Shown piece by piece: positions 1 to 39,797 of a stretch of DNA of 39,797 nt; positions within the stretch are counted from its first letter, which is position 1; each line of letters begins with the position of its first letter. The notes under the pieces were generated by a model, which was not told where the DNA came from, did not search any database, and saw only the letters and a list, made by a program, of their open reading frames with translations. The stretch spans positions 1 through 39,797 of the forward strand of contig DXBJ01000055.1 in assembly GCA_019116585.1 (NCBI GenBank), written 5' to 3'. This stretch comes from Candidatus Faecalibacterium gallistercoris. Its GTDB lineage: Bacteria > Bacillota > Clostridia > Oscillospirales > Ruminococcaceae. The translations under genes were made by a program, and so were the position numbers.

Positions 1-236
1 AAAAAGCTCCATCTGCTGCGTTGCATTCGCTTGCATTCCATCGAAGCAGCCGCGCCGAGCGCGTCCTGCGGACGAAGCAGCGAAGGCACGGCTGGCGCAG
101 CGCTCCGGTTTTCGCAAGCGGGCACCGTCCCGCGCCGCGAAAATCGGCTAAGCGCAAGAGTTTCAGCGCTCATGCGCCTTGCATCTGGCGCTTTTTGGCG
201 AATATCTCAGCATGTTTGAATTCTCAGATACACCCT
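1..236 (-). repeat. MITE-like terminal-inverted-repeat element, copy 1 (partial, with internal insertion)
   Basis: The right end reads TTCTCAGATACACCCT (221-236), the same terminus as the element at 7591-7754 but in the opposite orientation. Bases 1-40 and about 160-236 align with the reverse complement of that copy (shared stretches around TGCATTCGCTTGCATTCCA and GGCGCTTTTTGGCGAATAT). Between them about 120 bp (roughly 41-160) are absent from the other copy and contain their own hairpin (TTTTCGC ... GCGAAAA). The left terminus lies before the window. No transposase is visible, so this looks like a non-autonomous element; the family name is inference. Confidence 0.75.
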
Positions 237-381
237 GGTTTTGTTGAGACTGGGTTGTCTCAGTCTATGCGCCGGGGCGGGCTGCGCGTCACTGGGGCGG
301 GGCGCGGGTGTGCAATCTCCATGAAAGTTATGCTGTGGTTTAAAAAACACAGCACAGAATGCTGAAACCGTCCGCGACTGC

Positions 382-410
382 TTGACAGGTGGCCCCGGCG
401 GGCGTATACT
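382..410 (+). promoter_or_regulatory. Sigma-70 promoter upstream of the amt leader
   Basis: TTGACA at 382-387, a 17-nt spacer and TATACT at 405-410 form a near-consensus vegetative promoter. Transcription would start near 417, only about 9 nt before the terminator hairpin at 426. Confidence 0.8.
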
Positions 411-425
411 GCACTCAAGGCAACG

Positions 426-458
426 GCGCCGGAGGTTTTCCTCCGGCGCTTTTGTTTT
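426..458 (+). terminator. Intrinsic terminator or attenuator in the amt leader
   Basis: A perfect 10-bp GC stem (426-435 with 440-449), a TTTT loop and a following TTTTGTTTT tract make a strong intrinsic terminator. It lies just downstream of the 382-410 promoter and about 155 nt before the amt start. Either amt expression depends on antitermination, or the promoter yields a very short RNA. Confidence 0.8.
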
Positions 459-613
459 ACCATAGACCATCCGCAAAGGGGCGGGTCCCGCGTGGCGACG
501 AGGCCAGGCAGGACCTGCCCTTTTCCTGCTGTACGCGCCCGCGCACCGGCGGCAGGAAGATCACCGCGGGGGCCGCCGGGCCGGCCCGCCGCCTGCTGAG
601 AGAGGAATCGCTT
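459..613 (+). other. Leader region between the terminator and amt
   Basis: GC-rich leader without a convincing gene. It holds a small hairpin (GGCAGG-A-CCTGCC) followed by CTTTT, and an AGAGAGGAA ribosome binding site just before the amt ATG. No recognisable riboswitch class was seen by eye. Confidence 0.4.
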
Positions 614-2335
614 ATGGATATGATCTCGATCGTGGACACCTTGTGGGTGCTGCTGGCGGCGATCCTGGTGTTCTTCATGAACCTGGGCTTCGCTGCGGTG
701 GAGGCCGGCTTTGCCCGGGCCAAAAACACCGTCAACATCCTGTCCAAGAACTTTATCGTCTTTGCCGTGTCGTCCCTGGGCTTCATGCTGCTGGGCTGGG
801 GCCTGATGTTTGGCGGGGACAACCCCTTTGTGGGCACCCAGCACCTGTTTGTCCTGGGCGGACAGGACCTGTCTTTCTACGACGATACCCTGACGTCCAC
901 CGTCCCCTTCTGGGGCAAGTTCTTTTTCCAGCTGGTCTTTTGCGGCACCGCGGCCACCATCGTCTCGGGCGCCGTGGCCGAGCGGATCAAGTACGTCTCC
1001 TTCATCCTGTTTTCCTTTGTGCTGACCCTGGTCATCTACCCCATCGTGGGCCACTGGATCTGGGGCGGCGGCTGGCTGGCAGACATGGGCTTCATGGATT
1101 TTGCCGGGGACGCGGCGGTCCACTCGGTGGGCGGCTGGGCCGCCCTGGCCGGGGCGCTGCTGCTGGGCCCACGCATGGGCAAGTACGGCCGGGACGGCAA
1201 GCCCCAGGCCATCCCCGGGCACAATATGTCCCTGGCGGTGATCGGCCTGTTCGTGCTGTGGCTGGGCTGGTTCGGCTTTAACCCCGGCTCCACCATGAGC
1301 TTCCAGAACCCGGCCGACGTGATGCACATCCTGGTCACCACCAACACCTCGGCCATTGCCGCGGTGCTCACCTCCACCATCACCTCCTGGATCGTGGTGG
1401 GCAAGCCCGACCTGGGCATGACCATCAACGGCTGCCTGGCGGGCCTGGTGGCCGTCACCGGCGGCTGCGCTTACGTCAGCATCGAGAGCAGCCTGGCCAT
1501 CGGCGCCATCGCCGGCGTGCTGGTGGTGTTCGCGGTAGGCTTCTTTGACAAGCTCCACGTGGACGATCCCGTGGGCGCCACGGCGGTCCACCTGTGCTGC
1601 GGGGTGTTCGGCACCCTGTGCGTGGGCCTCTTTGCCGAAGAGGGCGTCACCACCCTGGCCACCCGCAGCGGCCTGCTGTTCGGCGGCGGCGCGGGCCTGC
1701 TGGGGGTCCAGCTGCTGGGCGTCCTGGCGGTGGGCGGCTTCACCTTCGTGACGTCGGGCCTGGTCTGGCTGGCCCTCAAGTACACCGTGGGCATCCGGGT
1801 CAGCCCCGAAGAAGAGATGGCGGGCCTGGACATCGGCGAGCACGGCAACATCGCCTACCCCGACTTTGCCCCCGCCATCCCCACCGGGGACTATGCCGCC
1901 CCGGCGGCGGCCCCCGCTGCCATGCCGGCCGCGGCCCCTGCGGCGGCCGTCCCGGTGGAGCACAAGCCCCGTGCCGGCGCTGCGCTGACCAAGGTGTCGG
2001 TGGTCACCCGGCAGGACCGCTTCATCCCCCTGCAGAACGCCCTGGAGCAGCTGGGCGTCACCGGCCTGACCGTGACCAACGTCTTTGGCTACGGCCAGCA
2101 GAAGGGCCACGAAGCCTACTTCCGGGGCGTGCCGGTGGAAGCCCGGCTGCTGCCCAAGCTGAAGGTGGAGGTCGTGGTCTCCAAGGTGCCGGTGGATGCG
2201 GTGGTGGAAGCCGCCCGCAAGGCCCTGTACACCGGCCATGTGGGCGACGGCAAGATCTTCGTCTACGATGTGGAGAACGTGGTCAAGGTCCGCACCGGCG
2301 AGGAGGGCTACGACGCCCTGCAGGACGCCGACTGA
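614..2335 (+). CDS. amt: Ammonium transporter with C-terminal P-II (GlnB-type) domain
   Basis: A 573-residue Amt/Rh channel for ammonium uptake across the cytoplasmic membrane, fused to a nitrogen-sensing P-II domain. Residues 1 to about 420 carry family landmarks: an N-terminal VEAGFARAKN segment, GAVAERIKY, a WIWGGGWL segment, HSVGGWAALAGA, LGWFGFNPGS and a late HLCCGVFGTL helix. An Ala/Pro linker (about 425-456) leads to the P-II domain (457-573) with the T-loop region QQKGHEAYFRG and the LLPKLKVEVVV and TGHVGDGKIFVYDVE signatures. The T-loop tyrosine uridylylated in enterobacterial GlnB (Tyr51) aligns with Val here, so control by uridylylation is unlikely; direct ligand sensing is inferred. 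ATG 614 was chosen because an AGAGAGGAA site precedes it and the channel sequence begins there. A terminator follows at 2414. Confidence 0.95.
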   Translation: MDMISIVDTLWVLLAAILVFFMNLGFAAVEAGFARAKNTVNILSKNFIVFAVSSLGFMLLGWGLMFGGDNPFVGTQHLFVLGGQDLSFYDDTLTSTVPFWGKFFFQLVFCGTAATIVSGAVAERIKYVSFILFSFVLTLVIYPIVGHWIWGGGWLADMGFMDFAGDAAVHSVGGWAALAGALLLGPRMGKYGRDGKPQAIPGHNMSLAVIGLFVLWLGWFGFNPGSTMSFQNPADVMHILVTTNTSAIAAVLTSTITSWIVVGKPDLGMTINGCLAGLVAVTGGCAYVSIESSLAIGAIAGVLVVFAVGFFDKLHVDDPVGATAVHLCCGVFGTLCVGLFAEEGVTTLATRSGLLFGGGAGLLGVQLLGVLAVGGFTFVTSGLVWLALKYTVGIRVSPEEEMAGLDIGEHGNIAYPDFAPAIPTGDYAAPAAAPAAMPAAAPAAAVPVEHKPRAGAALTKVSVVTRQDRFIPLQNALEQLGVTGLTVTNVFGYGQQKGHEAYFRGVPVEARLLPKLKVEVVVSKVPVDAVVEAARKALYTGHVGDGKIFVYDVENVVKVRTGEEGYDALQDAD

Positions 2336-2413
2336 CCCGCCGCCCCGGAGGCCCCCTCTCCGGCCTTCCGGGCACGGCAGCCTTTCGCATCGTTTTCCGT
2401 CCCCTTCCTGTGT

Positions 2414-2451
2414 CCCGGCCGCGGGCGTATGCCTCCGGCCGGGGCTTTTTT
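2414..2451 (+). terminator. Intrinsic terminator after amt
   Basis: CCCGGCC (2414-2420) pairs with GGCCGGG (2437-2443) and is followed by a six-T run (2446-2451). It separates amt from the signalling operon. Confidence 0.75.
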
Positions 2452-2492
2452 GTCCGGCCGGGCGGCGGGGGCTTCCCGGCAGGCGGCCGCGA

Positions 2493-2521
2493 TTGCCTTC
2501 CGCCGGCAAATCATGTATAAT
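2493..2521 (+). promoter_or_regulatory. Promoter of the HD-GYP / Hpt / kinase operon
   Basis: TTGCCT (2493-2498), a 17-nt spacer and a perfect TATAAT (2516-2521), about 76 nt before the HD-GYP start codon. Confidence 0.75.
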
Positions 2522-2597
2522 AAACATGATACCGGCACGCTGCCGGAAGCAAGCTGCCCACTGGCCGATCCCAGGCCGAACAGGAAGGAAAAACATC

Positions 2598-3701
2598 ATG
2601 TCTGCAGAGGAGACCCGCCCCTTTGGGCCACAGGCGCTGCCCGAGCGCGGCACCATGCTGATCGTGGATGACGACGCGATCAACTGCGCCATCCTGGAAA
2701 ATATCTTTGCCCCCTACTACAACACCGACACGGCTCCGGACGGCCGGGCCGGGCTGGAGGCCGTGCTGGAAAAACAGGACAGCCTCTGCGCCGTCCTGCT
2801 GGATGTCATCATGCCCGGGATGGACGGCATCCAGGTGCTGCACGCCCTGGCCGAGCGGGGCCTGCTGGCAAAGATCCCGGTCTTTCTCATCACGGCCGAG
2901 GCCAGCGGCAGCGTCATGAAAGAAGCCTATGCCCTGGGGGTGATGGACGTCATCAGCAAGCCGGTCATCCCCTATGTGGTGCTGCGGCGGGTGCAGTCGG
3001 TGGTGGAACTGTTCCGCGCCCGGGAGCGGCTGAGCAATGTGGTGGAGCTGCAGCAGGCCGACCTGCTGGCCCAGGCCAAAAAGATCATCGAGCTGAACAA
3101 GGGGATGATCGAGGCCCTGGCTGCCGCCATCGAGTTCCGCAGCGAGGAATCGGGGGAGCACGTCCGCCGCATCCACGACATCACCCGCACCCTGCTCCTC
3201 GCCACCCCGCTGGGCGAGGGGCTGAGCCGGATCGAGATCGAGCAGATCGCCCTGGCCTCCATCATGCACGATGTGGGCAAGATCGCCGTGCCCGACGCCA
3301 TCCTGAACAAGCCCGGCCGGCTGACCGCCGAGGAGTTTGAGGTGATGAAGGGCCACACCGTCCAGGGGGCCCGCCTGCTGGAACAGATCCCCCAGCTGCG
3401 GGAGAACGGGGCCTACCCCTACGCCTGGGACATCGCCCGCCACCACCACGAGCGGTGGGACGGCCGGGGCTATCCCGACGGGCTGAAAGGGGACGAGATC
3501 ACCCTGTGGGCCCAGATCGTCTCCCTGGCCGACGTCTACGACGCCCTCAGCTGCAAGCGGGTGTACAAGGACGCCTTCCCCCGGGAAAAGGTGAACGAGA
3601 TGATCCGCACCGGGGCCTGCGGATGCTTCAACCCCCGCCTGCTGGCGTGTTTTTTCCAGGTGGAGGACCAGCTGCACCGGATGTATGATAAGGAGGACTG
3701 A
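2598..3701 (+). CDS. Response regulator with HD-GYP output (putative cyclic-di-GMP phosphodiesterase)
   Basis: A 367-residue cytosolic protein. Residues about 19-135 form a receiver domain with acidic residues D24-D26, phosphoacceptor D69 in LLDVIMPGMDG, and K121. A helical linker (about 140-175) joins an HD-GYP phosphohydrolase domain with HD at 224-225 (MHDVGKIAVPD), HHHER at 282-286 and GYP at 291-293, so the catalytic signature is complete. The family hydrolyses cyclic di-GMP to pGpG or GMP; activity here is inferred. The start at 2598 has AGGAAGGA 8 nt upstream. The gene leads a three-gene unit with an Hpt protein 2 nt downstream and a hybrid kinase overlapping that, so it is probably the terminal output of this phosphorelay. 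Confidence 0.93.
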   Translation: MSAEETRPFGPQALPERGTMLIVDDDAINCAILENIFAPYYNTDTAPDGRAGLEAVLEKQDSLCAVLLDVIMPGMDGIQVLHALAERGLLAKIPVFLITAEASGSVMKEAYALGVMDVISKPVIPYVVLRRVQSVVELFRARERLSNVVELQQADLLAQAKKIIELNKGMIEALAAAIEFRSEESGEHVRRIHDITRTLLLATPLGEGLSRIEIEQIALASIMHDVGKIAVPDAILNKPGRLTAEEFEVMKGHTVQGARLLEQIPQLRENGAYPYAWDIARHHHERWDGRGYPDGLKGDEITLWAQIVSLADVYDALSCKRVYKDAFPREKVNEMIRTGACGCFNPRLLACFFQVEDQLHRMYDKED

Positions 3702-3703
3702 CC

Positions 3704-4057
3704 ATGGAACAGGCAAAAAAGGAGATGCTGGCCGCCGCGGGCATCGACGCGGAGGACGCGCTGGAACGCTTTATGGGCAGCGAAGCGCTGCTGACCCGGT
3801 TTCTGGGCCGCTTTTTGGAGGACGCCAGCATGGACGCCCTGCGCGGGGCGGTGGCCGCCGGGGACTGGGACAAGGCCCTGACCGCCTCCCACACCCTCAA
3901 GGGGATGTGCGGCAACCTGTCCATGACGGTGCTGTATGACCTGTTCACCCGGCAGGTGGCCCTGCTGCGGGCGTCCGACACCGCCGGGGCCGCCGCCCTG
4001 ATGCCGGAGATCGAGGCAGCCTGCCGGAAGGCGGCCGCCGCCATCCGGGAGCTGTGA
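3704..4057 (+). CDS. Histidine phosphotransfer (Hpt) domain protein
   Basis: A 117-residue stand-alone Hpt protein. The four-helix phosphotransfer motif is visible as ASHTLKGMCGNLSM, with the phosphorylatable histidine at H63. It would carry phosphate between the receiver of the hybrid kinase encoded next and a response regulator such as the HD-GYP protein encoded 2 nt upstream. It has no membrane segment. Its stop codon overlaps the GTG start of the kinase (GTGA at 4054-4057), which indicates translational coupling. Confidence 0.9.
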   Translation: MEQAKKEMLAAAGIDAEDALERFMGSEALLTRFLGRFLEDASMDALRGAVAAGDWDKALTASHTLKGMCGNLSMTVLYDLFTRQVALLRASDTAGAAALMPEIEAACRKAAAAIREL

Positions 4058-6597
4058 CGGTGGCCGGGCATCAAAAGGGGCGCTGGCTGCCCCTGTGGAA
4101 AAAGCTGCGCTATTACCTGGTGGCCACGGCGGTGCTGGTGGCGGCGGGGGTGGGCTTTTTTGTCTTTCTGCGGCGGATCCTGCTGGTGAACTACCAGAGC
4201 CTGGAGACCTCCATGGCCCAGAACTACGCCGCCGAGGTGGAGGGCGACCTGGACATCTACAAGGCCCTGATCGCGGTGGAGGCGGACGGCCTCGACGCCC
4301 GCATTGAGGAAGGGGAGCCCGTCGAAGCCCTGACCAGCTGGATCAGCCGCTACAGCGACCGCCTGCACCGGCTTTTCGGCCCGGGCATGGTGGATACCTA
4401 TGCGATCTACAACGGGCAGGTGCTGGCGGCCGACCCCTGGGAGGAAGCCGCCGCCTACGACTACGCCTCGACCGAGTGGTACCAGATGGCCCTTGCGGCG
4501 GAGGGCGAGGCCATTTTCACCGACGTCTATGCGGACATGGTCTGCGGCCGGGACGTGCTGACGGTGGCCCAGAAGTGCGACAACAGCGACACGGTGGTGG
4601 CCTTCGACATCTTTCCCGAAAACCTGCTGATCGACCTGGGCCGGGTGGCCCTGCCCGAGGGGGCGTCCATCTTTTTGTGCGACGGGCAGCAGCAGGTGCT
4701 GTACGCCAACACCAGCCTGAACACCGGCAGCGAGGCGTTCCCCTCCTACATCGCCCGGATGCAGCAGGGGGTCAGGAACGGCTATTTCGACCGCTACGAC
4801 GCGTTCATCGAGGACATCGACGGCATCCGCCGCGGGGTCTACTACACCTGGCTGGAAAACGGCTGGCTGATGATGATCACGGTGCCGGTGGAAAGCATGC
4901 TGACCCAGCTGCATCTGTTCACCCTGCTGTACGGGACGATCCTGGCGGCCTGGTGCGTGGGGTTTGCCATCATCATCTGGCGCAACGTGCGGCTGGACGC
5001 CATGATGGCCCGCTCCAACGAGACGGTGAAGGTGCTGAGCAACTCCTACTACGGGCTGTTCCGCATCAACTACCAGCAGGGCACCTACGAGATGATCAAG
5101 GGCTCCCCCTACGCCCGCAGGAACCTGAAGCCCCAGGGCCTTTATGAGGAGTTCCTGCGGGTGATCGGCGCGGTGATGGAGCCCGACACCATCGACGAGT
5201 TCCGCAAGAGTTTTTCCACCGACAGCCTGCGCAGCCTGGTGGCGGGCCACGTCCGGGACTACGGCGGCGATTTTCTGGGCAAGTACGAGAGCGGCGAGCG
5301 CTGGATCAACGTCCGGGTCCTGTTCGACGAGACGCTGGAGCCGGAGGAGGCGGTCCTCTGCTTCCGGGAGGTGGACCAGGAAAAGCGCCGCCAGATCCAG
5401 GAGCGCCGCCTGCTGGAGGAGACGCTGGCCACCGCCCGCAAGAGCGAAAAATCCAAGCTGGCCTTTTTCAACAATATGTCCCACGATATGCGCACCCCCC
5501 TCAACGCCATCCTGGGGGTGGTGGACCTGCTGCGCCAGCACACCGCCGAGCCGGACAAGGTGCGGGAATACACCGATAAGATCGCCTACTCGGGCCGGCA
5601 GCTGCTGGACCTGGTGAACGACATCCTGGATATGTCCCGGATGGAGCAGGGCAAGGTGGTGCTGAACAACGAGGCCTTCGACCTGGCCGCCTGCGTGCAG
5701 GCCTGCACCGACTCGTTCCAGCCGCAGGCCCGGCGGGAGGGCAAGACCTTTACCGTCCGCTGCGAGATCGCCGACCGCTGCGTCATGGGGGACGCGACCC
5801 GCATCACCCAGATCCTGAACAACCTGCTGTCCAACGCCTTCAAGTTCACCAGCGCCGGGGAGAGCGTGGCGGTGACGGTGCGCCAGATGGGCGGCCCGCC
5901 CACCCCCCAGTACCAGATCGTGGTCGAGGACACCGGCATCGGGATGTCGAAAGAGTTCCTGCCCCAGCTGTTTGAGCCGTATGCCCGGGAGACCCGGTTC
6001 TTCTCCCGGCAGGTGGTGGGCACCGGGCTGGGGATGCCCATCGTGAAGAGCCTGGTCACCCAGATGAGCGGCCAGATCTATGTGGACAGCGCCCTCGGCA
6101 GGGGCACCACCTTTACCATCACGGTGCCCTTCATCACCGCCCGGGCCGAGGAGGAGAGCCGCCAGACCCGGGAGGACCTGAAGGCCGGCGGCGCCGGCGG
6201 GGCGTTCTCCCTTGCGGGCCGGCGGATCCTGCTGGCGGAGGACAATATGCTGAACATGGAGATCGCCTGCGAGATCCTGACCATGAACGGGCTGGAGGTG
6301 CTCCAGGCCTGGAACGGCCGGGAGGCGGTGGAGCTGTTCCAGGCGTCGGCCCCCTACGAGATCGACGCCATCCTGATGGATATGCAGATGCCCCAGATGG
6401 ACGGCTGCGAGGCGGCCCGGGCCATCCGGGCGCTGGAGCGGTCCGACGCCGGGACGGTGCCCATCATCGCGGTGACGGCCAACGCCTTTGCGGAGGACAT
6501 CGCCGCCACCACGGCCGCCGGGATGAACGCCCATATCTCCAAGCCCATCGACTTCCGGGCCCTGTGCGCCACCCTGGAAAAGTTCATGCAGGGGTAA
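4054..6597 (+). CDS. Hybrid sensor histidine kinase with extracellular Cache-like domain
   Basis: An 847-residue membrane kinase. A transmembrane helix at about 20-44 and another at about 286-309 flank an extracellular sensor of roughly 240 residues that resembles double-Cache domains (inference from architecture). A short PAS-like region follows, then a HisKA segment with phosphoacceptor H477 in NNMSHDMRTPLNAILG, a HATPase domain (NNLLSNAFKFT, DTGIGMSKEF, GTGLGM) and a C-terminal receiver (RILLAEDN, phosphoacceptor D776 in LMDMQMPQMDG). Translation probably starts at GTG 4054 overlapping the Hpt stop; GTG 4060 is an in-frame alternative. With the Hpt and HD-GYP genes it makes a complete His-Asp-His-Asp relay. 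The signal is unknown. Confidence 0.92.
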   Translation: MTVAGHQKGRWLPLWKKLRYYLVATAVLVAAGVGFFVFLRRILLVNYQSLETSMAQNYAAEVEGDLDIYKALIAVEADGLDARIEEGEPVEALTSWISRYSDRLHRLFGPGMVDTYAIYNGQVLAADPWEEAAAYDYASTEWYQMALAAEGEAIFTDVYADMVCGRDVLTVAQKCDNSDTVVAFDIFPENLLIDLGRVALPEGASIFLCDGQQQVLYANTSLNTGSEAFPSYIARMQQGVRNGYFDRYDAFIEDIDGIRRGVYYTWLENGWLMMITVPVESMLTQLHLFTLLYGTILAAWCVGFAIIIWRNVRLDAMMARSNETVKVLSNSYYGLFRINYQQGTYEMIKGSPYARRNLKPQGLYEEFLRVIGAVMEPDTIDEFRKSFSTDSLRSLVAGHVRDYGGDFLGKYESGERWINVRVLFDETLEPEEAVLCFREVDQEKRRQIQERRLLEETLATARKSEKSKLAFFNNMSHDMRTPLNAILGVVDLLRQHTAEPDKVREYTDKIAYSGRQLLDLVNDILDMSRMEQGKVVLNNEAFDLAACVQACTDSFQPQARREGKTFTVRCEIADRCVMGDATRITQILNNLLSNAFKFTSAGESVAVTVRQMGGPPTPQYQIVVEDTGIGMSKEFLPQLFEPYARETRFFSRQVVGTGLGMPIVKSLVTQMSGQIYVDSALGRGTTFTITVPFITARAEEESRQTREDLKAGGAGGAFSLAGRRILLAEDNMLNMEIACEILTMNGLEVLQAWNGREAVELFQASAPYEIDAILMDMQMPQMDGCEAARAIRALERSDAGTVPIIAVTANAFAEDIAATTAAGMNAHISKPIDFRALCATLEKFMQG

Positions 6598-6656
6598 GCG
6601 CCCCGCGCCGCCGGGATGAAAAATGCGTGAAAGCTGTTTTTTCGTGCCCTTTTCTA

Positions 6657-6665
6657 TGATACAAT
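6657..6665 (+). promoter_or_regulatory. Extended -10 promoter for the CPBP gene
   Basis: TG-A-TACAAT (6657-6665) is an extended -10 element; the region 17 nt upstream is only a T run, a poor -35. A GGGGGAG/CTCCCCC hairpin (6672-6689) lies in the leader. Confidence 0.45.
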
Positions 6666-6716
6666 GGGAGAGGGGGAGCAGCCTCCCCCACATCTTGGAT
6701 CCGGGAGGATTACGGA

Positions 6717-7592
6717 ATGCTCAAACGTATACGGGCGTCACACCCGTTTCTCTATTGCATCCTGGCCGCCGTCCTGTTCCTGTTGGCCATGACGGTGGGC
6801 CTGGAGCTGTTCCTGCTGGTGCTGGTCCTGCTGGGGCCGGCCGCCATGGGGCTGTTCACCCAGGAGATGTTCCTGCTGCAGTGCGTCAACGAGCAGTTCG
6901 GCCTGGGGGCGGGGGTGTTCCTGCTCTGGCGCACCGGGCGGCTGTGGGTCTACCGCCAGCGGGGCCGCGGCTTTCTGGACGGGCTGCTGCTGGGGATGGT
7001 CCCCTTTGTGCTGCTGTGCCAGTCCCTCAGCTTCAACCTGGGGGTGGCCGGCCCTGCGCAGGGCGCGCCCCTGCGGCCCCTGTGGCAGATCGCGGTGTTC
7101 TTTCTCTGCATGTTCCTCATCAGCATGGCGGAGGAGACCGTGTTCCGGGGCGTCATCGGCCAGACCCTGCTGGAACATTTCGGCCCCAGCCGGGCCGGCG
7201 TCTGGAAAGCCTGCCTGCTTTCGGGGCTGCTGTTCGGCGCAGGGCATCTGATCAACCTGCGGGCCAGCGAGCCGATGGGGGTGCTGATCCAGTGCTGCGT
7301 GACGGCCAGCCTGGGGATGCTGTACGCGGCGGTCTACTTCCGCGGGGGCAACCTGTGGGTGCTGATCTTTCTGCACACGCTGCAGGACACCGCCGCCGCC
7401 ATCGACATCGGCCTGTACCAGACCACCGACAGCATCAGCGAGATCATCAGCAGTTACGACCCCCGCATGCTGACCGGGGTGCTGCTCTATCTGATCCCCA
7501 CCGCGTTTCTCCTGCGCAAAGGGCGCATCCCGGAGGTCGCCGCCTTCTGGGCACGGCCGGAGCGCCCCGCCCGCTCCCCGGAACAGGCCTAG
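6717..7592 (+). CDS. CPBP-family intramembrane glutamic endopeptidase
   Basis: A 291-residue, strongly hydrophobic protein with several membrane helices. The CPBP (Abi/CAAX protease) signature is present: EETVFRG (motif 1, paired Glu and Arg), FGAGHLINL (motif 2 His) and FLHTLQDTAAA (late His/Asp). The family cleaves within or near membranes, in prenyl-protein processing, bacteriocin immunity or signalling; the substrate here is unknown. ATG 6717 follows a GGGAGGA site. The stop codon TAG (7590-7592) is partly made of the first bases of the repeat element that begins at 7591. The gene is probably monocistronic, with its own promoter near 6660. Confidence 0.85.
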   Translation: MLKRIRASHPFLYCILAAVLFLLAMTVGLELFLLVLVLLGPAAMGLFTQEMFLLQCVNEQFGLGAGVFLLWRTGRLWVYRQRGRGFLDGLLLGMVPFVLLCQSLSFNLGVAGPAQGAPLRPLWQIAVFFLCMFLISMAEETVFRGVIGQTLLEHFGPSRAGVWKACLLSGLLFGAGHLINLRASEPMGVLIQCCVTASLGMLYAAVYFRGGNLWVLIFLHTLQDTAAAIDIGLYQTTDSISEIISSYDPRMLTGVLLYLIPTAFLLRKGRIPEVAAFWARPERPARSPEQA

Positions 7593-7754
7593 GGTGTATC
7601 TGAGAAGTCAAAAATGCTGGGATATTCGCCAAAAAGCGCCAAATGCAAGGCGCATGAGCGCAGCACTCCTTTGTGGAATGCAAGCGAATGCAACGCGGCA
7701 GATGGTGCTTTTTGGTAGAATAGAACAGCGTGGGGGAATTTTCAGATACACCCT
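7591..7754 (+). repeat. MITE-like terminal-inverted-repeat element, copy 2 (complete)
   Basis: A 164-bp element with terminal inverted repeats: AGGGTGTATCTGAGAA at the left and, on the right, the reverse complement AGGGTGTATCTGAAAA (15 of 16 identical). No open reading frame fits inside. The bases TA occur on both sides when the ends are taken as GGGTGT and ACACCC, consistent with a TA target duplication. Relatives are at 1-236 and 19859-19963. Confidence 0.85.
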
Positions 7755-7769
7755 AAACCTGCAATAAAA

Positions 7770-7815
7770 CATCCCGGCCGGAGGCGTTTGCCATCCGGCC
7801 GGGATGCTTTTGTTT
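7770..7815. terminator. Bidirectional intrinsic terminator between the CPBP gene and tsaD
   Basis: A perfect 13-bp stem (7770-7782 with 7794-7806) is followed by CTTTTGTTT on the plus strand and preceded by AAAA, giving TTTT on the minus strand. It can end both convergent transcripts. Confidence 0.85.
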
Positions 7816-7831
7816 GTCAGGGAAATGGGCG

Positions 7832-8839
7832 TCACTCGTAGTCGATGGGCAGGGTGGGCAGGCCGTTCAGGTCCAGGCCGGCGGTGCGGCCGGCGGCAAA
7901 CTCGTAGTAGCCCTGGCTGGCGATCATGGCCCCGTTGTCCCCGCAGAACTTGAGCTGGGGCAGATAGACCTGGGCCCCCAGCTTCTGGGCCCCGTCGTTG
8001 ACCAGCTGGCGCAGCCGGCCGTTGGCGGCGACCCCGCCGGCCAGGCAGACCCGGGCCGCGCCGGTGTCGGCCGCGGCGGCCAGCAGTTTTTCGGCCAGGA
8101 TGCCGTCGATCCGCTCCTGGAAGGAGGCGGCCAGGTCGGGCACGTTCACGGGCAGGTTTTTCATGCGGGCCTGGTTCACCTCGTTCAGGACGGCGGTCTT
8201 GAGGCCCGAAAAGCTGACGTTGTACTTGCCCTCTACATGGGGCACCGGCAGGCGGTAGGCGTGGGGGTCGCCGGTTTTGGCGGCGGCGGCGATGCTGGGC
8301 CCGCCGGGGTAGGGCAGGCCCAGGGTGCGGGCCACCTTGTCGAAGGCTTCGCCGGCGGCGTCGTCCACCGTCCGGCCCAGCACCCGGAAGCGGGTGTAGC
8401 TTTCCACCTGGACGATGTGGCTGTGCCCGCCCGAGGCCACCAGGCAGAGGAACGGGGGCTTGAGCTCGGGGTGGGTCAGGTACAGCGCGGCGATGTGCCC
8501 GCGCAGGTGGTGGACCGGCACCAGGGGCTTGCCGGCCGCATAGGCCAGCCCCTTGGCGAAGTTGACCCCCACCAGCACCGCCCCGATCAGGCCGGGGGCA
8601 AAGGTGACGGCCACCGCGTCCACATCGGCGATGGTGCGCCCCGCGTCGGCCAGGGCCTTGCCCACGGCAGCGCTGATGTACTCGCAGTGGCGGCGGCTGG
8701 CGATCTCGGGCACCACCCCGCCGTACAGGGCCTGCTCTTTGACGCTGGTGGCGATGACGTTGCTGAGCAGGGTGCGGCCGTCCTCGACCAGGGCGGCGGC
8801 GGTCTCGTCACAGGTGGATTCGATTCCCAAAATGATCAT
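7832..8839 (-). CDS. tsaD: tRNA N6-adenosine threonylcarbamoyltransferase TsaD
   Basis: A 335-residue TsaD/Kae1/Gcp protein of normal length. It transfers the threonylcarbamoyl group to A37 of ANN-decoding tRNAs, together with TsaB and TsaE, which are not in this window. The ASKHA-fold N-terminus GIESTCDETAAA, the metal-binding HxxxH (H111 and H115 in HHLRGH), the LVASGGHSH segment and the late NGAMIA segment are all present. It is cytosolic. The gene lies 88 nt downstream of polA on the same strand, with an AAAGGA site before its ATG, so co-transcription with polA is plausible. A bidirectional terminator follows. Confidence 0.96.
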   Translation of the reverse strand: MIILGIESTCDETAAALVEDGRTLLSNVIATSVKEQALYGGVVPEIASRRHCEYISAAVGKALADAGRTIADVDAVAVTFAPGLIGAVLVGVNFAKGLAYAAGKPLVPVHHLRGHIAALYLTHPELKPPFLCLVASGGHSHIVQVESYTRFRVLGRTVDDAAGEAFDKVARTLGLPYPGGPSIAAAAKTGDPHAYRLPVPHVEGKYNVSFSGLKTAVLNEVNQARMKNLPVNVPDLAASFQERIDGILAEKLLAAAADTGAARVCLAGGVAANGRLRQLVNDGAQKLGAQVYLPQLKFCGDNGAMIASQGYYEFAAGRTAGLDLNGLPTLPIDYE

Positions 8840-8927
8840 GATTGCTTTCGTTCCTTTGCAGATCTACGATAAAACGGGCGTGGCGGCCCGCAGGGCCGGC
8901 GGCGAGGGACGCCCTCTTCCGGCCGTG

Positions 8928-11504
8928 TCAGTGGGCTTCCAGCCAGGACTTGCCCTGGCGGACGTCGGTGTCCAGGGGGACGGCGAAGTGGACGCAGCCC
9001 TCCATTTCCTCCTTGAGGATGCGGGCGGCGGTCTCGGCCTCGGCCTCGGGGGCCTCCACGATCAGCTCGTCGTGGACGGTGAGGATCAGCCGGCTGGCCA
9101 GGCCCTCGGCCCGGATGCGCCGCCAGACCCGCACCATGGCCAGCTTGATGACGTCGGCCGCCGTGCCCTGGATGGGGGTGTTGCGGGCCATCCGTTCGCC
9201 GCTGGCCCGGACGTTCATGTTGGAGTTGGCCAGCTCGGGCAGGGCCCGCCGCCGCCCGAACAGGGTGCTGACGTAGCCTTTTTCCTTGGCGTCGGCGATG
9301 GTCTGCTGCATATAGCTGTCCACTTTGGGGAAGCTGGCCAGGTAGTTTTTCAGGAAGGCCCCCGCCTCCCGCACCGAGACCCCCAGGTCCTCCGAGAGGC
9401 TGAAGGCACCCTTGCCGTACATGATGCCAAAGTTGATGGCCTTGGCCGCCGTGCGCAGCCGGGGGGTGACCTCCGACAGGGGGATGCCGTAGATCTTGGC
9501 GGCGGTGCTGCGGTGGATGTCCTCCCCGCTGCGGAAAGCCGCCTGCATGTGCTCGTCCCCGGTGATGTGGGCCAGGATACGCAGCTCGATCTGGCTGTAG
9601 TCGGCGTCCACAAAGACGCAGCCCGGCTTTGCGATGAAGAAGCCCCGCAGCTGGCTGCCCAGCTCGGTGCGGATGGGGATGTTCTGCAGGTTGGGGTTGT
9701 CCGAGGAGAGGCGGCCGGTGCGGGCCTCGGTCTGGTTGAAGGTGGAGTGGATCCGCCCGTCGGGGCCGATCACCTTCAGCAGGCCTTCGGCGTAGGTGGA
9801 GTACAGCTTGAGATAGGAGCGGTACTGCAGGATGTCGTCCACCAGGGGGCAGTCGGGCCGCAGCTTCTGCAGGGTGGCGTTGTCGGTGGACCAGCCCCGG
9901 CTGGTCTTGCGGCCGTGGGGCAGCTTCATCCGGACGAACAGCATCTCCCCCAGCTGCTTGGGGCTGTTGGGGTTGAAGTCGGGGTCCTCCACCTGGCTGC
10001 GGATGTAGGCCAGCTTGGCCTCGATCTGCTGGCGCAGCCCGGCGCCGAACCGCTCGATGCCGGCCCGGTCCACCAGCACGCCGGTGCGGGTCATGTCGGC
10101 CAGCACCTGCGCCAGGGGGAACTCGATCTCATTGTAAAGGAAATCCTCCCCCAGGGCGGTGATCTCCTCCTTCATCCGGGCAAACAGCCCGGCCAGGAAG
10201 GGGGCGTCGGGCCAGTCCTCGCAGGCAAAGGCGGGCTTGACCTTGTAGGCTTCGGCCAGGGCCGCGATGCTGTACTTGGCCGCCGAGGCGTCCAGCAGGT
10301 AGGCGGCCAGCTTGCCGTCCCAGACGATGGAGCTGCCCCAGCCCCCGGCCTGCATCGACGCGGCATAGAGGGGGGCTGCGTCGAATACTTCCAGCCGGAG
10401 GGCGGGGTCGTCCAGCAGGCGGGGCAGGTCGGCGTCCTCCAGAGGGCAGACCAGCCTGTCCTGGACGGCGTACCAGTGGGCCGGCCGGTCGATGACGATC
10501 CGGTTGCCCTTTTTGCCGTAGACGGGGGGCCGGGCGGCCAGCAGCCACAGTCCGGCGGGGGCGTCGGGCAAAGGCCCCACCTGTGCCTGGGGCAGGGGGG
10601 CGGCCGGCTCGGGCTCGCTCTCGGCGGGCAGGACGTGCTCCAGCCCCAGCCGGGGGATCAGGGCCCGGATCTCCAGGTCCAGCAGCAGGCGGACGGCGGC
10701 GGCCTTGTTGCCTTCGCCGGGGCGGTAGGCCCCGGGGGCCGTCTCGACCGGCGCGTCGGTGCGTATGGTGCCGAGGGTATAGCTGAGCTCGGCGTCAGCC
10801 TTGTATTCCTCCAGGTTGGCCCGCTGGCGGGGCTTGATGGAGGGGTCGTCCAGATGCTCGTAAACGCCGGCCAGGCTGCCGAACTGCTGGATCAGGGCCA
10901 GGGCGGTCTTTTCGCCGATGCCCTTGACCCCCGGGATGTTGTCCGAGGTGTCGCCCTGCAGGCTTTTGACGTCGATCAGCTGCCGGGGCGCCAGGCCGTA
11001 TTTTTCCTGCACGGCCGCCTGGTCCATCACACGGGTCTCGCTGTGGCCCCGCGAGGTGGTGGCCAGCAGGACGGTGGTGTGGGGGCTGACGAGCTGCAGG
11101 TTGTCCCGGTCGCCGGTGGCAAGGTAGCAGGTTTCCCCGCGCTTGTCGCAGGCGGCGGCCAGGGTGCCCAGGATGTCGTCGGCCTCCCACCCTTCGGCGG
11201 TGACCAGTTTGTATCCCAGGTCGGTCAAAAGCTGCCGCAGCAAGGGCATCTGGGCAGCGAGTTCGTCCGGCATGCCGTGCCGGTTGGCTTTGTAGCCATC
11301 GTACATTTTGTGGCGGAACGTAGGAGCAGGCAGGTCAAAGGCAATGGCGACCTCGTCTGGCTGATAGTTCTGGGTCAGGGACAGCAGGATGTTCATAAAG
11401 CCATAGATGGCGTTGGTATACTGCCCCTCTTTGGTGGTCAGCACCTTGATGCCGAAAAAGGCACGGTTGGCGATGCTGTTGCCGTCAACGACCAGTAAAG
11501 ACAT
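8928..11504 (-). CDS. polA: DNA polymerase I
   Basis: An 858-residue family A polymerase for Okazaki fragment processing and repair synthesis. The N-terminal 5'-3' nuclease domain (about 1-290) starts MSLLVVDGNSIANRAFFG and has the VKGIGEKTA helix-hairpin-helix. The middle segment (about 300-470) resembles the 3'-5' exonuclease fold but lacks the usual DxE metal-binding motif, so proofreading is probably absent, as in many Firmicutes. The C-terminal polymerase domain has motif A (DADYSQIELR), motif B (RTAAKAINFGIMYG) and motif C (VHDELIVE). ATG 11504 is preceded on the minus strand by AGGGAGGAA, with a sigma-70 promoter upstream (11575-11604). tsaD follows 88 nt downstream. Confidence 0.97.
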   Translation of the reverse strand: MSLLVVDGNSIANRAFFGIKVLTTKEGQYTNAIYGFMNILLSLTQNYQPDEVAIAFDLPAPTFRHKMYDGYKANRHGMPDELAAQMPLLRQLLTDLGYKLVTAEGWEADDILGTLAAACDKRGETCYLATGDRDNLQLVSPHTTVLLATTSRGHSETRVMDQAAVQEKYGLAPRQLIDVKSLQGDTSDNIPGVKGIGEKTALALIQQFGSLAGVYEHLDDPSIKPRQRANLEEYKADAELSYTLGTIRTDAPVETAPGAYRPGEGNKAAAVRLLLDLEIRALIPRLGLEHVLPAESEPEPAAPLPQAQVGPLPDAPAGLWLLAARPPVYGKKGNRIVIDRPAHWYAVQDRLVCPLEDADLPRLLDDPALRLEVFDAAPLYAASMQAGGWGSSIVWDGKLAAYLLDASAAKYSIAALAEAYKVKPAFACEDWPDAPFLAGLFARMKEEITALGEDFLYNEIEFPLAQVLADMTRTGVLVDRAGIERFGAGLRQQIEAKLAYIRSQVEDPDFNPNSPKQLGEMLFVRMKLPHGRKTSRGWSTDNATLQKLRPDCPLVDDILQYRSYLKLYSTYAEGLLKVIGPDGRIHSTFNQTEARTGRLSSDNPNLQNIPIRTELGSQLRGFFIAKPGCVFVDADYSQIELRILAHITGDEHMQAAFRSGEDIHRSTAAKIYGIPLSEVTPRLRTAAKAINFGIMYGKGAFSLSEDLGVSVREAGAFLKNYLASFPKVDSYMQQTIADAKEKGYVSTLFGRRRALPELANSNMNVRASGERMARNTPIQGTAADVIKLAMVRVWRRIRAEGLASRLILTVHDELIVEAPEAEAETAARILKEEMEGCVHFAVPLDTDVRQGKSWLEAH

Positions 11505-11574
11505 TGCGTGATTCCTCCCTGTATGTGCAGCCCATGTGCAGAAGGGCCGTGCGTCTGCCGCACCATCGCCGTCT

Positions 11575-11604
11575 AGTATAACACAAACAGCCCCGCCGGG
11601 ACAA
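11575..11604 (-). promoter_or_regulatory. Promoter of polA
   Basis: On the minus strand, TTGTCC (11604-11599), an 18-nt spacer and TATACT (11580-11575), about 70 nt before the polA ATG. Confidence 0.7.
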
Positions 11605-11614
11605 GCCGCCGGGC

Positions 11615-11646
11615 AAAAAACGGTCCCGCCCGGCAGTGCGGGCGGG
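11615..11646 (-). terminator. Intrinsic terminator downstream of the ferredoxin gene
   Basis: On the minus strand a CCCGCCC/GGGCGGG stem (640-646 with 625-631 of the 11 kb region) is followed by ACCG and a TTTTTT run (11620-11615). It separates the ferredoxin transcript from the polA promoter. Confidence 0.7.
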
Positions 11647-11674
11647 CCTTAGCGTGTCGCAAAAGCGCCACGCT

Positions 11675-11807
11675 CCAGGGGGAACCCATTTCTGCGCGCA
11701 GTCGCGCGGCAGAAATTCTTTCCCCCTGGTATCCCCCTGGGGACAAAATTGAGCGCTGAACCGCGCACTCGCCGCAAGGCGGCTCGCACACTCTCAGCGC
11801 TCAATTT
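11675..11807. repeat. Cluster of nested hairpins in the polA-ferredoxin intergenic region
   Basis: Three strong inverted repeats lie in 133 bp: CCAGGGGGAA / TTCCCCCTGG (11675-11684 with 11720-11729) enclosing ATTTCTGC / GCAGAAAT (11688-11695 with 11709-11716), and a perfect 14-bp arm AAATTGAGCGCTGA / TCAGCGCTCAATTT (11746-11759 with 11794-11807) with an inner CGCC/GGCG hairpin. No convincing gene overlaps. This accounts for most of the 372-nt gene-free stretch 11505-11876; it may be a structured RNA or a dispersed palindromic repeat. Confidence 0.7.
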
Positions 11808-11876
11808 CCCTGTAGGTGTCCCATCCATCCGCACATGTCGGCTGGACGGGACATTTTTGACAGACTGGTATGGCTT

Positions 11877-12065
11877 TTACGCCTCGGTGCGGATGGCCCC
11901 CACCGGGCAGGCTTCGGCGGCGGCGACGGCCTGGGGCACGTCCTCACCGGGGATGTCCCCCGGGATGGCCACGGCCAGGGTGCCGTCCATCGAAAAGACT
12001 TCGGGGCACAGGCCGGCGCACTGGGTGCAGCCGATGCAGAGATTGGGGTCGACGATCGCTTTCAT
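11877..12065 (-). CDS. Single-cluster [4Fe-4S] ferredoxin
   Basis: A 62-residue cytosolic electron carrier. Cysteines C10, C13 and C16 (CIGCTQC) plus C53, followed by Pro, provide the four ligands of one cluster; C20 in LCPEVF is the extra cysteine often seen in monocluster ferredoxins of this type. A longer reading frame extends upstream, but this ATG was chosen because AAAGGAGG lies just before it and the ferredoxin fold begins here. The gene is divergent from the ArsC-like gene and terminates at 11615. The redox partner cannot be told from context. Confidence 0.92.
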   Translation of the reverse strand: MKAIVDPNLCIGCTQCAGLCPEVFSMDGTLAVAIPGDIPGEDVPQAVAAAEACPVGAIRTEA

Positions 12066-12121
12066 GGCATTGCCTCCTTTGGGTCGTACTGTAGGAGAGT
12101 ATGCCCGGCAGGGGGCCGGGC

Positions 12122-12150
12122 TATACTTTCGGCGGCCGGTATGGTACAAT
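12122..12150 (+). promoter_or_regulatory. Candidate promoter of the ArsC-like gene
   Basis: A TG-G-TACAAT extended -10 (12142-12150) with TATACT 17 nt upstream (12122-12127) as a weak -35. On the other strand a TTGTAC-18-TATAGC arrangement in the same bases could serve the ferredoxin gene, so the two promoters would overlap. Confidence 0.45.
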
Positions 12151-12222
12151 AGCCGAAAGCCGGGGCGGCGCCTGCGCATGGGCCCCGGCGGGACAAAACC
12201 GGAAAGGACGGCGAAACGATCC

Positions 12223-12564
12223 ATGAACATCCAGATCTTTGGCACCAGCAAGAGCTTCGACACCAAAAAGGCCCAGCGCTATTTTAAGGAGCGGGGCATC
12301 CGCTTCCAGATGATCGACCTGAAGGAGAAGGGGATGAGCCGGGGCGAGTTCGACCATGTGGCCCGGGCGGTGGGCGGCTGGCAGAACCTGGTGGACCCGG
12401 CGGCCAGGGACAAGCAGACCCTTGCTTTGCTGGACGCCCTGGTGGACTGGCAGAAAGAGGACAAGCTGTTTGAGAACCAGCAGCTGCTCAAGCAGCCCAT
12501 CGTCCGCAACGGACGCCAGGCGACGGTGGGCTATCAGCCCGACGTCTGGGCTGCCTGGCAGTAA
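12223..12564 (+). CDS. ArsC/Spx-family protein lacking the redox cysteine
   Basis: A 113-residue thioredoxin-fold protein of the ArsC/Spx/YffB family, of usual length. The N-terminus reads MNIQIFGTSKSFDTKKAQRY; the position where family members carry the catalytic Cys (before DT-KKA) is Ser/Phe, and the protein contains no cysteine at all. Classical arsenate reduction or thiol redox sensing is therefore not possible. The later KQPIVRNG segment containing the family's usual cis-proline region is intact, so the fold is probably preserved. Function is unknown; a regulatory or binding role is inference. It converges on the threonine-aldolase-like gene with only 3 nt between stop codons. Confidence 0.85.
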   Translation: MNIQIFGTSKSFDTKKAQRYFKERGIRFQMIDLKEKGMSRGEFDHVARAVGGWQNLVDPAARDKQTLALLDALVDWQKEDKLFENQQLLKQPIVRNGRQATVGYQPDVWAAWQ

Positions 12565-12567
12565 CGG

Positions 12568-13596
12568 TCAGGCAAGGGCCCGCAGGGCTTCCAAAAAGGC
12601 GTCCACACTGGCCTCGGGGGTGGCCCAGCTGGTCACCAGCCGGATGCAGGTGTGGGCCGCGTCGGGCTTTGCGGAAAACTCGAACCCGAAGTCCGGGGCC
12701 AGCGCCTCCACCACCCCGTCGGGGAAGATGGGGAACTGCTGGTTGGTGACGCTGTCGCAGGCAAAGGGATAGCCCAGCGCCGCGATGCCCGCTTTCAGCC
12801 GCAGGGCCATCTGGTTGGCGTGGGCGGCCAGCGAGGTGTAAAAGGCGCCGGTGCCGTCCCGGAACAGGGTCTCGAACTGGATGCCCAGCAGCCAGCCCTT
12901 GGCCAGCATCCCGCCCCGCTGCTTGATGTTGTAGCGGAAGTCGGGCTTGAGGGCGTCGTTCAGGAGGACCAGGGCCTCCCCGAACAGGGCGCCGTTCTTG
13001 GTGCCCCCGATGTAGAAGGCGTCGCACAGCCGGGCCAGCTCGGGCAGGGAGGGCCCGCCGGCGGCCAGCCCGGCCGCCAGCCGTGCGCCGTCCAGGTACA
13101 GCAGCAGCCCCAGCTCGTCGCACACCGCCCGCAGGGCCTGGACTTCGGCCAGGGTGTACAGGGTGCCGGTCTCGGTGGTCTGGCTGATGTAGACCATCCG
13201 GGGCTTGACCATGTGCTCGTCGGGGTGGGCGGCCACGGCGGCCCGCACGGCTGCGGGGGTCAGCTTGCCGTCTGCGGCGGGGCAGGCGATGCACTTGTGG
13301 CCGGTAGCCTCGATGGCGCCGGTCTCGTGGACGCAGATGTGGGCGCTGGTGGCGGCGATCACCGCCTCGTAGGGCCGCAGGAAGGCGGCGATGGCGGTGG
13401 CGTTGGTCTGGGTGCCGCCCACCAGGATGTGGACGTCGGCGTCCGGCCGGCCGATGGCGGCCTGGATCAGCCGGCGGGCCCGGGCCGAGTGGGGGTCGGT
13501 GGAATAGCCGGGGTTGCCCTCGGTGTTGGTGGCGGCCATGGCCTCCAGGATGGAGGGATGGCAGCCCTCGCTGTAATCGTTGGTGAAACGGATCAT
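12568..13596 (-). CDS. Threonine aldolase / beta-eliminating lyase family PLP enzyme
   Basis: A 342-residue fold-type I PLP enzyme close to low-specificity L-threonine aldolases, which cleave L-threonine or L-allo-threonine to glycine and acetaldehyde. Visible landmarks are the N-terminal MIRFTNDYSEGCHP, the glycine-rich VGGTQTNATA, the cofactor-stacking region SAHICVHETGA, YLDGARL with the cofactor Asp, and YIGGTKNGALFGEA with the Schiff-base Lys. The length is typical. The minus-strand ATG at 13596 has an AAAGGAGC site, and a strong promoter lies just upstream. The exact amino acid substrate cannot be read from sequence, so no gene symbol is given (ltaE-like). Confidence 0.88.
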   Translation of the reverse strand: MIRFTNDYSEGCHPSILEAMAATNTEGNPGYSTDPHSARARRLIQAAIGRPDADVHILVGGTQTNATAIAAFLRPYEAVIAATSAHICVHETGAIEATGHKCIACPAADGKLTPAAVRAAVAAHPDEHMVKPRMVYISQTTETGTLYTLAEVQALRAVCDELGLLLYLDGARLAAGLAAGGPSLPELARLCDAFYIGGTKNGALFGEALVLLNDALKPDFRYNIKQRGGMLAKGWLLGIQFETLFRDGTGAFYTSLAAHANQMALRLKAGIAALGYPFACDSVTNQQFPIFPDGVVEALAPDFGFEFSAKPDAAHTCIRLVTSWATPEASVDAFLEALRALA

Positions 13597-13629
13597 CTTG
13601 CAGCGCTCCTTTCTTTTATAGACCTCTAT

Positions 13630-13658
13630 AGTATAAACGTCCGGGCCTTTTCAGGCAA
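13630..13658 (-). promoter_or_regulatory. Promoter of the threonine-aldolase-like gene
   Basis: On the minus strand TTGCCT (13658-13653), a 17-nt spacer and TATACT (13635-13630), about 35 nt before the start codon. Confidence 0.75.
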
Positions 13659-13733
13659 GGGCCATTTGAGAGGGGAGGGCGGCTGCAAAGCGCGCTTTTC
13701 ACAAAAATACCATAGCCGCAGCAAGACACATTG

Positions 13734-13742
13734 TGTTATACT
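13734..13742 (+). promoter_or_regulatory. Extended -10 promoter of the membrane-anchored unknown protein
   Basis: TG-T-TATACT at 13734-13742; no good -35 at the right distance. It is divergent from the promoter at 13630-13658. Confidence 0.5.
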
Positions 13743-13810
13743 ATACGGTGACATCCGTGCGCGGCCGGGCCGCGCAGACGATTTTGACAAACTAGGAGAC
13801 AGTGCAGATC

Positions 13811-14743
13811 ATGAAAACCTATGTGACCCCGGAGGAACATGCACGCATCCACCGCCGCCGCCGCCGTCAGGCGCTGGGGCTGGTCATGGCGGTGCTGCTG
13901 GTCATCGGGATATTGACCGTGCTGGGGGCCGGCGTCCGGCTGGTGGCCAGCCTGTTTGACAACACCGAGCAGATGCAGGAGTATGAGGACAAGCTGGAAG
14001 GGCTGGTCCTGTTCGACCCGCTGCCCTTTGAGGGCATCGAGAACATCGACGACCTCACCCTGCGGGAGGCCGCCGTCTGGGGCTGCATCTACAACATCCA
14101 GGAGACCCAGGGCAACTTTGACAACTACGCCCACGACCCCGTGACCGAGCAGCTGCTGCTGCCCGCCGTGGAGGTGGACACCTACCTGGCCCGGCTGCTG
14201 GGGCCCTCGTTCCGGCTGACTCACCGCAGCTTTGAGATGGACGACATGACCATCGCCTTCGACGAGGCCACCCAGTGCTACAGCATCCCCGTCACCGGCG
14301 GGGTGGGCTATTACCGGGCCGACGTCACCGCCATGTTCAAGCAGGACGGCAAGCTGCATGTGACGGTGGGCTATATCCCCATGAACACCACCGGCGACCT
14401 GATCGGCGCCCAGTCCGACACCCCCACCAAATATATGGACTACCTGTTCGAGCGCACCGGCGGCAGCTGGTACCTGACCGGCCTGACCGAGAGCGCCACC
14501 AAGCCGGAGCAGGCGGCGTCCTCCCAGGCCAACTCGGTGGTGATGATGGACTCGGACGAGCTGCAGGAGGCCATCCTGCAGGGGGTGAACCCCGACGCGG
14601 TGGCCGGCAGCGAGGCATCCTCCGGCGAGGCGTCCTCCGGCGACGCAGCTTCCAGTGAGGCGTCCTCCGGCGAAGCGTCGTCCGGTGACGCAGCCTCCAG
14701 CGACGCGGCTTCCAGCGAGGCCGCCGCCAGCACCGCGGGCTGA
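13811..14743 (+). CDS. Membrane-anchored extracytoplasmic protein of unknown function with Ser/Ala-rich tail
   Basis: About 310 residues, not recognised as a named family. An Arg-rich cytosolic start (HRRRRRQALG) precedes one transmembrane helix (about residues 19-42), so the bulk should lie outside the cell (N-in topology, inferred). The middle region (about 45-240) is a soluble acidic domain with many aromatic residues. The C-terminal 45 or so residues are a degenerate repeat of EASSG, DAASS and SEASS units, typical of a flexible, possibly wall-spanning stalk. An AGGAG site lies 12 nt before ATG 13811 and 3 nt before an in-frame GTG at 13802, so ATG 13811 is preferred. The gene is monocistronic with a strong terminator at 14797. 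Confidence 0.75.
   Translation: MKTYVTPEEHARIHRRRRRQALGLVMAVLLVIGILTVLGAGVRLVASLFDNTEQMQEYEDKLEGLVLFDPLPFEGIENIDDLTLREAAVWGCIYNIQETQGNFDNYAHDPVTEQLLLPAVEVDTYLARLLGPSFRLTHRSFEMDDMTIAFDEATQCYSIPVTGGVGYYRADVTAMFKQDGKLHVTVGYIPMNTTGDLIGAQSDTPTKYMDYLFERTGGSWYLTGLTESATKPEQAASSQANSVVMMDSDELQEAILQGVNPDAVAGSEASSGEASSGDAASSEASSGEASSGDAASSDAASSEAAASTAG
14612..14719 (+). repeat. Degenerate tandem coding repeats (SSGEA / AASSE)
   Basis: Repeated 15-bp-scale units such as GAGGCGTCCTCCGGC and GACGCAGCTTCCAG encode the Ser/Ala/Glu/Asp tail of the preceding membrane protein. Third-position differences between units show they are not a very recent expansion. Confidence 0.7.
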
Positions 14744-14796
14744 GGGCTCGAGTGCCTCGAATTTAATAGATAAAAATTTTTTATTAAAATATTTTT

Positions 14797-14843
14797 CCCG
14801 GCAGGGCCTGCAAAAATAAATGCAGGAGCCCTGCCGGGTTTTT
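14797..14843 (+). terminator. Intrinsic terminator before the fatty-acid operon
   Basis: CCCGGCAGGGC (14797-14807) extended by CTGCA pairs with TGCAG and GCCCTGCCGGG (14828-14838), followed by TTTTTG. It insulates acpP from the upstream gene. Confidence 0.85.
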
Positions 14844-14936
14844 GTTTGGGCCTTTTGCAGGCCGGATGGATTTGAGACGCAAAGCCGCGCCGGGCCGCAA
14901 GGGGACGGGCGGCTTGTATTTTTTGCCAAAAACCCC

Positions 14937-14964
14937 TTGACAAATTAGAGCAATCTGCTAAAAT
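14937..14964 (+). promoter_or_regulatory. Promoter of the acpP-acc-fab operon
   Basis: A perfect TTGACA (14937-14942), a 16-nt spacer and an extended -10 TG-C-TAAAAT (14956-14964). Transcription should start near 14971. The gene-free stretch 14744-15075 is an AT-rich island in otherwise GC-rich DNA and holds this promoter, the terminator at 14797 and the palindrome at 14974. Confidence 0.8.
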
Positions 14965-14973
14965 ACTCGTACA

Positions 14974-15007
14974 ATTATTTTTTCTAAATAATTTTAGATA
15001 AAATAAT
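14974..15007. promoter_or_regulatory. 34-bp AT-rich palindrome at the acpP transcription start (candidate operator)
   Basis: Outer arms ATTATTTT (14974-14981) and AAAATAAT (15000-15007) and inner arms TCTAAA (14983-14988) and TTTAGA (14993-14998) share one centre at 14990.5, with a single mismatched pair and a TAAT core. The position immediately downstream of the promoter fits a repressor operator. The MarR-family protein encoded at the end of this operon is the obvious candidate ligand (inference). Confidence 0.6.
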
Positions 15008-15075
15008 CTGTAACAAAATTTGAACCATTGAGCCATTACATGAAAATTATTAAAGGTTGAAAAGGAGAAATCATC

Positions 15076-15324
15076 ATGGACTTCGAGAAGGTTAAGGAAA
15101 TTATCGTTGAGACTCTGAGCTGCGACGCCGACAAGGTCACCATGGAGGCCACTCTGGCCGAGGACCTGGAGGCCGATTCCCTGTCCGCCGTCGAGCTGTC
15201 GATGGCTCTGGAGGAGGCTTTCGGCATCGCCATTGCCGACGAGGACCTGCCCAACATGAAGACCGTGGGCGACCTGTACAACTACCTGCAGGAGCACGCC
15301 GGCGAGGCTGAGAAGGCTGAGTAA
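15076..15324 (+). CDS. acpP: Acyl carrier protein
   Basis: An 82-residue acidic carrier protein of normal size. It holds growing acyl chains on a 4'-phosphopantetheine attached to the serine of the DSL motif (LEADSLSAVEL, Ser35). It is the first gene of the fatty-acid operon and the most highly expressed member in most bacteria; here it has an AAAAGGAGA site and a promoter 110 nt upstream. The coding sequence is richer in CTG, GAG and AAG codons than in rare ones, as expected for strong expression. The next gene, accB, starts about 55 nt downstream with its own ribosome binding site. Confidence 0.97.
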   Translation: MDFEKVKEIIVETLSCDADKVTMEATLAEDLEADSLSAVELSMALEEAFGIAIADEDLPNMKTVGDLYNYLQEHAGEAEKAE

Positions 15325-15378
15325 ACCTTTCCCTGCCAGAGATCTTTCACATTGTTTCTGGACCGAAAGGAGCCTTCT

Positions 15379-15828
15379 ATGACCAATCAGGAAATTCTGG
15401 AGCTGATGGCCCGGTTTGACGCCAGCAGCCTCACTTCTTTCAAGCTGCACTCCAAGGACGCCGACCTGGAGATGGGCAAGGGCATCCCTGCCGCGCCGGC
15501 TGCGGCCGCCGCGCCTGCGGCTGCCCCGGCGGCTCCCGCCGCCCCCGCTCCGGCCCCGGCCGCGCCTGCCGCCGCCCCCGCGCCGGAAGGCAAGTGCATC
15601 ACCGCCCCTGTGGTGGGCACCTTTTACATGGCGCCTGCACCCGACCAGCCGCCCTTTGTCCAGGTCGGCGACAAGGTGCAGAAGGGTCAGACCGTCTGCC
15701 TCATGGAGGCAATGAAGATGATGAGCGAGGTCAAGGCTCCGTGCGACTGCGTCATTGAAGCGATCCTGCAGGAAGACGGCGCCCTGGTGTCCTTTGGGGA
15801 CGACCTGATCCGCTACCGGGAAGGGTAA
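15379..15828 (+). CDS. accB: Biotin carboxyl carrier protein of acetyl-CoA carboxylase
   Basis: A 149-residue carrier. The N-terminal segment (about 1-40) is followed by a long Ala/Pro linker (about 43-72) and a biotinyl domain with the biotinylation motif EAMKM, Lys113. It carries the carboxybiotin between AccC and the AccAD carboxyltransferase to make malonyl-CoA. ATG 15379 is preferred to an upstream in-frame TTG because AAAGGAG precedes it and the family sequence (TNQEILELMARFD) begins there. accC starts 4 nt after its stop codon. Confidence 0.96.
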   Translation: MTNQEILELMARFDASSLTSFKLHSKDADLEMGKGIPAAPAAAAAPAAAPAAPAAPAPAPAAPAAAPAPEGKCITAPVVGTFYMAPAPDQPPFVQVGDKVQKGQTVCLMEAMKMMSEVKAPCDCVIEAILQEDGALVSFGDDLIRYREG

Positions 15829-15832
15829 GGCC

Positions 15833-17218
15833 ATGTTCAAGCGTGTTTTGATTGCAAACCGCGGCGAGATCGCCCTGCGCATCCAGCGGGCCTGCCGTGA
15901 ACTGGAGATCGAGCCGGTGGTGGTCTATTCCGCCGCCGACGCCGAGGCCATCCATGTGCAGCTTGCCGAAGAGGCCTACTGCATCGGCCCCGCCCGGGCA
16001 GCGGACAGCTATCTGAATATGGACGCCATCCTGACAGTGGCCAAGGCCGCCCACTGCGACGCCATCCACCCCGGCTACGGCTTTCTGAGCGAGAACGACC
16101 AGTTTGCCGACGCCTGCGCGGAGGCCGGCATCGCCTTCATCGGCCCCTCCGGGGACGTCATCCGCGCCATGGGCAACAAGGCCGCCGCCCGCCGGCTGAT
16201 GCAGCAGGCGGGGGTGCCGGTGGTGCCCGGCTCGGACGGCGCGGTGGCCACCGCCGAAGAGGCCAAGGCCCTGGCCGATTCCATCGGCTATCCGGTCCTC
16301 ATCAAGGCCTCGGCCGGCGGCGGCGGGCGCGGGATGCGCCGCGTCTTTGAGCCCGACCAGCTGATCCCCCTCTTTGAGGAGGCCCGCAGCGAGTCGGTGG
16401 CCTGCTTTGGCAGCGGCGAGATGTACCTGGAAAAGCTGATCCTCAACCCCAAGCACATCGAGTTCCAGATCATGGCCGACAAGATGGGCCATGTGATCCA
16501 GCTGGGGGAGCGGGACTGCTCCATCCAGCGCCGCAACCAGAAGATGCTGGAGGAGTCGCCCTCCCGCGCCCTGACCCCCGAGCTGCGGGAGAAGATGGGC
16601 GCGGCCGCCGTGGCCGCCGCCAAAGCGGCCCACTACGAGAATGCCGGCACCATCGAGTTCGTGCTGGACCCCGACGGCAACTTCTATTTCATCGAGATGA
16701 ACACCCGGATCCAGGTGGAGCACCCGGTCACCGAGTTCGTCACCGGGATGGACCTGGTGCGGGAGCAGATCCGCATCGCCGCGGGGCTGCCCCTGTCCCA
16801 CACCCAGGAGGAGATCACCCTCCGGGGCCACGCCATCGAGTGCCGGGTCAACGCCGAGGACCCCGCCCACAACTTCCAGCCCTGCCCGGGCAAGATCAAC
16901 TTCCTGCATCTGCCGGGGGGCTGCGGCGTCCGGGTGGACACCGGCCTGTACAGCGGCTACACCCTGCCGCCCTACTACGACTCGCTGATGGCCAAGCTGG
17001 TGGTCTGGGCGCCCACCCGGCTGGAGGCCATCCGCCGGATGCGCCGGGTGCTGGAGGAGCTGGTGGTGGATGGGCCGGCCAACAACGCCGACCTGCTGCA
17101 CCAGATCCTGTACCACCCCGACTTTGTCCGGGGCACCTGCACCACCGCCTTCCTGGACGAGAACCTGGACACCCTGCTCAAATGGAGCAGCGCCGGGGAC
17201 GAGGAGGCTAAGGCATGA
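15833..17218 (+). CDS. accC: Biotin carboxylase subunit of acetyl-CoA carboxylase
   Basis: A 461-residue ATP-grasp enzyme that carboxylates biotin on AccB with ATP and bicarbonate. The N-terminus FKRVLIANRGEIALRI is diagnostic. The glycine-rich loop KASAGGGGRGMR binds ATP, EMNTRIQVEHPVTE carries metal-binding and active-site residues, and the C-terminal lobe is complete with RMRRVLEEL. The length is slightly longer than the usual 450. Its stop overlaps the accD start (ATGA at 17215-17218), which suggests translational coupling. Confidence 0.97.
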   Translation: MFKRVLIANRGEIALRIQRACRELEIEPVVVYSAADAEAIHVQLAEEAYCIGPARAADSYLNMDAILTVAKAAHCDAIHPGYGFLSENDQFADACAEAGIAFIGPSGDVIRAMGNKAAARRLMQQAGVPVVPGSDGAVATAEEAKALADSIGYPVLIKASAGGGGRGMRRVFEPDQLIPLFEEARSESVACFGSGEMYLEKLILNPKHIEFQIMADKMGHVIQLGERDCSIQRRNQKMLEESPSRALTPELREKMGAAAVAAAKAAHYENAGTIEFVLDPDGNFYFIEMNTRIQVEHPVTEFVTGMDLVREQIRIAAGLPLSHTQEEITLRGHAIECRVNAEDPAHNFQPCPGKINFLHLPGGCGVRVDTGLYSGYTLPPYYDSLMAKLVVWAPTRLEAIRRMRRVLEELVVDGPANNADLLHQILYHPDFVRGTCTTAFLDENLDTLLKWSSAGDEEAKA

Positions 17219-18084
17219 GCAACGTATTTGTCCGCCGGCGGCACAAGCTGCTGAGCCTGAAGGCCCTGCGGGATTCGGGCGCGGTGCTGCCCGGCAACAC
17301 CGAGGAGAACTGCCCCCACTGCGGGCAGCCCGTCCTGCGGCGGGAGCTGGTCAAAAACCAGTACGTCTGCCCCCTGTGCGGCTATCACCACCCCATCGGC
17401 GCCTACTACCGCCTGAGCCTGGTGCTGGACGAGGGCAGCTTCAAGGAGATGGACGAGGACCTGATCTCCAGCGACCCGCTGGAGTTCCCCGGCTATGAGG
17501 CCAAGCTGGACGGCGCCCGCCGCCGCACCGGCCTGGGCGAGGGCGTGGTCACCGCCCTGGGCCGCATCGACGGCCAGAAGGTGGCGGCCGGCGTCCTGGA
17601 CAGCCGGTTCTTCATGGGCAGCATGAGCGCCGCCCTGGGCGAAAAAGTCACCCGCCTGGTGGAGTACGCCGACAAGAACAAGCTGCCGCTGATCCTGTTT
17701 TCGGCCAGCGGCGGCGCCCGGATGCAGGAGGGGATCCTCTCCCTGATGCAGATGGCCAAGACCGCCGCCGCCATCGAGCGCTTTTCGGAGCACGGCGGGC
17801 TGTACATCTCCATCTTCACCCACCCCACCACCGGCGGCGTCACCGCCAGCTTTGCCAGCCTGGGCGACGTCATGCTGGCCGAGCCCGGCGCGCTGATCGG
17901 CTTTGCGGGGCCCCGGGTCATCGAGCAGACCATCGGCGAAAAACTGCCCGAAGGCTTCCAGACGGCAGAGTACCTGCTGGAGCACGGCTTTGTGGACGCC
18001 ATCGTCCCCCGGGCCCGGCTGCGCAATACCCTGATCCGCCTGCTCAAACTGCATGGAAAAGGAGGGGACAGCCGTGGCAAATGA
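17215..18084 (+). CDS. accD: Acetyl-CoA carboxylase carboxyltransferase subunit beta
   Basis: A 289-residue crotonase-fold subunit. A zinc ribbon with two CxxC pairs (CPHCGQ and CPLCGY, about residues 38-60) is followed by the carboxyltransferase core with SASGGARMQEG and the THPTTGGVTASFA oxyanion region. With AccA it transfers the carboxyl group from biotin to acetyl-CoA. The start overlaps the accC stop by 4 nt. Its 3' end contains the accA ribosome binding site (AAAAGGAGGGG). Confidence 0.97.
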   Translation: MSNVFVRRRHKLLSLKALRDSGAVLPGNTEENCPHCGQPVLRRELVKNQYVCPLCGYHHPIGAYYRLSLVLDEGSFKEMDEDLISSDPLEFPGYEAKLDGARRRTGLGEGVVTALGRIDGQKVAAGVLDSRFFMGSMSAALGEKVTRLVEYADKNKLPLILFSASGGARMQEGILSLMQMAKTAAAIERFSEHGGLYISIFTHPTTGGVTASFASLGDVMLAEPGALIGFAGPRVIEQTIGEKLPEGFQTAEYLLEHGFVDAIVPRARLRNTLIRLLKLHGKGGDSRGK

Positions 18085-18895
18085 GCTGAAACCCGCCCAG
18101 CGGGTGGCCCTGGCCCGTCATCCGGACCGGCCGGGCACCGCGGAGTTCGTCTCCGCCCTGTTTACCGATTTCTTTGAGCAGCGGGGCGACCGCCGCTGCA
18201 TGGACGACGGCGCGATCTACGGCGGCGTGGGCCTGTTCCACGGCAAGCCGGTCACCGTCATCGGCCACCGCAAGGGCCACACCCTGGAAGAGCACGTGGC
18301 CTACCACTTCGGCATGCCCTCCCCCGAGGGCTACCGCAAGGCCCAGCGCCTGATGCTGCAGGCCGAAAAGTTCCGCCGGCCCATCGTCACCTTCATCGAC
18401 ACGGCGGGCGCCTACCCCGGCCTGGAGGCCGAGGCCCACGGCCAGGGCGAGGCCATCGCCTCCACCCTGGCCCTGTCCTCCCGCCTGACGGTGCCGGTCG
18501 TCTCGATCGTCACCGGCGAGGGCGGCAGCGGCGGCGCCCTGGCTTTGGGGGTGGGCAACCGGGTCTTTATGCTGGAAAACGCCGTCTACTCGGTCCTTTC
18601 GCCCGAGGGCTTTGCCGCCATCCTGTGGAAGGACGCCTCCCGCTCGGCCGAGGCCTGCGACGTCATGAAACTGACCGCCGCCGACCTGCTGGAACTGAAG
18701 GTGATTGACGGCGTCATCCCCGAGCCGGAAGGCGGGGCCCAGGCCGACCCCCAGGCCGTCTACCGCAACCTGGACGAGCTGCTGGCCAAGGAGCTGGCCG
18801 CCCTGTCCAAAATGAGCGGCCAGGCCCTGGCAGCGGCACGGTACAAAAAATTCCGCATGATGGGCGCCAGCGCCCTGAGAAAGGAGCGCCTATGA
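18074..18895 (+). CDS. accA: Acetyl-CoA carboxylase carboxyltransferase subunit alpha
   Basis: About 273 residues, shorter than the 315-320 of enterobacterial AccA because the N-terminal extension is reduced, as in some Firmicutes. The core motifs FIDTAGAYPG, EARHGQGE-like EAHGQGEAIA, GEGGSGGALALG and VLSPEGFAAILWKD are present. GTG 18074 was chosen over ATG 18053 because GGAGGGG (18061-18067) sits at ideal distance from the GTG. It overlaps accD by 11 nt, and its stop overlaps fabH (ATGA at 18892). Confidence 0.94.
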   Translation: MANELKPAQRVALARHPDRPGTAEFVSALFTDFFEQRGDRRCMDDGAIYGGVGLFHGKPVTVIGHRKGHTLEEHVAYHFGMPSPEGYRKAQRLMLQAEKFRRPIVTFIDTAGAYPGLEAEAHGQGEAIASTLALSSRLTVPVVSIVTGEGGSGGALALGVGNRVFMLENAVYSVLSPEGFAAILWKDASRSAEACDVMKLTAADLLELKVIDGVIPEPEGGAQADPQAVYRNLDELLAKELAALSKMSGQALAAARYKKFRMMGASALRKERL

Positions 18896-19842
18896 GTGGC
18901 ATCAAGCTCATCAGCACCGGTTCGGCCCTGCCTGCGCAGGAAGTGACCAATTTCGACCTGGAGAAAAAGGTCGATACCAGCGACGAGTGGATCGTCACCC
19001 GCACCGGCATCAAGAGCCGCCATTACTGCGGCGAGGGCGAGAGCCACCTGGGCCTGTGCCTGGCGGCGGCCCGGCAGGCGCTGGAGCGCGCGGGCATCGA
19101 GCCCGGCCAGATCGGCGTCTGCCTGGTGGCCACCCTGACCCAGGACACCATGACCCCCTCGGCCGCCTGCGTCCTGCAAAAGGAGCTGGGCCTGGCCGAG
19201 GACACCGTCTGCTTTGACCTGAACGCGGCCTGCGCCGGCTTTGTCTACGGCCTGCACACCGCCGAATGCCTGCTGGCCGCCAGCGAGCGCAAATACGGTC
19301 TGGTCATCGGGGGCGAGGTGCTGAGCCGGATCACCGACTTTACCGACCGGTCCACCTGCGTCCTGTTCGGGGACGGGGCGGGCGCGGCCATCGTCCGGTG
19401 GGGGGAGGACTACCCCTCCCTGTCCGCCGTGATGGGCAGCCGGGGCAACAGCGGCGTGCTGTACATCCCCGGCGTCAACACCGGCGACCCCAGCTACATC
19501 CACATGGACGGCAAGGAAGTGTTCCGTTTTGCGGTGGAGGTGCTGCCCCGCTGCGCCAAGGAGGTGGCGGCCAAGGCCGGCATCTCCCTGGACGAGGTGG
19601 ACCGCTTCGCCTTCCACCAGGCCAACCAGCGCATCCTGGACCACGCCATCAAAAAGCTGAAGCTGGACCCCGCCAAATGCACCGGCAACATCGCCCACAC
19701 CGGCAACACCTCGGCTGCCAGCGTGCCCATCCTGTTGGACCAGCTGGTCAGCTCGGGCCAGCTGCGCAGCGGCCAGAAGGTGCTGTGCGCCGGCTTTGGC
19801 GGCGGCCTGACCTGGGCCGGCGCCCTGCTGCAGCTTGCATAA
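18892..19842 (+). CDS. fabH: Beta-ketoacyl-ACP synthase III
   Basis: A 316-residue thiolase-fold enzyme that starts fatty-acid synthesis by condensing an acyl-CoA primer with malonyl-ACP. The catalytic triad is visible: Cys114 in NAACAGFVYG, His in FHQANQRI and Asn in GNTSAAS. The length is normal. Overlap with accA by 4 nt indicates coupling. The gene is followed not by fabK directly but by a 105-bp repeat element (19859-19963). Confidence 0.97.
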   Translation: MSGIKLISTGSALPAQEVTNFDLEKKVDTSDEWIVTRTGIKSRHYCGEGESHLGLCLAAARQALERAGIEPGQIGVCLVATLTQDTMTPSAACVLQKELGLAEDTVCFDLNAACAGFVYGLHTAECLLAASERKYGLVIGGEVLSRITDFTDRSTCVLFGDGAGAAIVRWGEDYPSLSAVMGSRGNSGVLYIPGVNTGDPSYIHMDGKEVFRFAVEVLPRCAKEVAAKAGISLDEVDRFAFHQANQRILDHAIKKLKLDPAKCTGNIAHTGNTSAASVPILLDQLVSSGQLRSGQKVLCAGFGGGLTWAGALLQLA

Positions 19843-19858
19843 CGGCCTGTACGCCCGC

Positions 19859-19963
19859 AGGGTGTATCTGAAAAGCCCGACAGGCTGGACCCTTCGCCCC
19901 GCGGACCGCATTTTGGAGCCGCGGGCGCAAAGGACGGCGTGGGGGCGTTTTCGGATGCACCCT
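19859..19963 (+). repeat. MITE-like terminal-inverted-repeat element, copy 3 (divergent), inside the fab operon
   Basis: It begins AGGGTGTATCTGAAAA and ends GCGTGGGGGCGTTTTCGGATGCACCCT-like, matching the ends of the 7591-7754 element (GCGTGGGGGAATTTTCAGATACACCCT-like) with scattered substitutions. The interior is shorter and more GC-rich, with a CCGCGG...CCGCGG-type stem. It lies in the fabH-fabK gap, with the fabK ribosome binding site about 12 nt after it. No promoter is evident within it. Confidence 0.7.
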
Positions 19964-19983
19964 GCTTTAAGAAGGAGTTTACT

Positions 19984-20910
19984 ATGAAAATCAACGAGCT
20001 TCTGGGGACTGAATTCCCGATCATCCAGGGCGGCATGGCCAACATCGCCACCGGCGCGTTTGCCGCCGCCGTTTCCAACGCCGGCGCGCTGGGCCTGATC
20101 GGCTCGGGCGGCATGGACGCCGAGACCTTGCGCAAGGAGATCCGCACCGCCAAGGCTTCCACCGACAAGCCCTTCGGCGTCAACCTGATGCTGATGAACC
20201 CCCACATCGACGAGCTGGCCAAGGTCGTGGTGGAAGAGGGGGTCAAGGTGGTCACCACCGGCGCAGGCAACCCCGGCAAGTACGTCCCCGCCTGGAAAGA
20301 GGCCGGCATCAAGGTGTTCCCCGTGGTGGCTGCGCCCATCCTGGCCAAGCGCCTGGAGCGCTATGAGGTGGATGGCTTCATCGCCGAGGGCACCGAGAGC
20401 GGCGGCCATGTGGGCGAGATGACCACCATGGCCCTGGTGCCCCAGGTGGTGGACGCGGTCAGCGCCCCCGTCATCGCCGCCGGCGGCATCGCCGACGGCC
20501 GCCAGATGGCCGCTGCCTACGCCCTGGGCGCCTGCGGCGTCCAGGTGGGCACCTGTCTGCTGGTCAGCGAGGAGTGCCCCATCCACCCCAACTACAAGCA
20601 GGCCCTGCTCAAGGCCGGCGCCAACGACACCGTCGTCACCGGCCGCACCACCGGCGCGCCCGTCCGCGTGCTGAAAAACAAGATGGCCCGCCAGTACCTG
20701 GAGATGGAAAAGGAGAATATGCCCCTGGCCGAGCGGGAAAAGCTGACCCTGGGCTCTCTGCGCCGCGCCGTGTTCGACGGCGATCTGGACAGCGGCAGCT
20801 TCATGTCCGGCCAGGTGGCGGGCATGCTGCACGAAGTCAAGCCCCTGCGCAAGATCTTTGAGGAAATGATGGCTGGCTGTGAGGCTACGCTGAAAGGACT
20901 CGAAGCATGA
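19984..20910 (+). CDS. fabK: Enoyl-ACP reductase II (FMN-dependent)
   Basis: A 308-residue TIM-barrel flavoprotein of the nitronate monooxygenase superfamily. In a fab operon this is FabK, which reduces trans-2-enoyl-ACP with NAD(P)H in the last step of each elongation cycle. Landmarks are GTEFPIIQGGMANIATG at the start, GTESGGHVGEMTT around the flavin phosphate, APVIAAGGIADGRQ and GVQVGTCLL. No FabI is present in the window. FabK enzymes are characteristically insensitive to triclosan (family knowledge). ATG 19984 was preferred over an upstream in-frame start that lies within the repeat, because AGAAGGAG precedes it. It overlaps fabD by 4 nt. Confidence 0.95.
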   Translation: MKINELLGTEFPIIQGGMANIATGAFAAAVSNAGALGLIGSGGMDAETLRKEIRTAKASTDKPFGVNLMLMNPHIDELAKVVVEEGVKVVTTGAGNPGKYVPAWKEAGIKVFPVVAAPILAKRLERYEVDGFIAEGTESGGHVGEMTTMALVPQVVDAVSAPVIAAGGIADGRQMAAAYALGACGVQVGTCLLVSEECPIHPNYKQALLKAGANDTVVTGRTTGAPVRVLKNKMARQYLEMEKENMPLAEREKLTLGSLRRAVFDGDLDSGSFMSGQVAGMLHEVKPLRKIFEEMMAGCEATLKGLEA

Positions 20911-21836
20911 AAACAGCATTTTTGTACGCGGGTCAGGGCAGCCAGCACCCCGGCATGGGCGCCGACCTGTACGAGGCATACCCTGAATTCCGGGCGGTGC
21001 TGGACAGCGCCGAGGTGGGCTTTGACCTCAAGACCGTCTCCTTCACCGACCCCGACGGGGTTCTGAACCAGACCGAGTACACCCAGCCCTGCATGGTGGC
21101 CTTTGCCGCCGGCATGACCGCCATCCTGGCGGGCAAGGGCATCCGCCCGGACTACGCCGCCGGGCTGAGCCTGGGCGAGTATTCGGCCCTGTGCGCCGCC
21201 GGCGTCTTTACCGCCAGGCAGGCGGTGGAGCTGGCCGCGTTCCGGGGCAGGGCCATGGCGGCGGCCGCCGCCGGCGTGCCCTGCGGCATGACCGCCGTGC
21301 TGGGCCTGGACCGGGACAAGCTGCGCGCCGCCTGCGAGGCAGCCGCCCCGGAAGGAGTGGTGGAGATCGCCAACTACAACTGCCCCGGCCAGCTGGTCAT
21401 CGGCGGGCAGAAAGCGGCGGTGGACGCCGCCGCCGCCAAGGCCAAGGAGCTGGGCGCCAAGCGCTGCCTGCCCCTGAAGGTCAGCGGGCCGTTCCACACC
21501 TCGCTGCTGGCCCCCGCCGGCGACGCCCTGCGGGAGCGCTTCAAGACCGAGACGTTCGGCGCGATGCAGTTCCCCGTCCTGTTCAACTGCCTGGGCCGGG
21601 AGATGGGGGAGGGGGACACCATCCCCGCCCTGCTGGAGCGGCAGGTCCAGTCCTCGGTCTACATGGAGGACACCATCCGCCGGATGGCCGAGCTGGGTGT
21701 GGAGCGGATCGTGGAGATCGGCCCCGGCAAGGTCCTCAGCGGCTTTGTCAAAAAGACCGTCCCCTCCATCCGCACCTGCGCGGTGGAGACCTGCGCCGAC
21801 ATCGACGCCCTCTGCGAGGCGCTGAAAGGAGAGTAA
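20907..21836 (+). CDS. fabD: Malonyl-CoA:ACP transacylase
   Basis: A 309-residue enzyme that moves malonyl from CoA to ACP. The nucleophile motif is GLSLGEYSAL (Ser88), the catalytic His is in SGPFHTSLL, and the N-terminal FLYAGQGSQHPGMG is typical. The length is normal. It overlaps fabK by 4 nt (ATGA) and precedes fabG by 1 nt, in keeping with a tightly packed operon. Confidence 0.97.
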   Translation: MKTAFLYAGQGSQHPGMGADLYEAYPEFRAVLDSAEVGFDLKTVSFTDPDGVLNQTEYTQPCMVAFAAGMTAILAGKGIRPDYAAGLSLGEYSALCAAGVFTARQAVELAAFRGRAMAAAAAGVPCGMTAVLGLDRDKLRAACEAAAPEGVVEIANYNCPGQLVIGGQKAAVDAAAAKAKELGAKRCLPLKVSGPFHTSLLAPAGDALRERFKTETFGAMQFPVLFNCLGREMGEGDTIPALLERQVQSSVYMEDTIRRMAELGVERIVEIGPGKVLSGFVKKTVPSIRTCAVETCADIDALCEALKGE

Positions 21837-21837
21837 C

Positions 21838-22584
21838 ATGGGCAGCATGAGTGGAAAGAACGCCGTCGTCACCGGCGGCTCCCGCGGCATCGGCCGGGCG
21901 ATCTGCCTGGAGCTGGCGCGCCGCGGCGCAAACGTGGTATTCTCCTATGCGGGCAACACCGCCGCTGCGGACAAGACCCTGGAGGAGCTGAAGGCCCTGG
22001 GCGTGGAGGCCCGGGCCATCCAGGGCAATGTGGCCGACCCCGCCGCCGCCAAGGCCCTGATCGACACGGCCGTCAAGGAGCTGGGGGGCATCCACATCCT
22101 GGTCAACAACGCGGGCATCACCCGCGACGGCCTGGCCATGGCCATGAAAGAGGACGACTTCGACGCCGTCATCGAAACCAACCTCAAGGGCGCGTTCCTG
22201 TGCATGAAGGCGGCCATCCGCCCCATGATGAAGGCGCGCTACGGCCGCATCGTCAACATGAGCTCGGTGGTGGCCCTGCGGGGCAACCCCGGCCAGGTCA
22301 ACTACTGCGCCAGCAAGGCCGGCCTGATCGGCATGACCAAGTCCCTGGCCAAGGAGATGGGCGCCCGGGGCATCACCGTCAACGCGGTGGCCCCCGGCTA
22401 CATCTCCACCGATATGACCGCGGCCCTGCCCGACGCCGCCCGGCAGGCCATGCTGTCCACCATCCCGGTGGGCCGCGCCGGCAGCCCCGAGGACGTGGCC
22501 GCCGCGGTGGCATTCCTGGCCTCGGAGGAGGCCGGCTACATCACCGGGCAGGTGCTCAGCGTGGACGGCGGCATGGGAATGTGA
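21838..22584 (+). CDS. fabG: 3-oxoacyl-ACP reductase
   Basis: A 248-residue short-chain dehydrogenase that reduces beta-ketoacyl-ACP with NADPH. It has the cofactor motif TGGSRGIGRA (12-21), NNAG at 90-93, the catalytic Ser in MSSVV and the YCASK motif (Tyr156, Lys160). ATG 21838 has a GGAGAG site; an ATG 9 nt later is an alternative. It sits 1 nt after fabD and 15 nt before fabF. Confidence 0.97.
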   Translation: MGSMSGKNAVVTGGSRGIGRAICLELARRGANVVFSYAGNTAAADKTLEELKALGVEARAIQGNVADPAAAKALIDTAVKELGGIHILVNNAGITRDGLAMAMKEDDFDAVIETNLKGAFLCMKAAIRPMMKARYGRIVNMSSVVALRGNPGQVNYCASKAGLIGMTKSLAKEMGARGITVNAVAPGYISTDMTAALPDAARQAMLSTIPVGRAGSPEDVAAAVAFLASEEAGYITGQVLSVDGGMGM

Positions 22585-22599
22585 GGAGGAACGCATAAG

Positions 22600-23841
22600 A
22601 TGGAAAAACGCAGAGTTGTTATCACCGGCATGGGCACCGTCAACCCTCTGGGCCACAACATCGCCGAGAGCTGGCAGGCCGTCCGTGACGGGGTGTGCGG
22701 CATCGCGCCCATCACCCAGTACGATTCGTCCGCACAGAAGGTCCACCTGGCCGCCGAGGTCAAGGACTGGGACCCCACCGCTGTCATCGACAAGAGGGAA
22801 GTGCGGCACATGGCCCGCTACAGCCAGTTTGCCATGGCTTCGGCCAAAGAGGCCGTGGCGGACAGCGGCCTGGACCTGGAGGCCGTCGATCACGAGCGCT
22901 GCGGCGTCATCGTCTCCAGCGGCATCGGCGGCATCTCCACCACCGAGAGCGAGCAGACCCGCTGCCTGCAGAAAGGCTTCGACAAGGCTTCGCCCTTCTA
23001 CATCCCCTCCAGCATCGCCAACATGGCCGCCGGCCAGATCGCCATCGCCTTTGGCTTCAAGGGGATGTGCACCTGCCCGGTGACCGCCTGCGCCGGCGGC
23101 TCCAACGCGGTGGGCGACGCGTTCCGCCACATCCGGGACGGCTACGCCGAGGTGATGCTGTGCGGCGGCGCCGAGGCCTGCGTGACCCCGCTGTCCATCG
23201 GCGGCTTCACCTCCATGCGGGCCCTGCACGTCGGGGACGACCCCGCCCGCGCCTCCATCCCCTTTGACGCCGAGCGCGACGGCTTTGTGATGGGCGAGGG
23301 CGCCGGCATCCTGCTGCTGGAAGAGTACGAGCACGCCAAGGCCCGCGGCGCCAAGATCTACGCCGAGGTGGTGGGCTACGGCGCCACCTGCGACGCCTAC
23401 CACATCACCGCCCCGGCCCCCGGCGGCGAGGGCGGCGCCCGCGCCATGCAGCAGGCCCTGGACGACGCCGGCGTCACCGCCGGTCAGGTGGACTACATCA
23501 ACGCCCACGGTACCTCCACCCCGCTGAACGATTCCGGCGAGACCGCCGCCATCAAGACGGTGTTCGGCCAGCACGCCTACGAGCTGGCCGTCAGCTCCAC
23601 CAAGTCCATGACCGGGCATATGCTGGGCGCCGCCGGCGGCGTGGAGGCCATCTTCACCGCCCTGGCCCTGAAGGACGGCTATATCCCGGCCACCATCAAC
23701 TACAAGGTGCCCGACCCGGCCTGCGATCTGGACTACGTGCCCAATACCGGCCGCAGCGCCGAGCTGCGCTATGCGCTGTCCAACTCGCTGGGCTTCGGCG
23801 GCCACAACGCCTGCGTCCTGTTCAAAAAGTGGGAGGGCTGA
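22600..23841 (+). CDS. fabF: Beta-ketoacyl-ACP synthase II
   Basis: A 413-residue elongating condensing enzyme. The active-site Cys164 lies in TACAGGSNAVGD; the two catalytic histidines are in NAHGTSTPLND and TGHMLGAAGGVE. The length is normal. A strong GAGGAGGAA site precedes the ATG. As the only elongating ketosynthase visible here it would perform all elongation cycles; control of unsaturation by FabF and FabZ is possible because no fabB, fabA or fabM is present in the operon (inference). Confidence 0.97.
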   Translation: MEKRRVVITGMGTVNPLGHNIAESWQAVRDGVCGIAPITQYDSSAQKVHLAAEVKDWDPTAVIDKREVRHMARYSQFAMASAKEAVADSGLDLEAVDHERCGVIVSSGIGGISTTESEQTRCLQKGFDKASPFYIPSSIANMAAGQIAIAFGFKGMCTCPVTACAGGSNAVGDAFRHIRDGYAEVMLCGGAEACVTPLSIGGFTSMRALHVGDDPARASIPFDAERDGFVMGEGAGILLLEEYEHAKARGAKIYAEVVGYGATCDAYHITAPAPGGEGGARAMQQALDDAGVTAGQVDYINAHGTSTPLNDSGETAAIKTVFGQHAYELAVSSTKSMTGHMLGAAGGVEAIFTALALKDGYIPATINYKVPDPACDLDYVPNTGRSAELRYALSNSLGFGGHNACVLFKKWEG

Positions 23842-23844
23842 GAG

Positions 23845-24300
23845 ATGATGAAGTATAATTCCGACGAGATCGCCAAGATCCTGCCCCACCGCTATCCCTT
23901 TGCCCTGGTGGACCGCATCGTGGACGGGGAAGAAGGCAAGTGGGCCAAGGGCATCAAGTGCGTCACCGTCAACGAGCCCTTTTTCCAGGGGCACTTCCCC
24001 CAGTACCACGTGATGCCGGGCGTCCTCATCGTCGAGGCCATGGCCCAGGTGGGCGGGGTGGCCCTGCTGTCCATGCCGGAGAACAAGGGCAAGCTGGCCC
24101 TGTTCGGCGGCATCAAGAACGCCCGCTTCCGCCGCCAGGTGACCCCCGGCGACGTGTTGGAGATCGAGTGCACCCTGACCAAACAGAAGGGCCCCGTGGG
24201 CATCGGGGAGGCCAAGGCGACCGTGGACGGCCAGGTGGCCGCCACCGCCGAGCTGACCTTTGCCCTGGTCAACGCCCCTGAGGCATCTGCGTGTACCTGA
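23845..24300 (+). CDS. fabZ: 3-hydroxyacyl-ACP dehydratase
   Basis: A 151-residue hot-dog-fold enzyme that dehydrates 3-hydroxyacyl-ACP to trans-2-enoyl-ACP. The N-terminal [14 protein letters not shown] is typical, and the catalytic pair is His50 in GHFPQY and Glu64 in [10 protein letters not shown]. Two successive ATG codons (23845 and 23848) are possible starts. It begins 3 nt after fabF and completes the elongation cycle enzymes of the operon. Confidence 0.96.
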
Positions 24301-24341
24301 CGGGAACGGCGGCGCACCGCAGGCCCTGTGGGAGGAACACT

Positions 24342-24812
24342 ATGCTGGAACAGATCGTAAAAACGGCGTACAAGGAGTTCACCCTCCGCTTTTACCACGA
24401 GCTGTTCGCGCGGTTCCAGGACCAGGAGACCGGGCTGACGGCGGCGGAGATCTTTGCCGCCGAAGCCATCCGGGCTCTGGGCAGCCCCACGGTCAACGAG
24501 TTTGCCGACTTTATGCACGTCTCGACCCCCAACGCAGCCTACAAGATCAACAGCCTGGTGCGGAAAGGATACGTCGAAAAGACCCGTTCGGCCCAGGACA
24601 AGCGGGAGTACCTGCTCCACGTCACCCAGAAATACGAGACCTACTGCGGCGCGGGGGACCGCGTCCAGAACGCCGTGGCCCGCATCCGGGAGCGCTTTTC
24701 CCCGGAGGAGTGCGCCAAATTCGGCGAGATGCTCTCGGTCATCAGCCAGGAGCTGCTGCCGCTGGACGGCGAACAGCCCGCCGGCACAGACCGCCCGGAG
24801 CAGGCAAAATAA
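24342..24812 (+). CDS. MarR-family transcriptional regulator at the end of the fab operon (FabT-like)
   Basis: A 156-residue winged-helix protein. The recognition region reads GSPTVNEFADFMHVSTPNAAYK-type, followed by INSLVRKGYVEKTRSAQDKRE, where the wing carries the RSxxDxR signature of MarR proteins. ATG 24342 follows GGGAGGAAC. In FabK-containing streptococci the fab genes are repressed by the MarR protein FabT with acyl-ACP as co-repressor. This protein has the same family and context but sits last in the operon rather than first. The palindrome at 14974-15007 is a candidate binding site. Autoregulation through operon feedback is inference. Confidence 0.85.
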   Translation: MLEQIVKTAYKEFTLRFYHELFARFQDQETGLTAAEIFAAEAIRALGSPTVNEFADFMHVSTPNAAYKINSLVRKGYVEKTRSAQDKREYLLHVTQKYETYCGAGDRVQNAVARIRERFSPEECAKFGEMLSVISQELLPLDGEQPAGTDRPEQAK

Positions 24813-24820
24813 AAACGTAC

Positions 24821-24860
24821 ATAAAAACGGACCAGTTTTGCAGCTGGTCCGTTTTTATAC
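24821..24860. terminator. Bidirectional terminator ending the fab operon
   Basis: A perfect 15-bp stem (24821-24835 with 24844-24858) with A5 on the left and T5 on the right; it acts as an intrinsic terminator for the operon. Confidence 0.85.
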
Positions 24861-24943
24861 ATTGGAAAGCAGGCAGCGGGGCTGACCGGTTTTTGTGCTG
24901 GTATCCATCGAAAAAATCGTTTGATATTGTTTCATTGATTTAC

Positions 24944-24972
24944 TTTACAAAAGATACCGCCCGTGCTACACT
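24944..24972 (+). promoter_or_regulatory. Promoter of the AGCS symporter gene
   Basis: TTTACA (24944-24949), a 17-nt spacer and TACACT (24967-24972), about 80 nt before the start codon. Confidence 0.6.
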
Positions 24973-25053
24973 GTATCACGACACTGAAGCGCCCCGCCCG
25001 GCACCCGGAAGGGGCGGACAGATTTTGGAACAGAGAAAGTGTGAGGGTATCGT

Positions 25054-26457
25054 ATGCAGGCCATACAGGCGGTGATCGAAGCGGTCTACAACTTTTTGTG
25101 GGGGGACCTTGTCCGCATCCCCCTGCCGGGAGGCAGCAGTCTGGGGCTGTCTTTGCTGGTGCTGATCCTGGTGCCGGCGGGGGTGTATTTCACGGTGCGG
25201 ACGCGGTTTTTGCCCTTCCGGCTGTTCCCCGAGATGATGCGGGTCACCCTGGAAAACAACAAGCAGGGCGACAGCGAGGGCCACATCTCGGGCGTGCAGG
25301 CCCTGATCGTCTCCACCGCCTGCCGGGTGGGCATGGGCAACCTGGTGGGCGTGGTGGCGGCCATCTCGGCCGGGGGCGCGGGGGCGGTGTTCTGGATGTG
25401 GATCATCGCCCTGCTGGGCTCTTCCACCGCTTTTATCGAGGCTACCCTGGCCCAGCTGTACAAGGAGAAGGACCCCCTCTACGGCGGGTACCGGGGCGGC
25501 CCGGCCTACTACCTGCACCACCTGTTCGTCAAAGAGGGCAGCGGCCGCCGCCGCTCGGTGATGGCGTCCCTGTTCGCCCTGTCGGGGTTGATCTGCTGGT
25601 GCGGCATCAGCCAGGTGACGGCCAACTCCATCTCGTCCTCCTTTGAGAACGCCTTCCACATCCCGCCTTTGTGGTCCACCGTCGCGCTGGTGGCTTTGGC
25701 GGCGGTGATCGTCCTGCGCAAGCACGCCACCGTCAAGGTGCTGGACCTGATCGTGCCGGTGATGGCGGCCTGCTACTTTTTCATCACCCTGTTCATCATC
25801 CTGCGCAACGCCGGGCAGCTGCCCGCGGTGTTCAGCCGCATCTTTGCCGAGGCCTTCGGCCTGCGGCAGGCGGTGGCCGGGGGCATCGGCGCGGTCATCA
25901 TGAACGGCGCCAAGCGGGGGCTGTTTTCCAACGAGGCGGGGTCCGGCTCGGCTCCCTGCGCGGCGGCCGCCGCCGACATCGACCACCCCGCCAAGGAGGG
26001 CCTGCTGCAGGCGCTGGGGGTGTTCATCGACACCCTGGTCATCTGCAGCTGCTCGGCCATGATCATGCTGCTGACCCCCGAGAGCCTGACCGCCGGCCTG
26101 GAAGGGATGGACCTTTTGCAGGCCGCCATGCGGTACCACCTGGGCGAGTTCGGGGTGGTGTTCATCGCGGTGATCTTGTGGCTGTTCAGCTTTTCCACCT
26201 TCCTGGGCATCCTGTTTTACGCCCGGCCCAATGTGGCCTACCTGTTCGGGGACAACTGGCTGAGCCAGACCCTGTACAAGGTGCTGGCCCTGGCCATGCT
26301 GTTCGTGGGCGGGCTGGCGGCCTACCAGTTCGTCTGGGACCTGGGGGATGTGGGCGTGGGCCTGATGACCATCTTCAACATGGTGGCTTTGTTCCCCCTG
26401 GCCCCCAGGGCGCTGGACGCCCTGCGGGACTACGAGGAACACCACCTCAAACGCTGA
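25054..26457 (+). CDS. AGCS-family alanine/glycine:sodium symporter
   Basis: A 467-residue membrane transporter with about 11 hydrophobic segments. Family motifs are VYFTVRTRFLPFRLFPEM near the start, GVQALIVSTACRVGMGNLVG, GGPAYYLHH, and KRGLFSNEAGSGSAPCAAAAA. AGCS members take up alanine or glycine with sodium; the specificity here is not certain. The gene stands alone, with its own promoter upstream and a strong terminator downstream (26474-26524). A GTGAGGG site precedes ATG 25054. Confidence 0.93.
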   Translation: MQAIQAVIEAVYNFLWGDLVRIPLPGGSSLGLSLLVLILVPAGVYFTVRTRFLPFRLFPEMMRVTLENNKQGDSEGHISGVQALIVSTACRVGMGNLVGVVAAISAGGAGAVFWMWIIALLGSSTAFIEATLAQLYKEKDPLYGGYRGGPAYYLHHLFVKEGSGRRRSVMASLFALSGLICWCGISQVTANSISSSFENAFHIPPLWSTVALVALAAVIVLRKHATVKVLDLIVPVMAACYFFITLFIILRNAGQLPAVFSRIFAEAFGLRQAVAGGIGAVIMNGAKRGLFSNEAGSGSAPCAAAAADIDHPAKEGLLQALGVFIDTLVICSCSAMIMLLTPESLTAGLEGMDLLQAAMRYHLGEFGVVFIAVILWLFSFSTFLGILFYARPNVAYLFGDNWLSQTLYKVLALAMLFVGGLAAYQFVWDLGDVGVGLMTIFNMVALFPLAPRALDALRDYEEHHLKR

Positions 26458-26473
26458 GCCCCCAACAGAAACG

Positions 26474-26524
26474 AAAAACTGCTCCTTCGTCCGCGCCGCT
26501 GGCGGATGAAGGAGCAGTTTTTTT
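26474..26524 (+). terminator. Intrinsic terminator after the symporter gene
   Basis: A 15-bp perfect stem (26474-26488 with 26508-26522) followed by a T run. The left A5 tract makes it usable by the minus-strand XRE gene too. Confidence 0.85.
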
Positions 26525-26540
26525 GCCAGGACGGGTCCGG

Positions 26541-26750
26541 TCATATCTCGGTGCCATCCTTGAACACAAAGCCGAAGGTATACCGCGCGCCCATGGCCTG
26601 GGCGATGGCTTCCAGTTCTTCCACGGTGAAACGACCGTTTTTCAGCCGCCCGTGAAAGACCTGCGGAGACGAACCAAAACGCCGGGCAAGCTCTGCCTGG
26701 GTCATCCCTTTGTAGGCCAGGGCCATTTTGACTTTTTGTTCGATGGTCAA
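26541..26750 (-). CDS. Small XRE-family helix-turn-helix regulator
   Basis: A 69-residue protein consisting of little more than a Cro/CI-type helix-turn-helix (KGMTQAELARRFGSSPQVFH, about residues 15-34) and a short C-terminal strand region (YTFGFVFKDG). TTG 26750 was chosen as start: it gives MTIEQKVKMALAYKGM and lies 6 nt after GAGGTGA; a TTG two codons upstream is possible but too close to that site. No toxin or partner gene adjoins. Its promoter is covered by a near-perfect 30-bp palindrome, so tight autorepression is likely. Confidence 0.8.
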   Translation of the reverse strand: MTIEQKVKMALAYKGMTQAELARRFGSSPQVFHGRLKNGRFTVEELEAIAQAMGARYTFGFVFKDGTEI

Positions 26751-26766
26751 GTGCAATCACCTCACC

Positions 26767-26796
26767 GACAGTATAATCAAAAAAGATGATACTGTC
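26767..26796. promoter_or_regulatory. 30-bp palindromic operator over the XRE promoter
   Basis: Half-sites GACAGTATAATC (26767-26778) and GATGATACTGTC (26785-26796) are reverse complements except for one pair, separated by six A. The palindrome spans from the -10 to the -35 of the minus-strand promoter. Confidence 0.75.
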
Positions 26797-26798
26797 AA
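26770..26798 (-). promoter_or_regulatory. Consensus promoter of the XRE gene
   Basis: On the minus strand a perfect TTGACA (26798-26793), a 17-nt spacer and TATACT (26775-26770). Confidence 0.85.
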
Positions 26799-26837
26799 CG
26801 CAAAAAGGAACGATGGAACGATATATAATGCGATAAA

Positions 26838-26866
26838 TTGACAATATAATGATAAAACATTATCAT
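26838..26866 (+). promoter_or_regulatory. Promoter and embedded palindrome upstream of the 86-aa gene
   Basis: TTGACA (26838-26843), a 17-nt spacer and TATCAT (26861-26866). The perfect palindrome ATGATAA-AACA-TTATCAT (26849-26866) covers the spacer and -10, so a repressor is expected. The shared core ATGATA with the XRE operator hints at the same protein, but the half-sites are otherwise different. Confidence 0.6.
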
Positions 26867-26923
26867 AGAATGCGGAGGACAAATTCCCCACAAGCCTTGA
26901 CCAAGTAAAAGGAGGACCATGCT

Positions 26924-27184
26924 ATGGATCGAAAAATGACCCCCGCCCTGGACAGCGCCATCACCGACGCCCTGTTTGCCATGAACGCAGCCTGCGACCT
27001 GCTGCAGATCTTGTGCGAAAATTTCCTGGACTCGCAGCTCTGGCGGGAAGGGGAGGCTGAGCTTTCCCGCCAGGCGGCCTTCTGCCTGATGCAGGATTCC
27101 GCCAGCCGCTACCTGAGCCTGACCACCGTCACCCTGCAGCTGCTGGACCGCGCCCGCAGCCAGCTGGACAGCGCGGCGGTATGA
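26924..27184 (+). CDS. Small predicted helical protein of unknown function
   Basis: An 86-residue protein not recognised as a family member. It is Ala/Leu/Gln-rich and likely all alpha-helical, with three cysteines and no signal peptide or membrane segment. AAAAGGAGG before ATG 26924 is a strong ribosome binding site, and a plausible promoter with a palindrome lies upstream. It is divergent from the small XRE gene and convergent with the PrpR-like regulator. Good codon use and a strong start support a real gene; function cannot be assigned. Confidence 0.7.
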   Translation: MDRKMTPALDSAITDALFAMNAACDLLQILCENFLDSQLWREGEAELSRQAAFCLMQDSASRYLSLTTVTLQLLDRARSQLDSAAV

Positions 27185-27208
27185 GAGGGGGCGCGCCCCC
27201 AGCCAAAG

Positions 27209-27250
27209 GGCTCCTTTCTCCGCACATCCGGCGGGGGAAGGGGCCGTTTT
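27209..27250 (+). terminator. Terminator after the 86-aa gene
   Basis: A 15-pair stem (27209-27223 with 27231-27245, three G-U pairs) followed by GTTTT. A GGGGGCGCGCCCCC palindrome (27187-27200) precedes it. Confidence 0.6.
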
Positions 27251-27262
27251 GCCGTGAAGGAG

Positions 27263-29071
27263 TCATTTTTTGGGCTGCGCCGCTTTCTGCGGGTTGAGAT
27301 ACCGCCACAGGGTGGTCCGGCTGATGCCCAGGCGCTTGGCGGCGGCGGTCTGGTTGCCGCCCACGGCGTCCAGGGTCTGGTGGATGGCCTGCAGGATGAT
27401 CTCGTCCAGGGTGCCGGAGGCCGCCCCCGGCGCCGCCGGGGCGGCGGCCGGGTCGGAATGGTAGGTGCGGCGCTCCCGGGCCAGCACCTCGGCCACCACG
27501 CTGCCCCGGATGTAGGCCGAGTCGGTCAGGGTGACCAGCTCCTGCAGCACCTGCTTGAACTGGGTGTAGTTGTTGGGCCACTCGTATTGCAGCAGCTGCT
27601 CCGAGGCCCGGGGGTCGAAGCCGATGATCTGCTTGCCCAGCTCGGCGTTCAGGCTGCTGAGGTAGAGGCTGGCCAGGCTGGGCAGTTCGTCCCGGCGGCT
27701 GCGCAGGGTGGGCAGCTGCAGCGTCAGGCAGCCCAGCTGGCTGCGCAGCACCTGCACCGGCTCGGGCAGGGGCCGGCCCTCGATGCAGGCCGCCGAGAAC
27801 AGCAGCCGCACCCGGCGGGGCAGGTTGGTCTCGGTGGCCACGGCCAGCAGCTCCTGCTGGTACTGGTGGGCCAGAAGCTCCAAATGCTGGAAATAGACGG
27901 TGCAGCTGCCCTCGTTCAGGGGCGAGGCGTAGTGGTTGAACAGGTACTCCCAGTTTTTGTCGGTCATCAGGCTGCAGTCCACCACCGCAAGGGGGCTGTT
28001 GACCCGGGGGCTGCGCAGGTACAGGGCGCGGGCGATCTGCTCCTTGCCGGTGCCCACCTCCCCCAGGATCATCACCGGCTGGCGGGTGGGCGCAATGGCG
28101 TTGACCTGCTCTTCCAGCATCCCCATGGCCCCGCTGATGCTGTAAAAACTGTGCATGAACTGCTGCATGGCCTCCGCCTCGTCAAAAAAGCGCAGCCCGT
28201 TTTTGGACGAGCGCAGGGGGATCTGGGACAGCTGGCAGTGGAAGGTGTAATACGAGTCCCACCCGGCCCGCAGCCGGTGGGCGGTCACCCGGGTGAACTC
28301 GCCCCCCTCGCTGTGGAAAAACCGCAGCGGCGACGCCGGGGGGATGTCGGGGATCCTGGAGCGCAGCAGCTCCAGCAGCCGGGGGTCCGGCTTTTCTTTG
28401 GCGGCATAGGCCAGCTGGCCGTCCTTGTCCAGGACGATGGTGTTGCCGCTGCGGGTGCGGGCCACCCCCTCCAGCAGCTGGTTCTGCCGGCGCATCTGGC
28501 GGAAGCGGTCGCTGATCTGGACCGCCTGGGCAAAAGCGTCGTGGAGGCTTTCGACCCCGGAGGTGATGAGGAAGGCGTCGAAGCCTTTCTGCCGGGCCAG
28601 GGTGTGGGTGACCATGTCGCTGACCACCATCTTGTAGCCCCCTTCCCGCAGCCGGTCCAGGGCGCGGTTGGTCTCGTCCATGCTGTGGATGGTGATGATG
28701 TCCATATCCAGCCGCAGCAGGTCGCACAGGGTGTGGGCCGGCTCGGTGATGCTGGGGAACCCCACGATGGCGTACAGGTTGGAATAATTCTCGGCCATTT
28801 TGATGGCCCGCAATACGTCGTAGACCGACAGCTGGATGGACACCACCGGCAGGTCGGTCACCTCCCGGATGCGGTCGGCGGTGCCCCCGCGTGAGATGAT
28901 GACGTCGTAGTTTTCCAGCTGGGCCGAGCGGACGATGGCTGCGCCGGCCTCCAGGTCGCCGGTGTAAGCGTCCAGCTGGATGTTCGGAAATTCTTCCGCG
29001 ACCCGCTCCATGGCGGTCTGCATCCCGTCGTAAGGGGCGATGCCCAGGATATGTGTGACCCGACCTTCCAT
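27263..29071 (-). CDS. PrpR_N-type transcriptional regulator with degenerate AAA+ domain
   Basis: A 602-residue regulator divergent from the acid-sugar cluster. Residues 1 to about 170 form a propionate-regulator N-terminal (PrpR_N) ligand-binding domain (SRGGTADRIRE, VGFPSITE). A PAS-like region (about 190-290) follows. The AAA+ region (about 315-540) keeps a Walker A (GEVGTGKE, 337-344) and the LPTLRSRRDELP segment, but the sigma-54 contact motif GAFTGA is missing and the Walker B Asp-Glu is replaced (VYFQHL, about 392-397). The C-terminus is a Fis-type HTH_8 (NQTAAAKRLGISRTTLWRYL). It probably acts on sigma-70 promoters as a ligand-responsive activator or repressor. The likely site is the TGT-N11-ACA element at 29161 and 35406. 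Confidence 0.9.
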   Translation of the reverse strand: MEGRVTHILGIAPYDGMQTAMERVAEEFPNIQLDAYTGDLEAGAAIVRSAQLENYDVIISRGGTADRIREVTDLPVVSIQLSVYDVLRAIKMAENYSNLYAIVGFPSITEPAHTLCDLLRLDMDIITIHSMDETNRALDRLREGGYKMVVSDMVTHTLARQKGFDAFLITSGVESLHDAFAQAVQISDRFRQMRRQNQLLEGVARTRSGNTIVLDKDGQLAYAAKEKPDPRLLELLRSRIPDIPPASPLRFFHSEGGEFTRVTAHRLRAGWDSYYTFHCQLSQIPLRSSKNGLRFFDEAEAMQQFMHSFYSISGAMGMLEEQVNAIAPTRQPVMILGEVGTGKEQIARALYLRSPRVNSPLAVVDCSLMTDKNWEYLFNHYASPLNEGSCTVYFQHLELLAHQYQQELLAVATETNLPRRVRLLFSAACIEGRPLPEPVQVLRSQLGCLTLQLPTLRSRRDELPSLASLYLSSLNAELGKQIIGFDPRASEQLLQYEWPNNYTQFKQVLQELVTLTDSAYIRGSVVAEVLARERRTYHSDPAAAPAAPGAASGTLDEIILQAIHQTLDAVGGNQTAAAKRLGISRTTLWRYLNPQKAAQPKK

Positions 29072-29109
29072 TTGTGAAACTCCCTTCTCGGTACAAAAAC
29101 CTCTCTATG

Positions 29110-29124
29110 ATGCTATTGTAGCAT
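29110..29124 (-). promoter_or_regulatory. Palindrome covering the -10 of the PrpR-like gene
   Basis: On the minus strand ATGC-TACAAT-AGCAT is a perfect 15-bp palindrome with TACAAT (29120-29115) as -10; the -35 is weak. The same layout recurs at 35367-35381. Confidence 0.5.
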
Positions 29125-29160
29125 TTTGGGACGAAAAGGGAAGGGCTTCCGGGCAGAAAA

Positions 29161-29177
29161 TGTTTCAAAATAGCACA
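29161..29177. promoter_or_regulatory. TGT-N11-ACA element, site 1 (candidate binding site of the PrpR-like regulator)
   Basis: TGTTTCAAAATAGCACAAA (29161-29179) shares 15 of 19 bases with 35406-35424. Its centre is 102 nt before the -10 at 29271. A looser copy, CATTTCAAAATGTTACG, lies at 29213-29229. Confidence 0.55.
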
Positions 29178-29247
29178 AATCGCGTGGCTTTGCTGCGGAA
29201 AAATCCGGCGTTCATTTCAAAATGTTACGTTTTTCATCTGCGGGCCG

Positions 29248-29276
29248 TTGCTCCCGGGGCGCAAACGTGGTAAGCT
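29248..29276 (+). promoter_or_regulatory. Promoter of the acid-sugar operon
   Basis: TTGCTC (29248-29253), a 17-nt spacer and TAAGCT (29271-29276), 55 nt before the kinase start. Both boxes are off-consensus, as expected for an activated promoter. No sigma-54 -24/-12 pair was found. Confidence 0.5.
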
Positions 29277-29331
29277 AAAGGCACAAAAGGGGAGGCCGGC
29301 AGGGCCGCCCCCCAAACCAGGAGGTGGATCC

Positions 29332-30609
29332 ATGATCACGTTACTGATCGTTGCGGATGATTTCACCGGCGCGCTGGACACGGGCGTCCAGCTGGCGGGC
29401 TGCGGCGCCCCCACCCGCGTGGTGACCGACCCGGAGTTTTCCCCCGCCAATGCGGCGGGGGCCGAGGTGCTCGTGATCGACGCCGAGACCCGGCACCTGC
29501 CCCCCAGCCAGGCGGGGGCCATTGTGGAAGGCATCGTCCGCCGCGCGGTGGAACAGAAGGTCTCTTACATCTATAAAAAGACCGACTCGGCCCTGCGGGG
29601 CAACGTGGGGGCCGAGCTGGGGGCGCTGCTTGCCGCCAGCGGGGAAAAGGCGCTGCCTTTCCTGCCGGCGTATCCCCAGATCGATCGCTGCACCCGGGGC
29701 GGCGTCCATTACATCGAGGGGCGCCCGGTGGCCGAGAGCGTTTTTGGCATCGACCCCTTCGAGCCGGTGCGGCACTCCGACATCGCCGGCCTGATCGGGG
29801 CCCAGAGCGGGGTCCCGGTCCACAGCCTGCCGGCGGACGCCCCCGCCCCCGAGGGGCAGGGCATCTACGTCTACGACGCATCCTCCCTGGCGGACCTGGA
29901 ACGGGCCGGCCAGACCCTGGCTGCGGCGGGGCGGCTGCACATCTCGGCGGGGTGCGCCGGGTTCGGGGCGGTGCTGCCCCGGCTGCTGGGCCTCGGCCGG
30001 GCACAGCAGCCCCCCAAACCCCGGCTGGACCCCCGGCTGCTGGTGGTCTGCGGCAGCGTCAACCCCATCACGGTGGCCCAGCTGGACGCTGCCGAAGAGG
30101 CCGGCTTTGCCCGGCTGCGGCTGACGCCCCGCCAGAAGCTGGAACCCGGCTACTGGAACACCCCGGAGGGCGAAGCGGACCGCGCCCGCATCGAGGCGCT
30201 GCTGCAGGCAAACCCCCGCGTCCTCCTGGACAGCAACGACGCCGGGGGCAACGGCCCCACCGCGGACTACGCCGCGGGCCTGGGCTGCGGGCTGGAGGAG
30301 ATGCGGGTACGGATCGCCTCCAGCATCGGGGACCTGGTGGCAGGCCTGCTCCACAGCCCGGCGGTGGGCACCCTCCTGATGACCGGCGGGGACACCCTGC
30401 TGCAGGTGATGCGCTGCGCCGGCGTCCGGGAGCTGGAGCCCCTCTGCGAGCTGGAGAAAGGGGTCGTCCTGGCCCGGTGCACCTACCGCGGCTGCACCCG
30501 GCACGTCATCACCAAATCGGGCGGGTTCGGGCAGGCTGCCCTGCTGACCGATCTCGCCGCCCGCCTGGAGGCCCAGGCGGAGGGAAACAGGAACCGCAGC
30601 GTACGCTGA
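29332..30609 (+). CDS. Four-carbon acid sugar kinase (DUF1537 / OtnK-DtnK family)
   Basis: A 425-residue cytosolic kinase. The N-terminal acid-sugar-binding domain begins LLIVADDFTGALDTGVQLA and includes KKTDSALRGNVGAEL; the C-terminal nucleotide-binding domain has VVCGSVNPITVAQ, a glycine motif around LLMTGGDT and the terminal ITKSGGFGQ. Characterised members phosphorylate D-threonate, D-erythronate or L-threonate at C4. A PdxA2-type dehydrogenase gene follows three genes later, the usual partner, which would oxidise and decarboxylate the 4-phosphate to dihydroxyacetone phosphate. ATG 29332 has a CAGGAGGTGG site. It is the first gene of the cluster, 260 nt from the divergent regulator. The exact substrate is not determined. 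Confidence 0.9.
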   Translation: MITLLIVADDFTGALDTGVQLAGCGAPTRVVTDPEFSPANAAGAEVLVIDAETRHLPPSQAGAIVEGIVRRAVEQKVSYIYKKTDSALRGNVGAELGALLAASGEKALPFLPAYPQIDRCTRGGVHYIEGRPVAESVFGIDPFEPVRHSDIAGLIGAQSGVPVHSLPADAPAPEGQGIYVYDASSLADLERAGQTLAAAGRLHISAGCAGFGAVLPRLLGLGRAQQPPKPRLDPRLLVVCGSVNPITVAQLDAAEEAGFARLRLTPRQKLEPGYWNTPEGEADRARIEALLQANPRVLLDSNDAGGNGPTADYAAGLGCGLEEMRVRIASSIGDLVAGLLHSPAVGTLLMTGGDTLLQVMRCAGVRELEPLCELEKGVVLARCTYRGCTRHVITKSGGFGQAALLTDLAARLEAQAEGNRNRSVR

Positions 30610-30633
30610 CACCATACTGACAGAGAAAGGACG

Positions 30634-31803
30634 ATGGAAATGACTTATCCCAAACTGCCCGGCCTGACCTGGGACGGCACCCTGTATCAGAACGACGAGA
30701 TGGGCACCGTGGAGGCCCTGCTGCCCACCGGCGGCTGGCCCACGGCCCACGCCCCCGCCATGGTGGAGCTGCCCGACGGCGACCTGCTGTGCTGCTGGTT
30801 TGCCGGCACCTACGAAGGCAGCGCCGACATCCACATCATCTGCTCCCTGCTGCCCAAGGACGCCCCCGCCTGGCTGCCCCCGGTGGACATCTCGGGCGAC
30901 CCCACCCGCAGCGAGCAGAACCCGTCCCTCTTCTACGGCCCCGACGGGGCGGTCTGGGCCATGTACACCGCCCAGCTGGACCGGGTGCCCGGCAAGGACA
31001 ACATGCAGTTCACCTCGGTGGTGCGCTGCCAGAAGAGCTTTGACGGCGGCCGCACCTGGGGCCCCTACGAGACGGTGTTCCCCGAGGAGGGCACCTTCTG
31101 CCGCCAGCCCATCCAGGTGCTGTCCAACGGCCGGTGGATCTTCTCCAACTGGATCTGCACCGACTCGGCCGACGGCCTGTCGGGGGACCCCACCGCCTTC
31201 CGCCTGTCGGACGACGAGGGCAAGACCTGGCGGATGGTCATGATGCCCAAGTCCAACGGCCATGTCCACGCCAACGTGGTGGAGCTGGAGCCGGGGCACC
31301 TGGTGGCCTTTATGCGCAACCGCGAGGCCTACCGCATCCACCGCAGCGAATCCTTTGACTGGGGCGAGACCTGGACCGAGCCCAAGCCCACCCCGCTGCC
31401 CAACAACAACTCCAGCATCAGCGCCGCCAAGCTGGCCAGCGGCCGCATCGCCGTCGCCTACAACCCCACCTGCACCCCGGACCCCCACCCCGGCAAGGCG
31501 GCCTGGCCCGGCCTGCGCTGTCCCGTGGCGGTGGCCCTGTCCGAGGACGGGGGCCTGACCTTCCCCATCATCCGCTGGATGGAGCGGGGCGAGGGCTACA
31601 TGGGCGACGAGAACCGCACCAACAACAAGCAGTACGAGTACCCCTATCTCATGCAGGGGAAGGACGGCGCCCTGCACCTGGCCTACGCCGCCCGCACCCG
31701 GCAGGGGATCAAATACGTCCGCTTCCGCGAGGAGGACGTCCTGGGCGCCCGGCGGGAGCGGGTGGGCCTGTACAACCCCACCGCCGCCCAGGGGACCAAA
31801 TAA
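30634..31803 (+). CDS. Cytosolic BNR / sialidase-like beta-propeller protein
   Basis: A 389-residue protein of the BNR_2 sialidase-like group. Four Asp-box motifs are visible: SFDGGRTW (135-142), SDDEGKTW (192-199), SFDWGETW (240-247) and SEDGGLTF (303-310), consistent with a six-bladed propeller. There is no signal peptide or membrane segment, so it acts in the cytosol, unlike secreted sialidases. Adjacent genes encode a sugar-acid kinase, a dehydrogenase and an aldolase, so it may process a small intracellular sugar derivative; the reaction is unknown. Start ATG 30634 (or 30640) follows AAAGGAC, 24 nt after the kinase stop. Confidence 0.82.
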   Translation: MEMTYPKLPGLTWDGTLYQNDEMGTVEALLPTGGWPTAHAPAMVELPDGDLLCCWFAGTYEGSADIHIICSLLPKDAPAWLPPVDISGDPTRSEQNPSLFYGPDGAVWAMYTAQLDRVPGKDNMQFTSVVRCQKSFDGGRTWGPYETVFPEEGTFCRQPIQVLSNGRWIFSNWICTDSADGLSGDPTAFRLSDDEGKTWRMVMMPKSNGHVHANVVELEPGHLVAFMRNREAYRIHRSESFDWGETWTEPKPTPLPNNNSSISAAKLASGRIAVAYNPTCTPDPHPGKAAWPGLRCPVAVALSEDGGLTFPIIRWMERGEGYMGDENRTNNKQYEYPYLMQGKDGALHLAYAARTRQGIKYVRFREEDVLGARRERVGLYNPTAAQGTK

Positions 31804-31849
31804 AGCGCGCTTTCCAGAAAGACTTACCATTGCATAGGAGGAGATTTTT

Positions 31850-33016
31850 ATGCTGACGCAATACAACCTGAAGATGCCCCACGCCGTCTATGGCGGCGAA
31901 AACGCGATGGACAACATCACCGCCATCATTAAGGCGCGGGGCGCAAAGAAGGTGGCCCTGTTCACCGACAAGGGCATCGAGGCCGCCGGCCTGTTCGCCC
32001 TGCCCGAGGCGGCGGTCAAGGCCGCCGGCGCGCAGTATTACGTCCTGGACGACCTGCCCGCCGAGCCCAGCTACATGGCGGTGCAGAAGCTGGTGGACGA
32101 GTTCAAGCACAGCGGCGCCGACCTGATCGTGGCCTGCGGCGGCGGCAGCGTCATGGACGCCGCCAAGCTGGCCAGCGTGCTGGTCACCGACAGCTACGGC
32201 GTCAAGGAGCTGCTGGACGACCCCGGCATGGCCCAGAAGTGCGTGCCCATCGTCCTGGTCCCCACCACCGCCGGCACCGGCGCCGAGGTCACCCCCAACG
32301 CCATCGTCGCCGTCCCCGAAAAGGAGCTGAAGGTGGGCATCGTCAACGAGCACATGATCGCCGACTACGTCATCCTGGACGCCCGGATGATCAAGAACCT
32401 GCCCCGCAAGATCGCGGCGGCCACCGGCGTCGACGCCCTGGCCCACTGCATCGAGTGCTTCACCAGCAACAAGGCCAACCCCTTCAGCGACCTGTACGCC
32501 CTGGAGGGCCTGGACCTGATCCTGAACAACATCGAAAAGGCCTGCGACGACCCCGAGGCCATGGCCGAAAAGAACCGGATGCAGATCGCGGCCTACTACG
32601 GCGGGCTGGCCATCACCGCATCGGGCACCACCGCCGTCCATGCCCTGAGCTACCCGCTGGGCGGCAAATACCACATCGCTCACGGCGTGTCCAACGCCAT
32701 CCTGCTGGCCCCGGTGATGCGCTTCAACAGCGAGCACCCCGCCGTCAAGGAGCGGCTGGCCGCCGCCTACGACCGCTGCTGCCACGAGGAAAAGACCTGC
32801 GCCACCGTGGAGGAGAAGAGCGCCTGGATGATCGCCCGGCTGGAGCAGATCGTCCGGCACCTGGACATCCCCACCAGCCTGAAGGAGTTCGGCGTGCCCG
32901 AAGAGGACCTGGAGGGCCTGGTGGAGGCCGGCATGCAGGTGCAGCGCCTGCTGGTGAACAATATGCGCCCCGTCACCCCCGACGACGCCCGCAAACTGTA
33001 CCAGGAAGTCATGTGA
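31850..33016 (+). CDS. Iron-containing (group III) alcohol dehydrogenase
   Basis: A 388-residue NAD(P)-dependent dehydrogenase. The nucleotide-binding GGGSVMDAAK (97-106) and VPTTAGTGAEVT segments are present. Metal ligands fit D195 and H199 (DALAHCIECF), H264 (TTAVHALSYPLGG) and H278 (YHIAHGVSNA). The family interconverts alcohols and carbonyls, including hydroxy acids and lactaldehyde or butanol-type substrates. Here it probably oxidises or reduces an intermediate of the acid-sugar pathway (inference). An AGGAGGAG site precedes the ATG. Three hairpins follow in the 153-nt gap before the aldolase gene. Confidence 0.9.
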   Translation: MLTQYNLKMPHAVYGGENAMDNITAIIKARGAKKVALFTDKGIEAAGLFALPEAAVKAAGAQYYVLDDLPAEPSYMAVQKLVDEFKHSGADLIVACGGGSVMDAAKLASVLVTDSYGVKELLDDPGMAQKCVPIVLVPTTAGTGAEVTPNAIVAVPEKELKVGIVNEHMIADYVILDARMIKNLPRKIAAATGVDALAHCIECFTSNKANPFSDLYALEGLDLILNNIEKACDDPEAMAEKNRMQIAAYYGGLAITASGTTAVHALSYPLGGKYHIAHGVSNAILLAPVMRFNSEHPAVKERLAAAYDRCCHEEKTCATVEEKSAWMIARLEQIVRHLDIPTSLKEFGVPEEDLEGLVEAGMQVQRLLVNNMRPVTPDDARKLYQEVM

Positions 33017-33134
33017 CCGCCAGGAAAAGGCCCCCATCCCCCCGCGCAGCTGCGGGGCAGGGGAGCCTTGGCGGCAATTCAGGCCCCGCCGGCCTGAACG
33101 ACCGGGATGTTTTGGCGTAACGCCGCGGCGTTAC
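33017..33134 (+). repeat. Three consecutive intercistronic hairpins
   Basis: CCGCCA/TGGCGG arms (33017-33022 with 33069-33074) enclosing a GC-rich inner stem; TTCAGGCC/GGCCTGAA (33078-33085 with 33091-33098); GTAACGCC/GGCGTTAC (33117-33124 with 33127-33134). None is followed by a T run, so they look like mRNA processing or stability elements rather than terminators. Confidence 0.65.
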
Positions 33135-33169
33135 CCGCAAATAAACAGCAAAGAAAAGGAGAACCTACC

Positions 33170-34078
33170 ATGAAGGCAGTCGAAATCAAAGGCATCATCC
33201 CCCCGATCATCACCCCGATGAACGACGACGAGTCCATCAACGTGGCCGAGCTGCGGGCCCAGGTCAACCGCCAGATCGAGGGCGGCGTCCACGCCATTTT
33301 CTGCTTTGGCACCAACGGTGAGGGCTACATCCTGAACGGCAAGGAGAAGGAGCTGGTCCTGCGCACCGTCATCGAAGAGTGCAACGGCCGCGTCCCCGTC
33401 TATGCCGGCACCGGCTGCATCTCCACCAAAGAGACCATCGAGCAGAGCAAGATGGCCCAGGCCCTGGGCGCGGACGTGCTGTCCATCATCACCCCCAGCT
33501 TTGCCGCCGCCAGCCAGAACGAGCTGTACGAGCACTACAAGGCCGTGGCCGAGGCGGTGGATATGCCCATCGTCCTGTACAACATCCCCGCCCGCACCGG
33601 CAACGCCCTGGCCCCCGCCACCGTGGCCCGGCTGGCCCAGATCGACAACATCGTGGGCGCCAAGGACTCTTCGGGCAACTTCACCAACATCCTGGCCTAC
33701 ATCGACGCGGGCAAGAGCAAGAAGAACGGCACCTTCTCCACCCTGTCCGGCAACGACCAGCTCATCATCTGGAACCTGCTGGCCGGCGGCACCGGCGGCA
33801 TCGCCGGCTGCGCCAACGTCTATCCCCATGTGATGGCCTCCATCTACAACCTGTTCATGGAGGGCAAGATCGAGGAGGCCAAAGCGGCCAACGCCAGCAT
33901 CGCTTCCTTCCGCGCCTGCTTCAAGTACGGCAACCCCAACACCATCGTCAAGACGGCCGTGGCCATGCTGGGCTACAACGTGGGCAAGTGCCGCGCCCCC
34001 TTCAACCAGGTGCCGGAGGAAGGCATCAAGGCCCTGGAGAAGGTGCTGAAGGAGAACGCTGACAAGGGGATGTGCTGA
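33170..34078 (+). CDS. DapA-family (dihydrodipicolinate synthase / N-acetylneuraminate lyase superfamily) aldolase
   Basis: A 302-residue TIM-barrel class I aldolase. The Schiff-base lysine is K165 in IVGAKDSSGN, and Tyr137 lies in VLYNIPARTG; the substrate loop is GTNGEGY instead of the GTTGE of true DapA. Together with its cluster this points to cleavage or dehydration of a 2-keto sugar acid rather than lysine biosynthesis. Reactions of close family members include 4-hydroxy-2-oxoglutarate, 2-keto-3-deoxy sugar acid and sialic acid cleavage. ATG 33170 has AAAAGGAGA upstream. It lies between the alcohol dehydrogenase and PdxA2-like genes on the same strand. Confidence 0.88.
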   Translation: MKAVEIKGIIPPIITPMNDDESINVAELRAQVNRQIEGGVHAIFCFGTNGEGYILNGKEKELVLRTVIEECNGRVPVYAGTGCISTKETIEQSKMAQALGADVLSIITPSFAAASQNELYEHYKAVAEAVDMPIVLYNIPARTGNALAPATVARLAQIDNIVGAKDSSGNFTNILAYIDAGKSKKNGTFSTLSGNDQLIIWNLLAGGTGGIAGCANVYPHVMASIYNLFMEGKIEEAKAANASIASFRACFKYGNPNTIVKTAVAMLGYNVGKCRAPFNQVPEEGIKALEKVLKENADKGMC

Positions 34079-34161
34079 GCCCCTCTCGGCCGGCCCTCCG
34101 CACACCGGGAGGGAGAGGGCCCAAAGCAGACGTTTCTCAGAACAAGAGGAGGGTTTTATCT

Positions 34162-35235
34162 ATGAATCGACCCATTGTTGGCATCACCATGGGCGACCCG
34201 GCCGGCAACGGCCCCGAGATCACCGTCAAGGCGCTGGCCCACGGGGATATTTACGACCGCTGCCGCCCCATCGTGGTGGGCGACGCCAAAATGCTGGAGC
34301 AGGCCAAAGGCTTTGTGGGCCGGCCGGACATCCAGATCCACCGCTGTGAAAAGGTGTCCGACGCCCTGTTCACCCCCGGCACCATCGACGTGCTGCACAT
34401 GGAGCTGATCCCCGATGCAGCCGCCTTTGAGCTGGGCAAGGTGAGCGTGGCGGGAGGCAACGCGGCGTTCCAGTGCGTCAAAAAGGTGATCGAGCTGGCC
34501 ATGGCCGGCGAGGTGGACGCCACCTGCACCAACGCCCTGAACAAAGAGGCCATGAACAAGGCCCTGGAGGCGGACGGCGGCGCCCACTCGGACGGGTACA
34601 CCCATTTCGACGGCCACACCGAGATCTACGCCACCTACACCCACACCAAAAAGTACACCATGATGCTGGCCCACCACGACCTGCGGGTGGTCCATGTGTC
34701 CACCCACTGCTCCCTGCGGGAGGCCTGCGACCGGGTCAAAAAGGCCCGGGTGCTGGAGGTGATCGAGATCGCCCACCAGGCCTGCAAGGACATGGGCATC
34801 GCCCAGCCCCGGGTGGCGGTGGCCGGCCTGAACCCCCACTGCGGCGAGAACGGCCTGTTCGGCACCGAGGAGATCCAGGAGATCAAGCCCGCCATCGAGG
34901 CGGCCCGGGCCGAGGGGATCGACGCCATCGGTCCCATCCCCCCGGACAGCGTGTTCAGCGAGGCGCTGGGCGGCTGGTACGACATCGTAGTCTGCATGTA
35001 CCACGACCAGGGGCACATCCCCCTCAAGACGGTGGGCTTTGTCTACGACCGCGAAAAGCAGGCGTGGAAGGCCGTGGAGGGCGTCAACGTCACCCTGGGC
35101 CTGCCCATCATCCGCACCAGTGTGGATCACGGCACCGGCTTTGCCCTGGCCGGCAAGGGCACCAGCAACGAGCTGAGCCTGGTGAACGCCATCGACTACG
35201 CAATCCGGATGGCCAACGGCCGCAAAAAAGCATAA
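34162..35235 (+). CDS. PdxA2-like 4-phospho-acid-sugar dehydrogenase
   Basis: A 357-residue PdxA-family NAD-dependent dehydrogenase. The N-terminus GITMGDPAGNGPEI is diagnostic; metal-binding histidines fit H152 (FDGHTEIYA), H182 (VSTHCSL) and H281 (YHDQGHIPLK). PdxA proper acts in vitamin B6 synthesis, but PdxA2 paralogues next to DUF1537 kinases oxidatively decarboxylate threonate or erythronate 4-phosphate to dihydroxyacetone phosphate and CO2. The kinase at 29332 in the same unit makes the PdxA2 role more likely. An AAGAGGAGG site precedes ATG 34162. The unit ends at a terminator at 35262. Confidence 0.9.
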   Translation: MNRPIVGITMGDPAGNGPEITVKALAHGDIYDRCRPIVVGDAKMLEQAKGFVGRPDIQIHRCEKVSDALFTPGTIDVLHMELIPDAAAFELGKVSVAGGNAAFQCVKKVIELAMAGEVDATCTNALNKEAMNKALEADGGAHSDGYTHFDGHTEIYATYTHTKKYTMMLAHHDLRVVHVSTHCSLREACDRVKKARVLEVIEIAHQACKDMGIAQPRVAVAGLNPHCGENGLFGTEEIQEIKPAIEAARAEGIDAIGPIPPDSVFSEALGGWYDIVVCMYHDQGHIPLKTVGFVYDREKQAWKAVEGVNVTLGLPIIRTSVDHGTGFALAGKGTSNELSLVNAIDYAIRMANGRKKA

Positions 35236-35261
35236 ATTTCCGGTCTGCCATCGGGGCCGGT

Positions 35262-35291
35262 GGGCGGAGCTTTCATGCTCCGCCCTTTTTT
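35262..35291 (+). terminator. Intrinsic terminator ending the acid-sugar operon
   Basis: GGGCGGAGC (35262-35270) pairs with GCTCCGCCC (35277-35285), followed by a six-T run. Confidence 0.88.
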
Positions 35292-35346
35292 GCTGCCTAT
35301 TGCAGAACGGAACGAATGCAGGGCCGGGCCGGGGGAGGAGGCTCGT

Positions 35347-35381
35347 TTGCCGCAACGAACCAAAACGTTCTACAATAGAAC
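35347..35381 (+). promoter_or_regulatory. Candidate distal promoter with palindromic -10
   Basis: TTGCCG (35347-35352), 18-nt spacer, TACAAT (35371-35376). The -10 is the centre of the perfect palindrome GTTC-TACAAT-AGAAC (35367-35381), arranged exactly like the one at the regulator promoter. Confidence 0.45.
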
Positions 35382-35405
35382 AAAAAAGCGGGCAAAAGGC
35401 ACAAA

Positions 35406-35422
35406 TGTTTCAAAAAGTGACA
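35406..35422. promoter_or_regulatory. TGT-N11-ACA element, site 2
   Basis: TGTTTCAAAAAGTGACAAA matches site 1 (29161) at 15 of 19 positions. Its centre is 104 nt before the TATAAT at 35518, nearly the same spacing as site 1. It is part of the 373-nt gene-free stretch 35236-35608, which otherwise holds the terminator and the two promoters. Confidence 0.55.
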
Positions 35423-35494
35423 AAAGGCGGGACGTAAAATTTGAACAAAATGGGATTCTGTTCCCGGCTGAAACGCATTTTGCGCCGCCGTTGG

Positions 35495-35523
35495 TTGAGC
35501 GGCCCGGCCGATTCGGATATAAT
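35495..35523 (+). promoter_or_regulatory. Promoter of the permease-VOC unit
   Basis: TTGAGC (35495-35500), a 17-nt spacer and a perfect TATAAT (35518-35523), 85 nt before the permease ATG. Confidence 0.7.
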
Positions 35524-35608
35524 TTAGACACAAAGATCAAACCGAACTGTGCAGGATGCCGAAACCTGCATGTGCGGAAGAGGGTTTGAAAAAAGGAGGT
35601 CCATCTAC

Positions 35609-36883
35609 ATGACAACACCCATGATCATTGCCCTGGCTGTGACTGTCTTCATGATCGTCCTGATCATGATGGACAAGCTGCCCTTTGGCGCGCCGCCGCT
35701 GCTGGCCCTGCTGCTGCTGGTCGTCTTTGGCGTGACCGACATCAAGACGGCGTTCGGCGGCTTCTCCAACTCCACCATCGTGATGCTCGCATCCTTCATG
35801 GCGATCATCGCAGCCCTGCAAAAAACCAGCTTTATCGTCAAATTCAAGGACGCCATGTTCAAAATGGCAAGCAAAGGCGGTTTCCTGGCCTATGTGCTGC
35901 TGATCCTCATCGTCATGCTGGGGTGCAGCCTGTTCGGCACCGGCTCCACCGCTTACTACGTCCTGGTCATCGGCCTGCTGTCCAACCTGCCGTACAGCAA
36001 GAGCCTGCCCCCCTCCAAGGTGCTGATGCCTGCGGGCTTTGCGGCCAACCACCCGCTGCTGCCCTTCAACACCGCGCTGCAGTATGGCATCGTCATCGCG
36101 GTGCTGCAGAGCGCCGGCGCATCCTCGGAGGTCAACCTGGTCAAGTTCTCCTTCGTCAACCTGGCTTTGTCCCTGGGCTTCCTGGCATGGTGCCTGCTGG
36201 CCTACAAGCTGATGCCCGACCACCCCATCGCCGCCGCCCAGGAGACGGCTGCGGACAACCATGAAGTCACCCTGACCAAGCAGAAAGAGATCATCACCTA
36301 CATCTGCTTTGTGGTGGCCGTGATCGGCATGATCCTGCAGAGCAACATCGGCGACGCCGGCTACGCCATCACCGGCCTGGCGGTGGCCGCCCTGCTGATC
36401 TTCGGCATCATGGATTTCAACGAGATCCGCAACGCCATCAGCGCCCCCATCATCCTGATGTCTGCCGGCGTCATCGGCATCGCCGACGCTTTGGGCAGCA
36501 CCGGTCTGACCAACCTGGTGGGCGAGACGGTCGCCGGCATGCTGGGCGACAACGTCAACCCCTTCGTCCTGATCTTCGTGTTCTGCATCCTGACCAGTGT
36601 CCTGGCCACCCTGACCGGTTCCACCATCGGCACGGTCTACGTCTTTGCCCCCATGGCCATCGCCACCTGCATGAACCTGGGCCTTGACCCCACTGCGGCG
36701 GCCGCCGCCATCGTCATCTCGGGCTGGTGCGGACACTTCCTGCCCATCGACGGCATGCCCGCCATGATCATGGGCGCCGGCGACTACAAGATCGGCGAGT
36801 TCTGGAAGTTTACCATCCCGCAGTACTTCATCCGCCTGCTGGCCCTGACTGCCGGCGCGGTCCTGATCTTCCCCATGCGGTGA
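35609..36883 (+). CDS. SLC13/CitMHS-type (ion transporter superfamily) permease
   Basis: A 424-residue membrane protein with about 11 hydrophobic helices. The repeat GFSNSTIVMLASFMAI near residues 50-65 and FGTGSTAYYVLVIGLL resemble the helical-hairpin NST-type signatures of the divalent anion:sodium symporter (SLC13/DASS) and related CitMHS groups; a second ATLTGSTIGTVYVFAP region follows in the C-terminal half. Such carriers import carboxylates. Its location and shared upstream element suggest that it takes up the sugar acid degraded by the upstream operon (inference). ATG 35609 has AAAAAGGAGG; in-frame upstream codons lack a site. Confidence 0.85.
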   Translation: MTTPMIIALAVTVFMIVLIMMDKLPFGAPPLLALLLLVVFGVTDIKTAFGGFSNSTIVMLASFMAIIAALQKTSFIVKFKDAMFKMASKGGFLAYVLLILIVMLGCSLFGTGSTAYYVLVIGLLSNLPYSKSLPPSKVLMPAGFAANHPLLPFNTALQYGIVIAVLQSAGASSEVNLVKFSFVNLALSLGFLAWCLLAYKLMPDHPIAAAQETAADNHEVTLTKQKEIITYICFVVAVIGMILQSNIGDAGYAITGLAVAALLIFGIMDFNEIRNAISAPIILMSAGVIGIADALGSTGLTNLVGETVAGMLGDNVNPFVLIFVFCILTSVLATLTGSTIGTVYVFAPMAIATCMNLGLDPTAAAAAIVISGWCGHFLPIDGMPAMIMGAGDYKIGEFWKFTIPQYFIRLLALTAGAVLIFPMR

Positions 36884-36919
36884 CGAGCCGCCTGCGGGAA
36901 CCGAAAAAGGAGAAACGTT

Positions 36920-37267
36920 ATGGCCTGCAAATTTGAACTGGAACACATCGGCATCAACACCCCGAACGCAGAGGAGGCCGCGCGGCTGGCCCAGCTGCTG
37001 AGCATGATGTTCAACCTGGAGCCCCGCCACGGCCAGAAGTCCGAGTTCGGCGGCGCCTACTTTGAGTGCATGAAGGCGCCTTTCCTGGGCAGCAGCGGCC
37101 ACATCGCCATGCGGACCCCCGACCTGACCGCCGCCGTGGCCGAGCTGAAGGAGAAGGGATTCTCCTTCAACATGGACACCGCCGCCTACTTCGACGACGG
37201 CCGGCTGAAGAACGTCTACCTCGACGGGGAATACGGCGGCTTCGCCATCCACATCATGGAAAAATGA
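36920..37267 (+). CDS. Stand-alone VOC (glyoxalase-fold) domain protein
   Basis: A 115-residue single VOC domain. It begins FELEHIGINTPNAEEAARLA and ends GGFAIHIMEK. From memory this pattern resembles the C-terminal VOC domain attached to clostridial KDPG/KHG aldolases, but here it is encoded alone. His-9-type and Glu residues typical of the metal site (EHIG, GHIAM, terminal AIHIME) are visible. It lies 36 nt after the permease gene, co-oriented, with AAAAGGAG before the ATG. It may act on a keto-acid intermediate or assist the aldolase in trans; its function is unproven. Confidence 0.82.
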   Translation: MACKFELEHIGINTPNAEEAARLAQLLSMMFNLEPRHGQKSEFGGAYFECMKAPFLGSSGHIAMRTPDLTAAVAELKEKGFSFNMDTAAYFDDGRLKNVYLDGEYGGFAIHIMEK

Positions 37268-37342
37268 GCGTCCTCTCCCGGCGCAGGGCCTTGCAGCCCT
37301 GGGCCAGCAACGAAAAATCCCCCTCAGATCCCTATCCCTGAA

Positions 37343-37376
37343 GCAAAAGCCGGAGGCAAATGCCTCCGGCTTTTGC
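37343..37376. terminator. Terminator after the VOC gene
   Basis: A 16-bp perfect stem (37343-37358 with 37361-37376) containing AAAA and TTTT tracts near its ends; usable in both directions. Confidence 0.8.
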
Positions 37377-37450
37377 TGTTGCGCCGCAGCTGCGCCCGGA
37401 TCGTCCAGGGCACCATGGGCAGACAGGGAGTATAAATCGCACAGCAAAAG

Positions 37451-37493
37451 GCCCCCGCCCTGCCAGTTGGACCCTGGCAGGGCGGGGGCTTTT
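37451..37493. terminator. Second terminator, facing the attachment site
   Basis: A 16-bp perfect GC stem (37451-37466 with 37474-37489) followed by TTTT and preceded by AAAA. On the minus strand it lies about 95 nt beyond the tRNA/tmRNA-like 3' end, so it may be the native terminator of that RNA gene. Confidence 0.75.
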
Positions 37494-37586
37494 CTCGTTT
37501 ACCCCTCGTCGGGGAGGGGGAGCGCCAAGACGAATAGAGAGCCGACCATATAAATGGCAGGCACAGGAGTTCGTTTAACGCTTGTC
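37494..37586. other. Gene-free stretch between terminator and attachment core
   Basis: No gene seen. It would be the 3' flank of the RNA gene whose end is at 37587. Together with the following 330 nt it forms the 670-nt gene-free zone 37268-37937. Confidence 0.4.
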
Positions 37587-37609
37587 TGGTGGAGGCGATG
37601 GGAGTCGAA
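37587..37609 (-). other. tRNA/tmRNA 3'-end fragment: attachment-site core of an integrative element
   Basis: On the minus strand it reads TTCGACT (T-loop), CCCAT (T-stem), CGCCTCC (acceptor), A, CCA: exactly the last 23 nt of a tRNA or tmRNA. The body of the RNA does not follow; the sequence to the right is AT-rich element DNA. Integrases commonly target such 3' ends, and the ACTCCC...CTCCACCA form is typical of tmRNA. This marks the left junction of the element; the intact RNA gene is expected at the far end. Confidence 0.7.
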
Positions 37610-37937
37610 GCATTTTCTAAAATTCAAGAGATAATAAACTGATTTGTTATCGCAAAATTTAATACTTAAAAGCTGAGCCAAAACCGGTGAAAAACCACAT
37701 GATGGACCCTGAAAAAGAAAAAGTGCGGTCAAAAGTGCGGTCAACTTTCACCGGCTTTTTTTCGACAAATTTAAGAAATCAGACCATTTTAGTGTGGAAA
37801 ATGTGGTAACCCATAGCACTACCGTTCCTGTAAGTCAAGAAAAGCTGTTGTGATATTTCACAAAACAGTGAGTGTCTATTCATCAAATTAAATCTTGTAC
37901 AGTTACCGCTTTCTAGCTGATGAAAGAGGAGGCCTCT
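37610..37937 (+). other. Element left-end noncoding region
   Basis: AT-rich, with no convincing gene. It holds an exact 12-bp tandem duplication (AAGTGCGGTCAA at 37721-37732 and 37733-37744) and arms CCGGTGAAA and TTTCACCGG about 60 nt apart, the right one followed by CTTTTTTT, which resembles a terminator with a large loop. The 12-mers may be integrase arm sites or a remnant of a coding end. Confidence 0.45.
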
Positions 37938-38816
37938 ATGACTGACTATTTTTACGGCGGACAAGCCGACCTGTTTTCATTCTATCGGTTACCCAAAGCG
38001 CTCTTTGTAGATCCCAGGTTCCGCGGCATTTCTGCGGAGTCAAAAATCCTGTATGGCCTCTTATTGGATCGGATGGGGCTTTCAGTCAAGAATGGCTGGA
38101 CGGATGATACCGGCCGGGTATACATCATCTTCACGACAGAAGAGATCATGGAAGCGCTCTACTGTGCGGACAACAAGGCCACCAAGCTCATGAAGGAGCT
38201 GGAAAGCTGTGGCCTGATCGAACGCAAACGCCGGGGCCTTGGAAAACCCAGCCTGATCTATGTGAAAAACTTTATCTCTGAATCGTCAGAACCACGAATC
38301 CAGAATCGTGAAAATCACGATTCTGGAACCGTGAAAAACGCGACTCTTGAATCGCTAAAATCACGAGGAATTAAGAATAATCAAAACAATACTGACCTGA
38401 GTGAGACTGATCCTTTCCTTTCGGGCGTGGCCGCCGGAACGGAAACCGAAGGGAAAGATGACCGCACCCTGCATCAGGAATATTTTTTCCGGCAGTTCAG
38501 ATTCGATGCTCTGATTGCAAGCTATCCCGACGATGAGGATATGCTGCGGGAAATGTTGGAACTACTGGTGGATACCGTGTGCAGCAAGCGCCGCTTCATC
38601 CGCATTGCGGGCGACGATAAGCCCGCCGAGGTGGTGAAGGCCCAGCTCATGAAACTGAACGGCGACCATCTGCGGTTTGTCCTCATGTGCCTCAAAGAGA
38701 ACACCACTCAGGTGCGGAATATGCGGCAGTATCTGTTGGCGACCCTCTACAACGCTCCCATGACCATGCACAGTTCCTATGCTGCCCGGGTACAGCATGA
38801 TTTCAAAACAGGATAA
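37938..38816 (+). CDS. RepA_N-family replication initiator
   Basis: A 292-residue replication initiator. The N-terminal RepA_N domain is clear (FYRLPKALFVDPRFRGIS, followed by AESKILYGLLLDRMGLS and GWTDDTGRVYIIFTTEEI), a winged-helix DNA-binding domain of about 105 residues. A polar linker (about 112-170) has four 23-bp iterons in its DNA, and a helical C-terminal domain follows. RepA_N plasmids carry their origin inside the rep gene, which fits. ATG 37938 is preceded by AGAGGAGG; an upstream in-frame ATG (37920) lacks a site. A terminator follows the gene. Confidence 0.92.
   Translation: MTDYFYGGQADLFSFYRLPKALFVDPRFRGISAESKILYGLLLDRMGLSVKNGWTDDTGRVYIIFTTEEIMEALYCADNKATKLMKELESCGLIERKRRGLGKPSLIYVKNFISESSEPRIQNRENHDSGTVKNATLESLKSRGIKNNQNNTDLSETDPFLSGVAAGTETEGKDDRTLHQEYFFRQFRFDALIASYPDDEDMLREMLELLVDTVCSKRRFIRIAGDDKPAEVVKAQLMKLNGDHLRFVLMCLKENTTQVRNMRQYLLATLYNAPMTMHSSYAARVQHDFKTG
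38280..38371 (+). repeat. Four 23-bp iterons within the rep gene (candidate replication origin)
   Basis: Units start at 38280, 38303, 38326 and 38349 with consensus GAATCGTGAAAATCACGA (first 18 of 23). Unit 2 is itself a palindrome: CCAGAATCGTG-AAAAT-CACGATTCTGG arms at about 38301-38311 and 38317-38327. A 23-bp period is not a multiple of three, so the repeat is conserved at DNA rather than protein level. A weaker fifth match lies at 38257-38279. Confidence 0.8.
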
Positions 38817-38822
38817 AATTTT

Positions 38823-38848
38823 GGCCCAGAGGTTTCTCTGGGCCTTTT
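38823..38848 (+). terminator. Intrinsic terminator between rep and parB
   Basis: GGCCCAGAG (38823-38831), loop GTTT, CTCTGGGCC (38836-38844), then TTTTCTGTT. It lies only 7 nt before the parB Shine-Dalgarno sequence, so it may tune read-through from rep to parB. Confidence 0.7.
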
Positions 38849-38854
38849 CTGTTG

Positions 38855-38863
38855 GGAGGTGAT
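38855..38863 (+). promoter_or_regulatory. Strong ribosome binding site that fixes the parB start
   Basis: GGAGGTGAT is complementary to the 16S rRNA 3' end. Two in-frame stops (38860 and 38863) rule out any earlier start in the ParB frame, so initiation must be at 38866 or later; ATT 38869 is at the best distance. Confidence 0.65.
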
Positions 38864-38868
38864 GAATC

Positions 38869-39756
38869 ATTTCAGAGCAGAAACCAGAAGCAACATTACA
38901 GAAAATCCAGAGCGAACAGATCCAGCATATCCCCATCGCAGATCTGCATCCCTTCAAAAACCATCCCTTCAAGGTCCTGGACGACGAAGCCATGCAGCGG
39001 ACGGTGGAGAGCGTGGCCCAGTTTGGCGTGTTGGCTCCGCTCATTGCCCGCCCCCGGGAGGAAGGAGGTTACGAGATCATATCGGGGCACCGGCGGCAGC
39101 ACGCAGCAGAGCTGGCCGGGCTGAAAACTCTGCCGGTGATCGTGCGCAATATGAGCGACGATGAGGCGGTGATACGGATGGTGGACAGCAATTTGCAGCG
39201 GGAGAGCATCCTGCCCAGTGAGCGGGCTTTCGCCTACAAAATGAAGCTGGAAGCTATAAAAAATCAAGGTGCCAGGTCTGATTTGACTTCTCGCCAAGTT
39301 GGCGAGAAGTTATGGAGCGTAACTCAGGTGGGCGCAGCTGCTAATGAAAGCGAACGCCAAGTTCATCGCTATATCCGGCTTACCAACCTTATCCCGGAAC
39401 TTCTGGACCTGGTGGACCAAAAGAAAATCTCTTTCAATCCTGCTGTGGAGCTGTCCTACCTGACAGCCTCTGAACAGCAGGATTTTTTGGAGGCCATGCA
39501 GGACACCCAGAACGCGCCCTCCCTGTCCCAGGCCCAGCGCATCAAAAAACTGAGCCAGGAGGGCAAATGCAGCTACGATGCCATGTTCGACATCATGGGG
39601 GAGGAAAAGAAAGCGGAAATGGACCGTGTGACCATCAAAAACGAGGTGCTGCGGAAATATTTTCCGAAATCCTACACGCCCAAGCAGATGCAGGACACCA
39701 TCATCAAGCTGCTGGAACAGTGGCAGAAAAAGCGCCAGCGCAGCCAGGAACGCTGA
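38869..39756 (+). CDS. parB: ParB/Spo0J-family partition protein (probable ATT start)
   Basis: A 295-residue ParB-like nuclease/partition protein. The N-terminal domain reads IPIADLHPFKNHPFKVLDD, followed by ARPREEGGYEIISGHRR (the conserved GHRR nucleotide-binding motif) and a central helix-turn-helix (TSRQVGEKLWSV region). The ParB frame is open and conserved from codon 38869 (ISEQKPEATLQKIQSEQIQ), but the first ATG is 38992, which would delete the conserved N-terminus. With GGAGGTGAT at 38855-38863, ATT 38869 is the likely start; this is rare but has precedent (infC). It is co-directional with rep and follows a terminator. Next gene starts at 39792. Confidence 0.85.
   Translation: MSEQKPEATLQKIQSEQIQHIPIADLHPFKNHPFKVLDDEAMQRTVESVAQFGVLAPLIARPREEGGYEIISGHRRQHAAELAGLKTLPVIVRNMSDDEAVIRMVDSNLQRESILPSERAFAYKMKLEAIKNQGARSDLTSRQVGEKLWSVTQVGAAANESERQVHRYIRLTNLIPELLDLVDQKKISFNPAVELSYLTASEQQDFLEAMQDTQNAPSLSQAQRIKKLSQEGKCSYDAMFDIMGEEKKAEMDRVTIKNEVLRKYFPKSYTPKQMQDTIIKLLEQWQKKRQRSQER
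39286..39310. repeat. Perfect 25-bp palindrome inside parB
   Basis: ACTTCTCGCCAA (39286-39297), G, TTGGCGAGAAGT (39299-39310). It overlaps codons for TSRQVGEKL in the helix-turn-helix. It could be a centromere-like ParB site, an operator or a chance of coding sequence. Confidence 0.6.
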
Positions 39757-39791
39757 CCTGCTGACACGATGCAGAGACAGGAGGACATTCA

Positions 39792-39797
39792 ATGTAC
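39792..39797 (+). CDS. Start of the next element gene (truncated by window end)
   Basis: ATG 39792 follows AGGAGGA with good spacing, 35 nt after parB. Only two codons (Met-Tyr) are visible, so no product can be named. Confidence 0.45.

What the first reader, a model, noticed from the sequence alone, without database searches (positions are those of the whole stretch)
27263..37267. Putative acid-sugar catabolic system with an unusual enzyme set under one degenerate PrpR-type regulator
A DUF1537 kinase and a PdxA2-like dehydrogenase (established threonate/erythronate to DHAP chemistry) are combined with a cytosolic BNR propeller, an iron alcohol dehydrogenase, a DapA-family aldolase, an SLC13-type permease and a lone VOC domain. 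The kinase/PdxA2 pair alone suffices for threonate; the extra enzymes imply a larger or modified substrate (for example a sialic-acid-like, aldonic or branched acid) whose fragments are a four-carbon acid and a keto acid. I know of no described pathway with this set.
Basis: partly seen in the sequence, partly recalled or inferred. Interest (0 to 1): 0.75.

Follow-up and report, generated by a model that had tools for sequence, protein, structure and literature searches.

The report
Gut pathway for a rare pectin sugar-acid
A conserved gene cassette in Faecalibacterium and other gut bacteria looks like a complete route for breaking down an acidic, sialic-acid-like sugar, most likely the rare seven-carbon sugar of plant pectin whose fate inside cells seems undescribed.

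Summary
In detail: a PrpR-like regulator and a seven-gene operon (DUF1537 kinase, BNR_2 propeller, Fe-ADH, DapA-like aldolase, PdxA-like dehydrogenase, CitMHS/SLC13-type permease, VOC protein). It is a real unit: 69 of 80 loci found with the propeller carry all four other enzymes nearby. Best reading: catabolism of a seven-carbon 2-keto-3-deoxy sugar diacid. Aldolase gives pyruvate + a four-carbon aldehyde acid; Fe-ADH reduces it to a threonate-like acid; kinase + PdxA2 give DHAP + CO2. [quoted passage not shown] Support: the aldolase keeps DapA's carboxylate-binding Arg (70 of 70) but lost DapA's Tyr107; some cassettes carry YhcH, the sialate ring-opening family, where others carry VOC; the propeller has a sialidase fold; its nearest non-cassette relatives sit beside or are fused to DapA-like proteins in 5 of 9 genomes, and all nine carry apiosidase. 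Against: the same four-enzyme core also occurs without the propeller, with other front-end enzymes; kinase and PdxA2 miss the D-threonate equivalog cut-offs. Nothing was assayed; Dha is inferred. Five paper searches listed no Dha catabolism.

The parts
27263..29071 (-). PrpR_N-type regulator, 602 aa, incomplete AAA+ domain, Fis-type HTH
   Evidence: Pfam; TIGR02329 133.2 of 499.2; no rpoN found
29072..29331 (.). Divergent intergenic region, presumed control region
   Evidence: position only; not tested
29332..30609 (+). DUF1537 four-carbon acid kinase (SBD_N + NBD_C)
   Evidence: Pfam; nearest NCBIfam model D-threonate kinase, 176.8 of 450
30634..31803 (+). BNR_2 sialidase-fold protein, 389 aa, no signal peptide seen
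31850..33016 (+). Iron-type alcohol dehydrogenase, proposed aldehyde-acid reductase
   Evidence: Pfam; no NCBIfam equivalog cut-off met
33170..34078 (+). DapA-derived aldolase keeping Lys161, Tyr133, Arg138; Asn45, Phe107
   Evidence: Pfam; residues; separate lysine DapA
34162..35235 (+). PdxA2-like 4-phosphate dehydrogenase
   Evidence: Pfam; TIGR00557 pdxA 329.8 of 290.35, D-threonate 4-phosphate dehydrogenase 333.2 of 583
35609..36883 (+). CitMHS/SLC13-type permease
   Evidence: PF03600 91.5 of 31.9; DASS model 60.1 of 198.6
36920..37267 (+). VOC-fold protein with four invariant possible metal ligands

Best explanation
The cassette imports and degrades a cyclic seven-carbon 2-keto-3-deoxy sugar diacid, most likely Dha (3-deoxy-D-lyxo-hept-2-ulosaric acid) from rhamnogalacturonan II. 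Proposed steps, all inferred from family, residues and context, none assayed: (1) import by the SLC13-type permease (TRAP carriers elsewhere); (2) the sialidase-fold BNR protein hydrolyses a ketosidic form or otherwise readies it; (3) the VOC protein (YhcH in other genomes) opens the ring; (4) the DapA-derived aldolase cleaves the open form to pyruvate + D-threuronate (2,3-dihydroxy-4-oxobutanoate), an analogue of aspartate semialdehyde, DapA's own substrate; (5) Fe-ADH reduces the aldehyde to D-threonate with NADH; (6) the DUF1537 kinase makes D-threonate 4-phosphate; (7) PdxA2 oxidises and decarboxylates it to DHAP + CO2, regenerating NADH. Net: Dha + ATP -> pyruvate + DHAP + CO2 + ADP, redox-neutral. 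Worked out by hand, lyxo stereochemistry yields D-threonate, the DtnK substrate. My odds: the aldolase-reductase-kinase-PdxA2 sequence on some C7 2-keto-3-deoxy acid about 0.6; Dha in particular about 0.4; BNR as a ketosidase about 0.45.
Against: No enzyme was assayed. Kinase and PdxA2 lie far below the D-threonate equivalog cut-offs (176.8 of 450; 333.2 of 583) while PdxA2 passes the general pdxA cut-off, so another C4 acid is possible. Four of the six core genomes lack the BNR protein and carry a 2-hydroxyacid dehydrogenase, PTE lactonase-like, amidohydrolase or NadB-like gene instead, which Dha does not obviously need. Esterases beside some cassettes are unexplained. SLC13 and TRAP importers suit a free acid, which makes a cytosolic ketosidase puzzling. 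The known Dha hydrolase is GH143 (PMC6811678), not GH33. VOC/YhcH exclusivity needs only two switches on the BNR tree, and 19 of 80 loci have neither. Apiosidase enrichment is partly a plant-fibre signal: GH10 is also enriched, 5 of 9 against 86 of 382; 7 of the 23 weaker BNR_2 genomes have apiosidase; of the six core genomes only G249 has it, the window's genome not. The Asn45/Phe107 pair also occurs in an aldolase of a different cluster, L154.
Confidence: 0.42

Rival explanations
1. Same chemistry, other substrate: a stereoisomer of Dha, another C7 2-keto-3-deoxy diacid, or 3-deoxyheptulosonate (then Fe-ADH would act on a tetrose).
For: Kinase and PdxA2 miss the D-threonate cut-offs; kinases vary widely between loci while BNR, Fe-ADH and VOC stay similar; the core occurs with several front ends.
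Against: Retained Arg138 in 70 of 70 aldolases speaks for a carboxylated aldehyde; Dha is the only natural compound of this kind that I know (recalled).
Confidence: 0.25
2. The aldolase releases hydroxypyruvate from a 2-keto sugar acid that is not 3-deoxy; the 2-hydroxyacid dehydrogenase of BNR-less cores would be its reductase.
For: 2-hydroxyacid dehydrogenases of the glyoxylate/hydroxypyruvate reductase superfamily in L149, L150, L152.
Against: No such gene in the window operon; DapA-family aldolases use pyruvate as donor as far as I recall; YhcH points to a sialate-like 2-keto-3-deoxy acid.
Confidence: 0.12
3. Kinase and PdxA2 simply degrade threonate or erythronate, and BNR, Fe-ADH, aldolase and VOC serve other ends.
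For: DUF1537 + PdxA2 suffice for D-threonate (PMC10971088 and PMC10079672, passages).
Against: The other enzymes travel with the pair across distant lineages and in changed gene orders.
Confidence: 0.1
4. Catabolism of a known sialate (Neu5Ac, KDN) or of Kdo.
For: Sialidase fold, YhcH family, DapA-family aldolase.
Against: Aldolase below both N-acetylneuraminate lyase cut-offs; none of the window's proteins matches a ManNAc kinase or epimerase; a C4-acid kinase and PdxA2 would have no role.
Confidence: 0.05

Closest known systems
D-threonate pathway (DtnK, a DUF1537 kinase, + PdxA2)
   Same: Kinase and decarboxylating 4-phosphate dehydrogenase; product DHAP
   Different: Here apparently fed by an aldolase and a reductase; both proteins score far below the D-threonate equivalog cut-offs
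N-acetylneuraminate catabolism (NanA, YhcH/NanQ, sialidase)
   Same: Sialidase fold, ring-opening family in relatives, DapA-family aldolase giving pyruvate
   Different: Aldolase keeps DapA's carboxylate-binding Arg; proposed second product is a four-carbon aldehyde acid, not ManNAc
Lysine DapA (dihydrodipicolinate synthase)
   Same: Above the TIGR00674 cut-off (222.2 of 206.15); C7 diacid made of pyruvate + C4 semialdehyde acid
   Different: Thr45 and Tyr107 replaced; the genome has its own dapA elsewhere
Bacteroides thetaiotaomicron RG-II degradation (GH143 Dha hydrolase)
   Same: Releases the proposed substrate (PMC6811678, passage)
   Different: Depolymerisation; I found no description of what happens to Dha inside a cell

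Membership tests
D-threonate kinase (NF047819) | curated score cut-off 450 | tested here: not met
   176.8 bits; relatives 243.3 (L060), 173.3 (L077), 212.2 (L072), 205.3 (L149), 282.2 (L152)
D-threonate 4-phosphate dehydrogenase (NF002891) | curated score cut-off 583 | tested here: not met
   333.2 bits; the general pdxA model TIGR00557 is met, 329.8 of 290.35
DapA, lysine biosynthesis | TIGR00674 cut-off | tested here: met
   222.2 of 206.15
DapA, lysine biosynthesis | Thr45/Tyr107 and lysine-gene context | tested here: not met
   Asn and Phe in 70 of 70 rows; the gene with both residues lies on another contig beside asd- and dapB-like ORFs. Residue roles are recalled
N-acetylneuraminate lyase (NF003164, TIGR00683) | curated cut-offs 281 and 382 | tested here: not met
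   153.1 and 132.9 bits
GH33 sialidase | six-bladed sialidase fold | tested here: met
GH33 sialidase | Arg triad, Asp acid, Tyr/Glu nucleophile pair | tested here: inconclusive
   Weak, partial HMMER alignments: Arg228 and Arg295 pair with Arg; His39 stands at the first Arg, Glu61 at the Asp, His212 at the Glu; Tyr336 by position only. Sialidase motif recalled
GH143 (known Dha hydrolase) | sequence homology to the B. thetaiotaomicron enzyme | not testable with these tools
   No GH143 sequence at hand; family named in PMC6811678
YhcH/YjgK/YiaL family (in relatives, not in the window) | PF04074 and TIGR00022 cut-offs | tested here: met
   PF04074 107.9, 99.7, 103.2 of 26.5 for L050, L063, L072; TIGR00022 60.2-71.7 of 45.5 for four proteins; the other loci by tblastn only
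N-acetylneuraminate anomerase NanQ (NF040884; in relatives) | curated cut-off 160 | tested here: not met
   56.6-73.8 bits for four proteins
PrpR propionate regulator (TIGR02329) | curated cut-off 499.2; complete sigma-54 AAA+ domain | tested here: not met
   133.2 bits; AAA+ matched in part; no rpoN found
DASS transporter (TIGR00785) | curated cut-off 198.6 | tested here: not met
   60.1 bits; PF03600 CitMHS met, 91.5 of 31.9

The most novel reading that the evidence does not exclude
This is a dedicated intracellular pathway for Dha, a sugar reported in plants only from rhamnogalacturonan II, scattered among gut fermenters including Faecalibacterium prausnitzii, which would live on Dha set free by others. 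The VOC protein would be a new class of ulosonate ring-opening enzyme and the BNR protein a new type of sialidase-fold enzyme.
Probability: 0.35. Interest if true: 0.85.

Novelty: new variant of a known kind. Interest (0 to 1): 0.7.

Why it matters
RG-II is a universal part of plant cell walls and its breakdown outside cells is known, but what becomes of Dha is not described in the papers I could search. A compact cassette in a major butyrate producer would make that question testable with a handful of enzymes, give a genomic marker for Dha cross-feeding, and correct names that now mislead (DapA, PdxA, sialidase, alcohol dehydrogenase, glyoxalase-like).

Tried and rejected

Papers: PMC8141875, PMC12168206, PMC12282258, PMC6811678, PMC7939467, PMC10762512, PMC10971088, PMC10079672 and PMC12911395: passages only. 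The DUF1537 discovery paper (10.1073/pnas.1605546113) is not held; it and the 2017 RG-II paper are known to me second-hand and by recall. Searches with Dha terms: 20 of 132 listed; 1 of 1; 20 of 29; 15 of 3,581; 40 of 47; with gene-set terms: 7 (2 of 2), 14 (15 of 15), 72 (3 of 3). None of the listed titles or abstract starts concerns Dha catabolism or this gene set; the library lacks most subscription journals.
Full report
Window 27263-37267 encodes a PrpR-type regulator on the minus strand and, divergently, seven genes on the plus strand: DUF1537 kinase, BNR_2, Fe-ADH, DapA family, PdxA family, CitMHS-type permease and a small VOC-like protein. Every operon gene begins with ATG behind a purine-rich stretch, and gaps run from 24 to 373 bases. 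The regulator matches PrpR_N nearly in full but the AAA+ domain only in part, shows no GAFTGA motif by eye, and the genome (93% complete) yields no sigma-54 DNA-binding domain, so it is not a classical sigma-54 activator.

It is a functional unit. A scan of one genome per species with the BNR protein returned 80 loci (88 confirmed, best 80 kept), from Faecalibacterium (two contigs labelled F. prausnitzii), Lachnospiraceae, Oscillospiraceae, Streptococcus, Neobacillus, Succinivibrio and others. Within the fetched stretches (up to 10 kb either side) 69 of 80 carry kinase, Fe-ADH, aldolase and PdxA2; 2 carry three of them, 2 two, 3 one and 4 none. The four with none (L037, L038, L061, L062) lie at contig ends or on short contigs. 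A PrpR-like gene is seen in 61 of 80, the SLC13-type permease in 51 of 80, a fused TRAP permease in 14 of 80 and a DctM in 7 of 80. Gene order differs between lineages (for example L026, L035, L064, L072), which argues for selection on the set and not mere shared descent. Succinivibrio keeps the four core enzymes at 26-47% identity. In an even sample of 391 genomes of the class only two have a close BNR homologue, so the cassette is rare by species but widely scattered.

The aldolase gives the best chemical clue. It is DapA-like (above the TIGR00674 cut-off) but not the lysine enzyme: the likely lysine dapA lies on another contig beside asd- and dapB-like ORFs. In 70 of 70 cassette aldolases Lys161, Tyr133 and Arg138 are kept, while Thr45 is Asn and Tyr107 is Phe (E. 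coli numbering and roles recalled). Arg138 of DapA binds the carboxylate of aspartate semialdehyde (recalled), so the cassette enzyme should handle a four-carbon aldehyde that also bears a carboxylate. The Asn/Phe pair is not unique to the cassette: an aldolase in an unrelated PTS cluster (L154) has it too, but with Lys at 138.

The front end looks like sialic acid catabolism. In 18 of 80 loci a YhcH-like protein is present, in 43 the VOC protein, in none both, in 19 neither, several of these on cut contigs (family checked on four YhcH proteins). YhcH of E. coli has been shown to supply the open form of Neu5Ac to the DapA-family aldolase NanA; it helps with Neu5Ac and KDN but not with 2-keto-3-deoxyxylonate, which is largely open already (PMC8141875, passages). 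A mainly cyclic 2-keto-3-deoxy acid is therefore likely here too, and the VOC protein is a candidate replacement; it has four invariant possible metal ligands in 27 rows. The counts overstate independence: on the BNR tree of 78 rows only two VOC/YhcH switches are needed, one being L034, which has YhcH inside a VOC clade.

Relatives of the BNR protein point to RG-II. I fetched the surroundings of the nine best non-cassette BNR_2 matches, of 32 genomes with weaker matches in all. DapA-like proteins are adjacent in L115, L116 and L120 and fused to BNR_2 in L117 and L118 (Pfam for L115, L117, L118, L120; L116 by sequence only); none was seen in L113, L114, L119, L121. L115 adds a GH106 rhamnosidase and L118 a GH95 enzyme; a look-alike of the GH106 in L116 was not scanned. 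Their aldolases have Pro where the cassette has Arg138 (5 of 5). All nine genomes carry an apiosidase (PF13204) against 39 of the other 382 sampled genomes (p = 3e-9). As a control, GH10 xylanase is present in 5 of 9 against 86 of 382 (p = 0.03), so part of the signal is general plant-fibre use; of the 23 remaining genomes with weaker BNR_2 matches 7 have apiosidase over its cut-off (read). These tests ignore kinship between genomes. The window's own genome has no apiosidase, so it would be a cross-feeder.

The core can do without the propeller. In an aldolase-anchored search of 391 genomes six have matches of 360 bits or more (G249, G000, G324, G185, G161, G216). All six have kinase, Fe-ADH and PdxA2 beside it (for G249 the coordinates coincide with L031), but only G249 and G000 have the close BNR. 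The other four carry a 2-hydroxyacid dehydrogenase with an MFS carrier (L149), an EF_0837-type amidohydrolase plus 2-hydroxyacid dehydrogenase with TRAP genes (L150), a NadB-like flavoprotein with YhcH and TRAP genes (L151), or two PTE-family proteins, a 2-hydroxyacid dehydrogenase and an MFS carrier (L152). G257 (338 bits) has kinase, PdxA2 and aldolase next to an MGH1-like glycoside hydrolase, without Fe-ADH in its 7.4-kb contig; G307 (333 bits) has none of them. Matches of 275-321 bits were not followed for neighbours.

Putting it together: pyruvate (aldolase) plus a C4 acid (DtnK and PdxA2 make DHAP from D-threonate; PMC10971088 and PMC10079672, passages) requires a C7 substrate, and Fe-ADH supplies the missing reduction of aldehyde acid to hydroxy acid. 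The only natural C7 2-keto-3-deoxy diacid that I know is Dha. Worked out by hand, carbons 4-7 of D-lyxo Dha become D-threuronate and, after reduction, D-threonate. In plants Dha is reported only from RG-II (PMC12168206), and deoxy-lyxo-heptulosaric acid also from scales and thecae of green algae such as Tetraselmis (PMC10762512). No listed paper describes its catabolism, within a library that lacks most subscription journals.

What is shown: the gene set, its conservation, the BNR fold, residues, and variants. What is inferred: every catalytic step, the substrate, and the roles of VOC and BNR. Unexplained: esterases beside some cassettes (alpha/beta esterase in 9 of 80 loci; PHB-type esterases in L034, L056 and L069), a Na/Ca exchanger in 12 of 80 or a P-type cation ATPase (L021, L026 scanned) nearby, and the need for a cytosolic sialidase-fold enzyme with small-acid importers.

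Noticed in passing
L149, L150, L151, L152: Kinase/Fe-ADH/aldolase/PdxA2 cores without BNR but with 2-hydroxyacid dehydrogenase, amidohydrolase, NadB-like or PTE-family genes: apparent sister pathways for other precursors.
   Followed up: partly
L117:6099-8045 and L118:530-2464: DapA-family and BNR_2 domains fused in one protein, L118 next to a GH95 gene; candidate release-and-cleave enzymes for Kdo or Dha in RG-II degraders.
   Followed up: partly
L153:43-5164: MGH1-like glycoside hydrolase next to DUF1537 kinase, PdxA2 and DapA-like genes, suggesting a glycoside of an acid sugar as substrate.
   Followed up: no
L112:9018-10139: A second, diverged BNR copy in genome G249, away from the cassette and next to fatty-acid synthesis genes, with several cassette-invariant residues changed.
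   Followed up: no
L075:13448-14662; L081:7523-9325; L067:1289-2369: Cassettes with an interrupting ORF (transposase-like by eye in L075) or a BNR gene in two pieces.
   Followed up: no
L026:6909-9590, L021:5752-8646, L045:16291-17262: P-type cation ATPase or Na/Ca exchanger genes beside a number of cassettes; perhaps handling cation brought in with a chelating diacid.
   Followed up: no
window 15352-24812: Fatty-acid synthesis cluster (acc and fab genes) followed by a MarR-like gene, upstream of the regulator; identified by eye from translations.
   Followed up: no
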